IMG/VR virus record: IMGVR_UViG_3300031576_001130
Coordinates: 1 to 45,225 of that record
From: a virus
Length of the DNA stretch: 45,225 bases
Strand: one strand, 5' to 3'
Shown: piece by piece, positions 1-45,225 of the stretch
Layout of the letters: each line of letters starts with the position of its first letter
Numbering within the stretch: the first letter of the stretch is position 1
Translations under genes and position numbers: made by a program
Notes under the pieces: generated by a model
The model's input: only the letters and a program-made list of their open reading frames with translations
What the model was told of the DNA's origin: nothing
Databases searched by the model: none

Positions 1-152
1 GGCAGTGCGAGTTCGGCGCGGATGCGGCAGCTCCGCTGCGCGCCTGCAGCGTCTGCGCTGAGAGTTGCTGCCCGAAGACGCGCAACTGCTCCTGCCTCCA
101 CACCGACACCTGCTCCTGCGTGCGGCCGGAGGATGTGCCGGCGGTCAGGTAG
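1..152 (+). CDS. Cys-rich membrane-anchored peptide, 3' part only (repeat copy)
   Basis: This is the C-terminal part of the gene that is complete at 44902-45123. It is truncated at the window edge and ends with TAG at 150-152. The encoded residues are identical to the full copy, including the Cys pairs. On the circular molecule there is only one gene; this entry exists because the window repeats 254 bp. The 3' end lies 13 bp from the converging dockerin gene. Confidence 0.85.
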   Translation, partial: QCEFGADAAAPLRACSVCAESCCPKTRNCSCLHTDTCSCVRPEDVPAVR

Positions 153-254
153 AGCCCGAAACCATTCAGGGGCCGGGGCAACATCCGCCGGTCGTTTGCA
201 CATCGACCGAACCGACAAGGGCCTGATCCACTTCACCCGTGCCGACGATGTTGC
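1..254. repeat. Terminal direct repeat, left copy (circular overlap)
   Basis: Bases 1-254 match 44972-45225 except at one position: G at 128, A at 45099. The mismatch is in a Pro codon (CCG/CCA) of the Cys-rich peptide gene and is silent. The repeat cuts through two genes that are each complete on the other side. That is what a circular or concatemeric molecule gives when an assembler runs past its own start. The repeat unit is then about 44,971 bp. Confidence 0.95.
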
Positions 255-1029
255 GGCGTCCACCTACGATTGCCGAACGCTCCGCCAGTGCCGTGTTGAG
301 CCAGCCGCCGCCGACGAAGGATCGCTCACCGCCTGCGATGTTCCCCGCACCACCGGCGACGCAGGCCGCTGGGCCCCAAGCGCTGTTGAAGCTCCCGATC
401 ACGGCGCAGGAATGGGTCTTGTAGTTGTGGCGTTCGCCGACGATGAGGTTGTGAGAGCCGCCGCGGTGGTTCTTTTCTTGATCGCAGCAGGGATCCTCAG
501 ACTCACAGCATCGCTGCTCCTGGTAGCCGATGATCAGGTTCCCGAGTCCGTTGATCTCGCCTGTACTGCCCGTACCGTTGACGAGTTGCAGGTTGGCTCC
601 TTCGATGCGGATGGTTCGGGCCAGGAATGGCGGGCTGCAAATGACCTCATCGGTTTCCTGATCGACGTTGCAGGTGTAGGTACCCGCGGATTCATCACGG
701 AGGCTGAAGTGCCCGAGGATCTCGGCCTCTTCGGGGGTGAGTCCCCGGATCGCGGCGATCTTGGCCTCGAGCTGGGTGACCCGCGCTTCGAGGTCAGTCG
801 ACTCGGCGCAGGCCGTGGGAGCCGGTCCGCCGCGGAACAGGTACATGAGGGTGTAGATGACGTCTGCGATGTCGAGGGAGCCGTCGCCGTTCGTGTCACC
901 ATTCTGGGTGGCCTCGTTACCGGCCCGCGCCGGCGGCAACTGGAAGGAGCCGAAGATGGCGACCGCAACCACGAACCCCGTAAGCGCCGAGACGGCGACG
1001 ACTGCACATTTACGCATGGCGGACTCCAT
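166..1029 (-). CDS. Secreted dockerin-repeat protein with coiled coil and YadA-head-like repeats
   Basis: A 287-residue secreted protein. It has a Sec-type signal peptide (about 1-36, cleavage near ARA-GNE), one dockerin/EF-hand-like calcium loop DTNGDGSLDIAD (about 45-56) followed by a LFRGGPAP tail, a short coiled coil (about 79-97), and then a Gly/Asn-rich region with repeats of the form S-x-V-x-GG-x-x-N-x-A resembling trimeric-adhesin heads. A Cys-rich insert (CCESEDPCC) interrupts the head. The ATG at 1029 follows an AGGAGAG ribosome site; Met5 is an alternative start. The gene is read against the late genes and faces a second dockerin gene, which suggests an accessory gene expressed independently, perhaps from the prophage. 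Function and partner are unknown. The architecture is common in environmental bacteria, notably Planctomycetota. Confidence 0.8.
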   Translation of the reverse strand: MESAMRKCAVVAVSALTGFVVAVAIFGSFQLPPARAGNEATQNGDTNGDGSLDIADVIYTLMYLFRGGPAPTACAESTDLEARVTQLEAKIAAIRGLTPEEAEILGHFSLRDESAGTYTCNVDQETDEVICSPPFLARTIRIEGANLQLVNGTGSTGEINGLGNLIIGYQEQRCCESEDPCCDQEKNHRGGSHNLIVGERHNYKTHSCAVIGSFNSAWGPAACVAGGAGNIAGGERSFVGGGWLNTALAERSAIVGGRRNIVGTGEVDQALVGSVDVQTTGGCCPGP

Positions 1030-1134
1030 ACACGGACTCTCTCCTCTGTCTCTTCGCTCCCGTGATGGCCATTAGACCGCGGCCAGGGTAGACTCTATTC
1101 GCAGGTCGGTTCTCGGAAAAGAAGGAGAAGAGCG
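1030..1134. promoter_or_regulatory. Shared upstream region of two divergent dockerin genes
   Basis: This 105-bp gap separates two genes transcribed away from each other, so promoters for both should lie here. Each gene has a clear purine-rich ribosome site at the gap edges. I see no convincing sigma-70 -35/-10 pair; TAGACT and TCTATT near 1087-1098 are weak -10 candidates for the rightward gene. Confidence 0.45.
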
Positions 1135-1482
1135 ATGGCGAGAATTCTTTGGGCGGCTGGTTTGGTGCTTGTTGGGGTCGCGGCACGGGCGGGGATCTTC
1201 CCAGAGGATGACATTATCCACCGCGGCGACTCGAACCATGACGGGAAGGTGAACATCTCGGATGTGATCCACCTGAACAACTTTCTCTTCCAGGGAGGTC
1301 CGGCCCCGCCCTGCATGAACGAGGCCGACTCGAACGACGATGCCAGGGTCGACGGCTCGGATCCGGTCTACCTGGCCAACTGGCTCTATCAGGGGGGCAG
1401 TGCCCCGCCGTGGCCGGGCCCGGCAAACACGTACTGCGTCGACGAGGTGAACTCCTATGTCGGCTGCGTCGTGGGCTGCTAA
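1135..1482 (+). CDS. Small secreted protein with two dockerin-type repeats
   Basis: A 115-residue protein with an N-terminal signal peptide (about 1-19, AARA-GIF) and two tandem dockerin/EF-hand-like loops: DSNHDGKVNISD at about 32-43 with tail LFQGGPAPPC, and DSNDDARVDGSD at about 65-76 with tail LYQGGSAPPW. The C-terminus carries three more Cys. The second loop lacks the Gly usual at position 6 of a calcium loop, so it may bind weakly. An AAGGAG site precedes the ATG. The gene diverges from the other dockerin gene across a 105-bp shared upstream region and overlaps the next gene by 4 bp tail to tail. In bacteria this two-loop unit usually sits at the end of large exported proteins; here it is almost the whole protein. 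Confidence 0.8.
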   Translation: MARILWAAGLVLVGVAARAGIFPEDDIIHRGDSNHDGKVNISDVIHLNNFLFQGGPAPPCMNEADSNDDARVDGSDPVYLANWLYQGGSAPPWPGPANTYCVDEVNSYVGCVVGC

Positions 1483-2228
1483 ACGAGGACAAGGCGGTTG
1501 TGCTCCTGGAGCTGACGGAAGAGGAGACGGCTGCGTGTCCTGAATGCTTCCTTGGTCGCCTCCGGGCAGGCCAGCCCGGATAGGGATGTGTTCCATGAGG
1601 CGCCAGCCCCCTCGTCGCCGTAGTGGCGGTAAAGAACGGCCAGCCGCGCGGCGAGCCTGCAACGGCCCAATGGATGCTCCACGGAGCAAGCGTGCAGGCC
1701 GGCAACCTCGAGATGCCGGATAGCCGCCGCGGTGCCAGTAAGGTTTGCGGCACAGACGCTGAGGCCGAGATGCCAATAAGCCCGGTAATAGGCGTCGGCC
1801 GACGTCTGGAGCAGCTCCAGGAGCACAGCGCTGGCTCCTTCGGAGTCGCCAGCCTCGATGTGCTGCGCCGCGTCGAGCGACCGATGAGCGAGGAGGATCC
1901 GGCGCAGGCGCCCGTCCGCCCCCTGGAGAAACGGCGTCGGAATGCTTACCCACCCCCCGGAGCCCATGAGAAGGGCGCGATCGCGGGCGTAGGCGTAGAA
2001 GGCCAGCATGCGGTCCAGAGGTGGAGCTGGATCGGCTGCGGCGAGGAGCCGGCGTGCGGCCGAGAGGTGTTGGCCGGCCTCTTGGAGGCGCATCTGCATC
2101 AGCCGCAGGGCTGCGCGGAGGGCTTCGGCCCAGAAGCTCACCTGTTCCCCGAGCTCGTCGAAGCTCGCCTCGAGGTCGGCCAGATGGCTGAGTCGGTGGG
2201 CCCAACGGGCATTCCCCATCTCGTCCAT
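1479..2228 (-). CDS. Helical repeat (TPR-like) protein of unknown function
   Basis: A 249-residue, strongly helical protein rich in Ala, Leu and Arg. The segment near YYRAYWHLGLSVCAANLTG and the following AIRHLEVAGLHAC resemble tetratricopeptide helices (small-large-small residue pattern with Tyr/Trp). No signal peptide or membrane segment is seen. The ATG at 2228 has an AAGAGGA ribosome site. It lies 40 bp downstream of the small gene 2269-2502 on the same strand and is probably co-transcribed. An inverted repeat (AAGGTA-T-TACCTT) lies between the two. Function not recognised; a protein-protein interaction scaffold is a guess. Confidence 0.6.
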   Translation of the reverse strand: MDEMGNARWAHRLSHLADLEASFDELGEQVSFWAEALRAALRLMQMRLQEAGQHLSAARRLLAAADPAPPLDRMLAFYAYARDRALLMGSGGWVSIPTPFLQGADGRLRRILLAHRSLDAAQHIEAGDSEGASAVLLELLQTSADAYYRAYWHLGLSVCAANLTGTAAAIRHLEVAGLHACSVEHPLGRCRLAARLAVLYRHYGDEGAGASWNTSLSGLACPEATKEAFRTRSRLLFRQLQEHNRLVLV

Positions 2229-2252
2229 GGATTCCTCTTGACTTGGTGGACG

Positions 2253-2265
2253 AAGGTATTACCTT
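2253..2265. promoter_or_regulatory. Inverted repeat AAGGTA-T-TACCTT
   Basis: A perfect 6-bp inverted repeat around one central base, between the stop of 2269-2502 and the start of 1479-2228. A related spaced pair (AAGGTA ... TATACCT) occurs at 2512-2533, upstream of 2269-2502. Two similar dyads upstream of both genes fit an operator for a local regulator. Confidence 0.4.
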
Positions 2266-2268
2266 TGT

Positions 2269-2502
2269 CTACCGCTTAGACTTCTTCTTGATGGTGCTTT
2301 CGAGATCACGAAATGACCACCCTGCATCCTTGGCCGCCTTCAGCGTATGGAGACACTGCCGGTAGACCGCCGCCGCGTCCTCGGGCGCGGCGCCGCTTGC
2401 AGCCTCCGCCTGAAGCCACGGAAGCAGCTCGCGGATCGCCTCTTTCTCGCGGTCGCGGTTGTAAACCGGGTGCCGAGTGGGGATTTCCTTCTTGGTCTTC
2501 AT
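2269..2502 (-). CDS. Small charged protein, unknown
   Basis: A 77-residue, highly charged protein with a basic end (ESTIKKKSKR) and a central helical stretch (EKEAIRELLPWLQAEAAS). I chose ATG 2502; an in-frame upstream Met at 2541 would add 13 unlikely residues. No good Shine-Dalgarno sequence precedes either start. It is the first gene of a leftward pair with 1479-2228 and starts next to an AGGTA/TACCT dyad. Its size, charge and position would suit a small regulator, but no known DNA-binding motif is clear. Confidence 0.55.
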   Translation of the reverse strand: MKTKKEIPTRHPVYNRDREKEAIRELLPWLQAEAASGAAPEDAAAVYRQCLHTLKAAKDAGWSFRDLESTIKKKSKR

Positions 2503-2511
2503 GGGTGGAAC

Positions 2512-2533
2512 AAGGTAGCACATCCGTATACCT
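2512..2533. promoter_or_regulatory. Dyad AAGGTA ... TATACCT upstream of leftward pair
   Basis: AAGGTA at 2512-2517 and TACCT at 2529-2533 form an inverted pair with an 11-nt spacer. The half-site equals that of the compact palindrome at 2253-2265. It sits just upstream of the start at 2502, where a repressor could block leftward transcription. No protein is assigned to it. Confidence 0.35.
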
Positions 2534-2614
2534 GGACACAACGGGAAAGCAGGCGGTGCGGGCTATGGACGGCCGTCAGTTGGGTAGTCTGAATGTCCCT
2601 AACAGGAGACGAAC

Positions 2615-2764
2615 ATGAGTCCCGATCTTCGAGCGCGGCTCTTGTCCAATCCAGAGGCGGCCAAACAGCCGGGCCATGTCCAGGATGGCCTGACGTACTT
2701 CGGTCCAAAGGACGGGGTCGTCGATCCGAGGACCACGGACGATCTTAGGGCTTCCCCGCAGTGA
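2615..2764 (+). CDS. Small ORF immediately upstream of integrase
   Basis: A 49-residue product starting MSPDLRARLLSNPEAAKQ. It has an excellent ribosome site (AGGAGA, 6-7 nt before ATG) and stops 2 bp before the integrase ATG, so the two are probably translated from one message. Short basic proteins beside integrases are often excisionases or integrase regulators, but I see no MerR-like or Xis-like helix-turn-helix here. Function not recognised. Confidence 0.5.
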   Translation: MSPDLRARLLSNPEAAKQPGHVQDGLTYFGPKDGVVDPRTTDDLRASPQ

Positions 2765-2766
2765 CC

Positions 2767-3675
2767 ATGAAAGTCCGTGAGCTGATCGAGAACTACGTCG
2801 CTTCCCTCAAGGATCAGGGAACCTCGTGGTACAAGATCCAGAGCCAGACGAAGCACGTCCTGCGGCACCTCGGAGACCTCGACGTGGAGGTGGTCAACGG
2901 CCAGGTTCTGGAAGCCTACCGACTTTCGAGGCGGAAGGAAGCGTCGAACCGCAACCAGCCGCCCGAGCAGTCGAGCGTGAACCGCGAGCTGGGCTACCTC
3001 CGCGCGGCCCTCCGCCGCGCCCACCGCGATGGTCTCATCGAGAAGCTTCCGTACTTCCGCATGCGCCGCGAGAACGGCCAGCGGACGGACTGGTGGACGC
3101 CCGAGCAATTCACCGCGGTCTTCGAGGCGCTGCGCGAGCGTCACCCCTGCGTGGCCGACCTGGTCCAGATGTATTACGTCACCGGCTGGCGGAAGTCGGA
3201 CCTGCTGGGGCTCACGTGGGATGAGGTCCGCTGGGAGCGCGGGGTGATCATCCTCCCGCCGCGGCGGACGAAGGAGAAGGACTCTCGGATCCTCCCCATC
3301 GCCGGGACGGTGCGGGAGATCCTGGAGCACCGGCGGACGGACCAGCGGCCGGGTGTGCCGTGGGTCTTCCACCGCGACGGTGAGCAGCGGAAGGACTTCC
3401 GCCGCGCGTGGGACACGGCGCGGAAGCGGGCTGGCTGCTGGAACCTCTTGCACGGGTTTCGCCGGACGTTTGCCCGCCGGCTCCTGCTGGCCAAGGTCCC
3501 CATCCCGGTGATCATGCGGCTCGCCGGCTGGAAGCGGCCGGAGATGGTGGAGCGCTACGCGCGCCTCGAGGAGTCGGATCTCAGGGAAGCGATGATCGCG
3601 AACGACCCGTTCCGGACCGGAAAGGAAGGTGGTGATGATGGTCCGGAAGTTAAGGACAGTAGCCGGCGAGCGTGA
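2767..3675 (+). CDS. int: Tyrosine site-specific recombinase (phage integrase)
   Basis: A 302-residue integrase. The N-terminal SAM-like DNA-binding half (about 1-105) precedes the catalytic half. Visible catalytic residues: Arg142 in TGWRKSDLLGLTWDEV, a Lys in the beta-hairpin (about 169-171), His229 and Arg232 in LLHGFRRTF, Trp255 in place of the second His (LAGWKRPEM), and nucleophile Tyr264 in VERYARL. It would recombine attP with attB for integration. ATG 2767 is preferred; GTG 2761 is in frame just upstream. The 3' end overlaps the converging WYL gene by 26 bp. Together with the leftward regulatory genes it marks a temperate phage. attP is not identified. Confidence 0.93.
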   Translation: MKVRELIENYVASLKDQGTSWYKIQSQTKHVLRHLGDLDVEVVNGQVLEAYRLSRRKEASNRNQPPEQSSVNRELGYLRAALRRAHRDGLIEKLPYFRMRRENGQRTDWWTPEQFTAVFEALRERHPCVADLVQMYYVTGWRKSDLLGLTWDEVRWERGVIILPPRRTKEKDSRILPIAGTVREILEHRRTDQRPGVPWVFHRDGEQRKDFRRAWDTARKRAGCWNLLHGFRRTFARRLLLAKVPIPVIMRLAGWKRPEMVERYARLEESDLREAMIANDPFRTGKEGGDDGPEVKDSSRRA

Positions 3676-4186
3676 GGCATTCGCGCATCCGTCGGAGATA
3701 CTCCTCCTCGGCGTCATCCACCGTCGCGTCATCGTCGACGTGCTTGAGGGCGCACATGAAGATATCGAGGTGGATCTTGCGGATGTGCAAGGAGGTTAAA
3801 CCGAACTCCTGCTGGAGGCGCCGCAACTCTGCGAGCTCCTCAGGGGAGATGCAGAGGTCGGCGAGGCAGCCGCAAAGGAAATCCGAATACTCGTCTGCGT
3901 AACCCGGTCTTCCGCCGGAAGTGGTCTTGATCTCGCAGGAGAAAGCGATTCGCCTCCTTGGATGAAAAGTCGAGCCGCCGTCCTCGACCGATCGGATCTT
4001 CGAGTGCTTGAAGGATCGCCACCCCTCTTCCGGGTCGAGCTGGTAGCAGCGGATGAGGATCTCCAGGTTGCCTTGCTGGAGAGAGTAGGGCTCGACAAGC
4101 CTCAGCTTCGGAGGTTCAGCCGCCTTCTGGTAGCCGATGCGCGCCGTTCGCCCGACTTGGGCAAGTTCGGCAAGCCGCTGGATCAC
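3650..4186 (-). CDS. Stand-alone WYL-domain protein, putative regulator
   Basis: A 178-residue protein. Residues about 1-80 match the WYL pattern: an Arg-rich start (GRTARIGYQ), RLVEPYSLQQGN, then RCYQ, GWRSFKHSKIRSV and FHPRR. WYL domains are SH3-like ligand sensors, usually joined to an N-terminal helix-turn-helix in regulators, including some that control phage or defence systems. Here the helix-turn-helix is absent. A helical C-terminal part (about 95-178, DEYSDFLCGCLADLCISPEEL onward) looks like a TerB/EF-hand-type bundle. Start is GTG 4186, the only usual start after an in-frame stop, with AAGGGAG upstream. It lies downstream of the small gene 4233-4469, probably in one leftward lysogeny operon. 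Confidence 0.7.
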   Translation of the reverse strand: MIQRLAELAQVGRTARIGYQKAAEPPKLRLVEPYSLQQGNLEILIRCYQLDPEEGWRSFKHSKIRSVEDGGSTFHPRRRIAFSCEIKTTSGGRPGYADEYSDFLCGCLADLCISPEELAELRRLQQEFGLTSLHIRKIHLDIFMCALKHVDDDATVDDAEEEYLRRMRECLTLAGYCP

Positions 4187-4232
4187 GTGGAACTTGTCTC
4201 CCTTGACTTATCGTGACGCTTCGTATACAACC

Positions 4233-4469
4233 TCACTCGTCCGCTCCAGGTGGAGTGGAAGTGGAGAGTAATATGGGAGCGAATTCAGCCCGCAACTTGC
4301 CGCTTTCCGCCAGCTCTTTGAGGATCTTGAAGCCTAGGCCAATGGTGACGCCGAGGCTCGAATGGTCCCACATCCTGGAGAACTCCTCCAAGGTCACGAG
4401 TGTCTCCTCCGTGAACCGGATGTGGCGGACTTCGGACTTTGGTGGGGCGGTCTTCACGGTTGCTTCCAT
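4233..4469 (-). CDS. Small ribbon-helix-helix-like DNA-binding protein (putative)
   Basis: A 78-residue protein. The segment VRHIRFTEETLVTLEEFSR followed by SSLGVTIGLGFKILKELAE fits a beta-strand plus two helices, as in Arc/CopG-type repressors. The assignment is by pattern only. The start at 4469 has no Shine-Dalgarno sequence and lies only 6 nt after a -10-like box, so the message may be leaderless. A perfect 7-bp inverted repeat (4478-4495) sits between the -35 and -10 boxes, as expected for an autoregulated repressor. WYL gene 3650-4186 follows 46 bp downstream. This is the best candidate for a lysogeny repressor here. Confidence 0.6.
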   Translation of the reverse strand: MEATVKTAPPKSEVRHIRFTEETLVTLEEFSRMWDHSSLGVTIGLGFKILKELAESGKLRAEFAPILLSTSTPPGADE

Positions 4470-4475
4470 GCCTGC

Positions 4476-4503
4476 ATTGTGGCAGACATGCCACAGGTGT
4501 CAA
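4476..4503 (-). promoter_or_regulatory. Leftward promoter with embedded operator
   Basis: On the minus strand: perfect -35 TTGACA (4503-4498), 16-nt spacer, -10-like CACAAT (4481-4476). The perfect inverted repeat TGTGGCA-GACA-TGCCACA (4478-4495) fills the spacer and touches the -10 box. A protein bound there would block RNA polymerase. The first ATG lies 6 nt after the -10, which suggests a leaderless transcript for the ribbon-helix-helix-like gene. Confidence 0.6.
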
Positions 4504-4513
4504 AGGGCAAAAA

Positions 4514-4588
4514 TGGAGCGGGTGAAGGGGGTCGAACCCTCGACATCCAGCTTGGGAAGCTGGCGCTCTGCCACTGAGCTACACCCGC
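4514..4588 (-). tRNA. tRNA-Gly (anticodon CCC)
   Basis: A complete 75-nt cloverleaf on the minus strand. The acceptor stem GCGGGTG pairs with CACCCGC, followed by discriminator T and an encoded CCA. D-stem GCTC/GAGC, anticodon stem CCAGC/GCTGG with loop TTCCCAA (anticodon CCC, reads GGG), and T-arm GAGGG-TTCGACC-CCCTT with one G-T pair. All arms are intact, so it is likely functional and not an attP remnant of a host tRNA. It lies just upstream of the leftward promoter. It may supplement decoding of GGG in a GC-rich genome, or relate to the integration site; neither is shown. Confidence 0.95.
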
Positions 4589-4823
4589 TCTCGGTCATCG
4601 ATCGTGTTCGTCCTTCAGCCGTTTCACCTGAAACCCTGACTCGGGTTCGCGCAGTGGGTTGGGAAGCTGAGTTCCCAAAGTCAAGCAGTTTTTTCACTTA
4701 CGCCCCCCGACCGCACCCCAAGTTAGGGCACGGCTGCGGGGACCGGCGTCAGTTGTCCCGAACCTCGGGGGAACCTCCTTTCTGCCTCAATTGCCCATCG
4801 CGTGACCCGCCTCTTTCCCCCCT

Positions 4824-4878
4824 GCCCGCCTGGCGAGCGACCCAACCTGATCAAACCACAGGCCATCGCCAGGCGGGC
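4824..4878. repeat. 13-bp perfect inverted repeat, 29-nt spacer
   Basis: Arms at 4824-4836 and 4866-4878 are exact reverse complements. The spacer contains CCTG ... CAGG and a central TGATCA palindrome, so the whole could form a long hairpin or cruciform. It lies in the gene-free region between the lysogeny and early units. Recombinase arm sites, an operator pair or a structured leader are all possible. Confidence 0.6.
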
Positions 4879-5053
4879 CCTTCCTCGGATCTCAAAGTGC
4901 GGCAGCAGGAGGACGCCCTTCGCCGCGGGGCGGCGAGAAGCTCGAGTCCGTGCCAGGCCGCTTACTCGGCCGGGCCTCCTGTTTTCAGCCAGCCTCGGGT
5001 GTGCCCCCTCATTGCCCCCGGGGCTACTTCAGCCCGTCCACAACACCGGAGAT

Positions 5054-5081
5054 GCAGGCGGAGCCCGGGTGCTCCGCCTGC
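5054..5081 (+). terminator. 10-bp hairpin just before the first early gene
   Basis: GCAGGCGGAG pairs perfectly with CTCCGCCTGC around an 8-nt loop. No T-tract follows. The next bases CTCTCTTCAAGAGGAG can pair on themselves and partly mask the ribosome site of the gene at 5106. The arrangement fits a leader that limits transcription or translation rather than a classical terminator. Confidence 0.4.
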
Positions 5082-5105
5082 TCTCTTCAAGAGGAGCCTG
5101 ATCCC

Positions 5106-5345
5106 ATGAGCAACGATTCGATGTGCGTCATCTGTGGCTTCCGGCCGAGCGTCGAGGTCGGGCCGTACGGCCAGGATGACAGCCCCCTCTGCCTCTGCTG
5201 CCTCGAGGACCTGGAGCGCGAGCGTCTCGGGCGCGGCCGCCAACGCCGGACGGATGACCTGACGCTCACGGCGGTCGCCATCGCTGGGCTCTTTATCCTG
5301 GCCCTCGCCTTCCTGGACGTGGCCATGCTCTGCGAATGGAAGTAG
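5106..5345 (+). CDS. Small zinc-finger-like protein with C-terminal membrane segment
   Basis: A 79-residue protein, first in the rightward early unit. An N-terminal CVIC and a CLCC pair (about residues 7-32) look like a four-Cys metal site. A hydrophobic helix follows (about 53-74, LTAVAIAGLFILALAFLDVAML), so the finger would sit on one face of the membrane. An AGAGGAG ribosome site precedes the ATG. The gene is followed after 2 bp by another CxxC protein. Function not recognised. Confidence 0.6.
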   Translation: MSNDSMCVICGFRPSVEVGPYGQDDSPLCLCCLEDLERERLGRGRQRRTDDLTLTAVAIAGLFILALAFLDVAMLCEWK

Positions 5346-5347
5346 GC

Positions 5348-5689
5348 ATGTCCAAGCCCGCTTACGTCGAGGACTTCGACGCGGTCATCCAGCGCGCGCG
5401 CGAGGAGCAGGGATGTGACGCTGTCGGCTTCCTCGTTCGCTGCAGCGCCTGCCGCGAGCACGGGGAAGGGCTCCGCGCCATCTACCTCCAGGAGAGTTGG
5501 GAGCTGCTCCTTGCCTGCGCTCGCTGCGCGCGCGAGGTCACGCGCGTTCAGGTGCGGAGTCGGAAGCTGGCTGCGGTAGACGAACAGAGTTCGTTCGATC
5601 GAGAAGTTGGCGCGGCCGCCCGCCTCCCTGTCGATCGGCCCTTAGAGCGTGAAGGGAATGGGCGTGGGAGAGAAGGAGTGGAGAGTTGA
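5348..5689 (+). CDS. Small CxxC/CxxC protein
   Basis: A 113-residue protein. RCSACREHGEG and ACARCAREVTR provide two CxxC pairs about 30 residues apart, typical of a zinc ribbon. The C-terminal third is charged and low-complexity and may be disordered. The start ATG 5348 lies two bases after the preceding stop, so translation is probably coupled. The next feature is a terminator-like hairpin at 5769-5800, which would close this two-gene unit. Function not recognised. Confidence 0.55.
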   Translation: MSKPAYVEDFDAVIQRAREEQGCDAVGFLVRCSACREHGEGLRAIYLQESWELLLACARCAREVTRVQVRSRKLAAVDEQSSFDREVGAAARLPVDRPLEREGNGRGREGVES

Positions 5690-5768
5690 CAGCCAACCGT
5701 ACGGGCGAGCGGCCACGCGGTGGCACTCTGACGACACCGCGCGCGAGAACCCCGGCGGCAACACCATG

Positions 5769-5800
5769 GAGTCCTGGCCCTCACCGGCCAGGACTCTTTA
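5769..5800 (+). terminator. Rho-independent-like terminator
   Basis: A perfect 11-bp stem (GAGTCCTGGCC/GGCCAGGACTC) with a 6-nt loop, followed by TTTA. The T-run is short, so termination may be partial. It separates the 5106-5689 gene pair from the operon that starts near 5919. The interval 5690-5918 otherwise holds no credible gene. Confidence 0.6.
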
Positions 5801-5918
5801 ACACGACACCCAGACCCCCTCGCCCCGCGCGCGAGCGGACGTGCGGACCGAAAACTGCGCGCAACACGGCGGGTCGTGAATCCCGCAGGTGGGCTGGGTA
5901 TTTACCAGGAGTCCGATC

Positions 5919-6443
5919 GTGACCGCTGAGTCGCTCCACCAAGTGGTCTGGCGCCGTAGCGACGGCGACCAGGTGATTCGCCGAGGGCTGCCGCTGGCGC
6001 AGGCCATTCAGTGGCAGGATCGGAAGACGACGGCGCACCCGGAGTGCGAGTTCCTGATCCTGCAGGACGAGCAAGTCGATGTGCGAGTCATTCAGGAAGT
6101 CAAGGAAGGAGTCCAGATGACGAACGAATGTGCGCTCGCCTTCGTGGCGGCGCTGACGAAGGGCAAGACGGGGGGTCTTCTCGAGGCCGTGATGGGCCGC
6201 GGACGCGTGGCGACCCCCGAGGCCTTCGAGTACAAGGTGAGCGGCATTGCCTGCGACCTCGCGGACGAGCTCGTGGGCCAGCTCGAGGAGTACACCGTGA
6301 GGCTGCGCTCCATCGTCGAGCAGAACCGGCAGCTCCTCGTGGCCGACCTGGAGGCCGAAAAGGCAAACGGCTTGCCCTTCATGGGCGAGGCGATTGAGGC
6401 GGAGGGCCGGAAGGGCAAGCGGCGGAAGGCGGTAGCGCAGTGA
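5919..6443 (+). CDS. Early protein of unknown function, with possible internal start
   Basis: A 174-residue product from GTG 5919, which has AGGAG 8 nt upstream. The first ~65 residues (ESLHQVVWRRSDGDQ onward) and the remainder look like two units. At 6117 there is an in-frame ATG (MTNECALAFVAALTKGK) behind a very strong AAGGAAGGAG site, so a shorter protein of about 108 residues may be the main or a second product. The C-terminus is basic (GRKGKRRKA). It overlaps the next gene by GTGA. Function not recognised; the position suggests DNA metabolism. Confidence 0.6.
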   Translation: MTAESLHQVVWRRSDGDQVIRRGLPLAQAIQWQDRKTTAHPECEFLILQDEQVDVRVIQEVKEGVQMTNECALAFVAALTKGKTGGLLEAVMGRGRVATPEAFEYKVSGIACDLADELVGQLEEYTVRLRSIVEQNRQLLVADLEAEKANGLPFMGEAIEAEGRKGKRRKAVAQ

Positions 6444-7321
6444 GCGAGACCGAGCTGATCCAGGAGACAGAGGCGGCCGCTCCCCCGCCCGCGGTGCGCG
6501 AGCGGGGCTTCGAGGGCGGACTGCTGACACCTGAGAGCGTGACGGAGATCGAGGGCCAGGTGGTGCTGATCAAGCGCATGCGCCTCGCCGTCTGCCGGTT
6601 GACGGAGGCGGCGCACTGGCGCGACTTCGCCGGCAAGCCCTACCTCCTCTCGGGCGGTATCCATGCGATAGCCAGCACGATCGGCGTCGAGTTCGCCGAG
6701 CCCAAGGTCTTCCGTGAGGCCGGCCAGGACGAGCGCGGGAGGTTCGTCAATTTCCGCTGCGAGATCCACGCCGAGTGGCGAGGCCGGCGGCTTTATGACC
6801 TCGGCACGGCCAGCACGCGCGATCCCTTCTTCGGCGAGGCGAAGGGCAGGGCGATCCACTTCGAGGCGATCAACATCGGGAGCGTCGAGAAGAAGTCGAT
6901 TACGAACGCGCAGCAGCGCGTGCTCAACAAGATCACCGGCCTCGGCGGCGTCACCTGGGAGCTGCTCGACACGATCGGAATCCACCGCGGGGCCGGCGGG
7001 ACGACCCGCTTCAAGGGCCAGGAGGGGCGCATGGCTACCGGCGCCGGCGAGTGGACGCCGGAGAAGGAGCGGCTCTGGGGACTGCTCCTTGAGCTCAACG
7101 CGGCGGCGGCGGATCAGGCGGCGGCGGAGCTGTTCCGGCTCACGGACAATCCGCAGAAGGGCTATGCCGGCATCCGCGACCCAGCGCAGCTCTCGACGAA
7201 CCAGATAAAGTGGTTGTTGCCGCGGGTCGAGGCGTTATGGAAGCAGCAGTTCGGCGAGCTGCCGGAGGCGAAGGATCCGGTGGCCGCCGCGGCGCCGCGC
7301 GAAGCGGGGCAGGAGGGCTAA
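6440..7321 (+). CDS. Putative single-strand annealing/recombination protein
   Basis: A 293-residue protein. The core (about 65-175) has GGIHAIASTIGVEF, an Arg-rich beta region, then ASTRDPFFGEAKGRAIHFEAIN and KKSITNAQQRVLNKITGLGGVTWEL. This ordered pattern recurs in phage proteins with a possible Rad52/annealase-like role, but I make the link from memory of the pattern only. The C-terminus (about 205-290) is helical and Ala-rich. It starts at GTG overlapping the previous stop. A RusA-like resolvase and replication gene lie downstream, which supports a role in recombination or replication. Confidence 0.45.
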   Translation: MSETELIQETEAAAPPPAVRERGFEGGLLTPESVTEIEGQVVLIKRMRLAVCRLTEAAHWRDFAGKPYLLSGGIHAIASTIGVEFAEPKVFREAGQDERGRFVNFRCEIHAEWRGRRLYDLGTASTRDPFFGEAKGRAIHFEAINIGSVEKKSITNAQQRVLNKITGLGGVTWELLDTIGIHRGAGGTTRFKGQEGRMATGAGEWTPEKERLWGLLLELNAAAADQAAAELFRLTDNPQKGYAGIRDPAQLSTNQIKWLLPRVEALWKQQFGELPEAKDPVAAAAPREAGQEG

Positions 7322-7324
7322 GCC

Positions 7325-7579
7325 GTGGCCAAGGTGCCGATTCCAGCCGAGAACACCGTCAAGCCGTGCGAGTACTGCGACACCTTGATCTTCTTCGCGC
7401 GGACGCCAAAGCCAGCGAACATGCCGCTCGAGGCGAAGCCGCTGCGCCTCTACCGCGTGAAGCCGCTGGGGCCGGGTGAAACCCAGCACGCGTGCGAGGC
7501 GGTCGAGGAGCTGCTCTTCGTGCCCCACTGGGGCAAGTGCCCCGGCGCGGCGCGGGCGCGCGAAAAGGCGCGGAGATAG
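7325..7579 (+). CDS. Small Cys/His metal-binding phage protein
   Basis: An 84-residue protein with CEYC near residue 15 and a C-terminal HWGKCPGAARAREK. The spacing of a CxxC pair, a His and a late CP motif resembles the zinc-ribbon-like small proteins often found in phage early operons. GTG start 3 bp after the previous stop. Function not recognised; a nucleic-acid-binding accessory is the usual guess for this type. Confidence 0.6.
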   Translation: MAKVPIPAENTVKPCEYCDTLIFFARTPKPANMPLEAKPLRLYRVKPLGPGETQHACEAVEELLFVPHWGKCPGAARAREKARR

Positions 7580-7581
7580 CG

Positions 7582-8010
7582 ATGCAGCTCTTCAACGTCC
7601 ATCTCGCCCGCGACGCCGGCGATCACGCCGGCTGCTTCGCGGAGGTCTACTGCCTCCGGCTCGCTGCGACCGATGGTTGGTGCGAGCGCATCGATCTCGG
7701 GGCCGACGGGAGTCTCTACCGCTGGGCGCTGCGCCCATACTACGACGCGGCGCTCTTCACTCGCAGCCCCCTGCGTGACCGGCGATTCCGCCTGCCGGTC
7801 GAAGGCCTTTACCAGGTGCACTCGTGGATGCAACTCAAGAATCAGTACCGCCAGGTGCTGTTCTGCCTCGACACCGCTGGACAGATCGAGATCGTGGCGG
7901 ACACGCTGCAGGGAGCCCACATCGACGATCTCCATGACGCGGCTCGGGCCTGGTTTGCCAGACGGAAAATCCGGCAGGCGGTGCGGAGGAGTAAGGAGGC
8001 ATCGGCGTGA
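7582..8010 (+). CDS. Unknown early protein
   Basis: A 142-residue soluble protein rich in Trp, Tyr and Arg (LYRWALRPYYDAALF, YQVHSWMQLKNQYRQVLFC). The C-terminus is basic (RRKIRQAVRRSKE). The start ATG 7582 is chosen because it has GGAG upstream and lies 2 bp after the preceding stop. Its 3' end overlaps the RusA-like gene by 4 bp. No family recognised. Confidence 0.6.
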   Translation: MQLFNVHLARDAGDHAGCFAEVYCLRLAATDGWCERIDLGADGSLYRWALRPYYDAALFTRSPLRDRRFRLPVEGLYQVHSWMQLKNQYRQVLFCLDTAGQIEIVADTLQGAHIDDLHDAARAWFARRKIRQAVRRSKEASA

Positions 8011-8423
8011 TGGCGCAGGTGAAGAGGAGACGGCCGGTGCCGCACCTGCGGTCGCGATTCGAGCCATCCGTGGATGGCCGCCGATGGGTCCTCGTCCTTC
8101 CGCGTCTTCCACTGACGGCGAACGAGCGCCTGCGCCTCCATTGGGCCGCGCAGCGCAGGGACGGCAAGAGCTGGCGGGAGGCGCTCTTGGCCGCCGGCCG
8201 GCCACCGCGAGAGCCGCCGGCTCGCGCCGTCGTCAGGCTCACCATCCACCGGCGCCGGCTTCAGGACCCAGACAACCAGGTGGCCTCCGTGAAGCCGATC
8301 CTCAACGCGCTGGTGGCCCGCGGCTGGCTCGTTGACGACTCGGCCGACCACGTGGACCCGCACGTCGAGGAGTGCAAGGGGCTGGCCGTGGGGACGGTCG
8401 TGGAGTGGGAGGAGGCGCGCTGA
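8007..8423 (+). CDS. rusA: RusA-like Holliday junction resolvase
   Basis: A 138-residue protein, close to the usual RusA length of about 120. The motif LQDPDNQVASVKPILNAL (about 85-102) followed by GWLVDDSADHV (106-116) gives the acidic metal-binding residues Asp87, Asp89, Asp110 and Asp111 and a Lys near 96, as in RusA endonucleases. Such enzymes cut four-way junctions formed in phage recombination and resolve branched DNA before packaging. The N-terminal ~35 residues are an extra basic extension. GTG 8007 overlaps the previous stop; ATG 8010 follows directly. It lies just before the replication gene. Confidence 0.8.
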   Translation: MMAQVKRRRPVPHLRSRFEPSVDGRRWVLVLPRLPLTANERLRLHWAAQRRDGKSWREALLAAGRPPREPPARAVVRLTIHRRRLQDPDNQVASVKPILNALVARGWLVDDSADHVDPHVEECKGLAVGTVVEWEEAR

Positions 8424-9535
8424 TGCTCGGACGCCGCGAGAAGGCTGGCTTTCAGGTCTGGCCCGACGACGTGCTGTCATCGAGCCGGATCGCCCTGATG
8501 AGCGACCTGGAGTTCCGGGCGTACTTCGTTCTCTGGTGTCACTGCTGGAACCTGGGGTGCGTGTTGCCGGAGGACCGCGAGTCCCTGCGGCGCCTAGTGG
8601 GCCTCCGGGCTGACGGCGTCACCGACCTCGTCCTCTCGTGCTTCGATCCGCACCCGACAATGCCCGGCACGTTGACACACAAGAAACTCTATCGGCAGTT
8701 GCAGTTCACGAAGATTCGTAAGTCCGCTGGCCAGAAGGGTGGACAGCGTTCTGCAGAGGCGCGCGGAGAACCACACACACAAGCATCTCCGCCGGCGACA
8801 GCAGAAGCAAACCACACAGCAAATGATCAAGCAAACGAGCAAGCAAAAGGCCAAGCAAACTGGCAACATCTTCATCCATTCCATCCTTCCATCCCTCCAT
8901 CCCAAGAATCATCCACCCCCCCAGCCCCCCCAAACCAGCGTGGGTGTGGTTCGTCGAAGGCCGACGAAGAAAAACCCGGCCGACCGGAGGTCCTGGAGCG
9001 GCTCCGCGTGGTCGGTCGATTCATTCGGGTCTGGGGTTTCACCGCTGACGGCGAGGCGGAGGAGATCGTCGATCGACTTGAGACCACCGCGCAGGACCTC
9101 GATGCCTGGTCCGAGGTCCTCGCCCGGCCGCCGGCTAGAGTCCACTGGACGAACCCTAAAGGCTACCTGCGGGCCCTGATCTCGCGCTATCGCCACCCGC
9201 GGGACGCTCACCTGATTCCGAGCGCACCTTGCGGGGCGGCAGGGATCGAGGAGCTGCGAGGCGTCGCGCAGGCGCTGCGCGGCCTGCAGGACCAGGTCCT
9301 CGTCGACGCCCAGGGTGTGGAGTGGGAGCCGGAGGAGCGGGGGATCCGCGTCCGTGGCATCCTGCAGGTCTACGGCTCGCCGGGGGCGCCGGTGGAGCGG
9401 CTGCGGGAAATCCTGGCGTCGGCGCGGCGAAAGCCTCGGCCGGCGGCGGTGGACATGCCGGAGGAGCTGCGAAAGCATTTAGGTGGCCGCGGGCCCGGCC
9501 CCGCGGCGGAAGCCAGCGCGGAGGCCTCGACGTGA
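8423..9535 (+). CDS. Replication initiator-like protein (DUF1376-like N-terminus), carries origin-like repeats
   Basis: A 370-residue protein. The N-terminal ~100 residues (FQVWPDDVLSSSRIALMSD, FRAYFVLWCHCW, then LPEDRESLRRLVGL) match the DUF1376-type winged-helix fold of phage replication proteins. A low-complexity linker (about 108-180) contains four-residue repeats QAN/QAK and Pro/Ser/His runs. The C-terminal part is helical with Trp and may contact a helicase or loader. The linker DNA holds five 12-bp repeats and an 8-bp pyrimidine-rich array, recalling lambda, where the origin lies inside gene O. ATG 8423 follows GGAGGAGG. No helicase gene is recognised, so host DnaB is probably used. 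Confidence 0.65.
   Translation: MLGRREKAGFQVWPDDVLSSSRIALMSDLEFRAYFVLWCHCWNLGCVLPEDRESLRRLVGLRADGVTDLVLSCFDPHPTMPGTLTHKKLYRQLQFTKIRKSAGQKGGQRSAEARGEPHTQASPPATAEANHTANDQANEQAKGQANWQHLHPFHPSIPPSQESSTPPAPPNQRGCGSSKADEEKPGRPEVLERLRVVGRFIRVWGFTADGEAEEIVDRLETTAQDLDAWSEVLARPPARVHWTNPKGYLRALISRYRHPRDAHLIPSAPCGAAGIEELRGVAQALRGLQDQVLVDAQGVEWEPEERGIRVRGILQVYGSPGAPVERLREILASARRKPRPAAVDMPEELRKHLGGRGPGPAAEASAEAST
8806..8902. repeat. Iteron-like array: 12-bp and 8-bp tandem repeats (candidate replication origin)
   Basis: The heptamer AGCAAAC, with one-base variants, starts at 8806, 8818, 8830, 8842 and 8854: five copies at exact 12-bp steps. It is followed by about four 8-bp units TTCCATCC between 8871 and 8902, then C-runs to about 8930. 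The strand is strongly purine/pyrimidine-biased compared with its surroundings. The repeats are in frame inside the replication-initiator-like gene. Origin function is an inference from this placement. Confidence 0.5.
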
Positions 9536-9750
9536 TCCGGCACTGCCAGGACTGCGTGCACTGGGTCCCGAGCCGGGTCCACCCCGGCGACGTCGGCGTC
9601 TGCACGCACCCGACGTCGGGCCCGCGGCCGCACCGCATCCAGGCGCGGCCGCTCTACGTCGAGTCGATCTACACATGCCTCGAGTGGAGCGAGATGCGGA
9701 ATATCCTCGGGCAGAACCGCGACAAGGATCGGAAGTGGAGGCGGCCGTGA
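9532..9750 (+). CDS. Small Cys-rich zinc-binding-like protein
   Basis: A 72-residue protein beginning MIRHCQDCVHWVP, then GVCTHP and YTCLEW. The CxxCxxW ... GxCxHP ... CxxW pattern is typical of a small metal-binding phage/bacterial family of unknown function. It starts at GTG overlapping the previous stop and overlaps the next gene in the same way, so translation is coupled along the operon. Confidence 0.6.
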   Translation: MIRHCQDCVHWVPSRVHPGDVGVCTHPTSGPRPHRIQARPLYVESIYTCLEWSEMRNILGQNRDKDRKWRRP

Positions 9751-9959
9751 AGCAGGCGAGGAAGGCTCCAGCAAAACCGAAGCGCCGACCGCGACCGCCC
9801 TTCGCCGTCTTCTTCGACCGCAGCGACGCGGAGATCCTGGTGAGGAGGAATCTCAAGACCCTGTCGAGGGTTCGCGCTGTCGTAGCGGAAGAGACCCAGC
9901 ATCATCCGCGCGTGAGTTTCGTCGTGCGCGACCTCACCGGGGAGATCGTCAGCCTGTGA
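9747..9959 (+). CDS. Small basic protein, unknown
   Basis: A 70-residue protein with a very basic start (KQARKAPAKPKRRPRP) and a compact remainder containing FAVFFDRSDAEILVRRN and VSFVVRDLTGEIVSL. The N-terminal charge suggests nucleic-acid contact. GTG start overlapping the preceding stop. No family recognised. Confidence 0.55.
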   Translation: MKQARKAPAKPKRRPRPPFAVFFDRSDAEILVRRNLKTLSRVRAVVAEETQHHPRVSFVVRDLTGEIVSL

Positions 9960-10005
9960 GACTGAATGGCGGAAGGAAAGCAACTATTTCACGAAAGGAA
10001 CCGAA

Positions 10006-10326
10006 ATGCAAAAGCGCAAAGCAATCCGACAAGGTGACGTGCTGCTGAGGCCCTGCAAGCCACGCGCAGGACTCAGCCCCCACATCGAGCACATCCTCGC
10101 TCGCGGTGAGGCCACGGGCCACCACCACGTTGTGATCGACGGCGAGGTCCTGGTCGATGAGCGCGGCAAGCTCTTCGTCCGAGCGACGCCAGGAACGAAA
10201 CTGCGGCACCAGGATGAGCGCGGGGCCGTGGCGGACCACCTTCCACTCGTCGTGCCGGCCGGGGACTACGAGGTTTTGATCGAGGAGGAGTACACGCCGC
10301 ATGGCTTCAGGCCAGTGGTGGACTGA
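10006..10326 (+). CDS. Conserved phage early protein (QGDVLL/GEATGHHH type)
   Basis: A 106-residue protein with three marks of a widespread phage family of unknown function: RQGDVLLRPC at the start, ILARGEATGHHHVV in the middle, and LPLVVPAGDYEVLIEEEYTP near the end. The His-rich GHHH suggests metal binding. An AAAGGAAC site precedes the ATG after a 46-bp gap, one of the few gaps in this operon, so translation starts afresh here. It overlaps the next gene by one base (TGATG). Confidence 0.65.
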   Translation: MQKRKAIRQGDVLLRPCKPRAGLSPHIEHILARGEATGHHHVVIDGEVLVDERGKLFVRATPGTKLRHQDERGAVADHLPLVVPAGDYEVLIEEEYTPHGFRPVVD

Positions 10327-11219
10327 TGTTTCCTGCTGACGCGCAGGCGATCATCAATCGGCTTCAGAGGGCGACCAGATGCCATCCGGCGCTGGATCGG
10401 CCAAAGGTGGAAGTCGCGATCGCCGAGCATCTCCAGCTTCTAGCACAGACGTCGCTACCAGTGAGATGGGTTGATGATGCCGAGGATGGCTACCACCACG
10501 TCATCGAGATCGCCCTGAGCGCCGCCCTGAGCGCCGCCCTGAGCGCCGCCCTGAGCGCCGCCCTGAGCGCCGTCGAGAGCGCCGCCCTGAGCGCCGCCCT
10601 GAGCGCCGCCCTGAGCGCCGCCCTGAGCGCCGCCCTGAGCGCCGCCCGGAGCGCCGCCCGGAGCAATTCGGCGATCAATAAGGCCTGCGGGATCTGGATG
10701 CCGTTCCTGAACGCCTACGAGGCTGGGCTATGGCTCTACTGGGTGATGCCCGCCGAGGTGGTGGCCGTTCCGAGGCCGGTGTTGCATCTTCTCGAGCACC
10801 GCCTCCACTGCGCGGATGGCCCGGCCGTGCATTGGCCAAACGGCAGGGCCTACTGGTTTTGGCGTGGCGTTCAGGTGGAGCGTGACTGGATCGAGCGCCC
10901 GCAGAGCCTCGACCCCAAGATGGCTCTGACGGAGTCCAATACCGAGAGGCGGCGCTGCCTCTATGAGATCCTCGGCTACGAGCGGATCCTCGCCGCGGTC
11001 AGCGCGAAAAGGGTCGCCATGGACGACTTCGGTGAGCTGTGGGAGGCGCAGCTCGATGATGATCGCGGCCGCCCCGCGCGTTTTGTGCGGGTCAAGTGCC
11101 CGAGCACTGGGAGGGTGTACGTCAACCGCGTGCGGCCAGAGGTGAAGACGGCGCGTGAAGCTGTGGCAAGTCGATGGCGGCTGAAGCCTGAGCGGTACGT
11201 CCTGGGGGCGGAATCGTGA
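10326..11219 (+). CDS. DUF6745-like protein with an ALSA-repeat helix
   Basis: A 297-residue protein. Residues about 63-114 are 13 tandem four-residue units (mostly ALSA, with VESA, ARSA and ARSN), which would form a long Ala-rich helix. The C-terminal half has RLHCADGPAVHWPNGRAYWF, a MDDFGELWEAQL block and FVRVKCPSTGRVYVNRVRP, a pattern seen in DUF6745-type proteins of unknown function. The repeat DNA is a 12-bp minisatellite, so the length may vary between phages. The ATG overlaps the previous stop. Function unknown. Confidence 0.6.
   Translation: MFPADAQAIINRLQRATRCHPALDRPKVEVAIAEHLQLLAQTSLPVRWVDDAEDGYHHVIEIALSAALSAALSAALSAALSAVESAALSAALSAALSAALSAALSAARSAARSNSAINKACGIWMPFLNAYEAGLWLYWVMPAEVVAVPRPVLHLLEHRLHCADGPAVHWPNGRAYWFWRGVQVERDWIERPQSLDPKMALTESNTERRRCLYEILGYERILAAVSAKRVAMDDFGELWEAQLDDDRGRPARFVRVKCPSTGRVYVNRVRPEVKTAREAVASRWRLKPERYVLGAES
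10512..10667 (+). repeat. 12-bp coding minisatellite, 13 units
   Basis: Thirteen consecutive 12-bp units of GCCCTGAGCGCC type lie in frame inside 10326-11219. Unit 6 is a variant (VESA) and the last two are CGG variants (ARSA/ARSN). Because each unit is four codons, gain or loss by slippage keeps the frame. The reverse strand reads through the same block without stops, which is a by-product of the repeat. Confidence 0.9.
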
Positions 11220-11713
11220 GCGAGCGTGTCACCAACGTGGATTTAGCTGTGCTGCGGTTTCGCTACGCGCCAGGGATGATCATCCCAGACAGCCTGGCCA
11301 AATCGGACGCGCTCTCGTTTCTCGCGCGCTTGGCTGAAGAGGTTGAGCAACTGCGTGCCCGCGGGGACGAGCTTGAATCTTTAAGGAAGGAATTGTCGCC
11401 GTATTTATCAAGTGCGCTCGCTGAAGTGGTGAGTGTAGAAACTGTAAAGTTTGTCGCGACGCAGACCATGCAGGATTATGAGGAGGGGTTGTACGGAGCG
11501 ATTGTTCGACACCATGCCGCTCGGGGGCACGACCGCTGCTGGGAGAATGACCGCGCGCTCTACGCGGCGGCTGGCCTTGAGCCGGGATCCCCAGAGCTTC
11601 CACCGCGCGCGGAGTTTCTGAAGCGCTGTGAGGAATACTTTCAGGGGCAATCAGCTCGGCACGCTGAAGCGCAGCCATCGCCCGGCCAAAATGAGAATCA
11701 AGGTGAATCCTGA
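11216..11713 (+). CDS. Early protein with a GHDRCWENDRALY motif
   Basis: A 165-residue protein. The middle is coiled-coil-like (LARLAEEVEQLRARGDELESLRKEL). The later part has ARGHDRCWENDRALYAAAGL, a motif I have seen in small phage and bacterial proteins of unknown function. The base composition around 11370-11460 is less GC-rich than its neighbours, which may hint at recent acquisition. GTG start overlaps the previous stop. Confidence 0.5.
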   Translation: MSERVTNVDLAVLRFRYAPGMIIPDSLAKSDALSFLARLAEEVEQLRARGDELESLRKELSPYLSSALAEVVSVETVKFVATQTMQDYEEGLYGAIVRHHAARGHDRCWENDRALYAAAGLEPGSPELPPRAEFLKRCEEYFQGQSARHAEAQPSPGQNENQGES

Positions 11714-12201
11714 TGGGCCTCTATGCCCAAGAGACAACCGTCCCCGTCGAGCGCACGCAAGCTGAGATCAAGCGCGAGTGCCTCCGCTACGGTGCCGATA
11801 GCTTCGTACTCGGCGAGGAAGGGGAGAAGGCGATGGTGCAGTTCCGGATCAACAATCGGTCCGTGCGCTTCACTCTGGTCCTTCCGAGGCGCGACGAGAA
11901 ACGTTTCTGGCGGACTCCAGGAGGCCGGAGAGAGCGCGACGAAAGCGGGGCGTGGAAGGCCTGGGAGCAGGCGTGCCGCCAGAAGTGGCGAGCGCTCTAT
12001 CTTTTCGTCAGGGCCTCGCTCGAGGCGACCCGCGAAGGGATCGTCGACTTCGACGAGTGCTTCCTCCCGTACATGGTCCTGCCGGACGGGCGGACCGTCG
12101 GAGGGCACATGGCGCCGATGGTCAAGAAGGCGATCGAGAGCGGGTCGATGCCGCGGCTCAGTCTCCCGGAGCCATCGAACGGGCAGGAGGTGCAGCGATG
12201 A
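11713..12201 (+). CDS. Conserved phage early protein, unknown
   Basis: A 162-residue protein matching a recurring phage pattern: a start with a Tyr and acidic helix (RTQAEIKRECLRYGADSF), a beta segment (MVQFRINNRSVRFTLVLPR), RQKWRALYLFVRASLEATREGI, then FDECFLPYMVLPDGRTVGGHM. Such proteins are common beside phage replication genes; their role is unknown. The start ATG overlaps the previous stop by one base. Confidence 0.55.
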   Translation: MGLYAQETTVPVERTQAEIKRECLRYGADSFVLGEEGEKAMVQFRINNRSVRFTLVLPRRDEKRFWRTPGGRRERDESGAWKAWEQACRQKWRALYLFVRASLEATREGIVDFDECFLPYMVLPDGRTVGGHMAPMVKKAIESGSMPRLSLPEPSNGQEVQR

Positions 12202-13004
12202 GCGGCCTTCGCGAAGCCCTTCTCGCCCGCTACCCACGCCCGGCGTGGGCCCTCTTCTTCGAGGTCCCGAACGGAAAAGGGGCCCGCGGCGGTACGTCTC
12301 GCTACGCGGACGCCATCGCTGTCGGACTCTGGCCATCCGTCGGTCACGAGATCCACGGCTTCGAGTTCAAGTCCAGCCGCTCTGACTGGCTCTCGGAACT
12401 GAAGCAGCCTGAGAAGGCCAACTCTATCATGAAGCGCTGCGATCGCTGGTGGCTGCTCACGGAGACCCAGGGCGTGGTGGCGGTCGTTGAGGAGATTCCC
12501 AAGTACTGGGGCTTCCTTCACTACACTGGCAAGCGGCTCAAAGTCGTGAAGCCGGCGCCGCAGCTCGAGCCGGAGCCCCTGACGATCAACTTCGTCGCCG
12601 CCCTGCTCGCGCGCTCTCAGGATGGAATGATTCATGAGGCCCAGATTGCCGGCAAGCTCGAGGCGGCGAAGGCCGAGGGGAGATGGTCGCAGGACTGGCA
12701 GGCGCGACGCGACCGAGAGGAGCTGGAAAAGATCAGAGAACACGCGAAGCAACTGAAGGCCGAGACCGGCATCGACGTCAGCGCCAACGCCTGGGACTTC
12801 CACGGAACGGTAGGGGCAATGAAGCTCGCGCAAAGTCTCGGCCACACCAGGATGGAAAGGCTGGCGGAGAACGCCGAGCTGCTCGAGGCGATGATCGACT
12901 TCGAGACCGCCGCGCGACGAGTAATCCGCGCGCGACAGGGAACGTCCGCTCTGAAGGCGACTGCGCCGACGCATCCCGGCCAAACCGCGAACGTAGGGCA
13001 ATGA
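12198..13004 (+). CDS. PD-(D/E)XK-like (MmcB-type) nuclease-related protein
   Basis: A 268-residue protein. Residues about 35-100 hold AIAVGLWPSVGHEIHGFEFKSSRSDWLSEL and a later CDRWWLLTE. The E-x-K in GFEFKSSRSDW is the usual signature of MmcB-like PD-(D/E)XK folds, with the preceding Asp in ADAIAVG as the likely D. The C-terminal half is helical (KIREHAKQLKAETG) and may bind DNA or a partner. It overlaps the methyltransferase gene by ATGA, so the two are coupled, but I see no evidence that they form a restriction pair. Confidence 0.55.
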   Translation: MSGLREALLARYPRPAWALFFEVPNGKGARGGTSRYADAIAVGLWPSVGHEIHGFEFKSSRSDWLSELKQPEKANSIMKRCDRWWLLTETQGVVAVVEEIPKYWGFLHYTGKRLKVVKPAPQLEPEPLTINFVAALLARSQDGMIHEAQIAGKLEAAKAEGRWSQDWQARRDREELEKIREHAKQLKAETGIDVSANAWDFHGTVGAMKLAQSLGHTRMERLAENAELLEAMIDFETAARRVIRARQGTSALKATAPTHPGQTANVGQ

Positions 13005-13840
13005 CCGTCCGGATCATCACCGGCGACGCGCTCCAGGTCCTCGGAGGTCTCGGAGACCAGACCTTCGACTGCGTCGTCACCTCGCCGCCCTACTGGACGC
13101 AACGCGACTACGGCGTCGAGGGGCAGATCGGCCTCGAAGCGACCATTGAGGAGCACTTGGACCGTCTCTCCGAGGTCCTCGGAGAGGTGCGGCGCGTCCT
13201 GCGGCGGGACGGAAACCTCTGGCTCAACTACGGGGACGCCTACAACACCTGCAACGGGGGCCAGAGTCCGAACGCGTTCCGGTTGTTCCTCCGGAAGCGC
13301 GGCCGGCAGCCGGTCCTCGCCACGGGCTTCGGCCTCAAGACCAAGACTGTGAAGCGGAAGAGCCTGATGGGGCTCCCATGGCGCCTGGCGCTCCGCCTCG
13401 AGGCGGAAGGGTGGTATCTGCGGTCCGACGTCATCTGGCGGAAGCCGAACCCCGTCGAGTGCTCCGACGTCGGACGCCCGAAGAAGGCCCACGAATACGT
13501 GTTCCTCCTCGCCAAGTCCGAGATGAACTTTTTCCGAGGATCCTCGGAGAGCGTCTGGGAGTTCGCCCCGGAACACGTGCGGGGCCACCCGGCGCCGTTC
13601 CCGCAGGCTCTCGTCCGGAGGTGCCTCGAGCTCGGGTGCCGTCCCGGGGGCCAGGTCCTCGATCCTTTCGGCGGGTCTGGGACCGTGGGGTTAGTCGCCG
13701 ACCAGCTCGGCCTCGACGCCACGCTGATCGACCTGAACCCCGAGTACTCGGAGATCGCGCGTCGGCGGATCTACGAGGATGCCCCGCTCCTCACCGACGT
13801 CACCGTTGTCAGGGCCACGGAGGGGAGGAGGACGCCATGA
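13001..13840 (+). CDS. Beta-class DNA methyltransferase (probably N4-cytosine or N6-adenine)
   Basis: A 279-residue amino-methyltransferase. The catalytic motif IV TSPPYW (residues 27-32) comes before the AdoMet motif DPFGGSGTVG (221-230), the beta-class order. SPPY is more typical of N4-cytosine enzymes, although some N6-adenine enzymes also carry it. GDAYNT and a WRKPNP segment lie between, where target recognition is expected. It would mark phage DNA in the early operon, plausibly against host restriction. Start ATG 13001 overlaps the previous stop. The recognition sequence cannot be read from the protein. Confidence 0.85.
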   Translation: MTVRIITGDALQVLGGLGDQTFDCVVTSPPYWTQRDYGVEGQIGLEATIEEHLDRLSEVLGEVRRVLRRDGNLWLNYGDAYNTCNGGQSPNAFRLFLRKRGRQPVLATGFGLKTKTVKRKSLMGLPWRLALRLEAEGWYLRSDVIWRKPNPVECSDVGRPKKAHEYVFLLAKSEMNFFRGSSESVWEFAPEHVRGHPAPFPQALVRRCLELGCRPGGQVLDPFGGSGTVGLVADQLGLDATLIDLNPEYSEIARRRIYEDAPLLTDVTVVRATEGRRTP

Positions 13841-13860
13841 GCGAGAGCGCAGGTAACTGA

Positions 13861-14040
13861 ATGGCGGACAAGGAACGCACGGAAGACCAACTCAGGGCTC
13901 TCCTTCGAGAGGCCGCCAAGATGCTCCGTTGCCTCGCGAGCTTCGAGAGTTACGCTGGGCCCTCGGAGCGCGTCTTTGGTCCGGAGCGGATTTATGAGCT
14001 GGCGGCGAGATGTGAGGTGGCCGCAAACGCAAAAGAGTAA
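13861..14040 (+). CDS. Small helical protein, unknown
   Basis: A 59-residue protein starting MADKERTEDQLRALLREAAK and ending in CEVAANAKE. It is amphipathic-helical with one Cys in each half. Start ATG 13861 directly follows a stop; the ribosome site is weak. It lies in the same direction between the methyltransferase and 14070-14363. Function not recognised. Confidence 0.5.
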   Translation: MADKERTEDQLRALLREAAKMLRCLASFESYAGPSERVFGPERIYELAARCEVAANAKE

Positions 14041-14069
14041 GATGGCCTGACGAACCCGAAAGGAACCCC

Positions 14070-14363
14070 GTGAAGTACAGGGTAAGAATCCGGTGCAATG
14101 CGACTGGGGAGATCCGCCTGAGCGCTCCCTGTGATTGGCCGGACGACGGGTCGCTCTTCCTTTGGGAGGAAGGCAACATGGTCTGCGACTGCAACCGGAA
14201 GGCCGAGTTCCTGCGTGCCGACTTGGTCTCGGAGGAAGAAATTGAGCGAGAGGAGTTTCCTTGTGGTAGATCCGAATACGCCGCCATAGAAGCGATTCGC
14301 GACGACGGGTTAGTTTTCAAAATAGATGGTGACGATGCCGCCTCGGCCGGAGGGGGATCATAA
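14070..14363 (+). CDS. Small acidic Cys-containing protein, unknown
   Basis: A 97-residue protein, GTG start behind GAAAGGAA. It has five Cys (CNATG, PCDWPDD, MVCDCNRK, FPCGRS) and an acidic C-terminal half. The beta-rich start (YRVRIRCNATGEIRLSAP) resembles small early proteins of many phages, but no family is assigned. Its TAA overlaps the likely start of the next reading frame. Confidence 0.55.
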   Translation: MKYRVRIRCNATGEIRLSAPCDWPDDGSLFLWEEGNMVCDCNRKAEFLRADLVSEEEIEREEFPCGRSEYAAIEAIRDDGLVFKIDGDDAASAGGGS

Positions 14364-14584
14364 TCGAGCTGCACTTCACCGCCCGCCGCCTCCTGGCCCA
14401 CGGCCGCGAGGAATCCTGCGACGTCGCCTGCGAGACGTGGACCCGCGGAGCCAAGCTGACCGTCGGTTCCGGCATCGACCGACACGTCGTGTTCCTGACC
14501 GAGGAGCAGGTGCGAGATCTTATCGCCGCTCTGGTTCATATTCCGGCGCCTGTACGGCAGAGGCGCCGGCGAGGTAGCCGCTGA
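14363..14584 (+). CDS. Small protein with apparently non-canonical start codon
   Basis: An open frame of about 74 codons with protein-like content (LHFTARRLLAHG, CETWTRGAKLTVG, VVFLTEEQVRDLIAALVHI) and perfect packing between its neighbours: it begins at the previous TAA and ends directly before the next ATG. An in-frame stop at 14330 bounds it upstream, and no ATG, GTG or TTG lies between that stop and the protein-like part. A strong GGAGG at 14349-14353 lies 6 nt before ATA 14360 and 9 nt before ATC 14363; CTG 14369 is further. The true start is probably one of these, or a base error has removed a normal start. Confidence 0.5.
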   Translation: MELHFTARRLLAHGREESCDVACETWTRGAKLTVGSGIDRHVVFLTEEQVRDLIAALVHIPAPVRQRRRRGSR

Positions 14585-14995
14585 ATGCCCGCCCGCACGC
14601 GGACCCCGCCCACCCCCGAGGAGCAGCTTGCCGTGGCGCTCGACGCCATGGCGACCGTCCGCGGCTGGCTCGATCGCGCTGCTCTCCAGGTCGCCTACCT
14701 CCAGGGGACGCTCCTGAGCGGCGCCGCGGGGCTCGACCCTGCGAGGAATCCCCGACTGCAGATCCTGGCGGCCACCACGCCGGCGGGGAAGGGAGGATCC
14801 CCGGACCTCGACGGGCTGGCCGAGCAGGTGGCCGACGCCCTGGGCCAGGACGGGGAGGACGCCCTGTGGGCCACAGTCCTCCGCCGGGCGGCCATCCGTC
14901 TGGACCTGCGGGCCCGGTCGACCGCCAAGCCGCGGGCCCCGAGGACCGTGCGGGACCCACTGGCTGCGAACCTGACACGAGGATCACCCCCCTGA
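14585..14995 (+). CDS. Last gene of the early operon, unknown
   Basis: A 136-residue protein. A helical N-terminal part (EEQLAVALDAMATVRGWLDRAALQVAYLQ) is followed by a Gly/Ala/Asp-rich middle and a basic end (RRAAIRLDLRARSTAKPRAPR). ATG 14585 directly follows the preceding stop. A strong terminator lies about 115 bp downstream. No family recognised. Confidence 0.5.
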   Translation: MPARTRTPPTPEEQLAVALDAMATVRGWLDRAALQVAYLQGTLLSGAAGLDPARNPRLQILAATTPAGKGGSPDLDGLAEQVADALGQDGEDALWATVLRRAAIRLDLRARSTAKPRAPRTVRDPLAANLTRGSPP

Positions 14996-15041
14996 ATAAT
15001 CTGTTGGACATAAGCCGCAAACCTGTCTAGTAGGGTCGGGC

Positions 15042-15176
15042 ATGTTCGGCGGCCGACCCCTCCTGAGGACCCGAGGAAACACGTTACTGCCCTACCTGCC
15101 GCCGATGTGGGGAGGCCTGGCACTTTCAGGCCTCCTCTCTTTTCGGCTGGTGGCCGTGCACCGGGGCTGCCGCTGA
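15042..15176 (+). CDS. Possible short membrane peptide overlapping a terminator
   Basis: A 44-residue frame starting MFGGRPLLRTRGNTLLPYL, with a hydrophobic stretch (LPPMWGGLALSGLLSF). It lies between the early operon and the 15180 gene, and the terminator hairpin at 15111-15143 is inside it. No strong ribosome site. It may be a leader peptide linked to the terminator, or chance. Confidence 0.25.
   Translation: MFGGRPLLRTRGNTLLPYLPPMWGGLALSGLLSFRLVAVHRGCR
15111..15143 (+). terminator. Strong rho-independent terminator closing the early operon
   Basis: GGAGGCCTG (15111-15119) pairs perfectly with CAGGCCTCC (15127-15135) around a 7-nt loop and is followed by TCTCTTTT. It separates the early operon from the structural-looking block beginning at 15180. 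Confidence 0.8.
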
Positions 15177-15179
15177 GCC

Positions 15180-16469
15180 GTGGCTACTCGCTTCTACTTC
15201 CCCGCCAGCGAGCTGTCGCCAGTATCTCCATCGTACGACGCCGGCTGGTCGAGCAGTGCGCAGGGCAAGCGGCGACGGTTGGCGCACATCAAGGCGAGCA
15301 GCACGGTCGCCACCGATGGTAACATCACACTCCCAGGAGCCGCCGGCGAAAAAAATCTCGACCGTCAGTACATTTCCGACCCCATCAAGGGCGGAACCAT
15401 TTCTGGCACCCTGAAGTGCCAAATTATGGCCAAGGAGTCGGCCACAAACGACAACGTTGACGAAGGGTGGTTGCAGGTCTGCGTGGTCTCTGGCGACGGC
15501 CAGACGTCCCGCGGAATTCTGCTCTCAATCGGGCACTATGGGATTACGAGTGAGTACTCCACAGGCGCACGTAACAAGACGCTAGCAAATGGAGACACCG
15601 TCAGCTCGGTGACTGCCCAAGATGGAGACCGCATAGTCGTCGAGATGGGCCACTCAAACTCCACCGCTGGCACCTCGATCGGCGCCACCTTCTACTACGG
15701 CGAGAACGGCACCGACCTGCCGGAATCTGAGGTTGGGACGACAGGTGCAGGCTGGATCGAGTTTTCGGCCACCATTGTGATGATGAAGTCTCGGTTTTGG
15801 TTTCCGAAAGACGAGCCGGCCGCCGTATCTCCGGGATATGATACCTGGACGGACACCTCGGAAGCTCTCAGGCGCCGGTTAGCGCACGTGAAAGGAGCGA
15901 GTGCACTCGGGGCTGGCTCTTTGATCACGCTGTCTGGCGCAGCCGGAGCTGCCGACCTTGATCGGCAGTATGTATCCGATCCCATCAGAGGAAGGTTGAT
16001 CTCTGGATGGTGCAAATGCCAACTCATAGTGTACCAGCAGCAGGTTGCTGACAACCTCGATCAGCTTTGGCTGGCAGTCAGAGTTGTGTCCGAAGACGGA
16101 GCAACGCTACGCGGAGAGCTGCTAAATCGCTTGCACTACGGCATCACTAGCGATTATGGGGTTGGATTTCTCGGCCGGCTAAACAAAACCGCCGCCGATG
16201 GCGACCTCATGACGTCAGTAACTGCGCTGGATATGGATCGAATTGTAGTCGAGCTAGCTCATTCTAATGTCAATACCGGCTCAGTTCCCCAAGGCATCGG
16301 CTACTGGGGTGAGGCCGGCGACGACCTTCCCGAGGACGAGACGACCACAAGTGGCGCCGGATGGATTGACCTCATCATTGGCGAGCCCATCACTATGTTC
16401 AGCACCATTTCTGAGTTGAGGCAATTCGAGAACCCAATTCTTCGAAAGCGAAGACCGAAACCCTACTAA
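15180..16469 (+). CDS. Virion-associated-type protein, two tandem ~200-residue copies
   Basis: A 429-residue protein made of two diverged copies of one domain. Copy 1 starts RFYFPASELSPVSPSYDAGW and copy 2 SRFWFPKDEPAAVSPGYDTW (near 203). Both contain DRQYxSDPIxG, a Cys-containing beta segment, HYGITSxY, a QDGDRIVVEMGHSN-like stretch, DLPExE and GAGWI. The domain is beta-rich and recurs as a putative structural protein in metagenomic phages. Copy 2 begins with Met-Met (15780, 15783) in frame, as if two genes had fused. GTG start. It heads a block of structural-looking genes before the terminase. Its role is unknown; a head or tail decoration is plausible. Confidence 0.6.
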   Translation: MATRFYFPASELSPVSPSYDAGWSSSAQGKRRRLAHIKASSTVATDGNITLPGAAGEKNLDRQYISDPIKGGTISGTLKCQIMAKESATNDNVDEGWLQVCVVSGDGQTSRGILLSIGHYGITSEYSTGARNKTLANGDTVSSVTAQDGDRIVVEMGHSNSTAGTSIGATFYYGENGTDLPESEVGTTGAGWIEFSATIVMMKSRFWFPKDEPAAVSPGYDTWTDTSEALRRRLAHVKGASALGAGSLITLSGAAGAADLDRQYVSDPIRGRLISGWCKCQLIVYQQQVADNLDQLWLAVRVVSEDGATLRGELLNRLHYGITSDYGVGFLGRLNKTAADGDLMTSVTALDMDRIVVELAHSNVNTGSVPQGIGYWGEAGDDLPEDETTTSGAGWIDLIIGEPITMFSTISELRQFENPILRKRRPKPY

Positions 16470-16505
16470 TTTCCTTCAAACGACTGGCTAAGGAGGCCAG
16501 AAAGC

Positions 16506-16964
16506 ATGAGAAAGTACCAGGTTCCGTTCCAGAACGCGGTCCTGACGGCGAGCATCCTCAACTCGCTGCACCGCATCGTGTCAGGTAGCGCGTACCGCAT
16601 CAACCTCTGGGAACTGTTCCTCGGTTCCAGGGCCTCGGCGGACGCGGCTGCTTCATTCGAGATGGTGCGCGAGACCGCGTTCACCTCCGGTGGCGTGGCG
16701 ATCACCCCGGCCCCCATCGATCAGGGGGATCCAGCTTCCGTGGCCACGGCGTCCACCGGCGCCACGGGTACGGTGTTCGTCGGTCTGACTGGCACCGTGA
16801 TCGTGCTGGCCTTCGGCATGAATCAGCGCGGCACGTACCGCTTCGTCTGCGACCCGGCGACGCCCATCAAGTTCGCCGCCGCGGCGAATGCCGGGGCCGT
16901 CCTGTCGTGTGACTCGGTTTCGGCGGCCTACAACGTCGATGGCGGGAGCGTCTTCTCGGAGTAG
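16506..16964 (+). CDS. Putative minor structural protein
   Basis: A 152-residue protein with AGGAGG before the ATG. It is beta-rich, with Gly/Ala/Thr-rich strands (TGTVFVGLTGTVIVLAFGMNQRGTYRF) and IKFAAAANAGAVLSC, like a small beta-sandwich virion protein. It starts MRKYQVPFQNAVLT. It lies between the duplicated-domain protein and a zinc-ribbon protein in the same block. Function not recognised. Confidence 0.5.
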   Translation: MRKYQVPFQNAVLTASILNSLHRIVSGSAYRINLWELFLGSRASADAAASFEMVRETAFTSGGVAITPAPIDQGDPASVATASTGATGTVFVGLTGTVIVLAFGMNQRGTYRFVCDPATPIKFAAAANAGAVLSCDSVSAAYNVDGGSVFSE

Positions 16965-16970
16965 TCACAG

Positions 16971-17354
16971 ATGAGCCTCACCACGCGACGTGGTGGCAGG
17001 GCACGGCAAAAGTCCCAGCAGGAAATCGTTGCGGACATGGTCCGTCGCGGGGTGCCGTACTTCACTGTCGGTCCCCGCGGTCGGCCGGCCGTCGAAGGAC
17101 AGCGCATGCTGCCGGCGCGCAAGCCGGCAGGCACTATGTTCGTGAACGACCAACCTGCGGCCGACGCCCTGCAGTGCAAGCACTGCGGAGGGCAGTTCTT
17201 TCTGTCGCGCGACACCAAGCGGCGAAGCGGGTGGTGCATGAACTGCGCCGGCCCAACCTGCCCGCGACCTGAATGCGACCCCTGCACCCCCTTCATGGCG
17301 AAAATCGAGGCGGCCGAATCCGCCAAGCAGCGCCGACAACTCCGACCTTTCTGA
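16971..17354 (+). CDS. Zinc-ribbon protein of the structural block
   Basis: A 127-residue protein. Its C-terminal half has CKHCGGQFFLSRDTKRRSGWC, then MNCAG and CPRPECDPC, eight Cys in all: two possible zinc sites. The end KIEAAESAKQRRQLRPF is helical. The pattern (CxxC, GWCxxC, CxxCxxC then PF) occurs in small proteins of many phages next to structural genes. It may help assembly or regulation; unknown. Confidence 0.6.
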   Translation: MSLTTRRGGRARQKSQQEIVADMVRRGVPYFTVGPRGRPAVEGQRMLPARKPAGTMFVNDQPAADALQCKHCGGQFFLSRDTKRRSGWCMNCAGPTCPRPECDPCTPFMAKIEAAESAKQRRQLRPF

Positions 17355-17377
17355 TTTCACGATAGACGAGGCTTCAC

Positions 17378-19105
17378 GTGTACCCCACCTGGTGGTACCA
17401 GCAACGATCTGAGCCGATCCCCGACCTGGCGGCACCGCCGCCCGTTGCCTGGGGATGGCAGTCTGCCTTGCCGGCACCGAGACGCCTGGGCCTGTCGGTG
17501 GCGCTCCTGCTCTCGACATCCGTCGCCGTTGTGGTTCCGGTCTCGGCGGTCGGGCCCCTGCCCGAGCTCGCACGGCCCCAGGTTGCTCGTCGTGCCACTC
17601 GGGTAGACCTTGGTGGCGGAGTGGTCTACGATTCTTCCGCCGACAGCGCCGCGGCATGGGGCGTCGACCTGGAAGTGCCACGTAGGCGTCCACCGCGGCG
17701 AGAGGATCCGCCGCAGGTCCTCCACCAGGAGGCGGCCGCCCCTGTCGTGTGGGGGTGGGGGATGGACCTGTGCCGTGCCCCGCCGCGCGTGCCGCTGCGC
17801 GTGCCACCGGTGGTGGTCCCGGTGGTGGGCGAGGCCGCTCCCGCGATCGAGTGGGGATGGCTCGGGGGGCTTGAGATCCCGCGCCAACGGTTCCGCTCAG
17901 CAGCGGAGTCAGAAAGCTGTCCTGCGAGCGTTCAGGGGCAGGCCTGGGGCTGGCAACAAGATCTTCCGGCACCACGCCGACAGCAGCGGATTGCCACGGC
18001 GCAGCCTGGTGCTCTTGGTGCGGCGCCCGACGCTCTCGGATGGCAAGCCCCGTTGGCTCAGCCGGCCTTACGGCCACCGCGCCACCGGGAGCCATCGGCC
18101 GAGCCGCCGGCGGTTACGGGTCAGGCCTGGGGCTGGCAGGGAATGCTGGCGAGTCCGCGACGTCCCGGCGCCGTCCAACGCGACCAAGGCCAGGTGCCGG
18201 TCGTCCAGGCTGCTGCGGCCCCAGTGGCCTGGGGCTGGGCTGGCGAGCTGTCAAGACCGGCCATCAGGCTCCGGCGGCTGGCAGATCCCCAGGCGACTCC
18301 CACGGCTGTCACGGGCCAGGCCTGGGGGTGGCAACAGGACCCGCCGGAACCTCGCCGGCGTCGAGACAGCGCTGCTGCACCTGGCACACTGGGCGCTTCG
18401 ACCGACGCTCTGGGGTGGATGGCCGAGCTCGCGCGCCCTCCGGGGCGCAGGCCTCGTCATGCGGATCCGCCAACCACGCCCCCAGCGGTCACTGGTCAGA
18501 CGTGGGGCTGGGCTGCTCCCCTGGGCGTGCCACGGCGCCCGGCGAAGGTGGCACGTGAGCCCGCATCGGCGCCGATCACCGCTGCTGCCGCCCCAGTGGC
18601 CTGGGGCTGGGCTGGCGAGCTGACTCGGACTCTGCGCCGGCGCCCATCCCCCCTGGTGGAGCTGGTCGTACCACCTGCAGTCGGTGGTCAGGCCTGGGGG
18701 TGGCAGGCGCCTTTGGCCTCGCCCATCCCTCGCCAGCGCGTGCGTGCGGCCGACCAGGGCACCCAGGTCAGGGAGACCACCGACGGGCTTGGCTGGGCTG
18801 CTCCCCTGGCCGTGCCTGCCCTACTCCGGAGCCGCCTCCTCTGGCAAAGCGCAGGCGCGCCCATGGTCTTGCTGCCGCCCGAAGTGATGGCCTGGGGCTG
18901 GGGGCCGCCTCTCGAGGTCCCGAGACGTGCCTCCCGCGCCAAGGCGGAGGAGATCGTGGCGGTGATCCACGCACCCGGGGCATTCACCGCGGGCAACTCC
19001 CGCAAGTGGACAGCGAGGCCACCGGGGACAGGGTGGGTAGCACCGTTCGGAGGGACTGGATGGAAGACTCGACCAGCAGGAACCAATTGGAAGGCTGTGA
19101 AGTGA
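17378..19105 (+). CDS. WGW-repeat protein (about 15 units), unknown
   Basis: A 575-residue protein built almost wholly from about 15 units of about 31 residues. Each has a core like AWGWxxxLxxPRR, or DALGWxAPLAxP, followed by a variable Pro/Ala/Arg stretch. From unit 5 on, four unit types recur in order (GQAWGWQ; DALGW; GQAWGW; APVAWGWAGEL), giving a super-repeat of about 124 residues. The C-terminus differs (TGW, TNW motifs between Pro/Gly). There is no signal peptide. GTG start. Its place in the structural-looking block suggests a virion component such as a fibre or anchoring ladder. The same AGEL-type motif ends the tail peptidase at 34310-34840. No known family is assigned. Confidence 0.6.
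   Translation: MYPTWWYQQRSEPIPDLAAPPPVAWGWQSALPAPRRLGLSVALLLSTSVAVVVPVSAVGPLPELARPQVARRATRVDLGGGVVYDSSADSAAAWGVDLEVPRRRPPRREDPPQVLHQEAAAPVVWGWGMDLCRAPPRVPLRVPPVVVPVVGEAAPAIEWGWLGGLEIPRQRFRSAAESESCPASVQGQAWGWQQDLPAPRRQQRIATAQPGALGAAPDALGWQAPLAQPALRPPRHREPSAEPPAVTGQAWGWQGMLASPRRPGAVQRDQGQVPVVQAAAAPVAWGWAGELSRPAIRLRRLADPQATPTAVTGQAWGWQQDPPEPRRRRDSAAAPGTLGASTDALGWMAELARPPGRRPRHADPPTTPPAVTGQTWGWAAPLGVPRRPAKVAREPASAPITAAAAPVAWGWAGELTRTLRRRPSPLVELVVPPAVGGQAWGWQAPLASPIPRQRVRAADQGTQVRETTDGLGWAAPLAVPALLRSRLLWQSAGAPMVLLPPEVMAWGWGPPLEVPRRASRAKAEEIVAVIHAPGAFTAGNSRKWTARPPGTGWVAPFGGTGWKTRPAGTNWKAVK
17450..18940 (+). repeat. Coding repeat array of the WGW protein
   Basis: Degenerate ~93-bp units encode W-G-W cores. 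A 32-base stretch starting at 18219 recurs exactly at 18591, which sets a 372-bp (124-codon) higher-order period and points to growth by segmental duplication of four-unit blocks. Confidence 0.8.
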
Positions 19106-19106
19106 T

Positions 19107-19403
19107 ATGAGGATCGCTGCCGAAGTCTGCGAGAAGACGCCGTATGAAAAGCTGCCGTACGATTTTGACTTCACCGACGTCCTTTTGACTGGCGAGGTGA
19201 TCGCCGCCAGCCCGCCCCCGACGGTCACGGATACACCCGCGAGTCAGCTCTTACTATCGGCTCCTGTGCTCGCCACCCCAAAGGTGCAGGTAGTCATCGA
19301 CGGGGGCAATGTGGGGGTGGACTACACGCTGAGCTGCAAGGTGACCACGAACCTCGGATACGAAAGGGAGTGCATTGGGCAGCTCAAGGTGCTCAGCACG
19401 TAG
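19107..19403 (+). CDS. Small fibre-domain-like protein
   Basis: A 98-residue protein. KLPYDFDFTDVLLTGEVIAAS followed by VQVVIDGGNVGVDYTLSCKVTTNLGYERECIGQLKVL matches a small Ig-like domain common as single-gene proteins near phage structural genes (a set-up line, then a 'tau-type' Thr/Ser region, then a final strand pair). It starts 1 bp after the WGW gene stops. A terminator follows. Probably a minor virion protein. Confidence 0.55.
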   Translation: MRIAAEVCEKTPYEKLPYDFDFTDVLLTGEVIAASPPPTVTDTPASQLLLSAPVLATPKVQVVIDGGNVGVDYTLSCKVTTNLGYERECIGQLKVLST

Positions 19404-19515
19404 CACTGCCTCTACGGCGTGTCGCCACGGGCCGCGGCCCAACACGGCCAGCCACCACGAATCCACCATGGCGGCCCACCATGAGCGGGTCCTTCCTGGG
19501 GGGGCCCCGTCCGAA

Positions 19516-19548
19516 GTGACGGGCGCTTCGCCCTTTCACAGGTTTTTT
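19516..19548 (+). terminator. Rho-independent terminator before the terminase genes
   Basis: GTGA-C-GGGCG / CGCCC-TT-TCAC form a nine-pair stem with a small internal loop and a CTT loop, followed closely by AGG and six T. It ends the 15180-19403 block. The rest of 19404-19586 holds no gene. In lambda-like phages the packaging site is near the small terminase gene, so cos or pac may be in this interval, but nothing in it proves this. Confidence 0.75.
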
Positions 19549-19586
19549 GACCCAAAATAAGCCCCACAACCACAACCATTTATAGC

Positions 19587-20087
19587 ATGCCCAAGAAAGC
19601 GCCATCTGCGAGGTACAAAAGGAGATTAGAGCGGTGGGCGAGCTCCGCATCGAAGGCCGCGGCGGCATGCGGAGTCGGGCGCGGAACTCTCATCGACTGG
19701 ATCAACCAGGGCTGCCCGGGCAAGCAGGCCGGCGGCTACGACATCGAAGCGATCCGGGCCTGGCGCGCCGAGAACAAGGGCGAGGTCCGCGGCGTTGCCG
19801 ACAACGGGGAGACGACGGACGCCGCTCGACTCAAGAAGGCGCAGGCAGATGAGCGCGAGGCGAAGGCGGCCCTCGCCGTGCTCCAACTTGCGATCCAGCG
19901 CGGTGAGCTCCTGCCCATCATCCAGATCAAGGAGCGGGACCTGGCGCGGATCGCGGCGGTGAAGCGCGGGCTCCTCGCCCTTCCGAAGGCGATGGCGACG
20001 CGGCTTGTGGGGCTGCCCCAGAAGGAGATCGAGGTTGCCCTGCGCACCGCCGTCAACGAGCTGCTCCAGAGGTTCGCGAGGATGTGA
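19587..20087 (+). CDS. Terminase small subunit
   Basis: A 166-residue protein. The N-terminus has a winged-helix-like DNA-binding unit (KAAAACGVGRGTLIDWINQGCPGK, then YDIEAIRAWRAEN) as in Nu1-type small terminases. A coiled-coil middle (ARLKKAQADEREAKAALAVLQLAIQRGEL) and a C-terminal oligomerisation or large-subunit-binding end (NELLQRFARM) follow. It recognises the packaging site and recruits the large subunit. There is no Shine-Dalgarno sequence before ATG 19587. The gene overlaps the large subunit by GTGA. Confidence 0.82.
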   Translation: MPKKAPSARYKRRLERWASSASKAAAACGVGRGTLIDWINQGCPGKQAGGYDIEAIRAWRAENKGEVRGVADNGETTDAARLKKAQADEREAKAALAVLQLAIQRGELLPIIQIKERDLARIAAVKRGLLALPKAMATRLVGLPQKEIEVALRTAVNELLQRFARM

Positions 20088-22048
20088 AGAAGCGCAAGCT
20101 CAAGCAGGCCAAAAAGCGGCTCGCGGTCTTCGATAAATGGGAGCAGCGAGCCTGGGAGCCGGTGCCCGAGATCATGGTGGACGAGTGGTCCGAGCAGAAC
20201 CTCGTCCTCCCCCGCCTCCTCGCCGAGATGTCAGGGCCACTGAGCTGGGATGTCGCCCCCTTCGCCCGCGAGATCCTCCAAGCGGCGACGGATCCGGATG
20301 TCGAGGAGATCACCCTGTGCTTTTCCGCGCAGACGTGCAAGACGCTCATCTGCATGTCGATCATCCTCTACTTCCTCGCGAAGGACCCATGGCCCTGCCT
20401 CCACGTCATGGCCCGCGAGGACGACGCGGTAGCCCTCAACGAGACCCGCTACCAGGCGATCATCCGCGGCTCCCCCAACCTCGCGACGCTCCTCACCGGC
20501 GCTGCCCACGACATGACCCGGGAGGCCATCCGCCTGAACGACACGATGCTGACCTTCGTGGGTGCCAACTCGCCGGCCGCGCTCGCCTTCCGGAGCATCG
20601 CGAAGCTCGTCCTCGACGAGACCGACAAGTACCACGAGTTCACGGGCAAGGAGGCCGACCCCATCGCTCTCGCGCGGGAGCGCACGACCACCTACACCTC
20701 GCGCCTGATCCTCAAGCTCTCGACCCCTACGACCGAGCGGGGCTACATCTGGCAGGAGTACCTACAGGGGGACAGGCGCCGGTTCTTCGTCCCCTGCCCG
20801 CACTGCGGCTACTTCCAGCGGCTGGTGATGGGCACGGCGGAGCCAGGGTGCCCCGGGATCAAGATCCCAGCCGGCGAGCGCGACCCCGAGAGGATTGTCG
20901 ACCGCAAACTTGCCTGGTACGAGTGCGAGGGCTGTCGCGGGCGCATCAACGACGCGCACAAGTCAGGGATGCTCAGGGCCGGAAAGTGGGTCCCCGAGGC
21001 CCAGGAACTCGACCCGAGGACGGGCGAGATCAACGGCATCCCTCCGCCTCGGCGGCGCCTGAGCTATCACCTCTCGAGGCTCTACGCACCGTGGTCGAAC
21101 ACCACCTTCTCCCACGTGATCGCGGAGTTCCTCCGCTCGAAGGATATTCCCCGGCTGCTGATGAACTTCCGCAACTCGTGGCTCGCAGAGGTCTGGCATG
21201 ACAAGGTGGATGAAGTGAAGGATGAGCACCTGCGCTCGCGCGTGGGGGCCTACAAGGTCGCTACCGTGCCCGCGGAGGCGCACCTGCTCACCGCCGGGGT
21301 GGATGTGCAGCTCGACCACCTCTGGTACGTGGTCCGCGCCTGGGGACCGCACGGGGAGAGCTGGCTCGTCCGGGCCGGACGCCTCGGCGACTTCGGGGCG
21401 CTGGAAACGGCGCTCTTCCGGGCCCGGTACGGCACCCCTGGGACGCGGGAGACCGTGCCGCTCAAGCTGGTGTTGATCGACGTGGGCTTTGCCGGCCGGA
21501 AGGATGAGGTCCTCGCCTTCTGCCGCAGGAACCACTGCCAGGCCGTCCGCGGCGATGCAAACCCTACCCGGAGCGTCACGACCACCACGCAGACGGATTC
21601 TGCTGGCCGGTCCTCAGGCTTGGTCTTACTCGACACCGGCTACTTCAAGAGCAAGCTCCATCGCCAGATCCGGATCGGGCTGGGGGACCCCGGGGCGTGG
21701 CATTTGCCCGAGGGCCTGGATGAGGAGTATTTCCGCCACCTCGTGGCGGAGCAGCGCATCCTGGTGACGGATAAGAAGACGGGCCGCACCCACTACGTCT
21801 GGCGGGTCTTCCCTCAGGGGGCAGCGAACCACCTCTTCGACTGCGAGGTCTACGCCCTAGCCGCGGCGGAGCTACTCGATGTGGAGTATGCCCTCGTGGC
21901 CAAGACGGGTTCCTCAGCGCCGTCAACGCACTCGGATCCAAGTCCTCCAGCCGCCGAGGGCGAGCCAGAGCTCGTGCCCCAGCGACCGAGAACGCCGGCC
22001 AAGACTCGTAGGTTTACCCGCACCCTCTGCCGAACTTTCTCCAACTAG
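20084..22048 (+). CDS. terL: Terminase large subunit, lambda gpA family
   Basis: A 654-residue packaging motor and nuclease. ATPase half: Walker A-like SAQTCKT (about 81-87), Walker B AKLVLDETDKY (173-183). A four-Cys zinc site (CPHCGY ... CEGCRG) follows, as is usual in gpA-type terminases. Nuclease half: TAGVDVQLD, VLIDVGFAG and HLFDCEVYAL carry the acidic residues. The Walker A has Cys where Gly-Lys-Thr would normally have Gly before Lys. It cuts concatemers and pumps DNA through the portal. GTG start overlaps the small-subunit stop. Confidence 0.95.
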   Translation: MKKRKLKQAKKRLAVFDKWEQRAWEPVPEIMVDEWSEQNLVLPRLLAEMSGPLSWDVAPFAREILQAATDPDVEEITLCFSAQTCKTLICMSIILYFLAKDPWPCLHVMAREDDAVALNETRYQAIIRGSPNLATLLTGAAHDMTREAIRLNDTMLTFVGANSPAALAFRSIAKLVLDETDKYHEFTGKEADPIALARERTTTYTSRLILKLSTPTTERGYIWQEYLQGDRRRFFVPCPHCGYFQRLVMGTAEPGCPGIKIPAGERDPERIVDRKLAWYECEGCRGRINDAHKSGMLRAGKWVPEAQELDPRTGEINGIPPPRRRLSYHLSRLYAPWSNTTFSHVIAEFLRSKDIPRLLMNFRNSWLAEVWHDKVDEVKDEHLRSRVGAYKVATVPAEAHLLTAGVDVQLDHLWYVVRAWGPHGESWLVRAGRLGDFGALETALFRARYGTPGTRETVPLKLVLIDVGFAGRKDEVLAFCRRNHCQAVRGDANPTRSVTTTTQTDSAGRSSGLVLLDTGYFKSKLHRQIRIGLGDPGAWHLPEGLDEEYFRHLVAEQRILVTDKKTGRTHYVWRVFPQGAANHLFDCEVYALAAAELLDVEYALVAKTGSSAPSTHSDPSPPAAEGEPELVPQRPRTPAKTRRFTRTLCRTFSN

Positions 22049-22049
22049 C

Positions 22050-22274
22050 ATGAAAACACCACGAAACCGCATGGAAAACCCACTAAACCGTGGCGAATTA
22101 GAGACTTATGTACCCGTACCGAAGCCAAACCCAGCGACTCAACGGGGGTTGGCGTGCCCCTGGTGTCACGCTGTTGGCGAGAACGATGTGCGGAAGACCT
22201 ATCCTGGAAACGTTCGTAAGCGTTTCTGCCGCGGCTGCAAGCGGGAATTCCACACGCGCGAAATATCTCCATAA
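22050..22274 (+). CDS. Small zinc-ribbon protein between terminase and gpW-like gene
   Basis: A 74-residue protein. ACPWCHAVGENDVRKTYPG and KRFCRGCKREFHTRE give CxxC ... CxxC with a KTY and FxTxE end, the pattern of small phage zinc ribbons that resemble Ogr- or NrdR-type regulators. The start ATG 22050 lies directly after the terminase stop. It is less GC-rich at the N-terminus than its neighbours. Possibly a late-gene activator; this is not shown. Confidence 0.6.
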   Translation: MKTPRNRMENPLNRGELETYVPVPKPNPATQRGLACPWCHAVGENDVRKTYPGNVRKRFCRGCKREFHTREISP

Positions 22275-22335
22275 AAAAGGACACTAATGTCCACAGGTCC
22301 TTGAGGGGCACAGGAATCGCTGGGACCCTGGCGGC

Positions 22336-22554
22336 ATGGCCTTCTACGCAGACATGCTCGTCAAGATTGATGCGGAGCTGCTCCGGCGTGCGGACGGGGG
22401 TTTCGTCGACAGCTACTCCTCGATCGGTGGATCGAGCATCCAGACGATGCCAACGGAGAAACTCGAGGCCATGCGCGACCGCTACGCCGCGAAGACCGCA
22501 GCGGAAAACAGCGGCTCCTCTGTTCTTTTGGCTGATCTGCGGGAGCGACGGTGA
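22336..22554 (+). CDS. gpW-like head-tail connector
   Basis: A 72-residue protein located exactly between terminase and portal, where lambda gpW (68 residues) sits. It has a helical start (YADMLVKIDAELLRR), a middle with SSIGGSSIQTMPTEKLEAM and a basic end. gpW closes the head below the portal and prepares the tail-binding site. Identification rests on size, position and general pattern. GTGA overlap with the portal gene. Confidence 0.65.
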   Translation: MAFYADMLVKIDAELLRRADGGFVDSYSSIGGSSIQTMPTEKLEAMRDRYAAKTAAENSGSSVLLADLRERR

Positions 22555-24158
22555 GACTGGCCAGCCGCTCCCTGTCGCTCCCGGAACGGGTTGGACTGGG
22601 CCTCGATCGCGCGCTCGCGATCGTCGCACCCGTCTGGGCGCGAAGGCGGTTGGTCGCCCGCGCCCAGCTCCATGTCATCCATCGCGCCATTTCTGCCGGC
22701 CGTCCCGACCGGACAAGCGCCATCCGACAGCCGTCGAAGGCGGGGCCGGTTGAGAAATCGCGGAAGGAGTTGGTTCCGACCCGAGCCCAGGCCCGTGAGC
22801 TCTACCGGCTGAACCCCTACGCGCGCGGGGTCGTCAACTCCATCGTGGCCAACCTCATCGGTTGCGGCATCCGCCCCCAGGCGCGTGTGATGAAGCCGAA
22901 GCTCAAGTCGCCTGACGAGGACTTCAACGACCTTGCGGAGGAGGAGTGGAAGTTCTGGACGGACACCTCTGGTCCGTCAGGACAGGAGAACTACTACGAG
23001 CAGCAACGACTGATCCAGCGGGAGCTACTGGTGCCCGGGGAAGTGCTGCTCCACTTCACGACTCCAGGAGACGGCCGGCGAGTGCCCTTCGCGGTGGAGG
23101 TGCTGCCGGCTGAAAGACTGGCCGATCACCTCGACGAGCAACGGAAGGACGGGACGAGAATTATCCAGGGCATCGAGTTCGATGCCTCCGGCAAGCGCGT
23201 TGCCTACTGGCTGTACAAGAATCACCCCGGGGATTCCTACCGCCTTGCGGACAAGCCGCAGCGTGTCCCGGCGGAGTCTGTCCGGCACCTATACGAGGAG
23301 CTGGAGCCTGGGCAAGTGCGCGGCATCACGCGATTCCTCACGTGCGCCGGCGCTTTCGAGGCGGTGTTGCAGCTTCTCGACTTCTCGCTCACCCGTGCTC
23401 GCATCGCCAGCGCCTTCGCGCTGATGATCACCGACGATGGGACAGGCATCCGCCTCGTCAAGACGGGCGATGAGTCGGACGATGAGGATGAGGATGAGAA
23501 TGAGCTGGCGCACTTCGAGGGCGGGATGCTTTTCCGAGGTAAGCCGGGGCAGGACTTGAAACATGCCGGTCCGGCGATCCAGGACACGAACCTCGAGGCG
23601 TTCATGACGGTCATCTTGCGGATGATCGGTCGCGGCCTCGACGTCGCCTACGAGCTGGTGTCCCGCGACCTGTCAAAGGTGACGTACCTCAGTGCACGCC
23701 AGGGCGAGAACCAAGACCGCCGTCATTGGGAGCCGCAGCAGGAGTTCTTGAACCGCGTCGCCAACTGTCCAGTCTGGAATGAGTTCATCAAGACCGCGGG
23801 CATCGCGGGACGGCTGCGGGTGGGGACGCCACCAGAACGCTTTTGCGCCGTGGACTTCGTCCGCCCAGGATGGGACTGGATCGACCCCGAGAAGGACGCC
23901 AAGGCTGACGTGATGATGATCCAGGCGGGGCTCGAAAGTCCGCTCGAGGCGATCGCGCGTCGCGGTCGCGATCCATTCAAGGTGCTCCGCGAAGTGGCGC
24001 AGTTCAAGGCGTGGGCAAAAGAGCTTGGGCTCGAGCTGAGCGTCTTCGCCCCACCGAAGCCAACGCCGGTGCAAGTGCCCGAGAAAGAGGAGTTGGAGGA
24101 TGCCACCGAAGACGAAGAAGAAGCAACAGATAGCGCAACGGCCGCCCAAGCAGCTTAG
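22551..24158 (+). CDS. Portal protein, lambda gpB family
   Basis: A 535-residue portal. Typical marks are ARELYRLNPYARGVVNSIVANLIG, EEEWKFWTDTSG, IQRELLVPGEVLLHFT, VEVLPAERLADH and RGITRFL. An acidic block (DESDDEDEDENELAHFEGG) and an acidic C-terminal tail (EEKEELEDATEDEEEATDS) are present. Twelve copies would form the vertex ring through which DNA enters. The 3' end overlaps the protease-capsid gene by 59 bp, more than usual in this operon. GTG start. Confidence 0.92.
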   Translation: MRLASRSLSLPERVGLGLDRALAIVAPVWARRRLVARAQLHVIHRAISAGRPDRTSAIRQPSKAGPVEKSRKELVPTRAQARELYRLNPYARGVVNSIVANLIGCGIRPQARVMKPKLKSPDEDFNDLAEEEWKFWTDTSGPSGQENYYEQQRLIQRELLVPGEVLLHFTTPGDGRRVPFAVEVLPAERLADHLDEQRKDGTRIIQGIEFDASGKRVAYWLYKNHPGDSYRLADKPQRVPAESVRHLYEELEPGQVRGITRFLTCAGAFEAVLQLLDFSLTRARIASAFALMITDDGTGIRLVKTGDESDDEDEDENELAHFEGGMLFRGKPGQDLKHAGPAIQDTNLEAFMTVILRMIGRGLDVAYELVSRDLSKVTYLSARQGENQDRRHWEPQQEFLNRVANCPVWNEFIKTAGIAGRLRVGTPPERFCAVDFVRPGWDWIDPEKDAKADVMMIQAGLESPLEAIARRGRDPFKVLREVAQFKAWAKELGLELSVFAPPKPTPVQVPEKEELEDATEDEEEATDSATAAQAA

Positions 24159-26259
24159 ATCACGCACGCCGGGCGAGGTTCTCCGTCGGATGATGGCGAT
24201 CCGTGCCGAGGACCTGGATTCGGAGAGCCGCGAGTTGGAGGTCAGCTTTTCGAGTGAGACGGACAAGATTCGCTTTTGGGGCACGCCGGAGATTCTCCTC
24301 CATGAGGATGGCTCGATGGACATCAAGCCCCTCCGCGATGTCGGCGCCGTCCTCCTGAACCACGACCCCGACCGCATCGTGGGGCGACCTGAGGACATCC
24401 GCCTCGACAGGGATGAGCGAAAGGGGCGCGCCCGGATCGTCTTCGATAGCGACGAGGAGTCCGAACGGGTGCTGGGCAAGGTCCGCAGCGGCAGCCTCCG
24501 CGGGGTGAGCGTAGGCTTCGCGGTCGACCGTTGGCAGATCCTCGATGAGGGAGAGTCCTGGGAAAGTCCCGAGGGAAGGACCTTCGATGGGCCGGCCTAT
24601 CTGGCTACCCAGTGGCGAGTGGTGGAATTCAGCCTGACCCCCATCCCAGCCGACGCGTCTGTCGGGGTGGGCAGAAGTAGTGACGCGAGCCGGGATGACC
24701 CCGGTCAGGGAACACTGGAGGAATACTGTATGGACCCGAAGGTGCGAGCCAAGCTCGAAAAGCTGGGCCTGTCGAAGACGGCGAGTGACGAGGAGGCAAT
24801 CGACTTCCTCGACCAGCTCGAGACAAAGAAGAGGACCGACCCCCCGGAGACGCCACCCAAGCCTCCGGACGAAGGCGGAGAACCTCCGCCATCGGCCGAG
24901 GCGAGGCGAGCGGCTGGCGCCGCCGTGGCGGCTGAGCGCGAGCGTGTGAGCGACATCCGGGAGATGTGCGGGCATTACGAGTGCACGCGCGAGCTTGCCG
25001 ACGAGTTGATCCAGAAGGGCACAACCGTTGCCATGGCGCGGAAGGTGGTCATCGACCGGCTGGCAAAGGAGCGCCCGGTCCTCTCCGGTCCCCGTCGGAT
25101 CGAGTTCGGCGAGGAAGAGCGGACGAAGTTCGCTCGGACTGCCGAGGACTGGCTCGCACATCGGGTGGGTCGCCTCCGCGATCCGGACAAGGACAAGCTC
25201 GCCGGGAGGCTCAATGCCATCCGCTCGATCGACTGCTTCAGCCTCCTCGACCTCGCGCGCGAAAGCTGCCGTCGGGCGAACATCCATGTCGCCGGCGCCT
25301 CACGGGATGAGCTGATAAAGCGCGCGATGGCGCACTCAACCTCGGACTTCCCCAGCATCCTCGAGAACGTCGCCCAGAAGGCGCTGCTCCAGTCCTGGGC
25401 CGAGGCGCCGTCGACCTGGGAGCCGCTCGCGAAGGTGATCAACGCCGTCGACTTCAAGTCGATGAGCCGCGTCAAGCTCGGTGACGCCGGCGACTTGGTG
25501 AAGACTCTGGAGCTGGTGCCGATGTCCCAGGGCTCTCTCGCGGAGGCAAAGGAGACTTACGCGATCGACACCTACACGAAGCGCTTCGGCATTTCGCGCC
25601 AGGCGATCATCAACGACGACCTCTCGGCGTTCGACAGCATCCCCGGGCTCATGGGCGCGGCCGCACGTCGTCTGCCCAACAAGCTCTTCTGGGATCTTGT
25701 CATCTCTGCGGCCGGGATCGGGCCGACAATGGCAGAAGATGCCACCGCGCTTTTCGCCACAACGCATACGAGTGGCTCCAATTACCTGACCGGCGCCGGC
25801 ACTGACGCGATCAACGTGGCGAACCTCGGTGCCGTCAAGGCTCTCATGCGCAAGCAGAAGGGTCTCGCCGCGGCTAACGAGGTGGCTCCGATCCTCAACA
25901 TCATGCCCTCTTTCCTGATCGTCCCCGCGGCAAAGGAGACGGAGGCTCTGCAGTTCATCTCCTCGACCGTCGATCCGGCGAAGTCGAACATGACTCCGAA
26001 CCCATTCGCCAGCGCCATCCAGGTCATCGTCGAGCCGCGGCTCGACGGCGGCACCAACGGCTTGACCGCCTGGATCGTCGTCGCCTCTCCGAGCGCCATT
26101 GCCGGCGCGGAGGTGGCGTTCTTGAACGGCCAGCGCGAGCCGACCCTGATCCGCGTCGATGGCACGGACGTCCTCGGTATCGAATGGGGCCTCTACCTCG
26201 ACGTCGGCGTGAAATTCGTCGAGCACCGCGGCTGGGCCCGCTCGAAGGGCGCCGCGTAG
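24100..26259 (+). CDS. Prohead protease - scaffold - major capsid protein fusion
   Basis: A 719-residue fusion. Residues ~1-200 are an HK97-type prohead serine protease: His88 in LLNHDPDRIVG, Ser137 in SLRGVSVGF and the closing WRVVEFSLTPIPADASVGV. Residues ~211-370 are acidic/Pro-rich and helical, like a scaffold or delta domain. The rest is a capsid protein with the Mu gpT-like pattern SDFPSILENVAQKALL, VDFKSMSRV, ISRQAIINDDLSAFD and a C-terminal GLYLDVGVKFVEHRGWA. An in-frame ATG at 24730 has GGAGG 8 nt upstream and would yield the scaffold-capsid part alone (509 residues). Such fusions are known in other tailed phages. Confidence 0.9.
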   Translation: MPPKTKKKQQIAQRPPKQLRSRTPGEVLRRMMAIRAEDLDSESRELEVSFSSETDKIRFWGTPEILLHEDGSMDIKPLRDVGAVLLNHDPDRIVGRPEDIRLDRDERKGRARIVFDSDEESERVLGKVRSGSLRGVSVGFAVDRWQILDEGESWESPEGRTFDGPAYLATQWRVVEFSLTPIPADASVGVGRSSDASRDDPGQGTLEEYCMDPKVRAKLEKLGLSKTASDEEAIDFLDQLETKKRTDPPETPPKPPDEGGEPPPSAEARRAAGAAVAAERERVSDIREMCGHYECTRELADELIQKGTTVAMARKVVIDRLAKERPVLSGPRRIEFGEEERTKFARTAEDWLAHRVGRLRDPDKDKLAGRLNAIRSIDCFSLLDLARESCRRANIHVAGASRDELIKRAMAHSTSDFPSILENVAQKALLQSWAEAPSTWEPLAKVINAVDFKSMSRVKLGDAGDLVKTLELVPMSQGSLAEAKETYAIDTYTKRFGISRQAIINDDLSAFDSIPGLMGAAARRLPNKLFWDLVISAAGIGPTMAEDATALFATTHTSGSNYLTGAGTDAINVANLGAVKALMRKQKGLAAANEVAPILNIMPSFLIVPAAKETEALQFISSTVDPAKSNMTPNPFASAIQVIVEPRLDGGTNGLTAWIVVASPSAIAGAEVAFLNGQREPTLIRVDGTDVLGIEWGLYLDVGVKFVEHRGWARSKGAA
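24717..24732 (+). promoter_or_regulatory. Internal ribosome site and start within the protease-capsid gene
   Basis: GGAGG (24717-24721), an 8-nt spacer and ATG 24730 lie in frame with the fusion, just after the protease domain. Initiation here would give MDPKVRAKLEKLG ... without protease, the likely major form if capsid must outnumber protease. This recalls lambda Nu3 starting inside gene C. Confidence 0.6.
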
Positions 26260-26278
26260 TCCCTCGCCCTGATCCGAA

Positions 26279-26308
26279 CCGTGGCCTGCGCCCCAACGCA
26301 GGCCACGG
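26279..26308 (+). terminator. 12-bp hairpin after the capsid gene
   Basis: CCGTGGCCTGCG pairs perfectly with CGCAGGCCACGG around a 6-nt loop, followed by CTTCCTCT instead of a clear T-tract. It may be a partial terminator or an RNA-stability element that sets capsid against downstream expression. Confidence 0.55.
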
Positions 26309-26350
26309 CTTCCTCTCAATCTCAAGACCCTTCAGAAGGAGTAAGCAGCG

Positions 26351-26716
26351 ATGGCCAAGAACGTAGTGAGGCAGTTCGGGGAGGCGGCGCATGGCACCAC
26401 GAAGAACGTGGCGTCTGCAAAGACGAGCGGCACCCTGATCCCCTTTCCGCTCACCGCAGGAGCGACAGGGAAGGTGGCCCTCCTGTTGAAGGACGCAGGC
26501 GCGAGCGAAGACGGCGTGCCATGCATCCTCGGCGGAGTCGTCCTGAATTACGCCTGCCTTTCGACCGACGTCGGCGATCCCGGCACTCTCATGTACTTCG
26601 ACAACGGCAACAACCGCCTGACGGCGGTGGTCGGAACGAACAACATGGCGGGCCGCCTCGCAAAGACCAAGCTGAGCGGAGAAACGTCCGCAGACGTCTA
26701 CCTCAATATGGCCTGA
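26351..26716 (+). CDS. Putative capsid decoration (cement) protein
   Basis: A 121-residue beta-rich protein directly after the capsid gene, where lambda gpD lies. AKTSGTLIPFPLTAGATGKVALLLKDAG, then GVVLNYACLSTDVGDPGTLMYFDNGNN resemble small cement proteins of the DUF2190/gpD type, which bind three-fold axes of expanded heads. AGAAGGAG precedes the ATG. The assignment is by position and fold pattern. Confidence 0.6.
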   Translation: MAKNVVRQFGEAAHGTTKNVASAKTSGTLIPFPLTAGATGKVALLLKDAGASEDGVPCILGGVVLNYACLSTDVGDPGTLMYFDNGNNRLTAVVGTNNMAGRLAKTKLSGETSADVYLNMA

Positions 26717-26734
26717 TCGTAGGGCGAATCGACC

Positions 26735-27064
26735 ATGTTTGCAGACGTCGCAAAGATCCATGCCCAGTACGTCGCCCAACACGTGCTGGGCGAGAGGGTG
26801 GAGTACATGCACCACCCAAGCGTGATCTTCAGCGAGATCGCTGCCGTGGTCGACCGAAACCCTGCGGAAGTGGGCTTTGGGGGGCAGCATCCCGAGAACC
26901 ACATCGAGATCCACGTGAGTCGCACTGCAATGCCGAACCCACAAATCGGCAAGGACAAGATCCGCCTCGCCTCGCTCAAGGCGGGAGAGGCGGGGCGGGT
27001 CTATCGCGTCACGCAGCTCCTCGGGGAGAGCCCTGGAGCGTGGCGACTGGAGTGCGTTGAATGA
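26735..27064 (+). CDS. Head-tail joining protein (gpFII-like)
   Basis: A 109-residue protein. HVLGERVEYMHHPSVIFSEIAAVVDRNP, then HIEIHVSRTAMP and KDKIRLAS ... GRVYRVTQLLGESPGAWRLEC match the small beta-barrel of gpFII/'ATP-binding sugar transporter-like' neck proteins of siphoviruses. It would attach to gpW and receive the tail. ATGA overlap with the next gene. Confidence 0.7.
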   Translation: MFADVAKIHAQYVAQHVLGERVEYMHHPSVIFSEIAAVVDRNPAEVGFGGQHPENHIEIHVSRTAMPNPQIGKDKIRLASLKAGEAGRVYRVTQLLGESPGAWRLECVE

Positions 27065-27768
27065 GCTTCGACGTCCTGGCCAAAGCGGACAGGGTCGAAC
27101 GCGCCTTCCGAGTCGCAGCCGACCGGCTGCCCCCTCGCCTCCGCGACGCCGGCGCGGAGCTGGGGCGGCGTTACATCGGATTCCACCGAGCGCAAAGGCT
27201 TCGGGGGAGGACTGCTGGAGGCCGCGGCGTGCGCGGAACGCGCCGCGGCCTACTCTCCCAGTTCGCCTATCAGGTGACGGGCCAGCGGCTGTCAGACATT
27301 CAAGTCAAGATCGGCACGCGCTCGCGCGTCGCGCTCGAGCATGAGCTAGGGATCGTGCGGCGGGCCCCCGCGGGGAGGAACCTCCGCATCCCGTTCAGCA
27401 GCATCACGGACAAGGGTCGCCTGCCGGCGCGAGTGAAGAAGCTACTGCGCGAGAGCGGGGAGGTCCTCCAGGCGAGCCGCTCCGGCTTTGAGCTCGTGCG
27501 TCGTACGCGGAAAGGCCGGCAGATCACGCGGCGCAATCCCCTGGTGCGGATCGAGAGCGGGAGTGGGACCTACCTTGCCGAGATCGTGAACGCAAAGGGC
27601 AATAAGCCTCGGGACCGCCTTCGTCTCCTCTTCCACCTCCACCCGCAGGCGGTCATCCCGGCGCGACTCGACTTCCGCGCGCTCTTCCGCTCGTGGAACA
27701 ACCAGGCGCTGGCGATCCTCGCCAGGGGCGCAGGACTGGCCATCTCTGACGCGCAGGGAGGCCGCTGA
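27061..27768 (+). CDS. Neck/tail-completion protein (gpZ- or HK97 gp10-like)
   Basis: A 235-residue basic protein rich in Arg and Gly (RLRGRTAGGRGVRGTRRGLL), with VKIGTRSRVALEHELGIVRR, IPFSSITDKGRLP and a C-terminal helix (FRALFRSWNNQALAIL). Position between the FII-like and U-like genes, size and the VALEHE-type 'no clash with neighbour' motif fit tail-completion proteins. The basic charge would suit contact with DNA leaving the head. Confidence 0.6.
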   Translation: MSFDVLAKADRVERAFRVAADRLPPRLRDAGAELGRRYIGFHRAQRLRGRTAGGRGVRGTRRGLLSQFAYQVTGQRLSDIQVKIGTRSRVALEHELGIVRRAPAGRNLRIPFSSITDKGRLPARVKKLLRESGEVLQASRSGFELVRRTRKGRQITRRNPLVRIESGSGTYLAEIVNAKGNKPRDRLRLLFHLHPQAVIPARLDFRALFRSWNNQALAILARGAGLAISDAQGGR

Positions 27769-28256
27769 TGGCGCTCAGCCTGCTCGAGAAGATGGCGGCG
27801 GAGATTAAGACGCGCCTCGAGGAGATCGACGGCATGGCCCCCTACACCTGGGCGGTCAAGAGCGTCCAGCGCTACAAGCACACGCTCGATGGCCGCGAGC
27901 ATCGGCTTCCGACCCTCACCGACTTGCCGACCATCCGCATGGCCGTCATCGCGGTCGACAAGGAGGGCCTGGGGCCGGATGTCGAACTCGGCACGTGGAA
28001 GGTGACGGCGACGGTGGAGATCGAGCTGTTCCTGCCCCAATTGGAAGGCGGCCTCGATGACGACGACTTCTCAGCCGCCGTGGCCGACCTCGAGCGCGCG
28101 ATCTACGTCCTGCCGTGGAATGGCCTGGGAATCGGTGCGGTACCCCTGGGCACGCGCAACGCGCGCTTCGATCTTGAGACGGGCGTGCCGGTGGACGGCG
28201 TGCGCCTCACCGCCAGCTTCCAGTACCGCCAGGATTTCCAGGACCCGACTATCTGA
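27768..28256 (+). CDS. Tail terminator protein (gpU-like)
   Basis: A 162-residue protein directly before the major tail gene. MAAEIKTRLEEIDGMAPYTWAVKSVQR at the start, a beta region with VTATVEIELFLP, a helix (FSAAVADLERAIY) and a C-terminal VRLTASFQYRQDFQDP match the tail terminator fold (gpU/HK97 gp10 types). It caps the tail tube at the right length and joins the neck. One-base overlap with the previous gene. Confidence 0.68.
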   Translation: MALSLLEKMAAEIKTRLEEIDGMAPYTWAVKSVQRYKHTLDGREHRLPTLTDLPTIRMAVIAVDKEGLGPDVELGTWKVTATVEIELFLPQLEGGLDDDDFSAAVADLERAIYVLPWNGLGIGAVPLGTRNARFDLETGVPVDGVRLTASFQYRQDFQDPTI

Positions 28257-28268
28257 GAGGAGACCGAC

Positions 28269-29456
28269 GTGGCCGACCATTTTCTCACCCTGACGCAACA
28301 GCTCGCGGCCAAGATCGAGGCCGTGCCGGGGACCGTCGAGGCGCTCACCGCGGCCGAGGTCGACCTGCGCCCTTTTCAGAGCTTCAGCTCTGAGCCCGAG
28401 CTCCTGCGCTTCAGTAATGACGAGGTCGCGGAAGACCAGGCGCAGGCCCCCGACTTTGCCGGCGGGCACTCGATGGCCATCGGTCTCTCGTGCATCCTCT
28501 CGACGAGCGGCGTCGTGGGCACGGCACCGGCCATCGGGCGCTACCTCCGCGGCTGCGGCATGAAGGAGCAGGCGGTCCAGCAGATCACGATCGGCAGCAT
28601 CTCTGGCGGCGATGCTCAGTTCAAGGCGGGCGAGACGTACTCCGCGACTGGGAGCAAGACGGGGATCATCGAGCAGGACATCTCGGGAGCGGGCGCCCTG
28701 AAGTATATCGTTCTGACCGGAGGCAACCTCATCGCGGCCGACGTAGTGACCGCCGGCGGCGACTCGGCGACCACCAGCGGATCCACGACGGCCTACGCCA
28801 CCCTCTACACCCCGCGGTCCACCGGCCAGGAAACGCTGACCGTCCAGCGTGGGGAGCAGATCGAGACCGATGCTGCAGGGCAGGATTATCTCTACCGAGT
28901 CCGAGGAGCCCATGGTACTGGCTCGCTGGAGTTTAACGCGCTGGACAAGATCCGCGCGAACCTGCGCTTCACCGGCATCTGGGACTTCACCGGCGCCGGC
29001 GACCTCTTCAGCGGCGTGACGTATGAGGACAACATGCCGGCTCCTCAGTTCATCAACGCCGTGCTCCAGATCGACGGCGTGGATATCACCACCGACCAGT
29101 TCGTGATGGACCTTGGCAACGAAGTCTCGATGGATCCAGACCCGAGCACCGTGGGCGGTACTGCCGGCTATGACCGCGCGAGGATTGCCAACAGGAAGCC
29201 GACGATCACCATCAACCCGAAGCGCCTGAAGGCTTCGGTTTTGGACGACCTCCTGAAACTGAAAAGCGGCAGCACGTTTGCCTTCAGGTGCGTTTGCGGC
29301 GCGGCACCGCAGGCGCTGGAGATCGTGGCCGCAAAGTGCCAGATCAGGGCGTGGGCGGGGGGCACGCGCGCGGGACGCGAGACGGCGCGGCTGACGCTCG
29401 CCATCTGCCGGCATGCGACGGTCGCCGACAAGGATTACGCCATCTATTTCCGCTGA
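28269..29456 (+). CDS. Major tail tube protein
   Basis: A 395-residue protein. The first line (LTLTQQLAAKIEAVPGTVEALTAAEVDLRPF) is typical of tube proteins: a helix, an AxxExxxGT motif and a beta sheet. Later FTGAGDLFSGVTYEDNMPAP, FVMDLGNEVSMDPDPST and RKPTITINPKR belong to the tube fold. It is longer than lambda gpV (246), so extra surface domains are likely (about 110-210). GTG 28269 with GAGAGGAGA upstream. Confidence 0.82.
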   Translation: MADHFLTLTQQLAAKIEAVPGTVEALTAAEVDLRPFQSFSSEPELLRFSNDEVAEDQAQAPDFAGGHSMAIGLSCILSTSGVVGTAPAIGRYLRGCGMKEQAVQQITIGSISGGDAQFKAGETYSATGSKTGIIEQDISGAGALKYIVLTGGNLIAADVVTAGGDSATTSGSTTAYATLYTPRSTGQETLTVQRGEQIETDAAGQDYLYRVRGAHGTGSLEFNALDKIRANLRFTGIWDFTGAGDLFSGVTYEDNMPAPQFINAVLQIDGVDITTDQFVMDLGNEVSMDPDPSTVGGTAGYDRARIANRKPTITINPKRLKASVLDDLLKLKSGSTFAFRCVCGAAPQALEIVAAKCQIRAWAGGTRAGRETARLTLAICRHATVADKDYAIYFR

Positions 29457-29476
29457 GAACCGAAAGGAGCCCGCCT

Positions 29477-29881
29477 TTGGCACGAGTCCGAGCCAGTCTG
29501 GGGGAGTTCGATTACATCCTCGAAGGCGATCGCGAGATCGCGCCGGAGGAACAGACGGTCTTCCGGTTGAAGCCATTGAGCTGGCGCGATCGCGAGGCCA
29601 TTTCAGAGCAGCAGGTGTTCACCACCCGAAGCGGCATGGGATACGTGCCGGCCAACCAGGAGGCGAAGATCCGGAAGATCCTCAGCGCCGGCCTCATGGG
29701 CTGGCGGAACCTCAGGGACGAAAACGGTAGCGACGTGGCCTTCAGCATGGAGGTCAAGGGCGGCGAGCGTCGGATACCCGACGAGCTGCTCGAGCGCATC
29801 GCACCGTTCCGCATGGAGCTCACCGAGGCGATCCTCGATGCCTCGAGCCTGGGAGCTGATGCGAAAAAAAACTCTACGTGA
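29477..29881 (+). CDS. Tail assembly chaperone, unshifted product (gpG-like)
   Basis: A 134-residue protein between the tube and tape-measure genes. Start TTG 29477 has GAAAGGAG 7 nt upstream and gives MARVRASLGEFDYILE; no ATG or GTG lies nearby. The 3' end carries AAA AAA AAC in frame, a canonical -1 slip site, eight codons before the end of the reading frame. It would coat the tape measure during tail assembly. The shifted product continues in the next reading frame. Confidence 0.82.
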   Translation: MARVRASLGEFDYILEGDREIAPEEQTVFRLKPLSWRDREAISEQQVFTTRSGMGYVPANQEAKIRKILSAGLMGWRNLRDENGSDVAFSMEVKGGERRIPDELLERIAPFRMELTEAILDASSLGADAKKNST

Positions 29882-29902
29882 CATGGGCCGCCATCTGCGG
29901 CC
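29864..29902 (+). promoter_or_regulatory. Programmed -1 ribosomal frameshift site
   Basis: The slippery heptamer A-AAA-AAC lies at 29866-29872 (zero-frame codons AAA AAC). After slipping by -1, reading continues CTC TAC GTG ACA TGG into the frame of 29878-30312. A perfect 6-bp hairpin (GGCCGC/GCGGCC, 29886-29902) begins 14 nt downstream and may stimulate slipping. This matches the gpG/gpGT arrangement of lambda and most siphoviruses. Confidence 0.82.
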
Positions 29903-30312
29903 GCGGCTACTACGAGACCGGAGAGCTACTTCAGACGTGTCGAGTCTGCAGAAAAGAAGAGCACGCAGCGCGGCGGGTGGAGTGGGGATGCGACGCACCA
30001 GCGCGCGAGGTGCAGCTCTGGCTCCCGTGCGTCCTTTGCCGCGGCGAGCGCCCGGACTGCCCGGACTGCCTGGGCCGAGGGCGTGTGGCGTGCCACCGAT
30101 GCCCCCAGGCCGAGATGGAGGACTGGGCGGTTGCGGCGGTGGGCCTCCACCGCGGATGGCCGGGCTTGCTCTACCAGGCCGGAGGGTATGCCGAGCAACC
30201 AGCGCCTTACATCGAGATGATGCACCTCCTCGACTGCGCGAAGGCTCTCACGCACCTCGCGGCCGAGGAGGCGGCGTCGCGCGAGGCGGAGTTCAGGAGG
30301 GGCGGTGCCTGA
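29878..30312 (+). CDS. Tail assembly chaperone extension (gpT-like), made by -1 frameshift
   Basis: A frame of 144 codons from GTG 29878, probably expressed as the C-terminal part of a gpGT fusion by frameshift at 29866-29872. The GTG overlaps the upstream stop and lacks its own ribosome site. It carries many Cys (TCRVCRKEEH, CVLCRGERPDCPDC, CHRCP), giving two or three CxxC sites, an unusually rich zinc-like content for a gpT domain. The C-terminal helix (LDCAKALTHLAAEEAASREAEF) may bind tube protein or tape measure. Confidence 0.75.
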   Translation: MTWAAICGRGYYETGELLQTCRVCRKEEHAARRVEWGCDAPAREVQLWLPCVLCRGERPDCPDCLGRGRVACHRCPQAEMEDWAVAAVGLHRGWPGLLYQAGGYAEQPAPYIEMMHLLDCAKALTHLAAEEAASREAEFRRGGA

Positions 30313-32380
30313 CAACGAGCTGAGCATCATCGTCCGCATGCGCGACTTCGCCACGCAGGAGCTGGCGCGGGTGCGGCGAAGCTTCGGTCAGTTCTCCTCC
30401 GACGTCACCGGCATCTTCGGAGGCCTATCCCGGAGCGTCTTCAGCTTCAAGGGCATCCTCGCCGGGGTCGGGGTGGCGATCGGGGTGAAGGAAACGCTGG
30501 GCGCCATCATCGACACCGCGGGGAAGGCCGACAAGCTGGGCGATCTCTCGCTTCAGCTCGGGGTATCGACCGAGGCCTTGAGCGAGCTGGAGTTCGCTGC
30601 CGGTCAGTCGGGCGCCTCGCTCGAGGACCTCGAGGCGGGGTTCCGCAATCTCCAGAAATCGGTTGGCGAGCTGCGTCTCGGCGGCGGCGAGGGGGCGCAC
30701 AAGCTCTTCAGCCTGCTCAGCGAGGACTTCCAGCGGATGGTCGAGGAGGGCGCTGGGGCGGAGCAGCTCTTCGGCCAGCTCTCAGTGGAGTTTCGGGGCC
30801 TCGGCGATGCGGAGAAGGTGTTCGTCGCGTCGAAGCTGTTCGGGAAGAGCGGGACGCGCCTCATCCCCCTCCTGAGCGAAGACATCGACGAGTTGCGCGA
30901 GATGGCGTCCAAGCTGGGGTTGACGCTCAGCCGCGATGCGGCGCGCGCGGCGGACGCCTTCGGCGACTCCCTGGGTAAGCTCAAGGGCGCCTTCCAGGGG
31001 TTGAAGCAGCAGGTGATCCTGCCGCTCCTGCCGGAGCTGACGAAGGGCCTGGAGTTTCTCACCAAGCTCGTTCGCGAGAACCGCCCGGCGATCATCAATT
31101 TTTTCGCCGATCTCGTGGAGTCGGGTGGCGAAGCCGCCAGGACCTTCGCCGGCCTGATCGTGCAGGTGGAGGCGGCGATCGGCCCGCTGGCTCGCATGGC
31201 GACGCGGCTTGAGATCCTGAAGCTGACCGCCGGTGGGCTGTTCGATAAGTTCGCTGGTGCCCTGCCAGGGGAAACGTTTGAGCAGACGCAGCGCCGCGGC
31301 AACGCCTTGATCCAAGAAGCGGCCGCGCTTTCTGACGAGTTGGGGCGCCACGCGGAGGAGCGGAAGCGCATCCTCGATGGTCTGAGCAAAGCGTTTGAGG
31401 AGAACACCAAGGCGGCGGCGACGCGCATCCGCGCGCTGGCCGCCGAGCTGCAGGCAGTTCAGGATTTCGTCGGTCCGCCGCTCCCCAGGGGCTTCGGGCC
31501 GTTCGGCCCTGAGCAGTTCGTCGGTCCGCCTCTTCCCCCTGGGTTCGGACCCCAAGAGCCGTTGCTGGACATCGAGGATCCCCGCGAGGAGCGGGTCAAC
31601 CGTCTGGCCGAGGCCGAGCGCCGCCGCGCCGATGCGCTCGAGCGACACGAGACGGCAGCGCATGAGAAGTGGATGCAGGAGCACGACGCGATCCTAGGTG
31701 TCAGCGCCGCCCTCGACCAGCTCGCCGACAATTCCACCAAGTGGGGCCTGGCTTTCGGCAGCGCCGTGGGGCAGGTGACGGATGTCCTGGCCAACGACAC
31801 GGTGGACGCGCTCCTCGCCGTCCAGGAGGGGACGGTCAAGGGCCGTGAGGCCTTCCGGCGCTTCGCCCGCGCGGTCCTGGCCGACATCCAGCGGATCATC
31901 CTGCGCCTCATCATCGTGAAGATCCTCGAGGCCGGGATCGGCGCCCTCGGCGGGCTATTCAAGGGAGGCGTCGCCCAGGACTACCCGACAACCGTGGGGC
32001 TACCGGGCGGAACGACGGTGACGCCAGAACGCCTGGGCGGGATTGTTCCCGGGCACCTCATCCCCATCGCCGGCCACGCCCAGGAGGGCACTATCGCGCG
32101 CCGCCGGGGGCTCTACGAGCTCGCTGAGACCGGGCAGGCGGAGCTGGTGGTGCCACTCGCCGGCAACCGCGATGTACCTGTGCGCCTGGTCGGCTCCCGG
32201 CCTTCCGGCGGGCGGGAGGACCTTCGCGCGATGCTGCAGGTCGTAGTCCACTTCCACTCGCATGCCCTGTCCTCGGCCGAGGAGCGGTCGATGCTCGAGC
32301 GGAACGCGCGCATCATCGGTGGGATCGTCGTCCAGGAGGCCAACTCGAAGCTCGCGGTCCGGGAGGGCCTCGCCGCCTGA
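30305..32380 (+). CDS. Tail tape measure protein
   Basis: A 691-residue, largely helical protein. An N-terminal helical bundle with Gly-rich hydrophobic segments (GILAGVGVAIGVKETLGAII) precedes TMP-type blocks (ADKLGDLSLQLGVSTEALSEL, FRNLQKSVGEL, KLFGKSGTRLIPLL). The C-terminal part has a hydrophobic helix (ILRLIIVKILEAGIGALGGLF) and a short beta tail (GQAELVVPLAGNRDVPV) typical of the class. Length sets tail length: about 0.15 nm per residue gives roughly 100 nm. GTG start within the previous gene's end. Confidence 0.93.
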   Translation: MPDNELSIIVRMRDFATQELARVRRSFGQFSSDVTGIFGGLSRSVFSFKGILAGVGVAIGVKETLGAIIDTAGKADKLGDLSLQLGVSTEALSELEFAAGQSGASLEDLEAGFRNLQKSVGELRLGGGEGAHKLFSLLSEDFQRMVEEGAGAEQLFGQLSVEFRGLGDAEKVFVASKLFGKSGTRLIPLLSEDIDELREMASKLGLTLSRDAARAADAFGDSLGKLKGAFQGLKQQVILPLLPELTKGLEFLTKLVRENRPAIINFFADLVESGGEAARTFAGLIVQVEAAIGPLARMATRLEILKLTAGGLFDKFAGALPGETFEQTQRRGNALIQEAAALSDELGRHAEERKRILDGLSKAFEENTKAAATRIRALAAELQAVQDFVGPPLPRGFGPFGPEQFVGPPLPPGFGPQEPLLDIEDPREERVNRLAEAERRRADALERHETAAHEKWMQEHDAILGVSAALDQLADNSTKWGLAFGSAVGQVTDVLANDTVDALLAVQEGTVKGREAFRRFARAVLADIQRIILRLIIVKILEAGIGALGGLFKGGVAQDYPTTVGLPGGTTVTPERLGGIVPGHLIPIAGHAQEGTIARRRGLYELAETGQAELVVPLAGNRDVPVRLVGSRPSGGREDLRAMLQVVVHFHSHALSSAEERSMLERNARIIGGIVVQEANSKLAVREGLAA

Positions 32381-33060
32381 TGGACACGCTCAACCTCGAG
32401 GCCAATGGCTGGCGCATGCAGCGTGAGTACCCCATCCGCCCGCGATTCATCGTCGCTGAGGATGAGCGTGAGCTCGGAAACGTCAAGAGCGTCGCGGTCG
32501 CCCAGAGGGCCCTCCGGCGTTTCACGTTGCGCTATAAGACGGACTTGCGCTCGGCCGCGGAGTACGTCGAGAGCTTCTTCGGGCGGCAGGTGGGGCCGGT
32601 CGCGCGGTTCCAGATGACCCTCCCCGAATACGCCCCGACCCCGGATGCGGCGCCGGTCGTGGAAGCGGTAGCCGGCGGCACGCAGGGCTCGCGCACGATC
32701 TACGTCCGCTTCGCCTGGCGGAACGTCAACGGCACGACGCTTGCCAGCGCCACGGCTTCGATTCTTATCCCGGCGAACAACCTCCTGCGGGTGAAATTCC
32801 CCTACTACCCCCCATCGATCACCCAGGCGGTGGTCTATGCCACGCAGGGCGCGCAGGGGACGGAGGTAGAGCAGACGGTGGTCACGAACCAGCCGAGCTG
32901 GACCCAGCCCAATGCGGCGCTGCTTCTCTTGACCGCTGCCCCGGAGACGGCGAACACGGCGAAGGTGCTGGCGAAGCTGCGCCTCCTGGAGACGTACGAG
33001 CTGATCCGGCAGATCGGCACCCAGTACCAGCTCTCCCTCGATCTCGAGGAGGTCCACTGA
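32380..33060 (+). CDS. Distal tail protein (gpM/DUF2460-like) with inserted Ig-like domain
   Basis: A 226-residue protein. The frame REYPIRPRFIVAEDERELG, RRFTLRYKTDLRSAAEYVESFFGRQVG and the final TYELIRQIGTQYQLSLDLEE resembles distal tail proteins of lambda gpM/DUF2460 type. Between them (about 90-195) lies an inserted domain with YVRFAWRNVNGTTLAS, LIPANNLLRVKFP and WTQP, a beta-sandwich module frequent in phage tail proteins. It overlaps its neighbours by one base at each end. Confidence 0.65.
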   Translation: MDTLNLEANGWRMQREYPIRPRFIVAEDERELGNVKSVAVAQRALRRFTLRYKTDLRSAAEYVESFFGRQVGPVARFQMTLPEYAPTPDAAPVVEAVAGGTQGSRTIYVRFAWRNVNGTTLASATASILIPANNLLRVKFPYYPPSITQAVVYATQGAQGTEVEQTVVTNQPSWTQPNAALLLLTAAPETANTAKVLAKLRLLETYELIRQIGTQYQLSLDLEEVH

Positions 33061-33572
33061 TGCAGGCAACGTCGGCCGTCCTCAAGGCGTGGAAGGGGGC
33101 GGAATCCATCAGCGACCCGCTGGTGGTGCTCTACGACGTCGAGGTGGCAGATGCCCAGTTCCTCCGGCTCGTGGAGGGCGACCCGCTGGGGACCGGCAGC
33201 GTCAGCTATAACGGCCAGACCTACCTCGCCGCGGCGATCGCGCGCGAGGAATTCGCGCAGTCGATCGAGGGTGAGATCCCCGTCCTGCGCGTCGCCCTAT
33301 CCAACATCGATGGCGTCGCCGGCGGCTACATGGAGCAAAACGAGCTCGACGGACGGAAGGTGACCATCACCTACGTCCCAGCCTCCAGCCTCAGTCTTGC
33401 CGACGCCATCGTCCAGGAATTCCGCATCCAGGACCAGGCGTACAACCGCGAGAAGGCCATCCTCACTCTGGGTCACGAGGCGATGTTCCGCCGCAGGGTG
33501 CCGAGCGTGGCGTTCGTCCGCCACAAGTGCCAGTGGCTTTACGAACGGCGCTTTCAGGTCGGTGATGGCTGA
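33060..33572 (+). CDS. gpL-like minor tail protein, N-terminal part up to in-frame UGA
   Basis: A 170-residue reading frame with the gpL pattern: LVVLYDVEVAD, VSYNGQTYLAAAI, VLRVALSNIDG and, near the end, VRHKCQWLYERRFQVGDG. In lambda, gpL has a C-terminal domain with four Cys that hold an Fe-S cluster. Here the first Cys is present, then TGA (33570-33572). The same frame continues without interruption as 33588-34313, which ends with the other two Cys (TCDRTLDGPLGC). So either one gene is interrupted by UGA, or UGA is read through. Confidence 0.75.
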   Translation: MQATSAVLKAWKGAESISDPLVVLYDVEVADAQFLRLVEGDPLGTGSVSYNGQTYLAAAIAREEFAQSIEGEIPVLRVALSNIDGVAGGYMEQNELDGRKVTITYVPASSLSLADAIVQEFRIQDQAYNREKAILTLGHEAMFRRRVPSVAFVRHKCQWLYERRFQVGDG

Positions 33573-33586
33573 GGCTTTCCCTCCGA

Positions 33587-33605
33587 CGTGTTCGGTCCGG
33601 ACACG
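33587..33605 (+). promoter_or_regulatory. Hairpin after in-frame UGA (possible readthrough or SECIS-like element)
   Basis: CGTGTTC-GGTCC-GGACACG folds into a 7-bp stem (one G-T pair) with loop GGUCC, starting 14 nt after the UGA at 33570. The loop begins 22 nt after the UGA, inside the spacing described for bacterial SECIS elements, and has the GGUC seen in the E. coli fdhF loop. GC-rich sequence makes chance hairpins common, so this is only suggestive. Confidence 0.3.
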
Positions 33606-34313
33606 GCCCAGGACTTCATCGTCGGGCGCACCGGGAACGGCGAGCAGAAGCGGCGGTTCGGCTGGTGGACCCTCAACGCCCTGCGCGCCACCGCTTGGGA
33701 CGTCGATCAGTCGACGCCCGACATGCTGCACATGGAGGCGGAGGGGGATGGTATCGACTGGTCGGCTGGCATCCACGATGGGCCCTTCGGCTTCAAGAGG
33801 ATCACGGGGGATTTTGACGTCTACTCTCTCGTCGAGCCCATTGCCGACCGCATCGGGTTCATGTTCGGCCTCTGCTGCCAGGAGGACGCCGACCTCTTCG
33901 ACTCCTGGGTGTTTGCCGGCTGGACGCTGAAGAATGACGAGCAGCGGGCGCTGCGCTTCGCCTCTGCCGAGGATTCCGTCGCCGGCGCCAAGGTGGATCT
34001 TACGGGGGTGACGGACTCCATCCTCCGGCTCACCCGCGCCGGCGACGTCTTTACAGCCCACTACAGCGCTGACGCCGTGTCGTGGGTGCAGCTCGCGCAA
34101 CGGACGGTCGTGCTCGACGCGGCAGTCCGGCTCGGCTTCCTCCTCGCCGCTCCTGGCATCGAGCATTCGGCCATCGGCGGTATTGCCCACTACCTGCAGT
34201 TCCGCTCGGGTGGTCTGAGCACTTGCGACCGCACGCTCGACGGCCCCTTGGGCTGCCGCGTGCACGACAACGCGCACCGCATCCGCATGATGCCAGGGAT
34301 TCCCCGGCGATGA
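33588..34313 (+). CDS. gpL-like C-terminal part with inserted lectin/glucanase-like domain
   Basis: In the same frame as 33060-33572, 15 bp past its stop. From GTG 33588 it would be 241 residues, but there is only a weak ribosome site. Most of it (about 40-215) is a DUF1349/concanavalin-like beta-sandwich: GDFDVYSLVEP, IGFMFGLCCQ, DSILRLTRAGDVFTAHYSADAVSWVQLAQ, VRLGFLLAA. The end STCDRTLDGPLGCRVHDNAHRI is the gpL-type Cys motif. The lectin-like domain has been inserted inside the Fe-S domain, between the Cys pairs. It may bind cell-surface sugars at the tail tip. Confidence 0.65.
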   Translation: MFGPDTAQDFIVGRTGNGEQKRRFGWWTLNALRATAWDVDQSTPDMLHMEAEGDGIDWSAGIHDGPFGFKRITGDFDVYSLVEPIADRIGFMFGLCCQEDADLFDSWVFAGWTLKNDEQRALRFASAEDSVAGAKVDLTGVTDSILRLTRAGDVFTAHYSADAVSWVQLAQRTVVLDAAVRLGFLLAAPGIEHSAIGGIAHYLQFRSGGLSTCDRTLDGPLGCRVHDNAHRIRMMPGIPRR

Positions 34314-34840
34314 AGCTCCAGGCCCTGTCAATCAACGCTTTCAGCTTCCCGACCTATCTCGTCGAGTACGAGGACATGGTGGGCTGGCGCTACGCGACGG
34401 CCGGTCGCTCCCTCGCCGGCGTCGACTGCGCCGGGGTGATCCTCGAGATCTACCGCCGGGCCGGCCTCGGCCTGCCTGACCCAGCGCGTGGACTGATTAC
34501 GGAGTTCGGCATGGCATGGGAGAAGGTCTCCGCGGCCGACACCCTGTACGACCTCCTGCGCTTTCGGCCCGACACCGGCGGCCTCGCTGGCCAGGACCAC
34601 CTCGGGGTCCTGGTGCGGCCCGACGTCGTCCTCTCCGCGACCAGGGTCCTGGGTGTCCACGCTCGTCCCCTCGCGGTCTACGCGCGCATCCCGCGCGTCG
34701 AGAACTGGCGTCTGAAGGCATCGGTCATTCCGATCGGACCTGCCGTACCGCCAGACATATGGGGCTGGGCCGGCGAGCTGGCAACACCAGTTTCCCCATC
34801 TCCAGTTGGCAGCGATTTCGGTTGGGGGGCTACCCTATGA
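34310..34840 (+). CDS. NlpC/P60-type tail tip peptidase (gpK-like) with WGW C-terminus
   Basis: A 176-residue protein. Catalytic Cys40 lies in GVDCAGVILEIYRRAGL and His97 in GQDHLGVLVRP, as in NlpC/P60 peptidases; a His near 117 may be the third residue. Such tail-tip enzymes cut cell-wall peptides on infection. Residues about 149-176 (DIWGWAGELATP ... FGWGATL) carry the same WGWAGEL and GW motifs as the repeat protein at 17378-19105. No gpI-like gene is recognised. Start ATG 34310 overlaps the previous stop; the end overlaps the tip protein gene by ATGA. Confidence 0.8.
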   Translation: MKLQALSINAFSFPTYLVEYEDMVGWRYATAGRSLAGVDCAGVILEIYRRAGLGLPDPARGLITEFGMAWEKVSAADTLYDLLRFRPDTGGLAGQDHLGVLVRPDVVLSATRVLGVHARPLAVYARIPRVENWRLKASVIPIGPAVPPDIWGWAGELATPVSPSPVGSDFGWGATL

Positions 34841-37800
34841 TCACCGTGCGCAGGATCGGCGACATCATGCGGCCGAGCGAGCGGCAGGTGCGCGAGGAAC
34901 TGGCAGGGGCGGAGATCATGGAGTACGCGCCTCCACAGTGGGTGGGGAATCAGAGCCTCCGCTGCATCCACAACGGGAATTGCCTGACCGAGGGTGAGGC
35001 CGCGGGCATCATGCCCGAGGAGGGGGACGAGCTGATCTTCTATCTGCTGCCAGGGAGCGCAGGCTTTGGCGAGGCCCTGCTCGTCTCTCTCATCGTGAGC
35101 GTCATCCTCACGGGCATCAGCTTCGCCATCCAGGCGCTGACCGCGCCCTCTATTCGTGGGCTTGAACACGACCAGGCATCGAGCCCCACCTACGGCTTCG
35201 ATGGCATTTACAACACCGTCCGGCCTGGCACGCGGGTCCCCCTCATCTACGGGAAGCATCGGTTCGGCGGTCACATCCTCCAGCAGTTCGTCCGTCCGCA
35301 GCGCGACCCGCCGGAGGGTGAGGCTGATCCGCAGGCGGGCGAGCTCCACACGCTCCTAGGGCTGGGCCTGGGGCCGATCGATGGCGTGGAGGATCCTCGG
35401 ATCGACAAGTCGCCGTGGAGCGACTACGGCATCCCTCAGCCGGAAGTCCGACTCGGCGGCATTCACCAGGCGCCCATCCACGGCTTCCACGACGTGGTGA
35501 CGGTGCAGACGAAGGACATCCTCATTACCTTCGTCGGCGGCGCGGTGCAGGTCACGACCTCGGGCCAGATCGATGCCTTCGAGCTGCAATTTCGATTCCC
35601 TGGCGGGCTGTACCGCGTGAGCGACCGCGGCGGCTTTCGCCAGCGGAGCATCAAGATCCAGGTCGATTATCGAGAGGCTGGAAGTCCCAACTGGATCTTT
35701 GCCGGAGTCAAAACCGTGACCAGCCGCTCCTCCAGCACCTTCGATGCGTGGTTCGACTCGGGGCCACTGAGCCGTGCCCAGTACGAGATACAGGTTACCC
35801 GCCTGACGGAGGACGACACCAACGCCACCGGCTTCTCCGAGCTCAAGCTTTTCGCCGTCAACGAGGTGACGGATGAGACGCTGACCTACCCGGGGATCGC
35901 GCTTGTCGGTATCCGGCAGTTGCCGACCAACCGGGTGCAGGGCCGGACTCCCACCTACGACTTTTTGGTTCAAGGGCGGCTCGTGCGCGTCTACACTGAC
36001 CTCGCGACTTATACCACCATCTGGACCGACAATCCTGCCTGGTGCCTCCTCGACTTCCTCACGGGGCCCGATTCCCTGGGTCCGTGGATCAAGGACCAGC
36101 ACGTGGATCTCCAGAGCTTCCTCGACTGGGGGCAGATGTGTGCGACGGAGAATCTCCACCTCGACCTGGTGGTCGACGGCTCGTTAACTGCCATCGACAC
36201 CATCAAGCAGATGTGCGTCGCCGGTCGGGCGCATTTCCTCTTCCGCGGCAACAAGTGGGCGGTCCGGCCGGCAAAGAAGGAGCCGCCGGTCCAGCTCTTC
36301 ACCATGGGGCGCATCGGGCGGCGAACGTTCGGCGTGCACAAGGACTCGCGAATCAAGGCTGCCAACTACCTTATCGGGCAGTTTGCGAATGCGGAGTTGG
36401 ACTACGAGAACGACGGTCTGCCCGCGGAAGACCCGACCCTGAGTGCGACGGATGACAAACGCGAGCAGACGGTGAACCTCATCGGTGTTACCAGCCCCGA
36501 CCAGGTCCGGCGCCTCCTCGACCACTACCTGCTGTCGAACCGTCTGGAACGGCGGCTCATCGAGTTTGAGGCAGGCGTTGAGGCGATCGCCATGGAGGCT
36601 GGCGATGTCTTCAAGGTCGCGCACGACGTCCCAGGCTGGGGCTTTTCGGGCAAGGTGCGAGCGGTCGAGAGTGGCGGCGTCGTCCTGATCCTTGACCGGC
36701 TGGTGACCATCGAAGCGGGGAAGACGTACGAGCTGACGGTCATTCACGCGGCGGACCAGATCGACGTCATGGGGGTAACCAACACGGTGGTCGAGACGAC
36801 CCAGCGCGTGAACATCGCCGGCCAGTGGAGCGTCACACCCGTCGAAGGCCTGGACTACAGCTTCGGCGAGGTGACAAAGAGCACGGTCCTCTATCGCTGC
36901 CTATCGATAACCAGCGGCAGCGCGCCGTGGCGGCGCAAGATCCGTGCCCGCCAGTACGACGAACGCGTGTTCGACGCGAACCTCCTCGCGCTGGAGACGC
37001 CGAGCGTTTCGCGCCTGCCCGATCCGGCGCGCCTGCCGGCGGATGTGAAGAACCTCCGCCTCGAAGAACTCCAGGAGTATTCCCAGGGTGGCGACCTCCG
37101 GGCGGCCATCGCCGTCTTCTTCACCCTCCCGGTCGAGCCCGGGGTGTCAGCTCAGGTCTACTGGCGTGAGCAGGGGCTCACGGGGTGGGAGACGACGGGC
37201 GTCCTCCTCACGGGAGGATATGCCACGGTCACCGAGGGCATCCGGAGCCCCGGCATCACCTACGAGGTGTCCGTCGTCAGCGTCTCCGCCCTTGGTGCGC
37301 GTCGATCGCCGGACGCCGGAGTCAGAGCGGTGATCTCTATGCGCGGCGTCACCCGTCAGCCTGACCGAGTGGCTGGCTTCCGTGCCGACCGGACGGTCAC
37401 CGGGCTCATCTTCGAGTGGGATGCGCTCGACCCGGTCAAGAATTACGATCTCGACTACTACGAGATCCGCCACGGCGCCCAGTGGGAGACGGCTTCGCCG
37501 ATCGCGAAGACACAGGACACGCGCTTCGAGTCGAGCCTCATCCTCAAGGGCACGCACACCTTCCTCCTCAAGGCGCGGAACACCGCGGGCAACGAGTCCG
37601 CTCAGGCGTCGGCCGTGATCCTGGTCATCCCCGGCCGGATCTCGGAGAACGTGATCTTCACCCGCGACGAGGGCCCGGCCTGGACGGGAGTCAAACAGGC
37701 ATTCACCGTCTCTGGAACCGAGCTGGTGATGGACACCACCACCTTCCTCCTCGGTTGGCGCACGCGACCGCGGCAAAGCGCGATCGGCGGCGGCCACCGG

Positions 37801-38439
37801 CCCGGTGGCATGGGCGAGAGTTTCCGCGCGATCGGAGAGTACGTCACCGTGGCCTTCCAGGTGACGAGCGGTGCTGCGGTCCGCTGCCTCGTCAGCCATC
37901 TTCTCCAGATGACCCAGGTCGATGTCTCCGCCTACTGGACGGCGCCCGGCGTGGGGGACAAGACCTGGGAGTCGGACTTTGCGCGTACCCGCCGGTGGGC
38001 GGTCGCCCCCGAGGGGCGCGTCAACTACCGGGTGGAGATACGGTTCTCGACCACTGGCTCGAACGAGACGGACTTCGGGCCCTGGCAGGAGCGAGCGCCG
38101 AACATCGAGGCGTCGGTCAAGTGGGCGCAGGCGCGGCTGTTCGTCGAGGTCCTCGACCCGGCCTTCCTGGTCAAGGTGCAGCAGCTCAGCCTCATCTTCG
38201 ACGTGCCCGACGTCATCGATGCCGGCCAGATTGCCACCCTGACCAGCGGCACCGTCGCCGTGAGCTTTACAAAGACCTTCAACCAGGTGCCGAAGATCGT
38301 CGCCATAGCGATCAGCGCCTCTGCCGGCGATCAGGTGAGAGTCACGAGTCCGACCACGACCGGCTTCACGCTCGACGTCGTGGATAGCGGGAGCATTCGC
38401 GTCGCGCGCACCGTCAATTGGACAGCCGTAGGATTTTGA
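34837..38439 (+). CDS. Tail tip/central fibre protein, gpJ-like
   Basis: A 1200-residue protein. Start ATG 34837 overlaps the previous stop; the frame is also open upstream but there overlaps the peptidase gene. A hydrophobic segment (about 90-108, LVSLIVSVILTGISFAIQAL) and YNTVRPGTRVPLIYGKHRFGGHI are typical of gpJ N-termini. The middle (ADEL-type hub domains, NPAWCLLDFLTG, FLFRGNKWAVRPAKK) forms the hub. Two fibronectin-III-like units follow (about 830-935), then a C-terminal beta region (about 950-1200) likely to meet the receptor. It probably determines host specificity. Confidence 0.92.
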   Translation: MITVRRIGDIMRPSERQVREELAGAEIMEYAPPQWVGNQSLRCIHNGNCLTEGEAAGIMPEEGDELIFYLLPGSAGFGEALLVSLIVSVILTGISFAIQALTAPSIRGLEHDQASSPTYGFDGIYNTVRPGTRVPLIYGKHRFGGHILQQFVRPQRDPPEGEADPQAGELHTLLGLGLGPIDGVEDPRIDKSPWSDYGIPQPEVRLGGIHQAPIHGFHDVVTVQTKDILITFVGGAVQVTTSGQIDAFELQFRFPGGLYRVSDRGGFRQRSIKIQVDYREAGSPNWIFAGVKTVTSRSSSTFDAWFDSGPLSRAQYEIQVTRLTEDDTNATGFSELKLFAVNEVTDETLTYPGIALVGIRQLPTNRVQGRTPTYDFLVQGRLVRVYTDLATYTTIWTDNPAWCLLDFLTGPDSLGPWIKDQHVDLQSFLDWGQMCATENLHLDLVVDGSLTAIDTIKQMCVAGRAHFLFRGNKWAVRPAKKEPPVQLFTMGRIGRRTFGVHKDSRIKAANYLIGQFANAELDYENDGLPAEDPTLSATDDKREQTVNLIGVTSPDQVRRLLDHYLLSNRLERRLIEFEAGVEAIAMEAGDVFKVAHDVPGWGFSGKVRAVESGGVVLILDRLVTIEAGKTYELTVIHAADQIDVMGVTNTVVETTQRVNIAGQWSVTPVEGLDYSFGEVTKSTVLYRCLSITSGSAPWRRKIRARQYDERVFDANLLALETPSVSRLPDPARLPADVKNLRLEELQEYSQGGDLRAAIAVFFTLPVEPGVSAQVYWREQGLTGWETTGVLLTGGYATVTEGIRSPGITYEVSVVSVSALGARRSPDAGVRAVISMRGVTRQPDRVAGFRADRTVTGLIFEWDALDPVKNYDLDYYEIRHGAQWETASPIAKTQDTRFESSLILKGTHTFLLKARNTAGNESAQASAVILVIPGRISENVIFTRDEGPAWTGVKQAFTVSGTELVMDTTTFLLGWRTRPRQSAIGGGHRPGGMGESFRAIGEYVTVAFQVTSGAAVRCLVSHLLQMTQVDVSAYWTAPGVGDKTWESDFARTRRWAVAPEGRVNYRVEIRFSTTGSNETDFGPWQERAPNIEASVKWAQARLFVEVLDPAFLVKVQQLSLIFDVPDVIDAGQIATLTSGTVAVSFTKTFNQVPKIVAIAISASAGDQVRVTSPTTTGFTLDVVDSGSIRVARTVNWTAVGF

Positions 38440-38442
38440 ACC

Positions 38443-39429
38443 ATGCCACAGACGCTTAGACCGCTCCAGCCAACAGACCTCTTTGCCGATTCCTGGGACT
38501 TCCTCAACGACTCCGACGAATCGCTGCAGACACAGTTTAGCGGACCGTCATCGCCGGCGAGTCCCAAGGCATACCAACTCTGGGCGGACACGGCGGCCGG
38601 CCAGCTCAAGATGCGGAACGGGAACAACGACGGGTGGCTCATCGTCGGCCTTCTGGGCTCGATCTACCTCGGACTCCTCCCACTCTCGGGCGGTCTCTTG
38701 TCGGGGGACCTCGACATGGGCGGCAAGAAAGTGCTGAACCTTGCACTGGGTACGGGTACGGCCGCCGCTCGCCAGCAGGAGCTGGACTTGAAGGCGCCGA
38801 TCGCGGCGCCGGCGTTCACCGGCGACGCACAGGTGAACCAGGATCCGGCGACCGTCAACTCCATCGTGCGGCGTTCCTGGGCAGATGGAAGGTTCCTTGC
38901 CTTGCAGGGCGGGTCAATGCTCGGCAGTCTGGTCCTGCAGAATGATGCTGCCGCGGCACTCGAGGCAGTCACCCTGCAGCAACTGAAAGCTTTCGTGCAG
39001 TTCAACGTCGGGTCGGGCCATCGCCACGATGGGGTGGACGCGCGCAAGGTGCGAGGGACGGACATCGATAGTGGCGCGGCGGCGGATGGACTTCCCCTTC
39101 GGGCAAATGGCGGCGGCGTCTCATCCTTCGCCAAGATTCCAGCCGTGAGCCTCAACGTCGCCTATGGAAACGTCGCCGGCAACGGGACTGTCATCGCGGC
39201 TGGCAGCGGCAACTGGACCGTCGTTCGGATCAGCATTGGGACGTACGACATCACGATCAACTCGGGAATCCTACCGGCGGCTCCGAGCTGCCTGGCCACG
39301 CCGAACGACAGCGCTGCCCTCTACCGGATCTGCACGTGCATCATCAATTCCGCGACGTCCGTGCGCGTCAAAGTGACAACTTCACTCGCCGTTGTGGAAG
39401 ACGGACCATTCAGTTTTCTCGCTCTGTAA
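38443..39429 (+). CDS. Tail fibre protein
   Basis: A 328-residue protein directly after the gpJ-like gene. It opens with a short attachment-like region (QPTDLFADSWDFLNDSDES) and YQLWADTAAGQLKMRNGNNDGWLIVG, a common fibre motif, then GGLLSGDLDMGGKKVLNLA, coiled-coil/collagen-like repeats, and FNVGSGHRHDGVDARKVRG, a HxHDG-type motif frequent in fibres. The C-terminus is a beta-rich tip with Cys pair (RICTCIINSATS). Probably a trimeric side or tip fibre. Confidence 0.75.
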   Translation: MPQTLRPLQPTDLFADSWDFLNDSDESLQTQFSGPSSPASPKAYQLWADTAAGQLKMRNGNNDGWLIVGLLGSIYLGLLPLSGGLLSGDLDMGGKKVLNLALGTGTAAARQQELDLKAPIAAPAFTGDAQVNQDPATVNSIVRRSWADGRFLALQGGSMLGSLVLQNDAAAALEAVTLQQLKAFVQFNVGSGHRHDGVDARKVRGTDIDSGAAADGLPLRANGGGVSSFAKIPAVSLNVAYGNVAGNGTVIAAGSGNWTVVRISIGTYDITINSGILPAAPSCLATPNDSAALYRICTCIINSATSVRVKVTTSLAVVEDGPFSFLAL

Positions 39430-39441
39430 AGAAGGAGACCC

Positions 39442-39909
39442 ATGGCAGGAACAGAAACACACATCGGCTTCGACGACGTCCAGACCACGGTCGGCTCGTG
39501 GTCGAAGATCGCCAGCGTGAAGTCGCCGACGAACCAGATGACGAGGATCAAGCGTCTCGTCGTCGCCTCAAACGGCGTCTCTGGCGAGGCGGAGGCGCTC
39601 AAGATGCGGCTTACCCGCATCGTGAAGGACTCGGGGACCGCCTCGGCCGTCGTGGCGCAGAAAACGAACGACGGCCTGACGGTAACGCCCCAGGTGGCAG
39701 GCAGGCATACGTTCACGGCCAACCCAACCGAGGATGGCACCAGCCCCTATCTCGCGCAGGACAAATTCCACCCTCAAGGTGGCGTGAGCCACGTCTTCGA
39801 GTTCGACAACCTTTTCGTCAAGGAGGGGAAGGAGCTGATGCTCGAGGTCTTTACCCCAACCGGCGGCAGCGCGGTGAAGCTCTCCGGCCACTTCGCATGC
39901 GAGGAATAG
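39442..39909 (+). CDS. Small virion-associated protein, unknown
   Basis: A 155-residue beta-rich protein with GGAG before the ATG. THIGFDDVQTTVGSWSKIASVKSPTNQMTRIKRLVVASNG is followed by a His/Pro-rich middle and ELMLEVFTPTGGSAVKLSGHFACEE. The profile resembles jelly-roll-like accessory proteins in phage fibre operons. It lies between the fibre and the lyase-like protein. A role as adaptor or receptor-binding module is possible; not recognised. Confidence 0.5.
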   Translation: MAGTETHIGFDDVQTTVGSWSKIASVKSPTNQMTRIKRLVVASNGVSGEAEALKMRLTRIVKDSGTASAVVAQKTNDGLTVTPQVAGRHTFTANPTEDGTSPYLAQDKFHPQGGVSHVFEFDNLFVKEGKELMLEVFTPTGGSAVKLSGHFACEE

Positions 39910-39925
39910 ACGTAGCGTCCAATCC

Positions 39926-42274
39926 ATGACCGTCCCCGCCCACACCATCTACACCGGCGAGTCGCCGGACTTCAAAGCGCGGCCGCGCGCGACCTTCCGG
40001 CACACGTTCCGTCCGACGCTACTCACCCGCATCGGCGACTCGAATGGCTGGAAGAGCGTGTGGGACAACACCATCATCCCGCGGGCGAACACGCTGAAGG
40101 GGCAGTCGGACGCCTCGCTCACGACCTCCGGCGTTCCGCTCGGCAAGCTTGGGGTGCTGGCGATGGCCGGCTACCTGACGGAGACGGGGCGGCCAGCGAA
40201 CGGGTACAAGGACGTGGCGATCCGCGCCTGCAAGTACCTCGCCGGACTCCCGCTCGCCTCGTCGAACGACGACCGGCGGTACCGCGCGGAAACGATGGCG
40301 ATGGTACCTGACATCCTCTGGGATGACCTGACGAGCAGCGAGCGGGATCTGCTTGCCAGCGCTGGCGTGACGCACATCGACAACATGACCCGTCGCGACG
40401 ACGAGGAGATGGATGGTTGGAGCGGCAACGACCAGGCGGCGGCGCTATACATCGAGCTGGTGTTCCATGGTCACGCGAGCGTCGCGAGTCAGATATCGAC
40501 ACGACTGACCAACACGCTGAACTTTCTCTACGGCGCGGTGGCCAACCGTGGCCGGATCGAGATGGACCGCTACCAGCATGCCGATGGTGGGAGCGAGAAG
40601 GGACACCATTACGACCTCCACGGCTTCGAGGGCACGATCCGCGGCTTGTGGTTTCTGAAGAACGCTACCAGCCTCGATCCGTGGACGACGGAGTCATCAT
40701 GGCTCTCAAAGATGTGGGAGTGGCTCTTGTGGAAGGTCCACGGCGGCGTCTATGGCATGGACTACGAGAGCTTGAACGACACGGCCCGTATCTCCGCTCC
40801 GTTGTTTCACAACTACCACCGCTGGTGCACTGCCATCCTGGCGAACCAGTACCCGAGCCCCGGGGGCAACCAGGGCGGGCAGATGCTCAGGTGGATGTAT
40901 GACCAGCGGAGTGCCCTCGACAGCACCTTTGCCGACAGCCTGATCTGGGACATCGTATTCCTCGACCGCGCGGGAGTAACGCCGGTCGAGCCGAAGAATG
41001 CAACGACGCCCCCCCCGCGGTCGCGCATGATGAAGCCGCCGGGCATCTACTACTACCGCCAGACGAAACGCGGGAGCGGCAAGCATGCTTGGGAGTATCC
41101 AGACGTCGCGACCATCCGCGTCAAGGCGGGGCTCCGCTATTGGCTCGGCCACGGGCACGTCGATGCCGGCTGCGTCCGCATGGCCGTCAAGGGCGATCCG
41201 GTGCTGCTCTCGCCAGCCGGTTACTATGATGACTTTGGCGGGTCGCACGCTCTGAATGCTTACCAGCGCTCATGGCTGCAGAGCCTCGTACCCCTGGTCA
41301 AGGATCCGACCCAGAGCTACATCTACGAGAGCAACACGGCGGTCGTCAACGACGGCGGGCAGCACTTCAAGAAGTACTCGGGGTTCGTCTCACCCTCGAA
41401 GGAGTACGACCCGAACTTCGTCTACGCCATGCTGAACGACGCCGGCGGCGAGGCGTGGCGCCGTGCGGAGCGCTTTGACAAGGTGGCCGAGGACCTCACG
41501 AAGGGCGTGTTCCTCGTCGCCGACCTGCGGAACGCCTACCGCCGGCGCCACACCGATGCCCAGCGCTGCCCCATCCTCACCGCCAAGTACCTGATCATCG
41601 AACCCACAGCGGCGAACGGCCTCGACTGGCCGGCGATGCTTTACTACGCCAGGATCAAGAAGACGGACCCCAACTGGGTGACGCATATCCCCCTCCATTC
41701 CGCCATCGCCTACACGACCACGAGCTACGGCTTCCACACCAAGGGTTTCTACAACGTCGGCAAGCTCTGGGTCGACGTGCGAAACGTCAGTCAGTACACG
41801 CTCATCAACAACACGCCCGGCAGCCCGCTTGACGCCAACGGCTATGGACCCAATCAGTTCAAGGTTTCTGGGGCCGGCACAAACTACCCGCCGAGCGAGG
41901 CCGCAGGCTCCCGCCATTTGCCGGACCTGAAGAAACACTCGATGTACGTCGAGAAAACGGTCCGGGCGGAGGAGGAGCACTACGTGATGTTCCTCATGCT
42001 CTCGGAGGCGGCCGACGCGGAGCCGGTGCCGACCAGGTCCTGGCACACGGACGCCGCATACCCCGACTACTACGGCCTCCATCTCGGGAGCGAGGACTTC
42101 CTCGTCCACCGTACGGCTGACCTCGCGATCATGGGCGGCGCGGTCGACACGACGCCGCCGGCGGAGGTCACGGGGATGACGTTGCCGCCGCGCAATCAGG
42201 CGATCCTCGCCAAGTGGACTGATCCCGCGGACTCGGATTACGACAAGGCAAAGGTCTTCTACAGGACAAGCTGA
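39926..42274 (+). CDS. Heparinase II/III-like putative polysaccharide lyase (tail depolymerase)
   Basis: A 782-residue protein. The N-terminal ~350 residues are helical with many Trp/His/Tyr, like an alpha/alpha toroid (YQHADGGSEKGHHYDLHGF, LFHNYHRWC). Next comes YWLGHGHVDAGCVRMAVKGDPVLLSPAGYYDDFGGSH (about 405-441), which strongly resembles the H-x-H-x-D-x-G and following lines of heparinase II/III-fold lyases; His409, His411, Asp413 and His441 are visible. The C-terminus (about 742-782) is the first half of an fn3 domain and stops abruptly. It would degrade acidic polysaccharide of capsule or matrix during infection. Catalytic residues are not proven. Confidence 0.6.
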   Translation: MTVPAHTIYTGESPDFKARPRATFRHTFRPTLLTRIGDSNGWKSVWDNTIIPRANTLKGQSDASLTTSGVPLGKLGVLAMAGYLTETGRPANGYKDVAIRACKYLAGLPLASSNDDRRYRAETMAMVPDILWDDLTSSERDLLASAGVTHIDNMTRRDDEEMDGWSGNDQAAALYIELVFHGHASVASQISTRLTNTLNFLYGAVANRGRIEMDRYQHADGGSEKGHHYDLHGFEGTIRGLWFLKNATSLDPWTTESSWLSKMWEWLLWKVHGGVYGMDYESLNDTARISAPLFHNYHRWCTAILANQYPSPGGNQGGQMLRWMYDQRSALDSTFADSLIWDIVFLDRAGVTPVEPKNATTPPPRSRMMKPPGIYYYRQTKRGSGKHAWEYPDVATIRVKAGLRYWLGHGHVDAGCVRMAVKGDPVLLSPAGYYDDFGGSHALNAYQRSWLQSLVPLVKDPTQSYIYESNTAVVNDGGQHFKKYSGFVSPSKEYDPNFVYAMLNDAGGEAWRRAERFDKVAEDLTKGVFLVADLRNAYRRRHTDAQRCPILTAKYLIIEPTAANGLDWPAMLYYARIKKTDPNWVTHIPLHSAIAYTTTSYGFHTKGFYNVGKLWVDVRNVSQYTLINNTPGSPLDANGYGPNQFKVSGAGTNYPPSEAAGSRHLPDLKKHSMYVEKTVRAEEEHYVMFLMLSEAADAEPVPTRSWHTDAAYPDYYGLHLGSEDFLVHRTADLAIMGGAVDTTPPAEVTGMTLPPRNQAILAKWTDPADSDYDKAKVFYRTS

Positions 42275-42278
42275 CACC

Positions 42279-42665
42279 ATGCCCATCTTCACCGTCTCCT
42301 GGGGAACGAGCACCACCCTCCACGCGGCAGGCACGCTCGCCGCCGGCGCGTCGGTCAACGATAGCCTGGACCTCGCCACCGCTGGCATCTACGCCGCCGC
42401 GATCCAGGCGGAGGTGCAGTTCCCTAGCGGCACCGACGCCAACGACCTGGAGATCCTCGTCTACAGTTCGTCCGATGGCGGCAGCAACTTCGACACCGAG
42501 CCCCTGATGCGCTTCAGCATTCCATTTGTGGCCAGCACGACGAAGCGGAAGAGCTTCACCATCCAGGGCGTGCCGTTCGCCCGCGTGACGATGAAGAACA
42601 ACACGGCGCTGACGCTCACGAGCGTCTCGAGCAAGTACCAGGGTCTCAAGCAGGCGAGCGCGTGA
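42279..42665 (+). CDS. Small beta-rich virion-associated protein
   Basis: A 128-residue protein: FTVSWGTSTTLHAAGTLAAGASVNDSLDLATAGIYAAAIQAEVQFPSGTD and a C-terminal VTMKNNTALTLTSVSSKYQGL. It looks like a compact jelly roll, similar in type to 39442-39909. It lies between the two genes that hold the halves of an fn3 domain, so it may have come in with the insertion that split it. Function not recognised. Confidence 0.5.
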   Translation: MPIFTVSWGTSTTLHAAGTLAAGASVNDSLDLATAGIYAAAIQAEVQFPSGTDANDLEILVYSSSDGGSNFDTEPLMRFSIPFVASTTKRKSFTIQGVPFARVTMKNNTALTLTSVSSKYQGLKQASA

Positions 42666-43705
42666 TCTACCCGCACTACAAGCACAAGCCGTCACCCTGG
42701 GCTCTTGTCCCGGGGTTGGTCGATCCTCGCCACCTGGACCTTTGGCGTGACTGTGTGCTTGCGATACCATTCTGGCAGGGAGGCAAGTACCTCAACGACG
42801 CGGGCCCGCATCATCTCGATGGCTACCTCGACACCGAGCTGAGTCCCATCACCTCTTGGGTCGCGACCCCCTACGGGGTCGGGATCCGCTTTACCGGAAC
42901 GGATTCGGACTCGCGGGTGGTCATCGCAGATCCACCCTCCGACCTCCTCGATGGCACGAACAAGCTTTCGCTGGAGGTCCTCTTCAGGCCGTCGGTCATC
43001 GACGCTGTGCGGCACGGCCTGATCGGGAAGTACAACACAGCGGCGAACTTTCGTTCCTGGCGGTTTTACATCGATGCCGATGAGCTGGCGCTCCAGGTGT
43101 CGACGGATGGTGCGGGCAACGAGATCCAGATCACAACGGCGGCGAACCTCGTGGCCGGCACGTGGTACCGTGCGGTCGCCACGTTCGACGCCGGCGTCTT
43201 CAAGGTGTGGCTCGACGGTAAGCCGCAAGCGGTCGACGCCAACTTTGCCGCCACCACCATCTTCGCCGGCAACGAGCCCTTCTGGATCGGCACCCGGTCC
43301 GACGCCCTGACCTTCACCGGCGACATCGCGAGCGTCCGCGTCTGGCGCGGCCGCGCGCTCAGTGCACAGGACGTGCAGCTCATCGAGGACGCGCCCTGGG
43401 CGATGTACGACCCGCCGCTGTTCCATCCATCCTTGGCGGTCTTGCACTCGGGTGGGGCAGCTCCGGGCCCGTGGATGGAGTACGGCCAGGTGGCAAAGGG
43501 CGTCCAGGAGCTGCTGCTCCAGGGCCTCGTCAACGGCACGAGCTACGACGTGCAGATCAAGACGGTGGACATGTCGGGCAACGTCAGCGCCGGCAACACC
43601 TTAGCGGCCGCCACGCCAGTCGCCGGGGCGAAGGCTTGGCTGGGGCGATTTCTGCGGCGCCGGGGTTTAATTCGCGCATGGCCCGGAAAGAAAAGGCCGC
43701 GATGA
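42662..43705 (+). CDS. LamG/concanavalin-like protein ending in half an fn3 domain
   Basis: A 347-residue protein. Residues about 30-245 form a LamG-type beta sandwich: CVLAIPFWQGGKYLNDAGPHHL, GIRFTGTDSDSRVVI, KLSLEVLFRPS, AGTWYRAVATFDAGVFKVWLDGK and DIASVRVWRGRALSAQDV. Such domains bind carbohydrates on phage tails. Residues about 270-320 (WMEYGQVAKGVQELLLQGLVNGTSYDVQIKTVDMSGNVS) are the second half of an fn3 domain whose first half ends the lyase-like protein. The basic tail RRRGLIRAWPGKKRPR follows. GTG start overlapping the previous stop. Confidence 0.7.
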   Translation: MIYPHYKHKPSPWALVPGLVDPRHLDLWRDCVLAIPFWQGGKYLNDAGPHHLDGYLDTELSPITSWVATPYGVGIRFTGTDSDSRVVIADPPSDLLDGTNKLSLEVLFRPSVIDAVRHGLIGKYNTAANFRSWRFYIDADELALQVSTDGAGNEIQITTAANLVAGTWYRAVATFDAGVFKVWLDGKPQAVDANFAATTIFAGNEPFWIGTRSDALTFTGDIASVRVWRGRALSAQDVQLIEDAPWAMYDPPLFHPSLAVLHSGGAAPGPWMEYGQVAKGVQELLLQGLVNGTSYDVQIKTVDMSGNVSAGNTLAAATPVAGAKAWLGRFLRRRGLIRAWPGKKRPR

Positions 43706-43917
43706 GCGAGGAGGGTCTCTTGAGAGTTTTAACCGACATAGGACTCCTCGCTGGCGAGCTGCTCGCCGCGCGGCGGCGGGAAGCGCTACTCGAGCGAACC
43801 AACGGGGAGCTGCAGACGTCGTCGACCGCTCAGCTCCAGGAGCTGGAACGGGCCCGGATGCGGCTGGCGGAGCTGGGCGCGCGACTTGAGCTGCTCGACC
43901 CGGAGGGAGGCGAATAG
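43702..43917 (+). CDS. Small coiled-coil protein
   Basis: A 71-residue protein, start ATG 43702 overlapping the previous stop (ATGA). GLLRVLTDIGLLAGELLAARRREALLERTN and LQELERARMRLAELGARLELL are strongly helical with a heptad-like Leu pattern. It sits before the holin-like gene. Possibly a partner of the lysis or fibre proteins; not recognised. Confidence 0.55.
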   Translation: MSEEGLLRVLTDIGLLAGELLAARRREALLERTNGELQTSSTAQLQELERARMRLAELGARLELLDPEGGE

Positions 43918-43944
43918 GGTGGAGCGCTGCGACGAGGTGACGCC

Positions 43945-44385
43945 GTGAGGGTCGCGGTGGAGGTGATGTCGTGGGCCCTGCTGCTGCTCCACCTGGTGGT
44001 CTTCGTCTGGGCCGCGCGGATCGTCTGGCGCATCGGTATGGGGCGCCGCGTCCTTTCGATGTTCCTGGTTGCTGGGGCGACGATCCTGATGCGCGACGTG
44101 CTGGTGATCGCGATCACCCTGGTGCATGAGACGCCGAGCTGGGCCGATGCCGTCTGTTCGCGCGTGCTCAGCGCGCTGACCACACTGCTCATGGCATGGA
44201 TGCTCGCCGAGTATGCCAACCGGCTTGGCGCGCTCGAGCGCCGCGATCCCAGCACGCTGGGGGAGATCCGCGCCTTTAACGGAAAGCTGTACAGCGAGAG
44301 CCGCGAGGTGATCAAGCAAATTGACGAATGCCAGGAGGGGATGCGCAAGCTGAGGGAGACGTTGGATGGAAGACCGCCGGATTAA
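43945..44385 (+). CDS. Three-helix membrane protein, holin candidate
   Basis: A 146-residue protein with three membrane segments in the first ~95 residues (WALLLLHLVVFVWAARIVW; LSMFLVAGATILMRDVLVIAI; RVLSALTTLLMAWMLAEYA) and a charged cytoplasmic C-terminus (RRDPSTLGEIRAFNGKLY onward). Size, topology and place at the end of the late operon fit a class I holin. No lysozyme or amidase follows. GTG 43945; an internal ATG at about 43964 is possible. It overlaps the next gene by 20 bp. Confidence 0.5.
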   Translation: MRVAVEVMSWALLLLHLVVFVWAARIVWRIGMGRRVLSMFLVAGATILMRDVLVIAITLVHETPSWADAVCSRVLSALTTLLMAWMLAEYANRLGALERRDPSTLGEIRAFNGKLYSESREVIKQIDECQEGMRKLRETLDGRPPD

Positions 44386-44881
44386 CCGCGTCGAGGAAGC
44401 GCTGGAGGACGTATGGAGCCACATCCGTGAGCTGCAAGTGGATGCCGCTGGGCACGTTGCGCATGAGGCGCAGATGATGTCTCAGATCCAGAAGTCGATC
44501 GACGCTCTGACGGTGGCCGTGCGCGGCGACGACAACGGCCGCCTCGGCCTTGTGCGACGGCAGGATCAGCTTGAGAAAACCCTGGCCGATGTGGTACGGC
44601 AGATGGGCGAGCGCTTCCGGCAGCTCACGGAGAAGCTGGCAGCGGTTCAGCGCGAGGTCAGCGCCGCGCGAGAGGAGGCGGCCCTCGCCATTGCGGATGC
44701 CGCCGCGGCGGCTGCTTCGGCCAAGGCCACTGCTGCGGCCCAGCGTGCGGGACCCGCGCGAGAACCCCCAAAAAAGCGCTCGCCACTGTGGAAGACCATC
44801 AACCTGATGATTCAGAACTGGCCGGGGATCCTCACGGGGCTGGCGGCGATCCTCGCGCAGGTGCTGGGTAAGGGCCAATGA
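44366..44881 (+). CDS. Coiled-coil protein with C-terminal membrane segment (XhlA-like?)
   Basis: A 171-residue protein. A long coiled coil (about 1-120: RVEEALEDVWSHIRELQ, LVRRQDQLEKTLADVVRQMGERFRQLTEKLAAVQREVS) is followed by an Ala-rich stretch, a basic patch (PPKKRSPLWK) and a terminal hydrophobic helix (NWPGILTGLAAILAQVL). The layout recalls XhlA/hemolysin-type accessory proteins beside holins. Probably acts at the inner membrane in lysis. Confidence 0.5.
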   Translation: MEDRRINRVEEALEDVWSHIRELQVDAAGHVAHEAQMMSQIQKSIDALTVAVRGDDNGRLGLVRRQDQLEKTLADVVRQMGERFRQLTEKLAAVQREVSAAREEAALAIADAAAAAASAKATAAAQRAGPAREPPKKRSPLWKTINLMIQNWPGILTGLAAILAQVLGKGQ

Positions 44882-44901
44882 CCTTGAAAGGAGAATCTTC
44901 G

Positions 44902-45123
44902 ATGAACACGACCAAGGCTCTCGGATGGATCCTGCTCCTGTGCGTCCTCGTTTTCCTCGGCTTCGTCGCGGGGCAGTGCGAGTTCGGCGCGGATGCGGCA
45001 GCTCCGCTGCGCGCCTGCAGCGTCTGCGCTGAGAGTTGCTGCCCGAAGACGCGCAACTGCTCCTGCCTCCACACCGACACCTGCTCCTGCGTGCGGCCAG
45101 AGGATGTGCCGGCGGTCAGGTAG
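44902..45123 (+). CDS. Cys-rich membrane-anchored or secreted peptide
   Basis: A 73-residue peptide. ATG 44902 is preferred for its GAAAGGAG ribosome site; ATG 44878 overlaps the previous stop and is less well placed. An N-terminal hydrophobic helix (about 8-25) is a membrane anchor or signal peptide. The ~48 residues after it contain nine Cys, mostly as CxxC, CC or CxC (ACSVCAESCCPK, NCSCLHTDTCSC). Metal binding or a disulfide knot are both possible. It lies where lambda-like phages carry lysis accessory (spanin) genes. It is not recognised as one. Confidence 0.6.
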   Translation: MNTTKALGWILLLCVLVFLGFVAGQCEFGADAAAPLRACSVCAESCCPKTRNCSCLHTDTCSCVRPEDVPAVR

Positions 45124-45225
45124 AGCCCGAAACCATTCAGGGGCCGGGGCAACATCCGCCGGTCGTTTGCACATCGACCGAACCGACAAGGGCCTGATCC
45201 ACTTCACCCGTGCCGACGATGTTGC
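44972..45225. repeat. Terminal direct repeat, right copy (circular overlap)
   Basis: Second copy of the 254-bp terminal repeat. It contains the 3' part of the Cys-rich peptide gene and the 3' end of the leftward dockerin gene, which is complete at 166-1029. The single silent mismatch suggests a mixed population or a base-call error rather than two functional copies. Confidence 0.95.
45137..45225 (-). CDS. Dockerin/YadA-head-like protein, 3' end only (repeat copy)
   Basis: The last ~28 codons of the leftward gene that is complete at 166-1029, present again because the window repeats 254 bp. It is identical to the left copy in this part. It is not a separate gene on the circular molecule. Confidence 0.85.
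   Translation of the reverse strand, partial: NIVGTGEVDQALVGSVDVQTTGGCCPGP

What the first reader, a model, noticed from the sequence alone, without database searches (positions are those of the whole stretch)
17378..19105. Phage protein built from about 15 WGW repeats
The 575-residue product is nearly all repeats of about 31 residues with an invariant Trp-Gly-Trp (or Gly-Trp) core, a Leu five residues on and a Pro-Arg-Arg. I know no characterised domain with this unit. Its place in a beta-rich, virion-like block before the terminase suggests a structural or sugar- or wall-binding ladder.
Basis: partly seen in the sequence, partly recalled or inferred. Interest (0 to 1): 0.8.

Follow-up and report, generated by a model that had tools for sequence, protein, structure and literature searches.

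The report
Phage tail-region tryptophan-motif repeat protein
A phage gene, placed directly before a tail-fibre adaptor gene, encodes a protein made of about 15 copies of a short tryptophan motif, and one copy of that motif is also stuck onto the end of the same phage's tail-tip wall-cutting enzyme, which suggests an undescribed docking or binding tag used on the virus particle.

Summary
ORF 17378-19105 (575 aa) carries 14 Gly-Trp units (11 WGW, 3 LGW) plus one WGV unit, period 29-35 residues. Gly and Trp are invariant, Leu is at +5 (13/14) and Pro at +8 (12/14). Block duplicates show dS 1.48 against dN 0.37, so the protein sequence is selected. No Pfam, PHROG, NCBIfam, PDB or GenBank-phage match was found. 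(1) The unit recurs once more in this phage, as a C-terminal extension (PPDIWGWAGELATP...FGWGATL) of the tail-tip NlpC/P60 peptidase (34310-34840). Two cultured phages with the same tail-gene order lack that extension. (2) The next gene (19107) is a Gp77 fibre-tail adaptor (PF23148; PDB 8jou). A 101-kb phage with a look-alike array flanking a glycosidase has the same array-to-Gp77 order. Two more phages have look-alike arrays that end in a putative Ig-like domain. These arrays share no profile-detectable homology, so they may be convergent. AlphaFold2 gives the unit no secondary structure (pLDDT 60, shallow alignment). Best reading: an extended, multivalent Trp-motif docking array of the tail appendage apparatus. 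The main rival is a glycan- or wall-binding ladder. Expression, virion location and ligand are untested.

The parts
17378..19105 (+). WGW-repeat protein, 575 aa; array of 15 units, mostly 29-35 aa, core [AV]-[WL]-G-W-x3-L-x2-P-R-R
17915..18292 (+). four-unit block, copy A (units 6-9)
18293..18664 (+). four-unit block, copy B (units 10-13); 60% aa identity to copy A, dN/dS about 0.25
18995..19102 (+). C-terminal tail of a different short type, about GNSRKWTARPPGTGWVAPFGGTGWKTRPAGTNWKAVK
   Evidence: sequence
19107..19403 (+). Gp77-type fibre-tail adaptor (PF23148), start codon 1 nt after the WGW gene's stop
34310..34840 (+). tail-tip NlpC/P60 (C40) peptidase, phrog_329 minor tail protein; Cys40 and His97 conserved with Rhizobium and Bradyrhizobium phage enzymes
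34715..34837 (+). C-terminal extension of that peptidase bearing the WGW unit (WGWAGEL at 34760, FGWGATL at 34817)

Best explanation
The 575-aa protein is a virion-associated, mostly extended tether in the tail-appendage module. Each 31-residue unit is a short linear docking motif (WGWxxxLxxPRR, about 12 residues) plus a variable Pro/Ala/Arg spacer. Fifteen motifs give a multivalent array that clamps onto repeated Trp-accepting pockets of a virion structure, most likely in the tail or fibre-adaptor apparatus. The single unit at the end of the tail-tip NlpC/P60 peptidase is the same tag and brings that enzyme to the same partner. Shown: the repeats, selection on them, the second copy on the peptidase, and adjacency to a Gp77 adaptor. 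Inferred: presence in the virion, an extended state, docking as the action, and the partner's identity.
For: Conservation sits in a short core (G, W 14/14; L +5 13/14; P +8 12/14) with near-random spacers and variable period, as in a linear-motif array. Purifying selection acts between block copies. AlphaFold2 finds no secondary structure (pLDDT 60, pTM 0.14). The same unit occurs as a lone tag on a tail-tip protein (E 1.3e-5 among 652 window ORFs, 4e-4 among about 20,000 ORFs), with WGWAGEL identical in 20 of 21 bases, and the tag is absent from the two related-order phages compared. The gene abuts PF23148/Gp77, whose solved relative connects an adhesin to the tail collar in phage GP4. A second phage repeats the order look-alike array then Gp77, although PF23148 is uncommon (5 of 385 genomes; 62 of 50,697 phage records with one query).
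Against: No virion proteomics and no partner known. AlphaFold2 without a deep alignment cannot prove disorder. The look-alike arrays in other phages are not detectably homologous and were found by searching for WGW, so their resemblance in the core is partly by selection. In the named phages examined, Gp77 genes are not preceded by such arrays. An enzyme carrying the motif fits substrate binding just as well.
Confidence: 0.4

Rival explanations
1. The units bind a polysaccharide or the cell wall through exposed Trp pairs (an aromatic ladder), so the array is an adhesin stalk and the tag targets the peptidase to its substrate.
For: The tagged protein is a wall peptidase. In the look-alike phage the array flanks an apiosidase-like glycosidase. 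The window phage also has a LamG lectin protein. Trp platforms are the usual sugar contacts (general knowledge).
Against: No match to any binding-repeat family. The +5 Leu, +8 Pro and Arg constraints are not explained by a bare aromatic platform. Spacing varies from 29 to 35. Gly between the two Trp and the Pro-rich unit do not resemble the hairpin units of choline-binding repeats.
Confidence: 0.27
2. The units fold into a regular beta-solenoid or hairpin stack that forms a rigid fibre shaft.
For: Near-constant 31-residue period and invariant Gly/Trp positions; tail-fibre neighbourhood.
Against: AlphaFold2 gave no strands; 14% Pro and only a 12-residue conserved core; a lone unit occurs as a tag.
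Confidence: 0.12
3. The Arg-rich array (net charge about +24) acts on nucleic acid, for example as a packaged DNA-binding protein, and only happens to sit next to tail genes.
For: 64 K+R against 40 D+E, Arg after the core; it lies upstream of the terminase.
Against: The shared unit is on a tail-tip peptidase and the coupled gene is a fibre adaptor; the look-alike proteins are less Arg-rich.
Confidence: 0.08
4. A spacer with little function: repeats spread by duplication and composition, the tag copied by recombination.
For: Block duplication is evident; no relatives detected in the collections searched with the protein itself.
Against: dN/dS about 0.25 between block copies, with the core retained while spacers diverge.
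Confidence: 0.08

Closest known systems
GW/WG-repeat Argonaute-binding proteins (TNRC6/GW182, 'AGO hook'; PMC9262622)
   Same: Trp-Gly motifs spaced along an otherwise low-complexity chain, giving a multivalent platform; a works-like comparison only
   Different: No Argonaute in evidence here; phage structural gene; longer regular unit with fixed Leu, Pro, Arg; no sequence relation tested or claimed
Choline-binding / cell-wall-binding repeats (Pfam CW_binding_1) and GW modules
   Same: Tandem GW-containing units on phage or bacterial proteins, associated with a wall hydrolase
   Different: No Pfam match; unit is 31 aa, Pro-rich, and lacks the second aromatic strand of those repeats
Gp77 fibre-tail adaptor module (PF23148; GP4 8jou; LSH1 gp34-36, PMC13243795)
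   Same: The gene following the array is a member; in LSH1 a large protein with poorly predictable stretches lies beside a GP4-adaptor-like protein
   Different: Known Gp77 loci read here have no WGW array upstream; LSH1 gp34 was not compared by sequence
Look-alike arrays in IMG/VR phages G001 (L119/L335), G002 (L200/L337), G003 (L209/L340)
   Same: 30-37-aa units with GW core, Pro then Arg/His, in virion-type proteins; G001 has the same array-Gp77 order
   Different: No profile-detectable homology to the window units; G001 array includes a glycosidase; G002 and G003 end in a putative Ig-like domain

Membership tests
Choline/cell-wall-binding repeats and GW modules | match to the Pfam models | tested here: not met
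   no Pfam family at E<=0.1 for the 575-aa protein
Choline/cell-wall-binding repeats and GW modules | about 20-aa hairpin units with paired aromatics | tested here: not met
   unit 29-35 aa, Pro 14%, no predicted strands
GW-repeat Argonaute-hook proteins | binding of Trp motifs to PIWI-domain pockets | not testable with these tools
   no binding assay; only the motif spacing is comparable
Gp77 fibre-tail adaptor (gene 19107-19403 only) | PF23148 above its curated cut-off | tested here: met
   52.7 bits against cut-off 27; 8jou_D E 3.7e-4
Phage C40 NlpC/P60 tail-tip peptidase (gene 34310-34840) | position between DUF1833 protein and J, with catalytic Cys and His | tested here: met
   phrog_329 E 8e-6; Cys40 and His97 invariant in the alignment with two phage enzymes; gene order as apart from one inserted gene; Pfam score 20.1 is below the cut-off of 23
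Any described family for the WGW unit | match in Pfam, PHROGs, NCBIfam or PDB sequences | tested here: not met

The most novel reading that the evidence does not exclude
The phage uses a private linear-motif code: one WGW docking tag, repeated 15 times in a tether and appended singly to the tail-tip lysin, targets different proteins to the same virion pockets. Unrelated phages have evolved equivalent Trp-motif arrays next to the same fibre adaptors.
Probability: 0.25. Interest if true: 0.7.

Novelty: new variant of a known kind. Interest (0 to 1): 0.52.

Why it matters
If right, it would describe a so far unnamed repeat unit in phage tails and a simple means of recruiting enzymes and fibres by a shared peptide tag. 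Even if the units bind glycans instead, they would be an undescribed wall- or sugar-binding repeat. The peptidase tag makes the question directly testable, because a single unit can be deleted and assayed.

Tried and rejected
A direct protein search in GenBank phages and a back-translated scan of IMG/VR with the full protein gave nothing. A two-copy WGW DNA pattern was swamped by chance and low-complexity hits. The triple-WGW scan gave 52 stretches, of which three phage proteins (G001-G003) had the GW-Pro-Arg layout. The same scan of bacterial genomes (119 stretches, truncated) gave none with that layout; its in-frame hits were Gly/Trp-rich, DGDGWGWDG-type and out-of-frame low-complexity sequences. 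Stricter patterns added no new array. A remembered alphaproteobacterial repeat (GWFQPLSEPVR) and a remembered TKPTTSW repeat were searched for and not confirmed; the one hit for the latter was a pentapeptide-repeat gene, apparently read in another frame. Neighbour-based scans with Gp77 and the peptidase found no relatives in IMG/VR, and terminase relatives mostly begin at the terminase, so they say nothing about the upstream gene. Homology between the window units and the other arrays was tested and not found. The AlphaFold2 model of the G003 C-terminal domain is poor (pLDDT 45), with only weak Ig-like matches, so 'Ig-like' is tentative. Nothing matching the unit was found in papers.

Full report
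The ORF is real and as described. It runs from a GTG at 17378 to the stop at 19105 on the + strand and gives 575 residues. Aligning on the Gly of each Gly-Trp gives 14 units with Gly and Trp invariant, Trp (11) or Leu (3) before the Gly, Leu at +5 in 13, Pro at +8 in 12, and Arg favoured at +9 to +13; one further unit reads WGV. Shuffling the protein's own residues never approaches this. The rest of the unit is close to random between copies, and spacing in the main array varies from 29 to 35. A four-unit block of about 375 nt has been duplicated. Between block copies dS is 1.48 and dN 0.37, and differences concentrate at third codon positions, so the frame is right and the protein is under purifying selection.

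The phage around it has small and large terminase subunits, a lambda-family portal, a fused prohead protease-capsid protein, a tape measure protein, DUF1833, an NlpC/P60 peptidase and J, in the tail order seen in Rhizobium phage RHph_Y3_1 and Bradyrhizobium phage ppBdUSDA122-1 apart from one inserted gene. The sequence is an IMG/VR record of 45,225 bases with no larger genome behind it. The WGW gene lies upstream of the terminase. The ATG of the next gene (19107-19403) starts one base after its stop. That gene is a member of PF23148, the Gp77 fibre-tail adaptor, well above the cut-off, and matches a chain of PDB 8jou, which connects an adhesin to the tail collar in phage GP4 as cited in PMC13243795. 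Related domains in named phages are annotated as hypothetical, minor tail or virion-associated proteins.

The main new observation is a second copy of the unit in the same phage. A profile of the units finds one more protein in the window, E 1.3e-5 among 652 ORFs and 4e-4 among about 20,000 ORFs from all loci then held. It is the NlpC/P60 tail-tip peptidase at 34310-34840, whose last residues read PPDIWGWAGELATPVSPSPVGSDFGWGATL. WGWAGEL is identical to two units of the array and shares 20 of 21 bases with them. The peptidases at the same place in the two named phages lack this extension, while the catalytic Cys and His are shared. So the unit works, or at least survives, as a single C-terminal tag on a tail protein.

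No described family contains the unit: Pfam, PHROGs, NCBIfam and PDB sequences all give nothing, nor does tblastn against 50,697 phage records. A DNA pattern of three WGW codon groups at unit spacing, scanned through IMG/VR, found three other phages with long arrays of GW-then-Pro-then-Arg/His units of about 30-37 residues. In G001 (101 kb) the array reads in frame across the contig ends, so the record is probably circular. There it flanks an apiosidase-like glycosidase and stops just before an ORF with two Gp77 domains, the same order as in the window. The G002 array follows a minor tail gene, and the G003 array lies a few genes from a major head protein. Both end in a similar domain that may be Ig-like. 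The window profile does not recognise these arrays, nor theirs the window's, so they may be convergent. They were also chosen for having WGW. The features not selected for are the Pro/Arg layout, the virion-type contexts and the Gp77 neighbour. Gp77 is uncommon (5 of 385 genomes; 62 of 50,697 phage records), yet follows two of the four arrays. The named Gp77 loci that were read lack an array upstream, so Gp77 does not require one.

AlphaFold2 on a four-unit block, with 13 aligned rows, gave no secondary structure (pLDDT 60, pTM 0.14). With so shallow an alignment this is only weak evidence, but with the short conserved core, variable spacers and 14% Pro it favours an extended chain of linear motifs over a folded shaft. 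From these points the best explanation is a multivalent Trp-motif docking array of the tail-appendage module, with the peptidase carrying one copy of the same tag. The closest rival, glycan or wall binding by the Trp pairs, is nearly as good: the tagged protein is a wall peptidase and the G001 array carries a glycosidase. Nothing computed here separates the two cleanly. What it works like, a GW-motif platform such as TNRC6 (PMC9262622), is analogy only; no tested repeat family took it as a member.

Noticed in passing
window 24100-26259: One 719-aa ORF combines prohead protease S78 and major capsid protein domains (phrog_4523, PF04586, PF25209).
   Followed up: no
window 33588-34313: A DUF1349-like gene sits between the DUF1833 gene and the C40 peptidase; the Rhizobium and Bradyrhizobium phages have no gene there.
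   Followed up: partly
window 15180-16469: 429-aa protein with two tandem similar domains (RFYFPASELSPVSPSYDAGW... and RFWFPKDEPAAVSPGYDTW...), no family match.
   Followed up: no
window 39926-43705: After J come a 782-aa protein with no family match (possibly a polysaccharide-degrading enzyme, from appearance only) and a LamG lectin protein ending in a very basic tail.
   Followed up: no
window 10511-10664: Twelve-base tandem repeat, 12.8 copies, inside ORF 10326-11219 (DUF6745).
   Followed up: no
L336:15541-19032 with L335:1-492: Phage protein of about 1,328 aa with GW arrays on both sides of an apiosidase-like catalytic domain, next to tandem Gp77 domains.
   Followed up: partly
L200:3-3029 (-) with L337:18437-19999 (-): Phage protein of about 1,198 aa with roughly 20 units W-x-N-x-G-W-E-x-Q-PPPP-H, no family match.
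   Followed up: partly

Follow-up and report, generated by a model that had tools for sequence, protein, structure and literature searches.

Phage lambda encodes gpK, an NlpC/P60 protein whose gene lies between L and J and which carries a second, N-terminal metalloprotease-like domain. Repeats such as GW or choline-binding repeats target cell-wall hydrolases to their substrate. GW modules are wall-binding elements of the Listeria type, and GW/WG motifs are also known as the Argonaute-hook. Small modules are exchanged between phage particle proteins, the known ones being mostly folded domains, and some phage proteins contain W[FY]xxLSEPV repeats. The closest counterparts of the enzyme described here are the C40 tail peptidases of Bradyrhizobium phages, which have the same fold, the same catalytic Cys and His, and a gene placed between the hub and J-like genes.

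The sequence analysed is a virus record of 45,225 bases, referred to in full as the window. Its NlpC/P60 (C40-type) tail peptidase of 176 aa is encoded on the + strand at 34310..34840 (ATG at 34310, end at 34840), between a lambda-L-like and a J-like gene, and its stop codon overlaps the J start. The tail module runs from the tape measure gene through 32380-33060 to a DUF1833/lambda-L-like hub gene (33060..33572, + strand; PF08875, E 5.8e-6), a DUF1349-like frame, the peptidase and a J-like central tail fibre (34837..38439, + strand; phrog_31, E 1.2e-112). This is the gene place of lambda gpK, with the L-like (DUF1833) gene upstream, the DUF1349-like frame in between and phrog_31 downstream, but at 176 aa and with one Pfam match the window peptidase is devoid of the second, N-terminal domain of gpK. 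PF00877 (NLPC_P60) aligns with residues 25-116 at 20.1 bits (E 6.3e-4), below the gathering cut-off of 23, and phrog_329, a minor tail protein, matches at 8e-6. An AlphaFold2 model based on 6 aligned rows has a mean pLDDT of 68.5, with blocks of 69-89 over residues 71-140. The closest solved structures retrieved with this model by Foldseek are the NlpC/P60 enzymes MepS/Spr (E 2.6e-5; TMt 0.57-0.70 among the first 15 matches), pointing to a papain-like NlpC/P60 fold. The available excerpt of PMC10721106 reports that gpK was not found in lambda virions by mass spectrometry; by analogy, the window peptidase may therefore have its role in assembly, without necessarily being part of the particle, and the claim of the first-pass annotation that two structural proteins share a motif is to that extent unproven.

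The genes flanking the peptidase have features of their own. The N-terminal part of J (35074-35286) matches PHROG 32, a tail assembly protein, as if a gpI-type protein had been fused to J. The hub gene contains an in-frame stop at 33570-33572, where all three relatives covering the site (L048, L280 and L283) continue through a cysteine. Beyond this stop the frame extends to 34313 and includes a DUF1349-like part and two further conserved cysteines. The DUF1349-like domain (33588-34313; weak, E 8e-4) seems to interrupt the hub C-terminal domain, as an insertion that separates its second cysteine from the third, and L048 has the same part with 41% identity. The stop may reflect a mutation, an assembly error or recoding, and RNA folding at 33570-33572 revealed nothing unusual (z 0.63). 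For lambda gpL, the available excerpt of PMC10721106 links four cysteines to an iron-sulfur cluster.

The window peptidase can be divided into a conserved catalytic core (residues 1-141; 34310..34732, + strand), in which Cys40 and His97 are invariant in 6/6 aligned proteins, and a lineage-specific C-terminal tail (residues 142-176; 34733..34837, + strand), which is predicted to be disordered, with pLDDT blocks of 42-57. The last 35 residues, IGPAVPPDIWGWAGELATPVSPSPVGSDFGWGATL, contain WGWAGELATP and FGWGATL, as the first-pass annotation had noticed, the WGW beginning at 34760 and the FGW at 34817.

About 16 kb from the peptidase gene, the window encodes a protein of 575 aa (17378..19105, + strand) with 15 tryptophan-containing units, spaced 29-35 aa apart except for one interval of 67. 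The units read WGWxxxLxxPRR and have the core W-x3-L-x2-P, with L at W+4 in 14/15 units and P at W+7 in 13/15. Units with this core are called W-units, a name coined in this analysis. The 575-aa protein, with a pI of 11.4 and 10.1% Arg, is strongly basic; 17 W-unit proteins of other phages have pI values of 5.3-10.0. Its gene is followed by a 98-aa gene (19107-19403), the terminase small subunit gene (19587-20087; phrog_57, E 1.5e-19) and the terminase large subunit gene (20084..22048, + strand; phrog_15, E 9.1e-157). A 719-aa frame at 24100-26259 has PHROG matches to head maturation protease as well as to major head protein, as expected of a fused protease-capsid protein, and a tRNA-Gly (ccc) gene is located at 4514-4588 on the minus strand.

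The heptapeptide WGWAGEL of the peptidase tail recurs in units 8 (18230..18250, + strand) and 12 (18602..18622, + strand) of the 15, confirming the match reported earlier. The similarity covers about 28 residues and takes in a whole repeat unit: the tail after Pro141 aligns ungapped over 28 residues with repeat unit 7 (PAVPPDIWGWAGELATPVSPSPVGSDFG versus PAVTGQAWGWQGMLASPRRPGAVQRDQG). The Smith-Waterman score between tail and repeat protein is 70, a value reached by 0/5000 shuffled tails (mean 35.9, maximum 68) and by 0/2000 shuffled repeat proteins (maximum 66); 23 other frames of the window, cut into 1639 stretches of 35 residues, give 46 at best. By mean BLOSUM score the tail is as close to the 15 units (35.8) as these are to one another (32.2), and it ranks 7 of 16 among them. 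The tail keeps the unit core (W, G, W, L and P) and lacks the Arg-rich stretch that follows the Pro and forms the second half of a repeat unit.

A softened profile was derived from the 15 repeat units with the tail left out. In its ranking of 652 window ORFs the peptidase frame comes second (E 4.7e-8; best single unit 18.6 bits), surpassed only by the repeat protein, and the best of 3260 shuffled ORFs reaches E 6.9e-5. With the default-weighted profile, the whole-ORF score of the peptidase is no better than that of the best shuffle (8e-9 vs 4e-9), while its single-unit score is 20.6 bits vs at most 12.8 in ten listed controls. The single-unit score (18.6-20.6 bits) is the better measure, because a shuffled copy of the repeat ORF scores equally high overall under default weighting. 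Shuffling, BLOSUM rank and profile match thus define a W-unit, PAVPPDIWGWAGELATPVSPSPVGSD, at 34739..34816 (+ strand). It may be followed by a truncated second unit, FGWGATL (34817..34837, + strand), which has the same W-x3-L spacing and is weak by itself, its score being equalled in 56/2000 shuffles.

Two Trp/Gly/Pro-rich stretches might merely look alike, and both are indeed rich in W, G, P and A, with FGWGATL not significant when taken alone. This explanation is highly improbable: the shuffle tests (0/5000 and 0/2000) and the rank of the tail within the repeat family reject a chance resemblance. That the tail is one genuine copy of the repeat unit, matching beyond the WGW alone, is well supported by these comparisons, and they likewise support the view that the shared motif is not an effect of composition.

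A different question is whether the tail unit is a recent copy, made within this genome, of a unit in the repeat gene, recent intragenomic copying being one of the two possibilities raised in the first-pass annotation. Over 21 bases, 34760-34780 differs from 18230-18250 at one position, exactly as described there, and this best 21-mer identity of 20/21 is matched by 0/300 other windows (maximum 18). The longest exact DNA match, 11 bases, is not unusual (reached by 78/500). Given the shared 7-residue peptide and the codon usage of the genome, however, at most one mismatch is expected in 9.4% of draws (P about 0.09), and two repeat units with the peptide WGWAGEL were available as match partners. 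The 20/21 match thus follows largely from shared peptide and codon usage and does not demonstrate recent copying. Alignment of the two genes at the DNA level bears out the short match but not a recent origin: over the 26-codon unit, the tail is on average 42% (at most 54%) identical to the repeat units, which are 45% identical among themselves. Third-position GC is 0.51 in the tail (18/35), 0.87 in the core (123/141) and 0.73 in the repeat gene (420/575), the tail value being below that of the core (p 1.3e-5) and below that of the repeat gene (p 0.011). In composition the tail thus differs from the rest of the peptidase, and it is not what a fresh copy of the repeat gene would look like. On these grounds recent copying is rejected as an explanation, and it is considered very unlikely.

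Comparison with homologous peptidases bears on when the tail arose. Eight were compared, namely L048, L279, L280, L283 and L284, and L050, L051 and L052 from annotated phages; L049, L281 and L282, which come from the same contig as L048 or a matching one, were not counted again, and L053 was left out. The nearest relative is the L048 peptidase, which is 43-45% identical to that of the window. The peptidases of L279, L280 and L283 have no tail and end within one residue of the Pro141 position, those of L050 and L052 end near the end of the core, and that of L051 has a short extension. In L284 (5914-10647), the C40 peptidase continues in one open frame into a J-like protein, whose J-like part matches phrog_31 (E 1.4e-93) and is 27% identical to the window J, a PHROG 32-type N-terminal part being present as well. 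L048 has a tail of 34 residues. It was considered as a decayed unit, as the aligner placed its WATEI on WAGEL, but was rejected as such, its score of 31 against the repeats lying at the shuffle mean of 30.9.

The tail is thus absent or unrelated in 8/8 homologs, and neither WGW nor FGW occurs in any of their tails (0/8), so that the window peptidase is alone among the NlpC/P60 (C40) proteins compared in having a W-unit tail. Whether homologous NlpC/P60 phage proteins also end in WGW units, as the first-pass annotation had asked, is answered in the negative by these eight. The same annotation had held that homologs lacking the motif, together with a match expected from composition, would speak against its observation; the homologs do lack it, but the shuffles show the match to exceed what composition predicts. 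The comparison with the eight homologs suggests that the core is old and that the tail is an addition at the peptidase/J junction, the unit having probably been added there in the lineage of the window phage. An addition at this place fits the phage LSH1 paper (PMC13243795), whose available excerpt describes hypervariability as focused on the site where the lambda hub is divided among several chains. The tagged peptidase is known from one phage only, and a viral_contigs search for close relatives of the peptidase alone returned nothing useful.

Repeats with a related core were sought with a DNA pattern derived from W[FY]xxLSEPV repeats. The IMG/VR scan gave 25 loci, of which 18 hold an ORF with two or more units, and 86 distinct units from 17 proteins were combined into a W[FY]-type profile; the gene calls had missed the L274 array and a second, two-unit frame of L256. 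Elsewhere the typical unit is W[FY]xxLSEPVR, ending in a Gln-rich stretch. The repeat proteins of the uncultured phages L276, L262, L266 and L272 share the W-x3-L-x2-P core and a similar period with the window protein. The W-unit proteins elsewhere differ from it in having W[FY]xxLSEPVR units, which were seen in arrays only, whereas the window has WGWxxxLxxPRR units and one single copy.

Kinship between the two unit types depends on how the profiles are weighted. Neither the default profile of 86 units with bias correction nor a profile from 25 units found the window repeats. With a softened family profile and no bias correction, the window protein was detected at E 2.5e-10, compared with 0.061 for the best of 3168 reversed or shuffled control ORFs, and its GW tryptophans fell in register with the family tryptophan. 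Reciprocally, a softened window-unit profile recovered L276 (2e-24), then L266, L267, L256 and L255, before the first low-complexity match; the best shuffle scored 8e-8, and the remaining W-unit proteins therefore do not stand above it. The default-weighted window-unit profile was swamped by Arg/Pro-rich frames and did not separate W-unit proteins from shuffles. In a profile-profile comparison the two unit types aligned in register (E 7.5e-4, probability 25%), with a score reached by 0/300 column shuffles and not by the reversed profile; the W, F or Y, L and P columns are not independent evidence here, because pattern and filter had fixed them. Softened profiles and column shuffles favour this kinship and default weighting does not show it; the window repeats probably belong to a wider phage W-unit family.

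Arrays of W-units share proteins with different domains, namely laminin-G and a virion structural PHROG in L267, fn3 and a head-closure PHROG in L256, and a Gly-rich domain in L258 (weakly in L273). Twelve virus records with units have them in one frame in 11 cases and in two frames in one. No convincing isolated W[FY]-type unit outside arrays was found in 4136 predicted genes or 25,475 six-frame ORFs with profiles that are blind to a single WGW-type unit. Single matches in L025, L115, L157 and L215 were rejected as spurious by eye: three had no tryptophan in the best-matched stretch, and the L157 match was short and lay in a 77-residue frame. In this sample of loci, the peptidase tag is the only single unit outside an array. 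A model of the W-unit protein L259 (8 aligned rows) has a mean pLDDT of 36 and no confident fold.

Further searches defined the reach of the family. The searched libraries, Pfam and NCBIfam included, hold no unit model that matches above its cut-off, and the sub-cut-off or short matches in unit regions include PF25479 (25.5 of 27 bits) and NF046037 (18.8 of 38 bits) in L255, and phrog_31034 (E 7e-4). Searches of viral_contigs and of 50,697 phage records with the window repeat protein yielded nothing useful, and the latter set was equally unproductive for the W-unit proteins L272, L266 and L276. A DNA pattern for WGW pairs was scanned in viral_contigs, and visual inspection of the at least 120 stretches obtained (L054-L173) showed nothing beyond chance W-rich frames and proteins of other kinds. 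The best 80 of 422 terminase relatives in genome_contigs yielded nothing useful, and no spaced W-L-P array was seen in a set of 253 loci once L002, the window's own repeat gene, was set aside. None of 385 genomes from the class of a Pararhizobium genome contained W-units at E 1e-4, a weak result in a set with no known positive. In a limited literature search the literal motif strings were not found, and no such repeat was named in titles or the beginnings of abstracts. The W-unit family therefore appears to be undescribed in the libraries searched.

The gene neighbourhood offers independent support for the kinship of the window repeats with the W-units. Upstream of the repeat gene, the window encodes a 152-aa protein (16506..16964, + strand) with homologs in 10/25 pattern loci, several of the 25 being short fragments and L254 and L271 being near copies. 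Relatives were found in L255, L262, L274, L254, L271 and L258 at E 3.4e-4 or better (E-values from a small database), and through these in L273, L259, L278 and L268. All 10 loci have the arrangement of the window, with the 16506-type gene upstream and on the same strand; it lies 0.3-2.8 kb from the W-unit gene. Elsewhere in 291 sequences no match at E 0.01 was obtained apart from L285, a re-fetch of L258. L262 also resembles the window in the proximity of a terminase: its W-unit gene is followed by one small gene and then by the terminase gene (phrog_38, 6.8e-64). The annotated phage record MW202566 has a 16506-type gene two genes after the major head protein and no W-units in the 16 kb examined, and the pairing of the two genes is therefore not obligatory. 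The 16506 family matched no PHROG at E 0.001, and its best solved relative by sequence was unconvincing (E 0.1). A viral_contigs search with the protein encoded at 15180-16469 returned nothing useful.

With respect to function, the Trp-Gly pairs in the repeats of the window protein recall GW modules and the Argonaute-hook, but this is a resemblance only: the window repeats differ in length and context and have no Pfam match. A Pfam search of the repeat protein gave no family at E 0.05, the GW module (PF13457) included. The unit could be a cell-wall or surface-glycan binding module that aims the peptidase at its substrate, in keeping with its presence on an enzyme with a peptidoglycan-peptidase fold and with a lectin-like domain in a W-unit protein of another phage. 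Such a role is nevertheless unlikely. Neither the peptidase nor the repeat protein has a Pfam cell-wall-binding module, and a single unit of about 26 residues with no predicted fold is unlike folded wall-binding repeats. In addition, the neighbourhoods of W-unit genes contain packaging, connector-type and virion structure genes.

The reading favoured here, tentatively and at somewhat less than an even chance, is that the peptidase tail is a disordered docking tag, a unit inserted at the peptidase/J junction in this lineage that recruits the enzyme to the partner of the repeat protein. A piece of DNA encoding a W-unit would have been inserted between the peptidase and J genes in the lineage of the phage, not as a fresh copy of its own repeat gene. 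The repeat protein would be multivalent, offering many short binding motifs in a row, and the one unit on the peptidase would guide the enzyme to whatever partner the array binds, either while the tail is being assembled or in the particle. A partner common to both proteins is possible, and we infer that the best candidate would be the 16506-16964 protein family, with the 16506 gene product itself as the candidate in the window. Docking is favoured because the spaced tryptophan motifs look like a docking array, the single copy looks like a recruitment tag and the tail is predicted to be unfolded. Also in favour are the various virion-type domains that accompany units on proteins of other phages, the lack of a confident fold in the L259 model and the pairing of W-unit genes with 16506-type genes in 10 loci. 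Counting against docking are the L048 tail of similar length that is unlike the units, the missing Arg-rich half of the tail unit and the confinement of W[FY]-type units elsewhere to arrays, together with the failure of default-weighted profiles to find the window repeats, the profile-profile probability of only 25% and the single tagged phage.

Nearly as likely is a passenger origin, in which W-unit DNA landed at the variable peptidase/J junction and persists harmlessly, with no function on the peptidase; one genome cannot decide between the two. Tails that differ in length and sequence between the window and L048, their absence from L279, L280 and L283, and the fall in third-position GC from 0.87 in the core to 0.51 in the tail are all compatible with a passenger, as is the hypervariability described for the lambda hub-splitting site in the available excerpt of PMC13243795. 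Drift would, however, be expected to erode such a passenger, and the unit core still shows its W, G, W, L and P.

If docking is nonetheless the right reading, it could be extended, although this is doubtful, to W-units in general as a portable docking motif of tailed-phage particles. Arrays would then hold a partner, the 16506-type protein for example, in the manner of scaffolds, and an enzyme could be recruited through one grafted copy. On this view the first tagged enzyme seen would be that of the window, otherwise an ordinary phage NlpC/P60 protein; what is new at this locus is that an enzyme bears such a unit. The findings hint at an undescribed plug-in module of virus particles, and the W-unit would provide a handle on a repeat family in many uncultured phages for which the searched libraries hold no model above cut-off. 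A short tryptophan unit, used both as an array and as a one-copy enzyme tag, would represent a simple wiring of virion proteins.
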